Of a DNA stretch of 31,179 nt, positions 1-31,179 are shown piece by piece (position 1 is the stretch's first letter; every line of letters begins with the position of its first letter). The position numbers were made by a program, and so were the translations under genes. Source of the DNA: a virus; the IMG/VR virus record IMGVR_UViG_3300031957_002709, positions 1 through 31,179 of that record; one strand, given 5' to 3'. The notes below the pieces were generated by a model. That model saw nothing but the letters and a program-made list of their open reading frames with translations, did not search any database and was not told the origin of the DNA.

Positions 1-12
1 AGAGCAAGAACC
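1..12. repeat. Terminal direct repeat, left copy (probable cos overhang)
   Basis: AGAGCAAGAACC here is identical to the last 12 bases of the window. Because the terminase genes begin just inside the other end, the simplest reading is that both ends carry the single-stranded cos overhang of a lambda-type genome; lambda also has 12 bases. An assembler overlap on a circular contig would look the same. Confidence 0.6.
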
Positions 13-19
13 CGCTACC

Positions 20-65
20 CCCCTATTTTTGCCAAGAGATTCCTTATAGGGGTGTGCAGTGCAAT
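20..65. other. Dyad symmetry beside the cos end
   Basis: CCCCTAT at 20-26 and ATAGGGG at 46-52 form a perfect 7-base inverted repeat with a 19-base spacer. GTGCAAT at 59-65 is the inverse of ATTGCAC at 31158-31164, so in the joined molecule a second dyad brackets the 12-base junction. Such symmetry is common at terminase cutting sites, but no function is proven. The stretch 66-150 is very AT-rich with no gene, and could be a bend or host-factor site. Confidence 0.4.
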
Positions 66-150
66 GGCTTATAACTTTCATAAAAAAACTTATAGTATTT
101 TTCATATATTTTTTATGTTTTTTATAAATCGTTCACTATTAATGATATAC

Positions 151-900
151 CTAATATTGGATAACACAACCATATTGAGGATAATCTATGATCCATCTTG
201 AGGTTTTATTAGCCTTGAGAACTCCCGCCCTTTTTAATGCAAATAGAATTGAAGTTGTCTTTGCTGTGCAATTATCAAAGAATTGTAAGAGCTTTTCATT
301 CTTTACAAACACTTCTTTAATAGTTGTGTACACCTTCTCGCCCTCATTATAATTATAGTTCCGGTATATCTTCCCAAACACTTCACCTTGTGGATACACT
401 GCATTGACTGGGTTATTCTTATCATAAAATCTATCCACATATTTATCCAATTGATCATAGAATAAGTGAACTATCTTTTCATGTAGAAACTCTGGAGCTG
501 TCTCAGACTTAGCACTATTAATCAATCTCATTATTCTTTGGTGCTCTGTTTCTTTCCCTGCTCTGGCTCTGGCTGGTGCCATATAAGGCGAACTTGGTAA
601 AGATATCTGCCTGCTTATTAATGTTGCCTGTTTGGATATAGCAGCCCGTGAGACTCCAAGCTTCTTTGCAACCTCTGTCATTGAACGGCCGGCAAGATGT
701 CTGGAACCTAAAGCGAACAGTAAACCCCAAACTGCCGTGCTCTTTGGTTCTTTCTGCAGCATAAAATAAAGGATCTCTTCCATCTTACCCAGAAAGCACT
801 TAGAAGCTTCGTAATAGTGGTTTATTTCTGGGGCTTCGTCTATGCTGTCATAGTCGAAGTCAACACTATAATTATTGATTATGTCATCGTGGTTATACAT
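151..900 (-). CDS. HTH DNA-binding protein, last gene of the early operon
   Basis: A 249-residue protein with a clear helix-turn-helix at about residues 71-95 (GRSMTEVAKKLGVSRAAISK), resembling sigma-factor region 4 or resolvase-type HTHs. The N-terminus is acidic, and the C-terminal half is basic to neutral without a recognised domain. It is the last gene of the leftward early operon and directly faces the cos junction, across which the late operon begins. In lambdoid phages that position is held by the late-gene activator (Q), so a late regulator is the leading guess. A TerS-like or replication role is possible. It starts two bases after the stop of the preceding gene, so it is co-expressed with the replication genes. 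No family is firmly recognised. Confidence 0.75.
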   Translation of the reverse strand: MYNHDDIINNYSVDFDYDSIDEAPEINHYYEASKCFLGKMEEILYFMLQKEPKSTAVWGLLFALGSRHLAGRSMTEVAKKLGVSRAAISKQATLISRQISLPSSPYMAPARARAGKETEHQRIMRLINSAKSETAPEFLHEKIVHLFYDQLDKYVDRFYDKNNPVNAVYPQGEVFGKIYRNYNYNEGEKVYTTIKEVFVKNEKLLQFFDNCTAKTTSILFALKRAGVLKANKTSRWIIDYPQYGCVIQY

Positions 901-902
901 AC

Positions 903-1109
903 TTAAGCCCCCTTGTCATCTTGTTTTAGCTTAAAAACTGCCTGGTGTTCTTCTATTACCAGGTCGTAATCATCTAGTGTTTTATCGCTCTTTATGGTCT
1001 GCAGTACATTCTTAAAGAAATCCCTGGCGTACTTCTTGATTGAATTGTGGTGTGCTTTCTTTAGTCCTTTGAGCTTTGCGGGTGCCAGTGACATTGAATA
1101 AGTTTTCAT
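903..1109 (-). CDS. Small basic hypothetical protein
   Basis: 68 residues, lysine-rich in the first half (KLKGLKKAHHNSIKKYARDF) and more acidic toward the end. No domain is recognised. Its ATG overlaps the stop of the methyltransferase gene in an ATGA arrangement, which argues that it is a real, translationally coupled gene. A nucleic-acid-binding accessory role is possible but unproven. Confidence 0.6.
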   Translation of the reverse strand: MKTYSMSLAPAKLKGLKKAHHNSIKKYARDFFKNVLQTIKSDKTLDDYDLVIEEHQAVFKLKQDDKGA

Positions 1110-2575
1110 ACAGCCAGCTTTTGTAGAGCAGTTTTAAGAATCTCACTACACAAGGCTCTAGCAGTACTTACTGGGACCGCATTACCAATCTGCTTAACTT
1201 TATCTCGCTGATTGCCGGCGAACTCGTAACCAACTGGAAAAGACATTGCCGCAGCTAATTCATGTGGTTTTAACATTCTAAAATGAATATCAATCCCGTA
1301 AGTCCGGACTAGACCAAAACGATCTTTACATGTGACTGTTGGCAATGGATTATCAACACTGGCTACAGAAGACGAACCATAAAATTGAACAAGAAAAGCT
1401 TTTGATAAAGCAAACCGGTTCTCACATGTCTGTGTTGGTAGCGGCCTATCAAGACCGGATATTCTTTTATTTGAATCCTTGCCACCATAATAATGGACTA
1501 AATGAGGCTCACATAAAGCAAACTCTTCTGCAGTTGTTTGAGTCGGCATTGGTCTATTTGTGCTTCGTATCATTCCTGCAGCTTTGGCTTTACTGTGTGA
1601 AATATTTAAAATAAAAGGCTGCGCCAATGCTTTTGACTGTCTACTGGTTTGAGTTTTTAATGGCTCCTCTAAATCTTCAGGTTCTCTATTCCCGGGAAAA
1701 GAAGTCTCAACTAAAAAAGGTTCTGCTAAATAATGATGGACACTTTGAGCTGTTATTGTTGAAAGAGGGTTTTCTATACTGACAGAATCTGATGTGCCAT
1801 ACATCATTGTCAGAAATGGCTTAAACTCTTCTTTGCAGAACTTTTCAATACCCGCCCATATCCGGTCCAACGTCTTTTCAGCTAAAGGTTTTTTTCTCTG
1901 GAAAATACTCTTACCTTCAACCGACCAGTCAATAATATCTTTTGCCGGGATCCAGTCCTTTTGGCCTTCAAACTTCATTTGACCAGGCTGTAAATGTGTG
2001 GGCTCAGGAAACTCAACCTTTCCAACTCGGGAGGCTAATAAAAAGAAGCGTCTCCGAGTTGTTGGATCACCATAATTAGCACAGTTCAAAACTTCATATT
2101 TGACTTTATAGCCCATCGCCTCAAGACTACTGACCCAAGATTGAAATATTTTACCTTTCAGTTTTTTTACCGGCTTTCCATGATCGTCAAGAGGTCCCCA
2201 GTCCATAAACTCCCGAACATTTTCAACCATAATGAACTTTGGCCGGAGAGCTTGAGCCCAATCAGTTACCCTGAAAGCAGATGCCCGGGACTGATCACAC
2301 TTTGGTTTACCACCTCTGGCAATACTGTGATGTGTGCATTCTGGAGAGGCTAAAAGAATATCTAGACCATTGGGAAAAACCTTTCTTGGTTCAATACTAT
2401 CCAGATTCATGCAAAGGTGATTTGTGTAAGGGTGATTCTTGCTGTGGGTTTCAATTGCCAAATCCCAGTGATTAATTGCAGTTAGGTCAAGTTTCAACCC
2501 TAATAAGTTACAAGCTTGTTTTAATCCAGTAGACGTTCCACCAGCCCCACAAAATAAATCCGCTGCTGTAATCAT
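1106..2575 (-). CDS. DNA (cytosine-5) methyltransferase
   Basis: 489 residues that transfer a methyl group from S-adenosylmethionine to cytosine C5 in DNA. The ordered motifs are visible: AdoMet-binding DLFCGAGG (6-13), catalytic SPEC with Cys80, ENV at 118-120, TRRRF at 173-177, and GNAVP at 464-468. Between them, residues from about 265 to 445 carry five related units, each with a core like PLPTQT followed by an aromatic strand (FLV.YG); this is the place of the target-recognition domain. No restriction endonuclease lies nearby, so it is a solitary phage methylase, probably protecting the genome from host restriction or marking it. It overlaps both neighbours by 4 bases. Confidence 0.93.
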   Translation of the reverse strand: MITAADLFCGAGGTSTGLKQACNLLGLKLDLTAINHWDLAIETHSKNHPYTNHLCMNLDSIEPRKVFPNGLDILLASPECTHHSIARGGKPKCDQSRASAFRVTDWAQALRPKFIMVENVREFMDWGPLDDHGKPVKKLKGKIFQSWVSSLEAMGYKVKYEVLNCANYGDPTTRRRFFLLASRVGKVEFPEPTHLQPGQMKFEGQKDWIPAKDIIDWSVEGKSIFQRKKPLAEKTLDRIWAGIEKFCKEEFKPFLTMMYGTSDSVSIENPLSTITAQSVHHYLAEPFLVETSFPGNREPEDLEEPLKTQTSRQSKALAQPFILNISHSKAKAAGMIRSTNRPMPTQTTAEEFALCEPHLVHYYGGKDSNKRISGLDRPLPTQTCENRFALSKAFLVQFYGSSSVASVDNPLPTVTCKDRFGLVRTYGIDIHFRMLKPHELAAAMSFPVGYEFAGNQRDKVKQIGNAVPVSTARALCSEILKTALQKLAV

Positions 2576-3072
2576 AATAATTCCCCTTGCTTAGGTCCTG
2601 CCAGGTGCTTAAAATCTTCCTGAGCCAGTTTATACATCCAAATAGCGTCAGCGTGGTTATCATCTTCTGGCACTATTCCGAGCTTATGAGTGCAAGCTTG
2701 AACCATTTGAGGTTTACCAGCATTCCCTTTCCCGGTTGCGAACTTTTTAATTTCCGGTGCAGAGTAAGCTTTGTATTCTATGCCGTTATCATCCAGAAGT
2801 GATTTAAGAACCCCGTGAAGTTCTGCTTGAATAATAATAGCGTTTACATGTCGGCCGGCAGTTCGTTCAAATACGACAATATCAGGTTTTTCTAAGGTAA
2901 TTATTTCTTTTACCTTGGATTTAAACCTTAAGAGCCGCATTCCTCCCGATTCATCTCTTTTGGGGCTGAAGTTCCAGGTGCCACCAATGCATTCAGTCTG
3001 GCCGGTTAAGCTGGTGAGGTTGCCTAAAGCCCAGCCTGTTTTGGTTGCTACATCCAGTGCTAAGATTTTCAT
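2572..3072 (-). CDS. RuvC-like Holliday junction resolvase
   Basis: 166 residues with an RNase H-like fold of the RuvC type. The N-terminal strand MKILALDVATKTGWA supplies Asp7, VVFER supplies Glu69, and NHADAIW near residue 142 supplies the C-terminal acidic residues, in the order and spacing of phage RuvC proteins. The expected role is cutting four-way junctions made during recombination-dependent replication, and so debranching DNA before packaging. It fits the nearby RecE-like nuclease. The start overlaps the previous gene by 4 bases. Confidence 0.85.
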   Translation of the reverse strand: MKILALDVATKTGWALGNLTSLTGQTECIGGTWNFSPKRDESGGMRLLRFKSKVKEIITLEKPDIVVFERTAGRHVNAIIIQAELHGVLKSLLDDNGIEYKAYSAPEIKKFATGKGNAGKPQMVQACTHKLGIVPEDDNHADAIWMYKLAQEDFKHLAGPKQGELL

Positions 3073-3371
3073 ACCTGCCCCCTTTTAATCTGCTTATATC
3101 GTTGCTTTAGAATTCTGTTACCCGTTGCCAGATAGTGATCTTTTGCGGGGTTAATCGGGTTTTTCATTATGCTTTTAATTGTGTGTAAACGTGCCTTCAG
3201 TCGCTCTATTCCATCTTTCCCTAATTCCCTATATAAAACAGACCTTAACGAGTAGACAGATAGTCTATAAAGCAACTGCTGTTCTTTTAGCTCTATCTCT
3301 GGCCACCCTAAGACATCCGAAATGGTGTATTTACTGCCGTCGAACTCGTAGAATCTCGTAAATGGTTTCAT
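3069..3371 (-). CDS. Hypothetical protein of the replication operon
   Basis: 100 residues, no recognised domain. The first 30 residues (FYEFDGSKYTISDVLGWPEI) look like a compact start of a specificity or HTH module, and the rest is helical and strongly basic, ending KQRYKQIKRGQV. Four-base overlaps at both ends make it a sure member of the operon. A DNA-binding role is an inference from charge only. Confidence 0.65.
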   Translation of the reverse strand: MKPFTRFYEFDGSKYTISDVLGWPEIELKEQQLLYRLSVYSLRSVLYRELGKDGIERLKARLHTIKSIMKNPINPAKDHYLATGNRILKQRYKQIKRGQV

Positions 3372-4018
3372 TGTCCTGCCTCCAGTGCTTTCAGTCGTTT
3401 GTATTCCTCTTCTGGGTTTTTCATTGTGTAAGTTCTCCCGCTGGCAATTGCATTAATCATGTTGAGGTGTTCATTCAGATAAAACTCTGCCTGTTCGCCT
3501 CTAAAACAGCGGTCCCGGCATAGTCTGCGATTGTTATCTGTGTTCCAGTACTGGCTGCTTTTCTTGTTCCTCTTGTCCCCGTTTTTGCAGGTGCAAGGTT
3601 GAAAGGACCATTCACCAGTGATGGGTTTGCCAGCCATGTAGTGATTCATCAGGTTGGCTTTTGTGTTCATGTTGTCCGGGTCGTAAACGTAAACCTTTCT
3701 GCCACACCGCAAGAGGATCACAGAGAGATAGCCGGACTTCTGGCAATATGGACAATCAGCCAGCACATTTCTGTCGCATAGATCCCGGTAAGCTATAATC
3801 ACATTCTGCAGCTTCTCTTTCGATAGTTTGCTGTTGCGATTTAGGTTTACTTCAATCTGTTCACAGGCTGTATCCCATATTGCCGGGTGTGCTCCTTCAA
3901 TGCGAATAACGTCCTTCAAGTCCTCCTTCTCTGCCTCGCTTGGTATGCACTTTATTTTCCGCTTGGCTTTGGTTAGGAACTCGTTTAAAACCGGGGTTTC
4001 AGCGTAGGTTGTATTCAT
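3368..4018 (-). CDS. Cysteine-rich (zinc-binding) protein next to the helicase loader
   Basis: 216 residues. The N-terminal 90 residues are helical. The middle has CPYC (about residue 90) and later CTC plus further Cys residues (CRDRC), suggesting one or two structural zinc sites. The C-terminus is helical and charged. It overlaps the DnaC-like gene by 4 bases, as replication accessory proteins commonly do. It is not a recognisable primase: no TOPRIM or polymerase motif is visible. Function unknown, probably in replication. Confidence 0.7.
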   Translation of the reverse strand: MNTTYAETPVLNEFLTKAKRKIKCIPSEAEKEDLKDVIRIEGAHPAIWDTACEQIEVNLNRNSKLSKEKLQNVIIAYRDLCDRNVLADCPYCQKSGYLSVILLRCGRKVYVYDPDNMNTKANLMNHYMAGKPITGEWSFQPCTCKNGDKRNKKSSQYWNTDNNRRLCRDRCFRGEQAEFYLNEHLNMINAIASGRTYTMKNPEEEYKRLKALEAGQ

Positions 4019-4722
4019 TTCTTCAACCTCCAGTCATCACCCTTCAAATGAATCGGGGTTCCAGACATAACCCGGCTGGTAAGTCTTGGGTGAAACTTAC
4101 TTGCCAGAGCAGCAATCTTTTCATTCGTGGTGATAATCGTTTTCTTGATTTCAGAGTGCCGGTGATAGATGACCCGCATAATTTGAAATATTGCGTCTTC
4201 TGTACTGCGTTCAGTGCCTAAATCATCGATTAGCAAATAGTCACAATCACACAGAGCCTTGAAGTTCTTGGGCTCCTCCTGCCGGTAGTCCTCCTGAAGA
4301 AATGCTACAAGATCCATTGCCGAAAAATGAAACACAGAAGTATGCTGGCCGTATGAATCCAGATTTTCAGCGGCATAGATCAAAGCCGAATAAGCCGAAT
4401 AAGATTTACCTGTGCCTACACTGCCCTGGAAGAACAGGCACCAGTCTTGTGAATCACTCAGCCAGGCAGTTATCAGAGCCTGATTTTCCACTGGCAAGTT
4501 CTTCAAGTCGACTGTTTTGAACTCTCTTGGCAGGTCAGCCCGTAAAGCTCTGGCACATTCAAACCGTTTGCTTTTCAGGAATTCTTTATGCCGTTTGGCT
4601 TCCGTGGCGTTATGCTTTGCCGTTTCAGATTCTGCATGTTTATCACACCAAACCCTGATTCCAGTACCAGATTCACCGCAGCCAGGACAGTATGAGTTAA
4701 AAATTGCTCCGCTCATATCCAT
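4015..4722 (-). CDS. DnaC-like AAA+ helicase loader
   Basis: 235 residues. An N-terminal segment with CPGC (12-15) and another Cys at 26 may bind zinc. The AAA+ ATPase has Walker A GSVGTGKS (100-107), Walker B LLIDDLG (163-169), sensor-1 TTN (198-200) and a probable arginine finger in HPRLTSRV. This is the DnaC/IstB group, and with no transposase beside it the DnaC role is preferred: loading the host replicative helicase at the phage origin. No phage helicase is visible in the window, so the host DnaB is the expected partner. The start overlaps the preceding gene's stop. Confidence 0.88.
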   Translation of the reverse strand: MDMSGAIFNSYCPGCGESGTGIRVWCDKHAESETAKHNATEAKRHKEFLKSKRFECARALRADLPREFKTVDLKNLPVENQALITAWLSDSQDWCLFFQGSVGTGKSYSAYSALIYAAENLDSYGQHTSVFHFSAMDLVAFLQEDYRQEEPKNFKALCDCDYLLIDDLGTERSTEDAIFQIMRVIYHRHSEIKKTIITTNEKIAALASKFHPRLTSRVMSGTPIHLKGDDWRLKK

Positions 4723-5387
4723 CAGAGAAACCCCGGAGCTTTTTGGATTTGTGGAACTTCTTCGGAAAGGCTACCATCTCTGACAAGCCGGTCTCGCCAG
4801 GAAGCTAATTTTGTTGCAGGGTCAAAATATGAATCCTCCTGCCACCTGTAGCAATCAGTCACCTGGTTCAAGTTGTTCCAGTATTGCTCAAACTTCTGGT
4901 ATTCCATTTCCGGCATTGGGTACTTGGTTTTTAGTACTTCCGGAATTTTGAAAGGCTCACTTCCTTTCGCGTGCGTTTTTTCTTCTCTACTCTCTTCTTT
5001 CTTCTTTCTACTTTCTACACTCTTCTTTCTTCTTTCTTCTTTCTTATTGCTCGAGGTACCTTTCGATTTCCTTCCAGCGGCACTGCATTTTTGCAGAAAA
5101 TCTTGCCTTTCCTCCATTAATTTATCTAAAAACGGGATTACATAACCCTCTTCAGTATCAACGATTACTGACAATTCTTCGAGGGTACCTAAAAATTCAC
5201 TTAAGGTACCTTCATCCAACCTTATACGTACCTTAAATTTTATGTCGATTTTTACAGGTTTTTGTGAATCCCAATACAACGCACATAAATCTATAAAGAG
5301 CCCTTTGCACTCTAAAGAAGTGAATTGAATTGAACCCCCAAGCCAGGCTGCAGAATCGAATTTAAAGAATGGTGTTTTCTTAGCCAT
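4722..5387 (-). CDS. Replication initiator-like protein (lambda O / DnaD position)
   Basis: The start at 5387 (MAKKTPFFKF) is chosen because TAATG links it to the upstream stop; an in-frame ATG at 5402 is less likely. It is about 221 residues. The N-terminal domain (roughly 1-90, FDSAAWLGGSIQFTSLECKG) resembles the DUF1376/winged-helix starts of phage replication proteins. Residues around 110-145 are a very charged Lys/Glu/Arg linker, and a C-terminal domain follows with aromatic residues (FEQYWNN..). Together with the DnaC-like gene just downstream this forms an initiator-loader pair. The DNA coding for the linker is a long polypurine tract, and GGTACC repeats lie in the first half, so the origin may be inside this gene. 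Confidence 0.75.
   Translation of the reverse strand: MAKKTPFFKFDSAAWLGGSIQFTSLECKGLFIDLCALYWDSQKPVKIDIKFKVRIRLDEGTLSEFLGTLEELSVIVDTEEGYVIPFLDKLMEERQDFLQKCSAAGRKSKGTSSNKKEERRKKSVESRKKKEESREEKTHAKGSEPFKIPEVLKTKYPMPEMEYQKFEQYWNNLNQVTDCYRWQEDSYFDPATKLASWRDRLVRDGSLSEEVPQIQKAPGFL
4975..5046. repeat. Polypyrimidine/polypurine tract, candidate origin element
   Basis: About 70 bases are almost pure pyrimidine on the plus strand, with repeated TCTTCTTTCT units (two clusters, 4993-5010 and 5021-5045). It encodes the charged linker of the initiator-like protein. Such tracts unwind easily or form triplexes, and lambda's origin is also inside its O gene. The alternative is simply low-complexity coding for Lys and Glu. 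Confidence 0.45.
5054..5234. repeat. GGTACC repeats, possible initiator-binding sites
   Basis: Palindromic or near-palindromic copies AGGTACCTTT (5054), GGGTACCTAA (5183), AAGGTACCTT (5203) and ACGTACCTTAA (about 5226) occur inside the initiator-like gene upstream of the polypurine tract in reading direction. Four copies within 180 bases could be iterons. The spacing is irregular, so confidence is limited. Confidence 0.35.
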
Positions 5388-5914
5388 TAGAATGACCCCC
5401 ACTGCTTAATCGCATTCCTTATTGAATGCTCACAGCCATGCATTTTATACCATTCAGTTAAACAGTGACCAAAATATTTTTTTCTATCAAATTCATGGAT
5501 ATTATAAGAGAAGTTTTCTCTTTTTAGTTTTGTCTTCTCTGTAGCGTGTAACCATGCATTATAATCATCAGGAGACTCAACTATTATAAAGTTGATCAAT
5601 TCCCCCTCATACATGAATTTTACAGAATTAAAACAAGTTAAAAGACTTGGCTCACCTCTATCTTCTCCTTCAAGAACATTCACCTCTTCAAGCCAGTGTG
5701 CTTCCCAATCTTCCCTTAAAATTACATAGTCCCAGTCTGACTCTTCAGTAAAGCCACCTATATATCGAGAACCTGTAAAAAGTAAACAATCAAATGCGTT
5801 CATAATCTTTTCTAATCCCATATTAGAAACCCTGCCCCGAATGAATTTTACAGGGGATTTATAACGGCAGGATATAGCTGAATAATTAACCGTTAAAGGA
5901 CAGGGTAAATTCAT
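5387..5914 (-). CDS. Nucleotidyltransferase-fold protein
   Basis: 175 residues, or about 144 if translation begins at the internal Met near residue 32. GSRYIGGFTEESDWDYVI (48-65) is the GSx(n)SDxD signature of the polymerase-beta-like nucleotidyltransferase superfamily, with Asp60 and Asp62 as metal ligands. The later strand LINFIIVE and a helix with DDYNAWLHATEKTKL resemble small phage nucleotidyltransferases. The substrate is unknown: it could modify a nucleotide, tRNA or protein. It lies between the initiator-like gene and the FtsK-gamma-like gene, so a function during early infection is expected. The nucleotidyltransferase fold is likely; the reaction is not known. Confidence 0.72.
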   Translation of the reverse strand: MNLPCPLTVNYSAISCRYKSPVKFIRGRVSNMGLEKIMNAFDCLLFTGSRYIGGFTEESDWDYVILREDWEAHWLEEVNVLEGEDRGEPSLLTCFNSVKFMYEGELINFIIVESPDDYNAWLHATEKTKLKRENFSYNIHEFDRKKYFGHCLTEWYKMHGCEHSIRNAIKQWGSF

Positions 5915-5916
5915 TG

Positions 5917-6522
5917 TTAAGCCTCTACTGCTTCAGGCTCTGCAACTGTTACTGCATCCCCTTTTAGTAGCTTGCTTATGATTTCGTGTGTGTTATCGTC
6001 CCGCTGTGGTCCAATTACACCAGACTCTTCCAAAGCATCAACAACTTTTGCAGCTCGTTTGAAGCTGATTTTAAGCTCAGTTGAAAGGAACGGCACAGAG
6101 CACTTATCAAACTCTGAAATCTTATCAATTGCCATATCATAAAGCACATTGACTTTAAGCTTTTCATTGTCCCCGGGTTTCTCTGAATCTGGCACTACAC
6201 CGAAAGGCAGGTCAGGCTGGTTGAAGTCAATCTGCAAATCATCCATTTTAACAGTCTGCTTATACTTTCTTTCAAAAGAAGCCTGACCCGTAACACTGAA
6301 CTTAGAACCATTCAGTTTTATCGGCAGTTTTATATTAATTGGGAGTTCAGCAATACCGCCATTTTCAGCAGCAAGTTTAGCCAGTTCTGATAATATAGCC
6401 TGGCTATTATTGCTTAAGAGGTGCGACACATGCAAGGATACTTCATTTTTGAAGTCCTCGAAAAATTCAGACGGACAGTTAAGCCCCTCCTGAATCTTCT
6501 GAATTGAGAGCATTTCACTCAT
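5917..6522 (-). CDS. Recombination-operon protein with C-terminal FtsK-gamma-like winged helix
   Basis: 201 residues. The first 120 have no recognised domain: a helical start, then strands such as GGIAELPINIKLPIKLNG. Residues about 127-184 (LYDMAIDKISEF..SFKRAAKVVDALEESGVIGP) match the pattern of the FtsK gamma domain, including the RAA(x)3D.LE..G.IGP core. In FtsK this module reads short DNA motifs and touches XerD; here there is no motor domain. It lies between the SSB-like/RecE-like genes and the replication genes, so it may be a DNA-sequence reader for replication or recombination. Confidence 0.7.
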   Translation of the reverse strand: MSEMLSIQKIQEGLNCPSEFFEDFKNEVSLHVSHLLSNNSQAILSELAKLAAENGGIAELPINIKLPIKLNGSKFSVTGQASFERKYKQTVKMDDLQIDFNQPDLPFGVVPDSEKPGDNEKLKVNVLYDMAIDKISEFDKCSVPFLSTELKISFKRAAKVVDALEESGVIGPQRDDNTHEIISKLLKGDAVTVAEPEAVEA

Positions 6523-6547
6523 GTTTATATTTCCTTATGGTTTGGGA

Positions 6548-6886
6548 TTAGTTGGAGAATGGTTTTATACGGACACAGGGAACGACTTTGCCAGCTACTT
6601 TGCAGGTCTGGCGGGTAAGGGTAACAGTCTTATTTAGCCAGCCCCCGGTTTTGTTTCCGTGGTGTGAAGCAATTGCCCGGCTGTTAGTGACATTCAGAAC
6701 AAGCCTGAATTCAGTCTCTTTAAAGCCTACAATTCCTTTTTGAAGTGTTTTACGGGTGCCAGGGTCATAGACTTCATCCATGCCAGCATAAGTAATTGTC
6801 AGGGTTATCTCTTTCCCTTCTGGGATATCGTCAGCGGATAAGAAGGACTTACCGCACATTTCTTTCCAGTGTAGGTCCTTGTCCAT
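6548..6886 (-). CDS. Probable OB-fold ssDNA-binding-type protein
   Basis: 112 residues, mostly beta strands, with the C-terminal pattern W..KTVTLTRQTCKVAGKVVPCVRIK that I associate with small proteins encoded beside phage recombination nucleases. Its start overlaps the end of the RecE-like gene by a single base. The most likely role is an SSB or annealing partner of that nuclease. The assignment rests on context and strand pattern, not a clear motif, and no RecT-like gene is otherwise visible. Confidence 0.55.
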   Translation of the reverse strand: MDKDLHWKEMCGKSFLSADDIPEGKEITLTITYAGMDEVYDPGTRKTLQKGIVGFKETEFRLVLNVTNSRAIASHHGNKTGGWLNKTVTLTRQTCKVAGKVVPCVRIKPFSN

Positions 6887-7740
6887 TATTCAGCCCCCAC
6901 TTCTTCAAACTTGATATTCCCATAATCAAAATCTGATTCAATAACCCAGTAAGGAATGTCAACAGTAGTTCGGCCTGGTAAGCTTCCGGTTATATCCCCA
7001 GCTTTAGCTTCCTTATATGCCTGTAAAGCTCTTTGGTAATACTCCCGGCCGTAATCAAGTGTTGAATAACCGACTTCAATAACTGCACAGTCCATTTCGT
7101 CTGTATTTTGAATGAAGACTGCAAGAAAGCTTTCCGGGTTGATTCCGTTAGCTTTTGCACCATCCCAATAAAAGGGAAATTGAATATGATATTCCCGCTG
7201 GTGCATCTCTCTGGAAATATTGTCCTCCAGAAGTGGCTTACGAAATGATTTCATGTCTAAAACATCACGGCCGAATGCATCTAATAAAGCTTTACATTCA
7301 ACACCAGTGACAGGATCAACCCAAGTGAAAGCGGTTTCTCTGTGCGGGTTATTCTTTAAAGCTTCCTGAACATCTGCAGAGCCGGTTAAACTCTTATTCA
7401 TTTTCTGGATAAGGTTGAAGTCTTGGTTAGATAAAACCTCTATACCTGGTGCTTGTTCTGCCAGCCATTCCTTAAACGCTTTTGTGTCCCGGCCGTAAGT
7501 GCTGCCAGTCCTTGGATTAACTGGACCGCCAATAACATAACGGTCATTGAAAACATCACGGCCTTCAAGTACCAGGCAATGAATAGCTTTGCCGATTCTT
7601 AAAGCTGCGGTTTCTTCCTGCTTGTTCTGCATCATATACATGCCGCGAAGCTTAGACACCAGAAAGTGCTTCAACTGGCTTGAACGGATTCCGGGCAGTG
7701 CTTCATATTCTGCATAAGTTAAATTGTAATGAATAGCCAT
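6886..7740 (-). CDS. RecE-like PDDEXK exonuclease
   Basis: 284 residues. Expected reaction: 5'-to-3' resection of double-stranded DNA, giving single strands for annealing. GKAIHCLVLEG (50-60, His54), Glu135, Asp154, D-x-K at 162-164 (LDMKS) and Q..FY (187-191) fit the PDDEXK nuclease fold of the RecE C-terminal / DUF3799 group, close to Cas4 and AddB nucleases. There is no Cys cluster at the C-terminus, which favours RecE over Cas4. It heads the recombination group with the SSB-like gene and the resolvase. Confidence 0.83.
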   Translation of the reverse strand: MAIHYNLTYAEYEALPGIRSSQLKHFLVSKLRGMYMMQNKQEETAALRIGKAIHCLVLEGRDVFNDRYVIGGPVNPRTGSTYGRDTKAFKEWLAEQAPGIEVLSNQDFNLIQKMNKSLTGSADVQEALKNNPHRETAFTWVDPVTGVECKALLDAFGRDVLDMKSFRKPLLEDNISREMHQREYHIQFPFYWDGAKANGINPESFLAVFIQNTDEMDCAVIEVGYSTLDYGREYYQRALQAYKEAKAGDITGSLPGRTTVDIPYWVIESDFDYGNIKFEEVGAE

Positions 7741-7973
7741 TATTCTTCCCCTTTTTGAATGATGTATTTATCCATGAAATAACCGAAGACGAAAAGCACA
7801 GCGAGAACTATTAAAAGCTCACAGTCTGAAACGGTTATAAATGGGATTGAGTTTATATAGTTTGGTGGGTCCTGATCTTTATTTTTCCGCTTGGCTTTGA
7901 ATAACGACAAGATTAAAGCGAGAACCACACAGGAACCGGAAAACCAGCCAAGTGCATTTGAGAATTCAATCAT
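7740..7973 (-). CDS. Small membrane protein with two transmembrane segments
   Basis: I place the start at 7973 (MIEFSNALGWF), which overlaps the preceding stop by 8 bases; an upstream ATG at 8021 would overlap that gene heavily. The product is about 77 residues with hydrophobic segments at roughly 11-25 (SCVVLALILSLF) and 54-68 (LLIVLAVLFVFGYF), separated by a basic loop KAKRKNKDQD. It is in the early operon, so a classical holin is less likely than a host-membrane or superinfection-exclusion function. Confidence 0.65.
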   Translation of the reverse strand: MIEFSNALGWFSGSCVVLALILSLFKAKRKNKDQDPPNYINSIPFITVSDCELLIVLAVLFVFGYFMDKYIIQKGEE

Positions 7974-8238
7974 GGTAGTCTCCTCTAACACTTTGCAGAT
8001 GTTCCACAATCCCCTCTTCAAGAAACTTTATTTCAGCTTCAAGGACCTTTTTAATAACTTTCTGAATCTCAGCAACAACTGGCTGTTTTGTTATTATTTC
8101 TTTGGGCGGTGTTGCCTCTCCTGAAACACCCTCGAAATTCAATACAGTTTGCTTCAGTGGCCTATTATTGATTGTTTGAAGGTGTGATTTCAGCTCATTG
8201 ACTTTCACTGCTTGAGCTTCTATGAAAACAGTATTCAT
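7966..8238 (-). CDS. Hypothetical early protein, helical
   Basis: The start at 8238 (MNTVFIEAQAVKV) is fixed by an ATGA overlap with the upstream gene. It is 90 residues, with a central stretch rich in Pro and Thr (EATPPKEI) and a long charged helix after it (VAEIQKVIKKVLEAEIKFLEEG), likely a coiled coil. No known family. Operon position suggests an early accessory function. Confidence 0.6.
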   Translation of the reverse strand: MNTVFIEAQAVKVNELKSHLQTINNRPLKQTVLNFEGVSGEATPPKEIITKQPVVAEIQKVIKKVLEAEIKFLEEGIVEHLQSVRGDYHD

Positions 8239-8534
8239 AATTGCACCTCTGGCTTTTCGTCCTGTGTCCAAGTCAGGTAAACTCTATCTGTTAGGTCGTA
8301 TTCACATTCCCAATCATTAAAGCCTTCTTCCTGTCTTGTACGGTTTGGCTTGACTCCAGCTGGTGCTTCTGCCAGATGGATATAAGCACGGCCAGCAACA
8401 CCGCAACGATAAGAAATAATCTTTTCCTGCTTCCGTATTTCCTCCTCAAGAACTAAGGCAAGATGAATTGCGGATATAAGCTCTCGATCTATACCAGGGA
8501 AAGGATTGTTTTTGATTTTACCTTTTACAGCCAT
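8235..8534 (-). CDS. Hypothetical early protein
   Basis: 99 residues. A basic N-terminus (MAVKGKIKNNPFPG), a predicted helix (LISAIHLALVLEEEIRKQEK) and a C-terminal beta-like half (WECEYDLTDRVYLTW). No domain is recognised. It overlaps both neighbours, so it is a genuine operon member. Confidence 0.6.
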   Translation of the reverse strand: MAVKGKIKNNPFPGIDRELISAIHLALVLEEEIRKQEKIISYRCGVAGRAYIHLAEAPAGVKPNRTRQEEGFNDWECEYDLTDRVYLTWTQDEKPEVQL

Positions 8535-8812
8535 GATCCCCCCTTTAACCAGAGAATTTCTGATTCTGTGAAAGATCGGTTTTCTATAAAAAGGTTGAAC
8601 GGTAAAATGAAAGAATCAGCTTCGTACAGCTCTAAAGCTTCAGAAGCCTCTGTATAACTCCCGTATTCAACCCGGCTTAAGTCATTGGAATGTTCATCTG
8701 CGTTTGAAGCGGCTCCCAAGAAGTATTCACCAAGCTGGGCCTTTTGGTCTGGACCCTTCTCAATCTGCCAAGGGTGCTGGATCTTTTCGGCTTTGGCTAT
8801 ATAGAATCTCAT
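8525..8812 (-). CDS. Hypothetical early protein
   Basis: 95 residues, acidic in the middle (SYTEASEALELYEADSFI), with strands at the start (MRFYIAKAEKI) that suggest a small alpha/beta fold. It overlaps the upstream gene by 4 bases and the downstream gene by 10. No recognised family and no visible catalytic motif. Confidence 0.6.
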   Translation of the reverse strand: MRFYIAKAEKIQHPWQIEKGPDQKAQLGEYFLGAASNADEHSNDLSRVEYGSYTEASEALELYEADSFILPFNLFIENRSFTESEILWLKGGSWL

Positions 8813-9195
8813 GAGTTACCCCGAAGTAAATCCAACAATAGAATAAGAGCTATTGTTCTTGGGGTGATGTCAGGTGAAGCTGTGAAAGTTTTGGGTTCTT
8901 CACTAAACTTGGGAAGTCGTATAAACTTTATATTTGGGTCGTTTAAATCAATCCATTGACCAAGTTGTGTAGAAGCTGAAAATTCACCATTCCCTTTAAT
9001 TTTTCCAACTCTATAAAATTTATTCGGCTGTATTCTAAGGCGGTAAACATTACACTTTGTGAAGTGGCCGTTGTGAACTTTCCAACCAAAACCGGCAGTG
9101 AACACTTCATAATCACTATCATTACTTTTAATGAAAAGGCGGCTTTCTTCAGAAGTGAGCAACCCGTAGATAGTTCTATTGAGTGCTGTATTCAT
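8809..9195 (-). CDS. Hypothetical early protein
   Basis: 128 residues. The first 90 look beta-rich with aromatic and basic residues (VYRLRIQPNKFYRVGKI). The end has a hydrophobic helix (TIALILLLDLLRG) that could pack into the fold or touch a membrane. The ATG overlaps the stop of a small GTG-started gene (9192-9347). No family is recognised. Confidence 0.6.
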   Translation of the reverse strand: MNTALNRTIYGLLTSEESRLFIKSNDSDYEVFTAGFGWKVHNGHFTKCNVYRLRIQPNKFYRVGKIKGNGEFSASTQLGQWIDLNDPNIKFIRLPKFSEEPKTFTASPDITPRTIALILLLDLLRGNS

Positions 9196-9347
9196 CGTCT
9201 CAACCCTTTAGGCTGCGTTGCTGAAAAGTCAGCAGCGTCACTATCATATAAAAGTATAGTGGACTCGTCATGTCCTCTGAAGATAAGGGTTTCTAGGTGA
9301 TTATAAACAGAGGGGTTATTTTGTAATTGCGGGGTTGCATTTACCAC
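9192..9347 (-). CDS. Small hypothetical gene with GTG start
   Basis: A 51-residue frame begins at GTG (9345-9347) with AAGGA about 8 bases upstream and ends in an ATGA overlap with the next gene at 9195. The upstream stop in this frame excludes a longer protein. The product (VNATPQLQNNPSVYNHLETL..) has no known domain; its middle (TLIFRGHDESTILLYDSD) looks like two strands. The overlap pattern is the main reason to accept it. Confidence 0.5.
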   Translation of the reverse strand: MVNATPQLQNNPSVYNHLETLIFRGHDESTILLYDSDAADFSATQPKGLRR

Positions 9348-9447
9348 GGTATAGTTCCTTATTGTTATTGAAGTTCATTTGAGAGTGGGCTTTGAATTTG
9401 AGGCTGAAGGACGGCAATCCTTCGGTCTCTTTTATTTTTAGGTTCAT
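9316..9447 (-). CDS. Small hypothetical early gene
   Basis: 43 residues (MNLKIKETEGLPSFSLKF..), starting within the stop of the previous gene (ATGA at 9444-9447) and overlapping the GTG-started gene by 32 bases. It is basic and has no recognised domain. It may be only a bridge for translation coupling. Confidence 0.45.
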   Translation of the reverse strand: MNLKIKETEGLPSFSLKFKAHSQMNFNNNKELYRGKCNPAITK

Positions 9448-9611
9448 GTAAGTTTCCTTACTTTAAAAACTGGGTGTTGCTCCTTTATTGGTTCTGGTTT
9501 TGCATCTCCGTAAAATTCATCTAGATACCGCGGGTAATCACCCTTTTTGTATTTGTGCCCTTGAGATTTCCTAAGCCTTAAATACTGGGCTGCGGTTAAT
9601 GGCCGGGTCAT
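9444..9611 (-). CDS. Small basic early protein
   Basis: 55 residues, starting in an ATGA overlap with the ribbon-helix-helix gene. The N-terminal helix (MTRPLTAAQYLRLRKSQG) is basic, and KKGDYPRYLDEFYGD follows. No family is recognised. Its position just after the first early gene suggests immediate expression on infection. Confidence 0.55.
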   Translation of the reverse strand: MTRPLTAAQYLRLRKSQGHKYKKGDYPRYLDEFYGDAKPEPIKEQHPVFKVRKLT

Positions 9612-9757
9612 GATGCTTTTTCTTTTTCTTTTAGGGATTCAATGCCAGCCGCTATTACTCGATCAACAGACCCCTTAAGTAAAAGCCCTCTATCTTTGCA
9701 GAATTTTTTAAGTTCTTTATGAACTTTTTTACCTACATGAACATGGACAATAGCCAT
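9608..9757 (-). CDS. Ribbon-helix-helix-type repressor, first early gene
   Basis: 49 residues with a strong GGAGG at 9766-9770. The layout is a short strand (AIVHVHV), a helix (KKVHKELKKFCKDRG), a turn and a second helix (SVDRVIAAGIESLKE), which is the Arc/CopG-type ribbon-helix-helix plan. It is the first leftward gene, divergent from the CI-like repressor, the place of Cro in lambda. A Cro-like role in shutting down the lysogeny promoter is inferred. Confidence 0.6.
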   Translation of the reverse strand: MAIVHVHVGKKVHKELKKFCKDRGLLLKGSVDRVIAAGIESLKEKEKAS

Positions 9758-9805
9758 ATTTTTTTCCTCCATTACTATTTTTGGTTAATTTTGTAACAGG
9801 CTTAA

Positions 9806-9894
9806 GTTCAAGTTACGTTCAATAATATACACATAAGGTTCAAGTAAAGTTCTTTTCAAGATATTTTTGAACTTTTTTTGAACTTTTTTTGAAG
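9806..9894. promoter_or_regulatory. Divergent operator/promoter region with phased repeats
   Basis: Half-sites GTTCAA occur at 9806, 9817, 9838 and (as GTTCTT) 9849. The inverse TTGAAC occurs at 9867, 9878 and 9889 (last copy TTGAAG). Most steps are 11 bases and one is 21, so the sites lie on one face of the helix and converge on about 9860. The array separates the CI-like gene from the early operon and should hold both promoters. An AT-rich -10-like TATATT lies at 9824-9829 on the minus strand, but I could not fix a good -35. Confidence 0.65.
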
Positions 9895-9943
9895 TTTGTG
9901 CTTAACGGAAAGGGGAAAAATCAATTTAATTATCTTTATGATA

Positions 9944-10768
9944 ATGGATCAACATAAAATAAATGCCCTCCAACAACTAATTGATGAGAATGGTTATTCA
10001 TTAAATGATGTGGGCAAATTAGCTGGTGGCGTTACACATACAACTGTACGCAGGTGGCTAGCTGGTGGAAATATTAAGAAGAAGTATTGGGATGAATTAA
10101 ATATTCATCTACAAGATACTTTAGAGTCCACAGTGCCTCCTGAAGTTCAAGATGCTTATCAATTATTAAAACAGATCAAAAATAATCGGCATCTAATTTG
10201 GCTTATAACAACTAATATAAGAACAACAGTTTCAGCTTTTAATGATGCTGTAAATGAAGCAAAGCCAAATAAACCACCAATACCATATACAAATGGTGCG
10301 GCTATAAACCGGGCATTAGGTCCGCAAAATACAGATGGTATTCCAGCAGCTGCTGGCCATGGAAATATTGAGCAGCTTGTAAAACTTAAAATTACTGAAG
10401 CAGAGTCAATGAATTATGAAGGTGTTTTTGTGGATGGCGAATCTATGGAGCCGACTTTTAAAAATGGTGATAGAGTTTGGTTGAAGCCCACACCAAAACC
10501 ACTACACCTACCGGCAGTTGAAAAACCAAAGGTAAATGTTAATACTATCCGAACTTGGATAAAAGACAGCTCTATTATTATGTGTGATCTTAACCAACAA
10601 GGGCGTATGTTGAAGCGTATACACTACTTTGAGGAAAAAGGGAAATGGACAGTTTTTCTTTCCTCAGATAATGAAGAATGGGGTAAAGATAATGGGTTCC
10701 CCCATGTCGTTACAAGGGATGATGATTTGATTATTTACGGCGAGGTAATAGCCAAAACATTAATTTAA
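9944..10768 (+). CDS. CI-type repressor with LexA-like S24 self-cleavage domain
   Basis: Main lysogeny repressor. The ATG at 9944 (MDQHKINALQQ) or 9938 is preferred; longer frames need a TTG at 9896. Counting from 9944, an HTH spans about residues 18-44 (SLNDVGKLAGGVTHTTVRRW). The cleavage site AAAG has Ala137-Gly138. The catalytic dyad is Ser167 in DGESMEPTF and Lys224 in RMLKRIHYF. All parts needed for RecA-stimulated self-cleavage are present, so induction by DNA damage is expected. A roughly 20-residue insertion (PKPLHLPAVEKPKVN..) lies between Ser and Lys. It faces the operator array and is followed after 14 bases by the cargo genes. Confidence 0.9.
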   Translation: MDQHKINALQQLIDENGYSLNDVGKLAGGVTHTTVRRWLAGGNIKKKYWDELNIHLQDTLESTVPPEVQDAYQLLKQIKNNRHLIWLITTNIRTTVSAFNDAVNEAKPNKPPIPYTNGAAINRALGPQNTDGIPAAAGHGNIEQLVKLKITEAESMNYEGVFVDGESMEPTFKNGDRVWLKPTPKPLHLPAVEKPKVNVNTIRTWIKDSSIIMCDLNQQGRMLKRIHYFEEKGKWTVFLSSDNEEWGKDNGFPHVVTRDDDLIIYGEVIAKTLI

Positions 10769-10782
10769 TTGGAGTAAGGGAA

Positions 10783-11205
10783 ATGTTCACTTTTCAATGT
10801 GTACACTGTCGAAAAGAAATAGAGGCTAATGAAGAAGTAATTGGGACTGAGCAAAATTGTATCTTTTGTCATGAAAAAATAATAATTCCAGGCACAGGAA
10901 AAAAGGAACCAGTTGTTGTAATTGAGCTCACTGAGAAGGGTAAATTAAGAGAGTCTACAAGTTATAATTTTATACGTGGAATAGTTTGCTTGCTTGGTTT
11001 TTTTGGCATAATGACTGGTTTGGTTATAATAGCCGCAGTGACTGAAGTGACTGGTGATAGTAACCGTGCTTTTATGGCTAAAATGTTTCTTGTTTTATAT
11101 GGTTCTATAACAATTATCGGTTCAGTCTTTATAACTAAATTCTTTAATATGATTGTTGATGCTGTTGACGCTTTAATTTCAATTAATAAAAAACTGGATA
11201 AGTAA
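10783..11205 (+). CDS. Zinc-ribbon membrane protein, lysogeny-linked cargo
   Basis: 140 residues. The N-terminus has a zinc ribbon with Cys6/Cys9 and Cys26/Cys29 (FQCVHCRKEIEANEE..CIFCHEKIIIP). Then come a soluble linker, two transmembrane segments (about 65-86 and 101-120) and a short charged tail. The Shine-Dalgarno GGAG is about 9 bases upstream. It follows the repressor in the same direction and so is likely transcribed in lysogens. The ribbon style is common in Planctomycetes/Lentisphaerae proteins. Function unknown; superinfection exclusion or sensing is a fair guess. Confidence 0.75.
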   Translation: MFTFQCVHCRKEIEANEEVIGTEQNCIFCHEKIIIPGTGKKEPVVVIELTEKGKLRESTSYNFIRGIVCLLGFFGIMTGLVIIAAVTEVTGDSNRAFMAKMFLVLYGSITIIGSVFITKFFNMIVDAVDALISINKKLDK

Positions 11206-11568
11206 ATGCTCTCTAATAACTCTCTCCAGTTAATTAAAGTGCACCAGGACGAACCAGAGCACATAGTCTTACAAGTAAACCGAAACTGTGATTTAAGTAA
11301 TTATGCGGTTTTTAATATGACCTACCCAATAGATGCTGGGCCTAAAGTAAAGCAGTCTTACTTTTTCCAGAAAGAGTTGGTTAAGACTGGTGATTATGTT
11401 TTTCTGCATACTGGGAATGGTGTTGTAAAGAAGTCTGCAAATCCAAAGAAGCCTGGCAATTACTTTTACATGTTCTACTGGGAGCAAAATAAGAATGTAT
11501 GGATTGATGAAGGTGATTGCTGCAGTGTGGTTCAGTATAAATTAGAAAGCCGGAGTCAGGTAGTATGA
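11206..11568 (+). CDS. Lamin-tail-domain-like cargo protein
   Basis: 120 residues; ATG directly after the stop of the previous gene (TAAATG). The order DLSNYAVFN, then L.KTGDYVFLHTGNG, then FYWEQNKNVWIDEGDC resembles the immunoglobulin-like lamin-tail domain, whose bacterial members often end in W.n.GD.a.L. The match is a pattern judged by eye. No signal peptide is visible, so it is probably cytoplasmic. As the middle member of a three-gene cassette with coupled starts, it likely works with its neighbours. Confidence 0.6.
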   Translation: MLSNNSLQLIKVHQDEPEHIVLQVNRNCDLSNYAVFNMTYPIDAGPKVKQSYFFQKELVKTGDYVFLHTGNGVVKKSANPKKPGNYFYMFYWEQNKNVWIDEGDCCSVVQYKLESRSQVV

Positions 11569-12173
11569 GTGTAAATATTGAAGAAAAGGTACACATAGCA
11601 TCAAGTGGAACCCGTAGTTATACTTGTGGACATTGCAATACCTATATTGATGGGCAAGTAATTGCTTATAACCATGCAAGAGGCGCTGATAGAAAAGTTC
11701 ATGTCTATGAAGGTGATTTATGGTTGAGGTGCACAAGTTGTAGAAAGGGAACTTGTTTTGTTGATGGATTTCAATTTCCTGGGATTCCTTATGGTCCTAA
11801 AATAGAAGGGTTACCTGATAAAGTTAAACCCATTTATAGTGAAATTAGAGAGTGTATGAAAATAAGCGCTTTCACAGCTGCAGAGATGCTTTGTAGAAAG
11901 ATTATAATGAATATTTCAGCAGAGGAAGGAGCTGGAGAAGATAGGTCTTTTGTAGAATATATAGAATTTTTAAGTGAAAAGCAAATTGTTACAAATAATA
12001 TGAAACCCTGGCTGGAGCAAATTAAATCAAATGGCGGAAAATCAACACATGAATTTGACCCAGCTGATAGAAAGAGAGCAGAAAGCACTGTCTGGTTAAC
12101 AGCTACATTACTGCAAATTGTATATGAAGCTCCACATAAAATGAATTTACATATGCCAAAACCACCAACTTAA
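11565..12173 (+). CDS. Zinc-ribbon plus DUF4145-like protein, cargo cassette
   Basis: 202 residues; overlaps the previous stop by 4 bases (ATGA). An N-terminal zinc ribbon uses Cys21/Cys24 and Cys56/Cys59. Residues about 88-190 follow the DUF4145 pattern: I.E...KISAFTAAEMLCRKII, a loop, FLSEKQIV, then EQIKSNGGKSTHEF with His162 and a closing helix before the YEAP turn. DUF4145 domains often accompany restriction or other defence proteins. It is therefore a good candidate for a prophage-encoded immunity function, but no enzyme motif is seen. Confidence 0.75.
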   Translation: MSVNIEEKVHIASSGTRSYTCGHCNTYIDGQVIAYNHARGADRKVHVYEGDLWLRCTSCRKGTCFVDGFQFPGIPYGPKIEGLPDKVKPIYSEIRECMKISAFTAAEMLCRKIIMNISAEEGAGEDRSFVEYIEFLSEKQIVTNNMKPWLEQIKSNGGKSTHEFDPADRKRAESTVWLTATLLQIVYEAPHKMNLHMPKPPT

Positions 12174-12181
12174 AAAGATCT

Positions 12182-12238
12182 CCAATCACTATAGGGAGGC
12201 CTGAAACAGAGGCACGTAAAGCCTAAGGAGGTGATTGG
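12182..12238 (+). promoter_or_regulatory. Structured leader, possible RNA switch
   Basis: CCAATCAC (12182-12189) and GTGATTGG (12231-12238) pair perfectly over 8 bases, and the second arm includes the end of the Shine-Dalgarno of the next small gene. Inside, GCCT (12199-12202) can pair with AGGC (12210-12213), or AGGC (12210-12213) with GCCT (12221-12224), or AGGC (12197-12200) with that same GCCT, so alternative folds exclude each other. This could control translation of the 39-residue peptide. No known riboswitch class is recognised. Confidence 0.45.
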
Positions 12239-12239
12239 T

Positions 12240-12359
12240 ATGCCGAAGAAGAAGCGAAAGCGGAAACTGAAGCAAAAAAATAGGCTGAAAAAGAACGGGT
12301 TCCTAAATTCCCTATACAAAGTCCTTAAAGCAGCCTATAAAATCCTCTTACTATTGTAA
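12240..12359 (+). CDS. 39-residue basic, partly hydrophobic peptide
   Basis: The frame starts at ATG 12240 with AAGGAGGTGAT at 12225-12235, an 11-base match to the 16S rRNA tail with ideal spacing. The product begins MPKKKRKRKLKQKNRLKKNG and ends in an amphipathic, then hydrophobic, helix (KAAYKILLLL). The very strong initiation site and the following terminator argue that it is expressed. It resembles small membrane-active toxins or nucleic-acid-binding peptides in composition; no family is recognised. It lies at the end of the lysogeny operon. Confidence 0.6.
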   Translation: MPKKKRKRKLKQKNRLKKNGFLNSLYKVLKAAYKILLLL

Positions 12360-12365
12360 GGGGTG

Positions 12366-12395
12366 GAAAGTCCTTTCGGGGGCTTTCTTATTTTT
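12366..12395 (+). terminator. Intrinsic terminator of the lysogeny operon
   Basis: GAAAGTCC (12366-12373) pairs with GGGCTTTC ending at 12387, with one G-T pair and a 6-base loop, followed by TTATTTTT. It separates the repressor-cargo-peptide unit from the integrase. Confidence 0.75.
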
Positions 12396-12446
12396 AATTT
12401 ATTACGAAAATATTTGAATGCAAATGCATTAGACAGAGTAAATCAT

Positions 12447-13667
12447 ATGCCCCGCTCTCGAAAAGTAGTCATTACCAAGAAAGGTAAAACCCTTTATGCC
12501 CGCTTCTATGATAGCCAGGGTTACAAACGGTTCAAGAGCCTTAAGACTAATGATGAAGAATTGGCTGGCATCTATCAAAGACAATTAGAAAATCTTTCTG
12601 TTGATCCTACATCCCCCTGTGATGCTTTTGTACATAAGCTTTTTTATGATGAAGAAAAAGTATTTGATATCCCAGACGTTAACGATGATGATTTGGCCTA
12701 CTTGGCTATTAAATACCAACAAGAAGTCAAAGAGCTGAAAGAAGAGATTAAGAACCTTCGACAGATTGAAGTAAAATACAATGCCATTATGCAGGAAGCT
12801 TGGGCCCGGAGAATTGAGAAGTTACAAAATATGCCAAGTGATTCAGAAATACTGGCAAAATACTATAAGCATATAAAAACACTTTTCCGGGAAGGCAAGA
12901 CTTATAAAACCCTATTAGATGATCTTAAAAAGTTCACTAAGAAAGACCTTAAGGAAATGGAAGTTAATGACATCTATGACTTTTTAGAAGATGACTGTGA
13001 CGATAAACAAGACCCTAATGCCAGGTGGAATAAGCAGAGAACTAATATTTTTCACTTCTATCGATGGTTTTCGGTTAACTTTGGTGCTGAGAATATTATT
13101 CACCAAGTAGAAACCAGAGCACCAAAGCCAAAAGAAGATCCTTACTGGCATAAACTGGAAGAAGTTGAAGCGGCAGTAAAAGAAGCTCCGGGCTATTGGA
13201 AGGTAATAATTCAGGTAAAAGCCTATTCTGGTCTATGTTCACATGAATTAAGAGGCATGAAGGTATCAGACTTCTATCAGGACGGCCCTAACTGGTTTTT
13301 TCGTGTGCAAGTCTATGAACACCGCAGAACGAAGAATAAGAAGCGTATACGGAATATTATGGTGCACCCTGAAAAACTCCTGCCGGTTATGCTGGAGTAT
13401 ATGAAGACGAAAAAGAATAGTGAATTTCTTTTCCCTTCCACTGTTTCAGGCTCTGAAGGCTGGACCTCTGATTCATTTAGTCGACACCTAAATTTAAACA
13501 CCCCTGATAACATGAATGCTTTGAGTCTTCGCAGAACTTTTGGAAGCCTGCTTTTAAGATCTGGAAAAACAGAAGTAGAAGTGGCCGCAGCAATGGGCAA
13601 TTCACCGGCAATGGTAAGAAAATATTACGCTAAATTATTGGGCAAAGAAGTTAACATTGACTTCTAA
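12447..13667 (+). CDS. int: Tyrosine-recombinase-type integrase, diverged catalytic residues
   Basis: 406 residues from ATG 12447; an in-frame GTG at 12363 lies in the terminator and is unlikely. The N-terminus (MPRSRKVVITKKGKTLYARF) is an arm-binding-type domain, followed by a coiled region and a SAM-like core-binding domain around 135-225. The catalytic domain shows ELRGM after SGLC (264), a beta-turn Lys near 296-298, LRRTFGSLL with Arg362, and Tyr394 in RKYYAKL. By alignment to the usual R-K-HxxR-H-Y set, Arg I is Cys264, the box II His is Leu359 and the box III His is Asn385. The adjacent attP argues that it still works, perhaps as a divergent subfamily. Confidence 0.85.
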   Translation: MPRSRKVVITKKGKTLYARFYDSQGYKRFKSLKTNDEELAGIYQRQLENLSVDPTSPCDAFVHKLFYDEEKVFDIPDVNDDDLAYLAIKYQQEVKELKEEIKNLRQIEVKYNAIMQEAWARRIEKLQNMPSDSEILAKYYKHIKTLFREGKTYKTLLDDLKKFTKKDLKEMEVNDIYDFLEDDCDDKQDPNARWNKQRTNIFHFYRWFSVNFGAENIIHQVETRAPKPKEDPYWHKLEEVEAAVKEAPGYWKVIIQVKAYSGLCSHELRGMKVSDFYQDGPNWFFRVQVYEHRRTKNKKRIRNIMVHPEKLLPVMLEYMKTKKNSEFLFPSTVSGSEGWTSDSFSRHLNLNTPDNMNALSLRRTFGSLLLRSGKTEVEVAAAMGNSPAMVRKYYAKLLGKEVNIDF

Positions 13668-13672
13668 AACAT

Positions 13673-13766
13673 AGTAACACTTTCGAGTATCAGTTTCAGT
13701 AGCAGTTATTCAATATTAAGCTTAAATTTTTGGTAACAGTAAACCCAAAACGGTAGCAGTTATTCA
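13673..13766 (+). promoter_or_regulatory. Arm-type integrase sites, P arm
   Basis: Direct repeats of the form GTARCAGTTA: GTAACAC at 13674, GTAGCAGTTATTCA at 13699-13712, GTAACAGTAAAC at 13733-13744 and a second exact GTAGCAGTTATTCA at 13753-13766. They share their core with copies on the other side of the tRNA fragment, as expected for arm sites bound by the integrase N-terminal domain. Confidence 0.65.
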
Positions 13767-13781
13767 GCTACGGCACTCTGT

Positions 13782-13831
13782 TTCAAAATCCACCGCCTTC
13801 GGGCGTATGGGTTCAAGTCCCATCTCTGGTA
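13782..13831 (+). other. attP core: 3' part of a tRNA-Leu(CAA) gene
   Basis: The stretch has an anticodon loop with CAA at 13784-13786, the 3' anticodon strand, a variable arm CGCC-TTCG-GGCG (13794-13805), a T-stem ATGGG (13807-13811) and CCCAT (13819-13823) around TTCAAGT, an acceptor strand CTCTGGT and discriminator A at 13831. The upstream bases do not complete the anticodon stem, so the tRNA half begins in the loop, the usual crossover place. Integration would restore the host tRNA. No CCA follows. Confidence 0.75.
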
Positions 13832-13834
13832 TTC

Positions 13835-13870
13835 AAGGACTTATGACTTTTCGTTGTAAGTCCTTTTTTT
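13835..13870 (+). terminator. Intrinsic terminator after the tRNA fragment
   Basis: AAGGACTTA (13835-13843) and TAAGTCCTT (13857-13865) form a 9-base perfect stem with a 13-base loop, followed by TTTTT. It may be the terminator of the host tRNA carried in the att region, and can also end integrase transcripts. Confidence 0.7.
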
Positions 13871-13873
13871 GTA

Positions 13874-13920
13874 GTAGCAGATACAAAGTAGCAGATACGA
13901 GCATAAAAGGTAACAGATAC
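13874..13920 (+). promoter_or_regulatory. Arm-type integrase sites, P' arm
   Basis: Three direct copies: GTAGCAGATAC at 13874-13884 and 13888-13898, and GTAACAGATAC at 13910-13920. Same orientation and core as the P-arm set. Confidence 0.7.
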
Positions 13921-13926
13921 GATTCC

Positions 13927-14133
13927 TTAAAATTGCTTAAATCTGTATTTCTTAGTGGCTCTTTTATGAAGTGAATATGCAGGCTTTTTATCCATTTGAA
14001 CTTCTTTATATGAATATTCATCCCTTACTTCAGAAAGTAATTGCTTTACCCGGCTGTAATCCTTCCAGGTGTTTGTATAGCTGGTTTTCTGCTTCCCAGT
14101 CTCTTTGTGTGTAACTATGAATTTAACTTTCAT
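13927..14133 (-). CDS. Small basic protein beside attP
   Basis: 68 residues, very basic, starting MKVKFIVTHKETGKQKTSYT and ending HKRATKKYRFKQF. No domain is recognised, although two strands then a helix (YSRVKQLLSEVRDEY) suggest a small alpha/beta or Arm-domain-like fold. The leader has CCTTAT/ATAAGG around the ribosome site. Being next to the P' arm, an excision factor is conceivable, but it also ends the late operon. Uncertain. Confidence 0.55.
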   Translation of the reverse strand: MKVKFIVTHKETGKQKTSYTNTWKDYSRVKQLLSEVRDEYSYKEVQMDKKPAYSLHKRATKKYRFKQF

Positions 14134-14192
14134 GATTCTTTCCTTATGTGTTTATATAAGGATACTTTAGAGCAAGGGACAAAAGACGGGGC

Positions 14193-14393
14193 TTATTTCA
14201 AAAGAGGAATTTCAAGGAACCAATCAAAGGCTGAGGATTGTTGAGCCTGGTTATCTTTTAAATCCGAACCAGTGACTTCAATTGTATTGTTATTGCCGGG
14301 GACATAAACATCTTTCTCAACATAGACAACAGTGACAGAGCAGCCAGAAGTAAATAAAAGTATAGATAGAATAAATAAAAGTTTATATATCAT
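14193..14393 (-). CDS. Small lipoprotein, possible outer-membrane spanin subunit
   Basis: The start at 14393 (MIYKLLFILSILLFTSGC) is preferred because it gives a clean lipoprotein signal; a longer frame starts at 14441. The signal has a basic start, a hydrophobic core and a Cys after SG. The mature part is about 48 residues (SVTVVYVEKDVYVPG..). It overlaps the end of the gene for a membrane-anchored coiled-coil protein, the arrangement of Rz1-like proteins with their partners. Spanin is inferred from place and build. Confidence 0.6.
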   Translation of the reverse strand: MIYKLLFILSILLFTSGCSVTVVYVEKDVYVPGNNNTIEVTGSDLKDNQAQQSSAFDWFLEIPLLK

Positions 14394-14691
14394 CTTCTCT
14401 CTCTGGCTCTGGTTGTTGCTTCTTTGTGTTTTCAACAGCAATCGCTTTAGTTAACTCTGTAATTGCATTAGATGTCTTGTCCATGCACTCTATAGACCTT
14501 TCTGTAAGTCTGGAATGTGTTTCTTTCCAGTCTTTCCGCTCTTCTGTGTGTCGTTCTATTGCCTGCGTCCTGTCTTCTCTATTCTTCCGGTCTGAATAGA
14601 TATACAGAGCAATGAAAATAATAAGAGATAAAGCAAGTGGACCGTGTTTTTCAAGTAAGGAAAATAGTGATTCTATGAATGAAATTTCCAT
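14383..14691 (-). CDS. Membrane protein with coiled coil (BhlA-type holin or inner spanin)
   Basis: 102 residues: a short amphipathic start, one transmembrane segment (about 18-33, PLALSLIIFIALYIY), then a charged coiled-coil (DRKNREDRTQAIERHTEER..). The first 40 residues resemble BhlA/UviB-type holin proteins (EKHGPLALS.., then YSDRKNRED), while the long periplasmic-type helix and the lipoprotein behind it fit an inner spanin. Its ATG overlaps the previous stop by one base. Confidence 0.6.
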   Translation of the reverse strand: MEISFIESLFSLLEKHGPLALSLIIFIALYIYSDRKNREDRTQAIERHTEERKDWKETHSRLTERSIECMDKTSNAITELTKAIAVENTKKQQPEPEREDDI

Positions 14692-15029
14692 TATTCATCT
14701 TTATGTAAACTACTCTCTATGGTTTTTAATGTTCTCCATAAATGCAGAGTAGTGGCACTGGTGGCGAAAAACATTATGAATCTTATTGCACTTTGTGTAT
14801 TTCCCCCTAGATCTTCCAGCCAGCCATAATGTGCAGCTGCTGCAAACAAAAGAGTCCCTGAGCCAATTATAGCTTCCCCTATAAGTTGATATGAAATAGA
14901 ACTTGATAGCCTCTTAGGCCTACCAGTTAGATTCTTCTTATATTTGCTGAAACTTGAAGCAACAACCAAAGATAAAAAGACTGTTATTAAACCCATGATA
15001 AAAATTAAGAATGTAAGTATTTCTTCCAT
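14691..15029 (-). CDS. Probable holin, three transmembrane segments
   Basis: 112 residues with hydrophobic stretches at about 4-26, 50-66 and 80-96 (LTFLIFIMGLITVFLSLVV, IGSGTLLFAAAAHYGWL, AIRFIMFFATSATTLHLW), a basic loop KYKKNLTGRPKRL and a charged tail. The small size, position after the fibre genes and neighbouring lysis-like genes make a holin likely. No sequence family is recognised. Confidence 0.55.
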   Translation of the reverse strand: MEEILTFLIFIMGLITVFLSLVVASSFSKYKKNLTGRPKRLSSSISYQLIGEAIIGSGTLLFAAAAHYGWLEDLGGNTQSAIRFIMFFATSATTLHLWRTLKTIESSLHKDE

Positions 15030-15409
15030 TATTCTGAACCCGTTTTATAGAATGACCATCCAAAAGCATGCACAGCATCAAAGACAATTTGTGCATAGCC
15101 TTGAGCAATAATAAGCTGCTCTCCTGTCATCTTGTGCTGGGCTCGCTCGATACCCAGCAGCAGATCATTTAAAAAAGCCTTATCAGCTTTTAACCTCTGT
15201 CTTTCTACTTCCCTTCTATTTAACCATTTCTTGACCCAGCCCAATAAACCTGAGTAGTCATTACCATCATAGGCTACATCATGATTATAGGCGGCTTTAT
15301 TCCAGTAAGGGTGCACTATTTCTACACCTGGTGGAACTTTTGGAATCCATTTTTTAGACCAGTGACCATTCGGGCCTAAATAGGTTTTTGTATCGTCGTA
15401 AGGTTTCAT
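15029..15409 (-). CDS. Phospholipase-A2-like protein of the lysis region
   Basis: 126 residues. HPYWNKAAYNHDVAYDG (33-49) holds a His43-Asp44 pair in the order seen in secreted and parvovirus-type phospholipases A2 and the related phage DUF1353 proteins, and KADKAFLNDLL (74-84) supplies the second Asp, Asp76. The calcium loop of animal enzymes is not evident, although the LGPNGHW region could serve. No signal peptide is visible. It overlaps the previous stop by one base and precedes the holin-like gene, where an endolysin is normally found. It could attack host membranes at lysis, or be a virion entry factor. Confidence 0.6.
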   Translation of the reverse strand: MKPYDDTKTYLGPNGHWSKKWIPKVPPGVEIVHPYWNKAAYNHDVAYDGNDYSGLLGWVKKWLNRREVERQRLKADKAFLNDLLLGIERAQHKMTGEQLIIAQGYAQIVFDAVHAFGWSFYKTGSE

Positions 15410-15870
15410 TACAAAGCCTTAATCCTTGCAGAGTGCTCTTTATGATACTTGAAAGCATTCTTCTTGCCCTCTGTAAAAACCATCTGCAACTCTGCTTTTG
15501 TGAGGTCGTAGACTTTCGAGCCTTGGTGCCAGCCTTCATATACCTCACCATCTTCAAGTGAATCAATGGCTTCAGTAATGTTTATGTAATCAGAAGTCCT
15601 GGCTTTAATTATTACACCAGGGCGAACTTCAACAGCATTGTTTTCAAGTTGCTGGCTTAAGATTGCTTTAGATTCCTTAATGGCCTGGTCTTTATTTAAA
15701 ACTGGCTGATACTCTGCTATAATCCCGGCAAGCTCTGCCACTTTTGGCTTTGGATCTTCATAAGGCCATTTAACAATTCTATCACCACGAATTTCTAACC
15801 CCTGTTTTGGATTTCCAGAGGCGTGACCAGCAGGATCATATTTATAGATTATTGCTTCAATTAAACTCAC
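15409..15870 (-). CDS. Tail-fibre-linked protein, DUF4376-like
   Basis: The GTG start at 15870 gives a GTGA overlap with the fibre stop and has GGGAGG about 8 bases upstream; the longer ATG-started frame (15942) would overlap the fibre by 76 bases. About 153 residues. The C-terminal half (VIIKARTSDYINITEAIDSL..YDLTKAELQMVFTEGK) follows the DUF4376 pattern of proteins encoded after tail fibres, thought to be fibre assembly or tip parts. The N-terminus (YKYDPAGHASGNPKQ) is fibre-like. Confidence 0.65.
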   Translation of the reverse strand: MSLIEAIIYKYDPAGHASGNPKQGLEIRGDRIVKWPYEDPKPKVAELAGIIAEYQPVLNKDQAIKESKAILSQQLENNAVEVRPGVIIKARTSDYINITEAIDSLEDGEVYEGWHQGSKVYDLTKAELQMVFTEGKKNAFKYHKEHSARIKAL

Positions 15871-18020
15871 GGTTCTACCTCCCATATAGTCATATTTCCT
15901 GATCGAGCAGATCCAAGTTTTGCGCCTCCAGAGCCAAGCCAATAGCAGGTACCCCCAGTTTGACCAAATCTAGCTTTATAAGTTCTGGCTGATGTTGTAC
16001 TTGCTGAAACTTTAAAGACTAAGCAAAACGCTTCTCCTCCAGTACTCACATAAAATTGTTGAGCCGCTATTGCATCTGCATCTGAATCTTTAAATAAAGC
16101 AATGGCTGCCCCATATCCCGCACCATTCACCCAACCCGAAACCATGATAATTAAATCATTGCTTCCGCTTGTCGGTGTAATGGACGTATCTAAGCCACAT
16201 GAACCCCCTTCTGTTTGCTGAGGTATTGTATTATCGTCAGGGATTGCTGTTGTGGTCGATGCATAAGTATTATCTTGGGTTGAAACAACTTGTTTTACCT
16301 TTCCTCCACCACTACCCCCACTTGCTGAACTTCCAACTAGCTTCCAATTGGTCCCGTCATGGTGAAAATGATAAATAGTATTCATCTTCATTTCTATGTC
16401 AGTGTCATCTGGAAGTAAAAAGGTATTGGTTCCAGTTGCATGTTTGATTGTGGGGACCTGACCAGAGGCAGACATAGTTAAAAGTAATTCAGTTTGTCCA
16501 GTTGCAGGCACAATAGAATCTAAGTCATCAGTTGCAGCTGCTGATTCATTGCCAATTGCATGAATCATTTGAGTTTGTGTTACAGCACCTGAAGATATAG
16601 TTAAAGTTGTGGAAGTTTTAAAACCCAATCCTAAGAGAGTGTTTATGTTTTTATTTTGTGCATCAAGGTTTCCACCAAGTTGAGGTGTGGTATCATCAAT
16701 TAAATCATCCATACCACCAACACCAGCAACCTGAGTATCTACATAAGCCTTAATACTCTGTTGAGTTGCCAAAGCTGTTGCAGAGTCTGAAGCCATGTTA
16801 TCTTCATCTAAACAATCAGATACATTTGCGGTGGTTGGGAAGTCTATGGAATTGCCGTTTAAATCTAAATCCCCACCAAGTTGTGGTGTGGTATCTTCAA
16901 CTACGTTTTCAAGTTTAGTCGCTAATAGTGCCGGCCAGTCTGTGCCGTTACTTGGCGGTGCTGCAACTGCTTCATCAATCAAGTCATTTTCAATTGTGCA
17001 GTTATCAAGTCTCAAAAGTGTTGTTCTAGCTCCGGAAAGGTAAAGCTCAACTTCAAAGAAAAGTTCAGCGTCTTCTTCTGTCAGGTTTAACAGCTCTTCA
17101 ACTGCATATGATGAAAGGTCAAAGTTTGCAGAAAAGCCTTCAAAGCCTAAAAGCCCAGAATCATCTGCAACTATTAAAGCAACATTAGTTGCCGCTTTAG
17201 TCCCAATGAAAGTAATATCATATTCTAAATCAGAAATTTTAATTACTGAAGTATCACCAGCGGCTAACGTGGACATTGCTTCCAAGCCGGTCTTCATATC
17301 AGCAGCTGAAACACCATATTCAAAAGTGGCCTGATCTGCTCCGAACCCTAAAACAAAATTGCCGCCTCTGCATTCCTTATCAATCTTCACTTTCTGCTGT
17401 TCGTTTATTCCAGTTCCACCAGCAATAGTTTCAGTTACAGTAATTGAAGGGGCTGAAAGAGTCGAAAAAGATTCCTGCAGAGCAATAGGGCTTTCTTTTA
17501 GTTTAAGAATCTGGACTTCTGCGGTGCTTCCATCGCCTTCTGTTTTGGTGAAAATTGCCAAGTCTGAAATAGGGACAATATTTGTAAGGTCTCCAGAAAT
17601 AGCAGTACGGGCACCAACTGAATCAAAAGTTACAGTCCATGGACCACCATCAGAGCCAGTAACAGTAACACCACCTGCAGAGGTAATAGAAGCCAGGCCG
17701 TTTAATGCAGTGGATAAATCAGCGACTGAGATATCATAATCAAGTGCTGCAGTTGTATCAGCCCCATAAGTAAGTGTAAAAGTACCAGATGTTACAGACT
17801 GGTCAATTCTCCCCATAGCAACCCGGAGAGTTTCAGTAGTAACTTCTATGTTTGAGTAAGGTGTTCCAGGGTTGCCGGGGTTACTTTTCAGGAGAACTAC
17901 CCGCAGTGGAACAACATCACCCTGAGTAAATTTAATTGTGGATTCTTCGGAAGGGTCTCGAAAACCTTTAACGAGTTTTCTATTGTCGGTATCGATCCAG
18001 AGGTATTTTTCAAAACTCAT
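15867..18020 (-). CDS. Tail fibre / receptor-binding protein
   Basis: 717 residues. An N-terminal domain (1-95) probably attaches to the tail. Two related beta-domains follow (about 95-185 and 215-300), each with a pattern like GTFTLTYGADTT..A..DLS.AL. Then come two copies of the classic fibre motif EDTTPQLGGDLDLNGNSI and DDTTPQLGGNLDAQNKNI with ATQQSIKAYVD between them, and a glycine/serine-rich linker (ASGGSGGGKVKQ). A C-terminal beta domain (about 590-717) is probably the receptor-binding head. The leader has one copy of the repeated late-gap motif. Confidence 0.85.
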   Translation of the reverse strand: MSFEKYLWIDTDNRKLVKGFRDPSEESTIKFTQGDVVPLRVVLLKSNPGNPGTPYSNIEVTTETLRVAMGRIDQSVTSGTFTLTYGADTTAALDYDISVADLSTALNGLASITSAGGVTVTGSDGGPWTVTFDSVGARTAISGDLTNIVPISDLAIFTKTEGDGSTAEVQILKLKESPIALQESFSTLSAPSITVTETIAGGTGINEQQKVKIDKECRGGNFVLGFGADQATFEYGVSAADMKTGLEAMSTLAAGDTSVIKISDLEYDITFIGTKAATNVALIVADDSGLLGFEGFSANFDLSSYAVEELLNLTEEDAELFFEVELYLSGARTTLLRLDNCTIENDLIDEAVAAPPSNGTDWPALLATKLENVVEDTTPQLGGDLDLNGNSIDFPTTANVSDCLDEDNMASDSATALATQQSIKAYVDTQVAGVGGMDDLIDDTTPQLGGNLDAQNKNINTLLGLGFKTSTTLTISSGAVTQTQMIHAIGNESAAATDDLDSIVPATGQTELLLTMSASGQVPTIKHATGTNTFLLPDDTDIEMKMNTIYHFHHDGTNWKLVGSSASGGSGGGKVKQVVSTQDNTYASTTTAIPDDNTIPQQTEGGSCGLDTSITPTSGSNDLIIMVSGWVNGAGYGAAIALFKDSDADAIAAQQFYVSTGGEAFCLVFKVSASTTSARTYKARFGQTGGTCYWLGSGGAKLGSARSGNMTIWEVEP

Positions 18021-18060
18021 AATTCACCAAGGTTTTTTAATTCTTAGTGAATTGTCAACT
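18021..18060 (-). promoter_or_regulatory. Late-gap motif copy 1
   Basis: On the minus strand AGTTGACAATTCACTAAGAA (plus 18041-18060). The part AATTCAC (18047-18053) can pair with GTGAATT (18021-18027) immediately before the fibre start codon, giving a 7-base stem with a 19-base loop that covers the ribosome site. Confidence 0.6.
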
Positions 18061-18065
18061 TTAAT

Positions 18066-19304
18066 TTATGGTGGTGTATGATACTCAAAAGCTGAACCAT
18101 CAGTTTTATTAACGTGCAAATATACAGCATGGGCGATTGTGTTTAAGGTGGGCAAATCAACAGATAGGCTTTTATAAACCAACCCATAACCATTTGTTTC
18201 ATTATCTCCTAATGCTGGCATACTTGGAACTGTAGGACTCTCAAAATCAGGGCTGGCTATTTCTAGATAATAATAATCTGATCCATCAGCAGTGAGTGTT
18301 AGGAAAACGACTTCATCCTCAGTTTCACCAGTTCCCAAGTCATCAAAATAGAAATCACTTGAATAATTGCCGGTATCATAAAATCCGTAAAGTTTTATGG
18401 TTGCTGTGAATTTATTTGGAGTTGTAGCTCTAAAAATATCAGGAACTTTAAAACGTATTCGTCTAGTTCTTATTTCACATCTAATTAAAACATTAGTCCC
18501 AACTTCTTCATTAGCGACTTGGAAATCTATCAGCGCCTCAACAGGAGAGGTTTCCGCATCAGATATTGCTGTATACCATGTATCATTGGCTAATTCATCA
18601 TCATATTTTTCTAGCGTATAATCTCTAACATCAGTAATTGTTGAAAAAGGTGAGGATTCATTTAAATCATTGGCTGCATAAACATCATTTGGTGTACTAC
18701 TCAATCTTGGATTTGTTATTTCACAGATGCAGGACGTAAATGAAGGTGTGCCAGTTTCATACCTGTATTCTGTTCGGGATCTTATAAATTGTGTCTCCAC
18801 ATCCGTAACCCACTCCGATTCTGCTCCTCCTGCAGTTTTCTCTATTGGTACAACTTCATAGTATTCAGGATAATTAAGAACCTCGAACCATTGTTTTATA
18901 TGAGTCATTTTTGCAAGATCTTCACTTTCGCTTAGTAAGGTTCCAGAAGCATACCCAAGCTCATCTTCTAATAATTCTGACAAATTATAACTTGTAGGAA
19001 TATCATCAGTTGTGACAGCTCCGCCACCTGTATTTATAGAATCTGTCTCTACTGCAGGTTTGGGATAGAGAGCGTTTTCCATTTTTTGAAGTGTATCGGG
19101 TGTGCCACCAGCATTTGCATATAAATCACCTTCATCAATCGGCCACTCATTATCTGCATCAAAATCGGCAGAGTGAACCGCCTCAACACATGCCTGTCTT
19201 TCGTCACATGCGTTTTTAATCTCACCTAAAATTGTAAACAATGGCCGTTTTGCTACATCAATCCAATTGGCATAAGCCCAAAAATCTAACCATTTAGAAG
19301 CCAC
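18066..19304 (-). CDS. Tail structural protein, unknown
   Basis: 412 residues. The N-terminal 70 are acidic with Trp and Tyr (KWLDFWAYANWIDVAKRPLF), the middle is rich in Thr/Ser and Glu, and the C-terminal 180 are beta-rich (FTATIKLYGFYDTGNYSSDF). No transmembrane or catalytic motif. Placed between the tail-tip-like genes and the fibre, it is probably a tail-tip or fibre-base component. Confidence 0.6.
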   Translation of the reverse strand: MASKWLDFWAYANWIDVAKRPLFTILGEIKNACDERQACVEAVHSADFDADNEWPIDEGDLYANAGGTPDTLQKMENALYPKPAVETDSINTGGGAVTTDDIPTSYNLSELLEDELGYASGTLLSESEDLAKMTHIKQWFEVLNYPEYYEVVPIEKTAGGAESEWVTDVETQFIRSRTEYRYETGTPSFTSCICEITNPRLSSTPNDVYAANDLNESSPFSTITDVRDYTLEKYDDELANDTWYTAISDAETSPVEALIDFQVANEEVGTNVLIRCEIRTRRIRFKVPDIFRATTPNKFTATIKLYGFYDTGNYSSDFYFDDLGTGETEDEVVFLTLTADGSDYYYLEIASPDFESPTVPSMPALGDNETNGYGLVYKSLSVDLPTLNTIAHAVYLHVNKTDGSAFEYHTPP

Positions 19305-19308
19305 TTAA

Positions 19309-19719
19309 TCACCCCTCAAAAACTGAATAAGAAACTATATAATATTTATCATTAACTTTTATGCACCAATGGCCAGCGCCTGCTGCACTATTTGGAATCT
19401 CCCCATTAGTGTGTCGCTTTGCATAAATTGTTACATTTGAAGCCAACTCTGTACGGTCTGTGGGATTATCAAATCTCTTGGCTTTATATTCATTGTCATT
19501 GGTAGCGGAAGTAATTTCAAAGTAATACAGAGAAGAGCCAGCAGTGCTTGGTGTCATTAATTGCTTAGACCTCTGCCCATTTGGGTAATGTGAGGTTAAT
19601 GTTCCTGCCTGGCGAACAAGCGGCACAGACCGCACACCATCCCGCACTTGTTCAAACCTTCTCGCACTGAGATTGTCACCCGGCTTAAACTTGCCAATAG
19701 CCTGCTTATCATTGCTCAT
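19309..19719 (-). CDS. Small tail-tip or baseplate-like protein
   Basis: 136 residues. A basic N-terminus (GKFKPGDNLSARRFEQVRDG) recalls the first residues of phage baseplate proteins that dock to a hub; the rest is beta-rich. Its ATG overlaps the previous stop. No family is recognised. Confidence 0.55.
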   Translation of the reverse strand: MSNDKQAIGKFKPGDNLSARRFEQVRDGVRSVPLVRQAGTLTSHYPNGQRSKQLMTPSTAGSSLYYFEITSATNDNEYKAKRFDNPTDRTELASNVTIYAKRHTNGEIPNSAAGAGHWCIKVNDKYYIVSYSVFEG

Positions 19720-20408
19720 TAGACACTATCCGAAAAGCTATATATTGTATCATTCCAGCCACCAGGACCAGAAACAAGAAATTCTTCAGAAAGTTCATGA
19801 AAGTTTGCCCCAACTTCTCTGGAGTTCCATGAAGTTTTCAAGGCGTTTATTCCTGCAGGAAGACCAGGTATTTTACCAGACTGAATTTTATAAATATCAC
19901 CGATATCTTCCAGGCCTTTATAAACGTTGGTAGTGTACCAGGTTCTTCTAATAACCGGGGTTCCAGTAAGAAAGCCACGAACACCAGCAAATGAAGATGT
20001 AGATTCAAAGCCCAGGAATAAACCATCATCTGAGAATAAAGCCCCGTTTTGCTCTGAACCTTGAGAGCCGGCAAAGTCTTCAAAATCTGGATGTGTTTCA
20101 ATTGCCTCTTCAGATAGTGAAGAATAGTAAGAATAAAGCGGCTTTGTGGGGTTACTTTCCAAACCAAATAACTGCACATTAAATGTATAATTACTGGCTT
20201 CACCGCCTACGAGCTGAACACCTATTACTTTTACATCATTCAACTTTTCAAATGAATCCCCGATTTTAGGCCGGTGACTGAAAGCTTTCCCTGCATCAAC
20301 TTTATATGAGGCTGAGCCGGTTATTGTCTGGTCTAAACTCCAGTTTAAATCCCAGTCTGGCTGTAATTGTAATACTGAAGACTTTGAACCTTTTTTTACA
20401 ACTGACAT
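19719..20408 (-). CDS. Tail-tip-like protein
   Basis: 229 residues, beta-rich, starting MSVVKKGSKSSVLQLQPDWD. The spread of aromatic and glycine residues and its position directly after the tape measure fit a distal-tail or tip protein. No domain is identified by eye. Confidence 0.55.
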   Translation of the reverse strand: MSVVKKGSKSSVLQLQPDWDLNWSLDQTITGSASYKVDAGKAFSHRPKIGDSFEKLNDVKVIGVQLVGGEASNYTFNVQLFGLESNPTKPLYSYYSSLSEEAIETHPDFEDFAGSQGSEQNGALFSDDGLFLGFESTSSFAGVRGFLTGTPVIRRTWYTTNVYKGLEDIGDIYKIQSGKIPGLPAGINALKTSWNSREVGANFHELSEEFLVSGPGGWNDTIYSFSDSV

Positions 20409-20410
20409 AA

Positions 20411-21739
20411 TTAAGCCCCCATTCCGTTATTATTTTTCTTTTGCCCCTCTTTGGGTAAAGTGTTCTTTGCAATCATCTCTAAAAAGTTCAGCTGCTTTCT
20501 CTGAATCTCTATAGGGTTTCCAGCGCCAACATTTCCACCACCACCAATTGAAGCCAAAGAAGAAACAGCAATGCCTTTTGATTTGCCTTTTTTATTGATT
20601 TTTTCGGGGTCTGTGAAATCTCCCAATTCATCCCCAGGACCAACTACTTTTTTAGTAACATCCCAAAGCGAACCAAGACCTTTTTTAGCAATCTCCCAAT
20701 TCTTTTTGGCATCTTGTTGGCTCTTTGTATCATCTTCCATTTTTACATTTCTGCGGGCAAAGTCTAACTTTTGCTCATAAGATATATTTCCATTGTTCGC
20801 ATCAGCTTTTTTAATTACACGAAGCTCATGTTCAATATCTTTTTCAGTTATTTTATTTGGGTCTCTGCCTTCTTCTCTTGCTTGTTGCTTTGCCATAAGA
20901 ACAGCCTGCTTTCTTTCAAGCTTTTGAAATTCATTATTGTATTTCTCCATTTCTTCACGGGCTTTTTTTATCTCTTTGGTCCTTTTATCAAAACCAAGAG
21001 GCACACTTGCCCAATGCAAAAGCGTCCCAATTCCCGTTTTAATTTTGCTGGTTGCTTCATCTAAAGCCACCTTCATATTATTAAGGTTCTCAATGGCATC
21101 GGTTTTCATTATCCGGCCGGACTTTTCCATTTTCTCATTAAGCTTATCAAAGCCTTCAGTGCCGATTTTCTTAAGCACTTCTAAAAGTTTTGGCCCGGCA
21201 TCTTCACCCATTAAGGTAACAACATCTAAATAAGCCTTAGATTTATCTGTCGCTGAGTTATAATTCCGGGCAATTGCTTCAAGCCGATCTTCAGTAGATA
21301 AGGCGACAAATTGTTCTGTCGAATAACCCATTCTATTTATTATATCTACATATTGTTTAGAGCCCTCTTTCGCCTGTTGCACTCTGGTATTTATGGAACG
21401 TAAAGCCCCTAGTAAAGCTTCTGAATTTTGCCCAGCATCCATGACCAAATTCAAAGAAGTCTGAAACTTCTCCATATCCATTTGAGCTTCAGAAGATTGC
21501 TTTTTAATTTCCTGTGCAAAATCAAGAGTGCTTTTAATAGTGGCTAAAGCTGCACCAGTGGCAGCAATGGCACCAAGGACTTTACCAAACCCGTCTGCAA
21601 GTCGCTTAGTTCCTGAAACACTATTATCTAAATCTTTGGTCACACCCTTAGTGAAGTCTTTAACTTCTCCCCTCATGCTTACAAGATCTTTTTCAAACTT
21701 AGTGTAATCCGCTGAAAACGGTACTTTTAAACCTTTCAT
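20411..21739 (-). CDS. Tape-measure-like protein, short
   Basis: 442 residues, mainly helical. The start MKGLKVPFSADYTKFEKDLVSM, then a Gly/Ala hydrophobic stretch (FGKVLGAIAATGAALATIKS, about 51-70) and long charged coiled coils (200-330) are typical of tape measures. The length predicts a tail of only about 60-70 nm at 0.15 nm per residue, which is short. The C-terminus is polar and Gly-rich (GGGGNVGAGNP). It overlaps the upstream gene by 4 bases. Confidence 0.72.
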   Translation of the reverse strand: MKGLKVPFSADYTKFEKDLVSMRGEVKDFTKGVTKDLDNSVSGTKRLADGFGKVLGAIAATGAALATIKSTLDFAQEIKKQSSEAQMDMEKFQTSLNLVMDAGQNSEALLGALRSINTRVQQAKEGSKQYVDIINRMGYSTEQFVALSTEDRLEAIARNYNSATDKSKAYLDVVTLMGEDAGPKLLEVLKKIGTEGFDKLNEKMEKSGRIMKTDAIENLNNMKVALDEATSKIKTGIGTLLHWASVPLGFDKRTKEIKKAREEMEKYNNEFQKLERKQAVLMAKQQAREEGRDPNKITEKDIEHELRVIKKADANNGNISYEQKLDFARRNVKMEDDTKSQQDAKKNWEIAKKGLGSLWDVTKKVVGPGDELGDFTDPEKINKKGKSKGIAVSSLASIGGGGNVGAGNPIEIQRKQLNFLEMIAKNTLPKEGQKKNNNGMGA

Positions 21740-22380
21740 TTTGAAGCCTTCCTTGCTTTAAGCCAGATGTCCGCTTTTTCTTTCCCTCTTTCTTCAAGAA
21801 CGATTTTATATAAATCTTCATCTGACATTTTATTGAAGTCTGGTAAGTCGTTTTCTATGGCTTCAATCTCAAGAGGGTCTATGAATGATCTGGGGTTTCC
21901 TTTTATCTCTGAGAAAGTAGCTGCAAGCCAGTTAGCATAGCCAATAGACATATCCCAGGCTGTATTGTGGTCTATTCCATTTTTAACTAAAACTGCTATT
22001 GTGGATAACTCTTTTGGTGAGCTTACGTCCTTCCATCCACCTTCCCCAGAGTCTACAAAGTGCGGCACTCTTTGGTGCTCGCTCAGGTACTTAGTAAAGT
22101 GAAGGCAATGCTTTAATAAAACTTCTCTTGATCTCTTACTTAAATAAGCGGCTTTGAAGTAATCTTTTTTAGTTAATTTGAAGTTCTCAAAGTCAGCAAA
22201 TTTTAAAGTACAAGCCCGTAAAGCGACTACTAAATCATAAGATGTTATAATTTCATTGGAGTTTAAGAAGGGGCAGTTTAAGGCATGAAGCAAGGCTAAA
22301 TGCCCATAACTGAATGGTGTTAAGGTATAGCCAAATATTTTTGCTTTTGGCGGTAGGAGTGATCTGTAAAAAGTTTCCAC
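21736..22380 (-). CDS. Probable tail assembly chaperone
   Basis: 214 residues, helical. The N-terminus (FGYTLTPFSYGHLALLHALN) resembles tail assembly chaperones that precede tape-measure genes, and it lies exactly there, overlapping that gene by 4 bases. No second reading frame with an obvious slippery site was found, so a frameshifted gpG/gpT-type product is not indicated. Confidence 0.6.
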   Translation of the reverse strand: METFYRSLLPPKAKIFGYTLTPFSYGHLALLHALNCPFLNSNEIITSYDLVVALRACTLKFADFENFKLTKKDYFKAAYLSKRSREVLLKHCLHFTKYLSEHQRVPHFVDSGEGGWKDVSSPKELSTIAVLVKNGIDHNTAWDMSIGYANWLAATFSEIKGNPRSFIDPLEIEAIENDLPDFNKMSDEDLYKIVLEERGKEKADIWLKARKASK

Positions 22381-22387
22381 ATTCTTT

Positions 22388-22729
22388 TTAGTATGTTATG
22401 CCTTCAGATTGGAGGAGATTTAAAACAACTGTTTTGTGTGCTTCATTCGCTTCAGTAATTGTAACGGAAGTTATTTCATAAGCCACAGAGTTATAGGTCA
22501 GTTCATCGCCTTGGCTCGGAATGGTATAGCCAGATTGAATTCTTAAGGTAATAGATGATTCTTTTTTGCGGTCATCATAACGCCTTTCAATAACAATCCC
22601 ATTTTCATCTTTTGTTTCAGCAGCAACACCAAAAGTTTTATTTTCATCAAAACCCATAACGGTTGCATTTGTGATAGTGCCAGAAGCAATACCGAATATA
22701 TGTGCTGTGCCTTTAGTTTCTGCTGCCAT
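22388..22729 (-). CDS. Possible tail tube or head-tail structural protein
   Basis: 113 residues, almost all beta (GTAHIFGIASGTITNATVMG.., then SSITLRIQSGYTIPSQGDEL). It is downstream of the tail-terminator-like gene and upstream of the chaperone, the normal place for the major tail protein, though short for one. A ribosome site AAGGAAAG precedes it, and a copy of the repeated late-gap motif lies in its leader. Confidence 0.55.
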   Translation of the reverse strand: MAAETKGTAHIFGIASGTITNATVMGFDENKTFGVAAETKDENGIVIERRYDDRKKESSITLRIQSGYTIPSQGDELTYNSVAYEITSVTITEANEAHKTVVLNLLQSEGITY

Positions 22730-22758
22730 GTCGCTTTCCTTAACCTTGTTTGTTTTTT

Positions 22759-22779
22759 ATTCTTAGAGAATTGTCAACT
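22759..22779 (-). promoter_or_regulatory. Late-gap motif copy 2
   Basis: Minus-strand AGTTGACAATTCTCTAAGAA, plus 22760-22779, with an internal ATTCT/AGAAT pair (22759-22763 and 22767-22771). It is about 30-50 bases upstream of the start at 22729. Confidence 0.6.
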
Positions 22780-22780
22780 A

Positions 22781-23227
22781 TTAAGGGCTGTCGATCTCTT
22801 CCATAATCATTTCGTATTCCACCCCGTCATACTGAATGTTTTCCCCGTCAAAGTCGGTTATTTCCGTAACTGGTCTAACTAGGTGTACATGTAGGTCAGT
22901 ATAGTTTGCCTGGGTCTCTGTCTGGATCGCTGAAAGGTCTCTCATAGCACAGTTTGCCGAAGTGATAAAATCATCAATGTCCGTTTCCGTATCTTCATTA
23001 ACATCTGAACAAGCGAAAACTTTAATCACTGGCCGATAAGAATAAGCTGAAGCAGGCATTTCTGGGTCATCTGGTGTCGCTTCACATACAACCATTAAAT
23101 AAGGCAATGATCCTTTATCTGCCTGGTTATGCCCCTTTACTACCGTACAAGTCAAAGAGTCTGCAGTTAATTGAGCTTCAATCACTGTCTTAAGGCAGCT
23201 TTCAATTCGTTTCTTTAGTGGTGTCAT
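22781..23227 (-). CDS. Tail terminator-like protein
   Basis: 148 residues with the look of gpU-type tail terminators: an N-terminal helix (LKKRIESCLKTVIEAQ), then strands (LPYLMVVCEAT.., VIKVFACSD) and a C-terminal strand (VEYEMIMEEIDSP). Position between the tail-completion gene and the tail-tube-like gene supports the call. It overlaps the previous gene by 4 bases. Confidence 0.55.
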   Translation of the reverse strand: MTPLKKRIESCLKTVIEAQLTADSLTCTVVKGHNQADKGSLPYLMVVCEATPDDPEMPASAYSYRPVIKVFACSDVNEDTETDIDDFITSANCAMRDLSAIQTETQANYTDLHVHLVRPVTEITDFDGENIQYDGVEYEMIMEEIDSP

Positions 23228-23991
23228 TTTATTACCTGTGTCTGCTTGGCGTTTATCTCAATCACCTTTTTAACGAGCTTTTCAATTGCTCTGGCTCTGG
23301 TGTTCAAAGCTTTTAAAATATGGTAATTGTCAACAAGTTTGCCGATGTAAGAAACATTGTTAATTATGGTCACCTGGCTAATATTTCCCCGTTTGCCGAC
23401 TACAGCAGTTCCCAGATTTCCCTTATGTCTTTTAATCCAGGCTGGAACTCTGCCAGTGCCAAGTTTAGCCGCAGCATGTGCCCAGCCAGCTTTGGCGAAT
23501 CCTACACGCTTCTGTACTTCAGTCGCATACTTACGAACGTCTTTAACCGGGGCGAACTTCTTTTTTACTGGTCTTCTAACTCTGCCGGCTTTTCTATTCT
23601 GTTTATGTTCCTTACCACCGTCAAAGCCTTCAATCTTGATATTAAGACTGGAGGCAATTTTTGAAGCGGTTACATAGTCACCTTTCTTAACGTGATAATA
23701 AAACGCCCCTGCCTGCTCTTTGCTGGTCTTCCGGATCATCTTATACAAGTCATGTTCAGTTAAGTAAACTCTGCCTATATCCCTGCCAACTGCGTTTTCT
23801 CCAGTTCGTTTAGACTTTAAACTTTTACCAAATGGCTGAGTTACATGAATCAGGTCCATGCAGAACAGCCGGGCTTGTTGCTGTAAAATCTCCTCTGCAT
23901 CTCTCTGTGAATTCTGCAGAAGCTGCTTAAAAGCCTTTTCCAGTTTCTGAAACTCTTTAGTAAAAGCCAGTTGATTGAATTTGATTTCCAT
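23224..23991 (-). CDS. Tail-completion / minor tail protein
   Basis: 255 residues, basic, with a helical start (KEFQKLEKAFKQLLQNSQRDAEE) like the HK97 gp10 or lambda Z group, a basic loop (RKAGRVRRPVKKKF) and a strand-rich end with NNVSYIGKLV. It lies between head-tail joiner and terminator genes. It is larger than the usual Z protein because of the middle basic insertion. Confidence 0.55.
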   Translation of the reverse strand: MEIKFNQLAFTKEFQKLEKAFKQLLQNSQRDAEEILQQQARLFCMDLIHVTQPFGKSLKSKRTGENAVGRDIGRVYLTEHDLYKMIRKTSKEQAGAFYYHVKKGDYVTASKIASSLNIKIEGFDGGKEHKQNRKAGRVRRPVKKKFAPVKDVRKYATEVQKRVGFAKAGWAHAAAKLGTGRVPAWIKRHKGNLGTAVVGKRGNISQVTIINNVSYIGKLVDNYHILKALNTRARAIEKLVKKVIEINAKQTQVIK

Positions 23992-24326
23992 TATGGAGTG
24001 CTGGTATTATTGGCGTTGGTTAAAAATAAAGTGGTAGCAGATGGACCAGTATTAATCCCGGTAATCTTCCAGGTGATTCCATCCAGAACACACTTCTTAT
24101 CTTTGGCAATGGTTACTGCAGCTGCTGTTATTTCAGACTGAGGAATAAGAAAGGAACATTCAGCAGTTACATTGCGGCCACCAAAGTCTAATTCATTTGA
24201 CTCTGTGCGCTCATTAAAGAAGCCAGACAGGGTTTCCCCCTCGTAAGTCATGTCTTTCTCTTCTCCCATTAAAGGAAGTGTTTCAGTAAGACCTTGGTTC
24301 AAAAACTTAAATAGTGGATTCGGCAT
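23991..24326 (-). CDS. Head-tail joining protein
   Basis: 111 residues, beta-rich (FNERTESNELDFGGRNVTAECSFLIP..), like the small gpFII-type joiners. The start follows an internal terminator after the capsid group. The stop overlaps the next gene's start. The family is judged by size, strand pattern and location. Confidence 0.5.
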   Translation of the reverse strand: MPNPLFKFLNQGLTETLPLMGEEKDMTYEGETLSGFFNERTESNELDFGGRNVTAECSFLIPQSEITAAAVTIAKDKKCVLDGITWKITGINTGPSATTLFLTNANNTSTP

Positions 24327-24339
24327 TTTATTCTCCTAT

Positions 24340-24371
24340 AAAAAAAGCCCCCTGGATTACCAAGGGGCTTT
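24340..24371 (-). terminator. Internal terminator after the capsid group
   Basis: On the minus strand, AAAGCCCC at 24371-24364 pairs with GGGGCTTT down to 24344, with a three-base extension past a mismatch, then a run of seven T. It ends transcripts between the 71-residue gene and the joiner, so downstream tail genes need read-through or a fresh start. Confidence 0.8.
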
Positions 24372-24398
24372 GCAACTCAACCAGGGACAATAGTTGAT

Positions 24399-24614
24399 TT
24401 ATTTCTTTGGGGCTTTAGTGGCCTTAGGCTTAACGGCAACCTTTCTTTTACCGTCAGCTCTTGACCACATTTCCAATAAGACAGCACCCTTAAGAGCTGG
24501 AAACTTAACACGTGCTTCCTGCATGTATTTCATTTGCTCTTTTGGTTTGACCTCTGGCCCGTGGACCAGAGTTCCTTTACCATCTTTATCATAAGCAATT
24601 GTAATTGCAGTCAT
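24399..24614 (-). CDS. Small basic protein after the capsid gene
   Basis: 71 residues with a basic C-terminus (GKRKVAVKPKATKAPKK). It starts 2 bases after the capsid stop and is followed by a terminator. No domain is recognised. Candidates are a head-accessory or neck protein. Confidence 0.55.
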   Translation of the reverse strand: MTAITIAYDKDGKGTLVHGPEVKPKEQMKYMQEARVKFPALKGAVLLEMWSRADGKRKVAVKPKATKAPKK

Positions 24615-24616
24615 GA

Positions 24617-25468
24617 TTAAGCACCATTACCCAGAACAGCACCAACGTTAGCATCTCCAAGAGAAGCCCCGAACATAACGTCAAATGATGCCCAAACCTC
24701 ACGACCACTGATAGAAGCCCAGCGGCAGAACTGAACAGTGATGCCCAGGTCTGGAATTTCGATTAGCTCTTGATCAATCATCATATTAGCGATTGAAGGA
24801 TCAATCACAGGTACACCAGAAGCACAAGCTATTGCACCATCACCGCAAGCGAGACCGACAATATTTGAGCCGGCACCATCCCAGCGGTTATTGTTATAAA
24901 TCCCATCAAAGCCATAAGCGCCATTTTGATTCAGATTGAAGCTGTCAAGATTTGTTGGCAGGATTTGAGCATAGTTTGTACCGTCAAGAATAACGTTTTT
25001 AACGTCACTGTCTTCAATAGCTGCCCAGAGTGTTTTCAGGTCATCACTGTCAAATGAAGCTGGTGCAACGTCAACAGCATCAGCGCCAAAGTTTGCATTT
25101 GTTACCGGAGCAAAAGCAACATCCAAAATCTTATTAGCAAGCTGACGGAAATTGATTTCCATAAGCGAGCTAAGTCTGTGACCAGATTGAACTTGAGCGT
25201 TAGTAAGGTGGAAACTTGCAGAGTACTGATTGACAGTAACGGGAATGTTTGTGAGAGTTGAATCACCACTTTCAAAGTTCGTTGCATCAGTCTGGACAGT
25301 TGCGCCAGCAGTTGCTTTTGGAACCTGGACATTTTTCAACGGTGCTAAGGCATCAGCAGAAAAGTCCCTGCTGAATGCATTTAGTGAGGCAAGCTTGTTC
25401 TGTGCGATAGTTAAAACCGTGTCACGGGCAACATCCACAACAAGAGCCGAAGCAATCGTATTAGCCAT
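24617..25468 (-). CDS. Major capsid protein, HK97-fold
   Basis: 283 residues. Expected: an N-terminal segment (MANTIASALVVDVARDTVLT), an E-loop-like region with Thr/Ser/Gly (ATVQTDATNFESGDSTLT), a helix (GHRLSSLMEINFRQLANKIL), a P-domain strand and a beta-rich A-domain (ITVQFCRWASISGREVWASF). It lies after the scaffold gene and before the head-tail genes, as a capsid gene should. No signature residue confirms the fold by eye. Confidence 0.78.
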   Translation of the reverse strand: MANTIASALVVDVARDTVLTIAQNKLASLNAFSRDFSADALAPLKNVQVPKATAGATVQTDATNFESGDSTLTNIPVTVNQYSASFHLTNAQVQSGHRLSSLMEINFRQLANKILDVAFAPVTNANFGADAVDVAPASFDSDDLKTLWAAIEDSDVKNVILDGTNYAQILPTNLDSFNLNQNGAYGFDGIYNNNRWDGAGSNIVGLACGDGAIACASGVPVIDPSIANMMIDQELIEIPDLGITVQFCRWASISGREVWASFDVMFGASLGDANVGAVLGNGA

Positions 25469-25513
25469 TTTGTATTTCCTTGTTATTTATGCCCGAAGGC
25501 GTTTAAGCAGTTA

Positions 25514-25963
25514 CTACTTGTTAGCAGCTGCAAAGAGATCTTTTTTGTTTTCTGCAAAGAACTTGTCACGGTCAGGACCGGCAGGCATTTTTGCGTACTG
25601 GGCAGAAAGTGAAAGAGAAGCTTCAGCAGTTTCTTCATCTGCTTCAGTCTGCTCTACTGGTTCATGACCAATTGAGGCAACTGTTCTTGCAGCTTCTTCT
25701 GCTACTTTTACGGGCTGCTCTTCAACAACTTTAACTGCAGCTTCTTCTGCTTCTGAAGCTCTTTTTTCAGCTTCAACTTTATCAGCCAGGGCTTTTTCAG
25801 CAGAGGCTTTAAGGGTTTCGTTTTCGGTTGAAGCTTCTGCAAGCTTTTCGGAAAGTTCATCATTGGAAGCTTTCAACTCAGCAGCTTTGGCTTCAAGTGT
25901 TTCATTCATTTCTGCAAGCTTGGCGTTTTCTGCCTGGAGCTCTTTATTGCTGAAAAATCCCAT
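25514..25963 (-). CDS. Scaffold-like coiled-coil protein
   Basis: 149 residues, nearly all Glu/Lys/Ala heptads from 5 to about 80 (AENAKLAEMNETLEAKAAEL..), then an acidic linker and a short end YAKMPAGPDRDKFFAENKK of the kind found at scaffold C-termini. It is between the protease and capsid genes, as Nu3-like scaffolds are. The protease may cleave it after assembly. Confidence 0.75.
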   Translation of the reverse strand: MGFFSNKELQAENAKLAEMNETLEAKAAELKASNDELSEKLAEASTENETLKASAEKALADKVEAEKRASEAEEAAVKVVEEQPVKVAEEAARTVASIGHEPVEQTEADEETAEASLSLSAQYAKMPAGPDRDKFFAENKKDLFAAANK

Positions 25964-25980
25964 TGTTATTTTTCCTTTTT

Positions 25981-26021
25981 AAGTTTGGTTTGTGTCATCA
26001 ATTCTTAGAAACTTGTCAACT
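25981..26021 (-). promoter_or_regulatory. Late-gap motif copy 3
   Basis: Minus-strand AGTTGACAAGTTTCTAAGAA (plus 26002-26021). AAGTTT at 26014-26009 can pair with AAACTT at 25986-25981 over a 22-base loop. The protease stop codon TGA is inside the motif. Confidence 0.6.
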
Positions 26022-26828
26022 ATTGATTAACTCTAAAGCGTCATCAAAGCAGATAACTAAAGCGTCAACTAAACCAAGGTTAACACCTTCAGAGCCTGAG
26101 TATGTAAGCCCTTGCATAGTTGAATCTTCAATGTCTCCCTGGCCTTCTCTGACAGCTGCTTTGAATTCTTCGTGAAGCTCTTCTACCTCTGCCTGAAGCA
26201 TCTCTCTTTCTTCGGCTGTTGGCGGTCTCAATCCGATTGCTTTGTGGTCACCAGCTTCAAATAGAATTAGCTCCCGGCCTTCTTTTTCGTTCTTGGCAGT
26301 GTCATCAAACCAAGCCATATAAACGCCAATACTTCCGACAGTAGCAGAAGGGGTTGCAATGATTGCAGAACAGGCTGAAGCAATCCACATTGCTGCAGAA
26401 CAGCAGAGATTTTCTGTAAAAGCATAAACTGGTGTAGTCGCTGAAATCCGTTTAATCATATTAGCGAACTCTGCAACACCCGTCACAGTTCCACCTGGTG
26501 AGGAGATATCTAAGAGGATTGATTTAACAGCTGGGTCTTTGTCTGCTTCAATTAAACCTTTTAGCGAGTAATCGAGAGAGCAGCCACCACAAGCCATTTC
26601 CATTCCTGAAAGGTGCTTACCAATAACACCATAAAGCTGAACATAAGCGACACCATCAGGAAGAGTTTTATAATAATCTGAAGTGGTTTCTGCAAATGGT
26701 GAACTTTCCATTCTATGGTCAGCTTTCTTTTGAATTGTCTCCAATAAAGTCTGCTGTATTGCCTGGTGTGTCGCAGGAAGAACAAGCCAGGGTTCAGAGA
26801 ATACTTTTCTTAAAATATTAGGATACAT
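26016..26828 (-). CDS. S49/SppA-type prohead protease
   Basis: 270 residues with the ClpP-crotonase-like S49 fold: LLDISSPGGTV (105-115), the nucleophile Ser144 in NLCCSAAMW, and Lys196 in DHKAIG. It is the lambda gpC type. It cleaves scaffold and prohead parts during maturation. It overlaps the portal gene by 11 bases. The stop codon TGA lies within the repeated motif copy 3. Confidence 0.88.
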   Translation of the reverse strand: MYPNILRKVFSEPWLVLPATHQAIQQTLLETIQKKADHRMESSPFAETTSDYYKTLPDGVAYVQLYGVIGKHLSGMEMACGGCSLDYSLKGLIEADKDPAVKSILLDISSPGGTVTGVAEFANMIKRISATTPVYAFTENLCCSAAMWIASACSAIIATPSATVGSIGVYMAWFDDTAKNEKEGRELILFEAGDHKAIGLRPPTAEEREMLQAEVEELHEEFKAAVREGQGDIEDSTMQGLTYSGSEGVNLGLVDALVICFDDALELINS

Positions 26829-28296
26829 TTTCTTCTTCCTCTTTAGGATCTGGTTGTTCGTTTGGTGTTAGCATTGAAATTTCACGATCATCAATCTTGA
26901 TGCCAGTCTCTACTTCAACCTTTTCTTTAAGTCTCTTCTTGGTTGCTACTTCATATAGCCTTTCAAGAATATGCTCATCATAGGTTCTACCATTTTCGGC
27001 ACATATTTGAGTTTGATTAATCATCCCTGCTTTCCATTGGTCAATTCTAGCTTTTGCGTCTCTTCCGGGATCAATAGAAATTTTAGGTGGCATTGTAAAG
27101 CCCCAATTCCACCAGTTATCATTAGGTGGAAGAATACCTAATTTAATAGCCTTGGCAATTGCATAAACAACCATCCTGCGAGCTGGTCCCTTTAGAACGT
27201 CCTGACGATCTTCTACACTCTTTTTTACCTTGCTCATTTCAAGACGGTTACTTGTGCCAGTCAATTCATTAGGCTTCCAAACAAATGAATATGACCAATT
27301 TGCGCCAGTTATATAAAGCCGTGCAGTCCTGTCTTGAAAGGACTCCCACATATTGCCAGGGCGGTCATGATTTACGGTTGATATTCCTCCGCCCGTTCCA
27401 GACTTAAAGTATCTAACTAAACCACCCTCAAATACCTCAGATGTAAAACCATCTTGATTGGTGGCACCATTATCTGTTAAAAACGTTCGCGGGTCTCCAT
27501 CATCTGGCATTCCAGACTCATTTTGTTCAACCAATGCAATAGAGGAAACGGCAAGCTGAGACATAAGCTCATACTCTTCAGACTTCATAGAAGATAAAAT
27601 ATTGTCAATTGCATGTAACCCTTCTGGAATCCCCCTGCCTTGTTCGTGCCAGTGAGGGTCAAACACATGTATTAAATTTTGTGCAGAGATATCTTTATCT
27701 TCACGGCCGGTTTTATCTTCGCCTAGAACACGATAAGCAACCGCACGACCCAATTTATTAAAAATTACACCTTTTTTAATTTTGAGGTTTTTATACTTTC
27801 CCTCTTGAACCGTTTTGTGGTTTTTTCTTTGTCCAATTCTATGTGCGCCAATTCTCTGAAACTGAGGATAACCAGTTTTAGATTCTGTTAACAATATAAA
27901 AAAATCACCATCTCTACTTACTGCAACAGAGTCAATAAAAAGATTAGTTTTAAAATCAAAGGTTGGGCCCCTAACATCACAAATAGGGTAAAACTCATTC
28001 ATTAACCATTTACTTGCCTGGTCTCCCCAATCTTTATCCTCTCCCCTATATACCGGATTCCATCCACGGCCAACTGCATAATTAGCCTTCTGTAAAACGG
28101 TTGCTTTACATATTCCATGATTTGCAAATAGTTTTCTGGAAGCACTTAAAATAGTCCACCAGTCTGAATTGGGGATCAAGTCATCTATATCTTCTATGTG
28201 CAATCTTTCCCAAGGTTTATTCACACCTCTAACTGCAGCCTTTGCAAATTTCCGCTCTCTATATGCGGGCCTTCCAAAAGAATCTAAAATAGCCAT
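26818..28296 (-). CDS. Portal protein, gpB-like
   Basis: 492 residues of the lambda gpB (phage portal 2) type. Visible parts are the N-terminal RPAYRERKFAKAAVRGV, a central region with RDGDFFILL, and the end DDREISMLTPNEQPDPKEEE. The ring lies at the capsid vertex and takes DNA from the terminase. It starts 3 bases after the gpW-like stop. Confidence 0.85.
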   Translation of the reverse strand: MAILDSFGRPAYRERKFAKAAVRGVNKPWERLHIEDIDDLIPNSDWWTILSASRKLFANHGICKATVLQKANYAVGRGWNPVYRGEDKDWGDQASKWLMNEFYPICDVRGPTFDFKTNLFIDSVAVSRDGDFFILLTESKTGYPQFQRIGAHRIGQRKNHKTVQEGKYKNLKIKKGVIFNKLGRAVAYRVLGEDKTGREDKDISAQNLIHVFDPHWHEQGRGIPEGLHAIDNILSSMKSEEYELMSQLAVSSIALVEQNESGMPDDGDPRTFLTDNGATNQDGFTSEVFEGGLVRYFKSGTGGGISTVNHDRPGNMWESFQDRTARLYITGANWSYSFVWKPNELTGTSNRLEMSKVKKSVEDRQDVLKGPARRMVVYAIAKAIKLGILPPNDNWWNWGFTMPPKISIDPGRDAKARIDQWKAGMINQTQICAENGRTYDEHILERLYEVATKKRLKEKVEVETGIKIDDREISMLTPNEQPDPKEEEENVS

Positions 28297-28299
28297 GTT

Positions 28300-28581
28300 T
28301 TAATACCTTGCATAAGATGTTGAAGAGGGCCACCAACCATTATCTATGTAGCGAATAACTTTATTAAGAAAGGCCAATCGTTCGTTTTTGGTGTAGCCAA
28401 GTTGAGCACTGTGAGAAAGACCATTTCCGGAACCACTAATAATTTCCTTACCGGCTTCAGGATTTTGAGTTATATCCGTAACAAGCGTTACCCGTTCTGC
28501 TTTAAGAGTTGCTAAAAGTGTAGGGTCATCTTGTGCTACCTGTACAACAGCTCTAATCTGCTCAATTCCAAAGTGACTCAT
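28300..28581 (-). CDS. gpW-like head-tail joiner
   Basis: 93 residues, with a helix-rich start (IEQIRAVVQVAQDDPTLLATL), a beta turn and a charged helix end (RLAFLNKVIRYIDN). Size and position between TerL and portal match lambda gpW. Confidence 0.65.
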   Translation of the reverse strand: MSHFGIEQIRAVVQVAQDDPTLLATLKAERVTLVTDITQNPEAGKEIISGSGNGLSHSAQLGYTKNERLAFLNKVIRYIDNGWWPSSTSYARY

Positions 28582-28587
28582 GTTGTC

Positions 28588-28618
28588 TCGCTTTTTGTTT
28601 TTTAGCGAATTGTCAACT
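28588..28618 (-). promoter_or_regulatory. Late-gap motif copy 4
   Basis: Minus-strand AGTTGACAATTCGCTAAAAA (plus 28599-28618). TCGCT at 28608-28604 can pair with AGCGA at 28592-28588 over an 11-base loop. The TerL stop TGA is inside the motif, and the next start codon is only 18 bases away. Confidence 0.6.
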
Positions 28619-30343
28619 TTCTAAATCTTCGGATGTTGATAAAATTCCGAGCATCATTGCAACAGCAACAGACATTGCTTCAGTATCCCAGAGGTGGTTG
28701 TCTTTTTTGATTTTGACATAGATTTGCTTAACAGCACCAGTCTTTTTATTGACTTCATCACGCTTAACTTCTGAATCAATCTGAAGTTTATAAGCGTCTG
28801 AAACATCTCCGGGAATTTCCCAGGGCATACCATGGCCGGCACGAAGAATTGAAAGCTGGTCCTTTATCTTTTCATTACTCCAAAAGATATAACGAGCCCG
28901 GCCACCGCTGGGAGCTTGGGCAGTCTGAACTGGTGAAAAGAACTTTTTAACCATATTGCCCCGCTTTTGCTTATGGGAGAAATAAGCCTTACCGGATCCA
29001 TGAAGGGCAGTCCAGTTATATTCAACACAGGAATCATAAACTTTCCCGGTCTCATACTGGGCATCAATAAAAACAAGCTTGTCATGTACTTTGTGAGTTA
29101 GTTGAATTTCTCGCAGTGATTCTTTTGTAAGAACTTTACTTTCATAAATTAAGCGGCTACTTCCATCTGCTTTCCATATTCTTATACTGGTCCAGAAGTG
29201 GTCCCGCTGAACGTCTACAGTCATTATCCGGTGTAGCTCCCCTTCCCATAATTCCCCGTTCATATAATCGGTTTTATTATAATCGGCAGCTATTAAAGCG
29301 GTCCGGGCATCTCCGTAGTCTAAACGCCAAAACTCTGCTAAACGTTTTTGTATTACTTTTTTAAGCGGAATGAAATTCCCTTTCTTCTTTTCATCCTCTG
29401 CTTTAATCCAGCGCTCAACAGTCTTACCCCAGGACTTCGAGAAAATAACATAATCAGAAAAGTTAAAACCAACCTTTCCCTTAATGGCTGTTGTGTTGGT
29501 TGCTATATAAACGGAATTATCTGAAAGCCTTCTGCGGGTCTGGCTGTCATCCTGGTAAGTTGCTTCACAGTGTGGGCATTGCATATAAACAGAATCAAGG
29601 ATCTTTGCCCAGTCGTAATTGTCTTCGCTGTCTCGAAAGATTTCATATTTAATATGAGAGTGGACCCATTTATTTAACTGTTCACACTCTTCACATTGCC
29701 AGTGCAGTATTCTTTGGTCTGTCTCTTCCCAGGCAATATGTAAATCAGAGCCTTCATCACCACCTTGTGAAGTGAATACAATTCGAGCATTCCAGCGGTC
29801 ATGAGTTCGCCCCCGCTGTTCGTCCATCATTCCCGGCTTCCATATCCAGGGTTCATCACCAATACACCACCGCATTGATTTGGATTGAAGGTTTGACATA
29901 TTCGCCCCGCCCAGGTGAAGAACCATGTGAGGAAATATTATGCCATCACGTTTTGAGTGAAAACGATTCTCTGGCCAAAGTGCAGCCAAGGGTTTGCAAA
30001 GTTTCATTGCTTTTTCTAATCGGGTTTCATAAAAGTACTTAGCATCCCCTTCAGTCTGAAAGGTGATCATTGTGCCGCCCGGCTCCTCTGCAATAATCCA
30101 CTGTGCCAAAGCTTCATAGAGTGCAGTTTTCCCAGAACCAACCGGAGCAATAATAACTATTTCGTCATTTGAATTATCAGCTATTTCCTGAAGTGGCTCA
30201 CGAAACCAGGGCGTTTGATTAATGTCATAGCTACCGCCTTTTGGGGAATCGATAACTTTTACATGTGAGTTCACCCAATCACAAACACCCAAATCTGAGC
30301 CGGGTTGAAGAACTTCCGCAGCTGCTTCTAAAACCGGATTCAT
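28613..30343 (-). CDS. terL: Terminase large subunit, lambda gpA family
   Basis: 576 residues. Packaging ATPase: Walker A APVGSGKT (66-73), Walker B CIGDE (160-164). A zinc-type insertion has CEEC (217-220) and later CPHC. The nuclease half includes MTVDVQRDHFW and LVFIDAQYET. The gpA (PF05876) group makes staggered cos cuts, consistent with the 12-base terminal repeat. It overlaps a small upstream gene by 4 bases. The stop codon is embedded in the repeated late-gap motif. Confidence 0.93.
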   Translation of the reverse strand: MNPVLEAAAEVLQPGSDLGVCDWVNSHVKVIDSPKGGSYDINQTPWFREPLQEIADNSNDEIVIIAPVGSGKTALYEALAQWIIAEEPGGTMITFQTEGDAKYFYETRLEKAMKLCKPLAALWPENRFHSKRDGIIFPHMVLHLGGANMSNLQSKSMRWCIGDEPWIWKPGMMDEQRGRTHDRWNARIVFTSQGGDEGSDLHIAWEETDQRILHWQCEECEQLNKWVHSHIKYEIFRDSEDNYDWAKILDSVYMQCPHCEATYQDDSQTRRRLSDNSVYIATNTTAIKGKVGFNFSDYVIFSKSWGKTVERWIKAEDEKKKGNFIPLKKVIQKRLAEFWRLDYGDARTALIAADYNKTDYMNGELWEGELHRIMTVDVQRDHFWTSIRIWKADGSSRLIYESKVLTKESLREIQLTHKVHDKLVFIDAQYETGKVYDSCVEYNWTALHGSGKAYFSHKQKRGNMVKKFFSPVQTAQAPSGGRARYIFWSNEKIKDQLSILRAGHGMPWEIPGDVSDAYKLQIDSEVKRDEVNKKTGAVKQIYVKIKKDNHLWDTEAMSVAVAMMLGILSTSEDLES

Positions 30344-30528
30344 TGGGAATCCATAACTAAAACAAATGCAAAAGCATAAATTAAAATGAATTTCATATAG
30401 GGATATATTGGAACTTTTTTATAAACCCCCTGTAATTTAAATACACATTTTCCACCAAAGCGGCCACAATCACAATGAAAGCAAAATAGCCCGCACATCT
30501 CACTTCTTAATATCTTCTTCCAGCTCAT
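30340..30528 (-). CDS. Cys-rich small membrane protein between the terminase genes
   Basis: 62 residues. Five Cys (12, 16, 19, 21, 28) in the first half, then a C-terminal hydrophobic segment (about 45-60, MKFILIYAFAFVLVM). It overlaps both TerS and TerL by 4 bases, so the frame is real and coupled. A gene between terminase subunits is unusual. Possible roles are zinc-binding accessory of packaging or a membrane anchor; no family is recognised. Confidence 0.65.
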   Translation of the reverse strand: MSWKKILRSEMCGLFCFHCDCGRFGGKCVFKLQGVYKKVPIYPYMKFILIYAFAFVLVMDSQ

Positions 30529-31064
30529 GTGAGTTGAGCCTCATTAAGGTTTTTCTGGAAGTCCCGCAGAATATCTTCTTTACATTCCTTGGTTACTTTT
30601 TGAATCTCAGCAATTGATAGACCGTGAACTTTGGAAGGTAATTCTGATTCAAGTTTACTGGCAAGGCTGGCCATTAAGATAGAGAAGACCCGGACCGCAG
30701 AAGATTTAATATTTGAATTCTTCGTGTATTCGCCCCGGTCAACCTGAAAAGCAAAGTAAGCTTTTTCTGAATCAATTAGTTTCTTAATAAAGTTTATTTC
30801 TGATTGGGTTTTACAGTTGTGCAGCTTATCAAAGAGAGTTTCACCAGGTACTTCTATTTCTCTCTGGTTAATTCCGGTGCCTTCAATCTTCTCACCGTCT
30901 GGCTTCTGTTCTGAAATGTGCTTTTCAACTGCGGCCTTATCATAAATATCGACTCCAGCCTTTTTGAATCTCTGAATAGTTTTAGCTGAACAGCCGTATA
31001 ATTCCCCGAGCTCTCTGTGCGTTGGTTTCTTTACTTTGTCCACTTGTCCAGATTTTTCTGCCAT
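30525..31064 (-). CDS. terS: Terminase small subunit, Nu1-like
   Basis: 179 residues. The N-terminal winged HTH (about 14-40, PTHRELGELYGCSAKTIQRF) is typical of Nu1-type small subunits that bind cos-side repeats. A middle acidic linker follows, then a long helical C-terminal part (about 80-179) for TerL contact. The leader contains TGGACA repeats and one copy of the late-gap motif. Confidence 0.85.
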   Translation of the reverse strand: MAEKSGQVDKVKKPTHRELGELYGCSAKTIQRFKKAGVDIYDKAAVEKHISEQKPDGEKIEGTGINQREIEVPGETLFDKLHNCKTQSEINFIKKLIDSEKAYFAFQVDRGEYTKNSNIKSSAVRVFSILMASLASKLESELPSKVHGLSIAEIQKVTKECKEDILRDFQKNLNEAQLT

Positions 31065-31133
31065 ACCTAATCCCTGAAATACTTTTTAAAGATTAGTTAA
31101 GTGTCAACTCAAAAACGGTGGACAAAGTGGACA
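31037..31133. repeat. TGGACA repeats at the TerS start, candidate cosB sites
   Basis: On the plus strand, TGGACA at 31119-31124 and 31128-31133 face the inverse TGTCCA at 31037-31042 and 31045-31050 (inside the start of terS). The pairs are spaced 8-9 bases and sit within 140 bases of the cos end, as the R sites of lambda cosB do. A TerS-binding role is inferred from place only. Confidence 0.45.
31067..31109 (-). promoter_or_regulatory. Late-gap motif copy 5
   Basis: Minus-strand AGTTGACACTTAACTAATCT (plus 31090-31109), the most diverged copy. CTAATC at 31096-31091 can pair with GATTAG at 31072-31067 ahead of the terS start, over an 18-base loop. Confidence 0.5.
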
Positions 31134-31167
31134 GAAAGGAAAATTAGTCGCATAAAAATTGCACGGA

Positions 31168-31179
31168 AGAGCAAGAACC
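31168..31179. repeat. Terminal direct repeat, right copy (probable cos overhang)
   Basis: The same 12 bases as 1-12. In the joined circle only one copy would remain, between the HTH gene (900-151) and terS. Confidence 0.6.

Follow-up and report, generated by a model that had tools for sequence, protein, structure and literature searches.

A TTGACA element in the late-gene leaders of Verrucomicrobiota phages and an HTH protein family that accompanies it

Introduction

The control of late genes is almost unknown for phages of the Verrucomicrobiota, a widespread phylum. The stretch of DNA analysed here, an IMG/VR record of 31,179 nucleotides (IMGVR_UViG_3300031957_002709) that will subsequently be referred to as the window, carries five copies of a short motif, each in the leader of a late gene. 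The core of this motif is TTGACA, the word of the -35 box, and in relatives of the phage it usually stands 13-16 nt before the start codon, a placement that does not fit a standard promoter. What kind of signal these sites form, and what reads it, is the question addressed here.

Results

Five copies of the motif in the window

The sequence AGTTGACA occurs exactly five times in the window and on the minus strand only, where 1.39 copies are expected and five were reached in 1 of 100 shuffles. In plus coordinates the copies are found, as TGTCAACT, at 18053, 22772, 26014, 28611 and 31102. The longer form AGTTGACANNTNNCTAA is present at the same five places and at no others, and TTGACA-N6-TAA is common to all five. 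The genes that follow are likewise on the minus strand. Copy 1 (18053-18060) lies in the leader of a fibre-like gene (15867-18020) with weak PHROG tail matches, 32 nt (N32) from the ATG, and has an 11-bp hairpin that extends to the start codon. Copy 2 (22772-22779) precedes a 113-aa tail-tube-like gene (22388-22729) at N42, and copy 3 (26014-26021) a 149-aa gene (25514-25963) at N50; the latter is placed between an S49 protease and the major capsid protein and would by position be a decoration or scaffold gene. Copy 4 (28611-28618) stands at N29 before a gpW-like head-tail gene (28300-28581), and copy 5 (31102-31109) at N37 before a terS-like gene (30525-31064), which has a weak PHROG match to the terminase small subunit and a 34% match upstream of terL in G003, the nearest relative. 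The gpW-like and tail-tube-like genes also have matches in G003 (54% and 52%, respectively), each with a TTGACA of its own. The motif of copies 3 and 4 includes the TGA that ends the preceding gene, the protease and terL respectively.

The number of copies, their strand and their positions in late leaders agree with the preliminary description of this DNA. The stretch after the hexamer, which had been given there as AWTTNNCTAA, takes that form in copies 1, 2 and 4, but reads AAGTTTCTAA in copy 3 and ACTTAACTAA in copy 5, and it was discarded as a conserved element since it is not retained in relatives. A search of Rfam with the window matched no family.

Conservation in related phages

Relatives were collected with the terminase of the window; their TerL proteins are 34-62% identical to it, G003 being the closest at 62%, and their G+C content is 40-62%. 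Verrucomicrobia phage P8625 is the closest named phage when TerL is compared, and no other named phage was found with the capsid protein. In the loci of most TerL relatives TTGACA is found at the terL stop codon, the place of copy 4, while the sequence after it differs completely. Conservation is thus limited to the core, TTGACA, and does not extend to the variable part. The motif is also present at the places of copies 2 and 3 in G001/G003. Across the loci of the TerL relatives AGTTGACA occurs 60 times in the sense and once in the antisense orientation, the consensus is [T/G]TTGACA, and many relatives have TTGACACC. The TGA within TTGACA serves as the stop codon of an ORF in 68 of 307 occurrences, counted in loci that were not dereplicated. 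Each genome holds 5-10 sites that are confined to late leaders, and in complete genomes those at N12-17 from a start codon fall in the late region only. Capsid genes are often without the motif. The element is real and phage-specific, and its conservation is deep; the family that carries it is a large, unstudied group of Verrucomicrobiota phages, for which a search of the literature library found no described motif of such a kind.

Two leaders carry doubled, opposed sites in the form of perfect inverted repeats, TGTCAA-N6-TTGACA (L041, 3006-3023) and TGTCAA-N3-TTGACA (L142, 2233-2247). A separate observation concerns L140 (G021), in which many genes that lack TTGACA are preceded by unstructured leaders rich in CAACCA/ACCAAC, with hexamers of this kind slightly in excess at N13-16.

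Spacing to the start codon and promoter geometry

Among 5183 start codons TTGACA was found at N13-16 in 145 cases against 8.9 expected, ranking first among all hexamers, with N13 alone accounting for 77 and no peak at N13-16 for the antisense sequence. TTGACT and CTGACA are tolerated at this spacing; little or no tolerance was seen for the remaining single-base variants that were tested. In dereplicated leaders 75 of 142 have TTGACA 13-16 nt before the start codon, compared with about one per nucleotide elsewhere. The bases that follow it are often CCGC and are G+C-rich in many relatives. The window and G003 have a looser spacing of N29-50, and there AAGG/AGGA-like sequences precede the start codon.

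Where the start codon is at N13-16, the N-termini of the gpW-like and tube-like proteins align, by eye, with those of homologues. These start codons are therefore real, which rules out TTGACA as a normal -35 element there, because RNA initiated from a -35 box 13-16 nt before the start codon would begin inside the gene. In the window itself a consensus sigma-70 promoter scan gave no match at any of the five copies, none of which has a -10 at 16-18 nt, as the preliminary description had maintained. TTGACA as a standard -35 was accordingly rejected on geometry in the relatives and on the promoter scan in the window. A different arrangement, in which TTGACA replaces the -10 and RNA starts at an A 7 nt further on, was also set aside: the intervening bases are G+C-rich, and a bound HTH protein would hinder melting. 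The leaders of relatives show a peak of A at +13/+14.

A strong intrinsic terminator with its end 2-7 nt ahead of TTGACA is present in four or five independent lineages, an arrangement that points to the start of a new transcription unit. This evidence is supportive only, since terminators without the motif are also found behind capsid genes, the window included. The terminator in question (24371-24344, minus strand) is a strong one behind the capsid block with no TTGACA after it; several relatives have TTGACA directly behind its counterpart.

Hosts and prophages

The TerL family is encoded by 26 of 388 Verrucomicrobiota genomes, in several of them within recognisable prophages, and the family of an HTH protein encoded in the window (described below) by 16 of 388. 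In about ten of these genomes both families are found on one contig, within about 12 kb. The prophage regions carry the motif densely, one piece having 13 sense and 0 antisense copies of TTGACA, and their N12-17 leader sites are almost all sense-oriented.

Host genomes were reached via a 16S signature; a TerL scan of genome contigs gave no match. Seven host genomes showed no genome-wide excess at the motif spacing, with 51 occurrences there and 51 at a control spacing. The exception is G264 (22 versus 7), in which much of the excess lies inside its own prophages. As the prophages have the motif and the host genomes lack the excess, a phage factor is likely to be needed. The phage specificity of the motif argues against reading by the host ribosome or a host sigma factor alone, and a ribosome-read or host-wide signal was ruled out by these counts.

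It is against these data that ordinary host sigma-70 promoters have to be considered, with TTGACA as the -35 and a degenerate -10. The hexamer does match the -35 consensus, the distant phage P8625 has TTGACA-N17-TATTGG/TATCTG in its late leaders (see Discussion), and promoters similar to TTGCCA-N17-TAATCG precede regulator genes in some of the relatives. However, no promoter was scored at the five sites of the window, the start codon at 13-16 nt in relatives contradicts the geometry, and the host genomes have no comparable signal at the motif spacing; we consider this explanation very improbable.

Folding of the leaders

The preliminary description had put forward an RNA element with variable stems that keep their pairing near the start codon. 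Compared with shuffled sequences, the leaders of copies 1 and 4 fold better (z -4.1 and -2.7), that of copy 5 does not differ significantly (z -1.0), and no fold was found for copies 2 and 3. The four corresponding leaders of G003 have no structure (z +0.2 to +1.5); at the place of copy 1 this relative has the motif and lacks the hairpin. The 113 sites of relatives show a weak excess of folding (14% at p<=0.05, mean z -0.53). Among these sites and the G003 leaders no stem was found to be kept across homologues by compensatory change; arms that pair around the start codon (CCATGC/GCATGG, CCGTGA/TCATGG and CCGCGC/GCGTGG) covary, as judged by eye, in one phage group only. With stems absent from G003 and weakly enriched over the 113 sites, the covarying-stem element is unsupported as a general rule and was abandoned as weak and lineage-limited. 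The stems of copies 1, 4 and 5 are more probably side features than functional parts of the element. Some late genes of T4 have a hairpin that conceals the start codon in read-through RNA and is removed by the late start; by way of speculation, a hairpin here might act likewise, masking the start codon on read-through transcripts and being truncated when RNA begins at the late start.

A role at the RNA level need not involve conserved stems. A phage factor might bind UUGACA on the mRNA, 14-19 nt ahead of the start codon, and switch late translation on or off, with a hairpin holding the start codon in some phages. The sharp distance to the start codon would suit such a mechanism, as would the small share of genes with N12-17 sites that have Shine-Dalgarno words (6.5% versus 19-30%), the arms around the start codon in the one phage group, the weak overall excess of folding and the hairpins of window copies 1 and 4. 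Against it, about one site in four lacks a stable fold and no G003 leader folds, the motif is often missing at the capsid genes, the protein that accompanies it is of a DNA-binding (HTH) type, and the host genomes do not use the motif, so that the host ribosome is not its reader. An RNA or translational role is weakened by these results, and we regard it as unlikely.

The HTH protein

The gene at 151-900 (minus strand) encodes an HTH protein of 249 aa, which the preliminary description had named as a possible binding partner. It ends the early block and, if the genome is circular or permuted, is the last gene before terS. It was the sole gene outside the structural block to be matched across the first set of relatives; the homologue in G003 lies near a contig end, and in some relatives the gene is located elsewhere. 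When the HTH family alone was used for a scan, more phages came up, and in those that were examined the motif stands at N13-16. With iterated profiles the protein was found in nearly all motif-bearing genomes examined, the matches in G105, G005, L031 and L038 being marginal. Three genomes with a distant TerL (G402, G325 and G035:C74) have neither the motif nor a convincing HTH protein near TerL. In the prophages G147, G149 and G060 the recognition helix reads VHKAAIS for VTRAxxS, and the motif is absent though TerL is close; as these belong to one clade, the evidence is only suggestive. The HTH gene of G029 lies divergently to the gpW-like late gene, and the start codon of the former overlaps with the TTGACA of the latter. 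The earlier suspicion is thus strengthened to the extent that the family accompanies the motif and is the best candidate for a late regulator. Co-occurrence is, on genome comparison, not proof of binding.

The core of the HTH protein was modelled with a pLDDT of 83, and fold searches with it matched mainly sigma factors, region 4 included, at non-significant values (E>=0.2). The Pfam family Sigma70_ECF gave E 0.0025, below the cut-off. The model of the full-length protein of the window has a pLDDT of 60 and is poor outside the core. Searches of PDB sequences yielded only spurious cullin matches, and no relatives of the protein were found in named phages. In sigma factors the TTGACA of -35 elements is recognised by region 4, which makes the pairing of HTH protein and motif attractive, if unproven. 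The short members of the family, at 118 aa, do not seem to leave room for region 2 in addition. The proteins of the window and G003 have a C-terminal extension missing from the short relatives, with a weak HTH_56 match in G003.

The early block also contains a C5-cytosine methyltransferase gene (1106-2575), and a DUF4145 protein (11565-12173) adjoins the integrase. Between the early operon and a divergent S24-type repressor gene lies a cluster of GTTCAAG/TTGAAC-like repeats (9795-9900), which are probably operators of that repressor.

Discussion

The five sites are best read as a dispersed late-gene control element, that is, sites of transcription control, late promoters or activator sites, read by the HTH protein, a reading to which we give a slightly better than even chance. 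The HTH protein would bind TTGACA, its effect there would be the activation of late genes, and late RNA would begin at the start codon or immediately ahead of it. A protein-binding late promoter, the alternative that the preliminary description had offered to an RNA element, fits better than covarying stems: the motif is phage-specific, strand-oriented, restricted to late genes and accompanied by a phage HTH protein, but no -10 is seen. The absence of a -10 is one of several points against the preferred reading, and the G+C-rich bases after TTGACA are unfavourable for melting. An HTH protein on double-stranded DNA so near the start site is unusual for an activator. The fold matches are non-significant (E>=0.2), several HTH matches are marginal and the spacing in the window and G003 is looser. 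Considerably more tentative is the proposal, for the whole family, of a late start signal that consists of one hexamer some 13 nt ahead of the start codon; a stand-alone phage protein resembling sigma region 4 would read it, and the late mRNAs would be leaderless or nearly so.

The 145 sites at one spacing, together with an accompanying regulator family, constitute a directly testable pair of protein and site. In uncultured phages the motif allows late genes and transcription blocks to be recognised from the sequence alone, and it is an aid in the search for prophages in Verrucomicrobiota hosts.

The stoperators of cluster A mycobacteriophages (L5, TipsytheTRex) are short, asymmetric, intergenic sites that are read by an HTH protein and lie in one orientation along transcription (PMC9283540, PMC6550527). 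The sites described here are similarly asymmetric, intergenic and oriented with transcription, a likeness that favours a silencer, with the HTH protein on TTGACA blocking late transcription, for instance within the prophage or at an early stage of infection. Stoperators are 13-14 bp long and number 20-30 per genome, occurring at early and late genes with the immunity repressor as their reader, whereas here there are 5-10 sites, in late leaders only and at a fixed distance from the start codon. No sites of the N12-17 class are found at early genes, and the predicted S24-type repressor of the window is a separate protein. TGTCAA, the core of stoperators, reads as TTGACA on the opposite strand. 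A roadblock would not be expected to show the fixed N13-16 spacing, nor are the sites spread across early genes, and a stoperator-like silencer is in our judgement improbable.

Activation by the HTH protein, as preferred here, invites comparison with the RinA/Ltr/Alt systems of Gram-positive phages (phi11, phi13, TP901-1). Those regulators act at a single promoter, where repeats precede a start site of the normal kind and one long transcript results, whereas here single hexamers stand at many late junctions close to the start codons. The HTH family had no Pfam or PHROG match that would link it to RinA/Ltr, and the families were unrelated in the searches made.

The late leaders of P8625 (L110, NC_029047), at 5412, 10736 and 15558, resemble those described here in having TTGACA at late junctions with the stop codon TGA inside. 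They differ in a -10-like hexamer at N17 (TTGACA-N17-TATTGG/TATCTG), in a GTATCC-N7-GGATAC dyad that lies over the -10 position and in an ATG at N29-30, about 7 nt after the -10-like hexamer. From their sequence they look like regulated, near-leaderless promoters.

Dispersed late promoters, with one motif before late-gene blocks and a phage protein required, are known from T4 late transcription, P2 Ogr and Mu C. The element described here differs from these in sequence and geometry, with no -10-like part seen; it resembles them in the several copies of one motif that stand before late-gene blocks and in the phage protein that would be required to read them.
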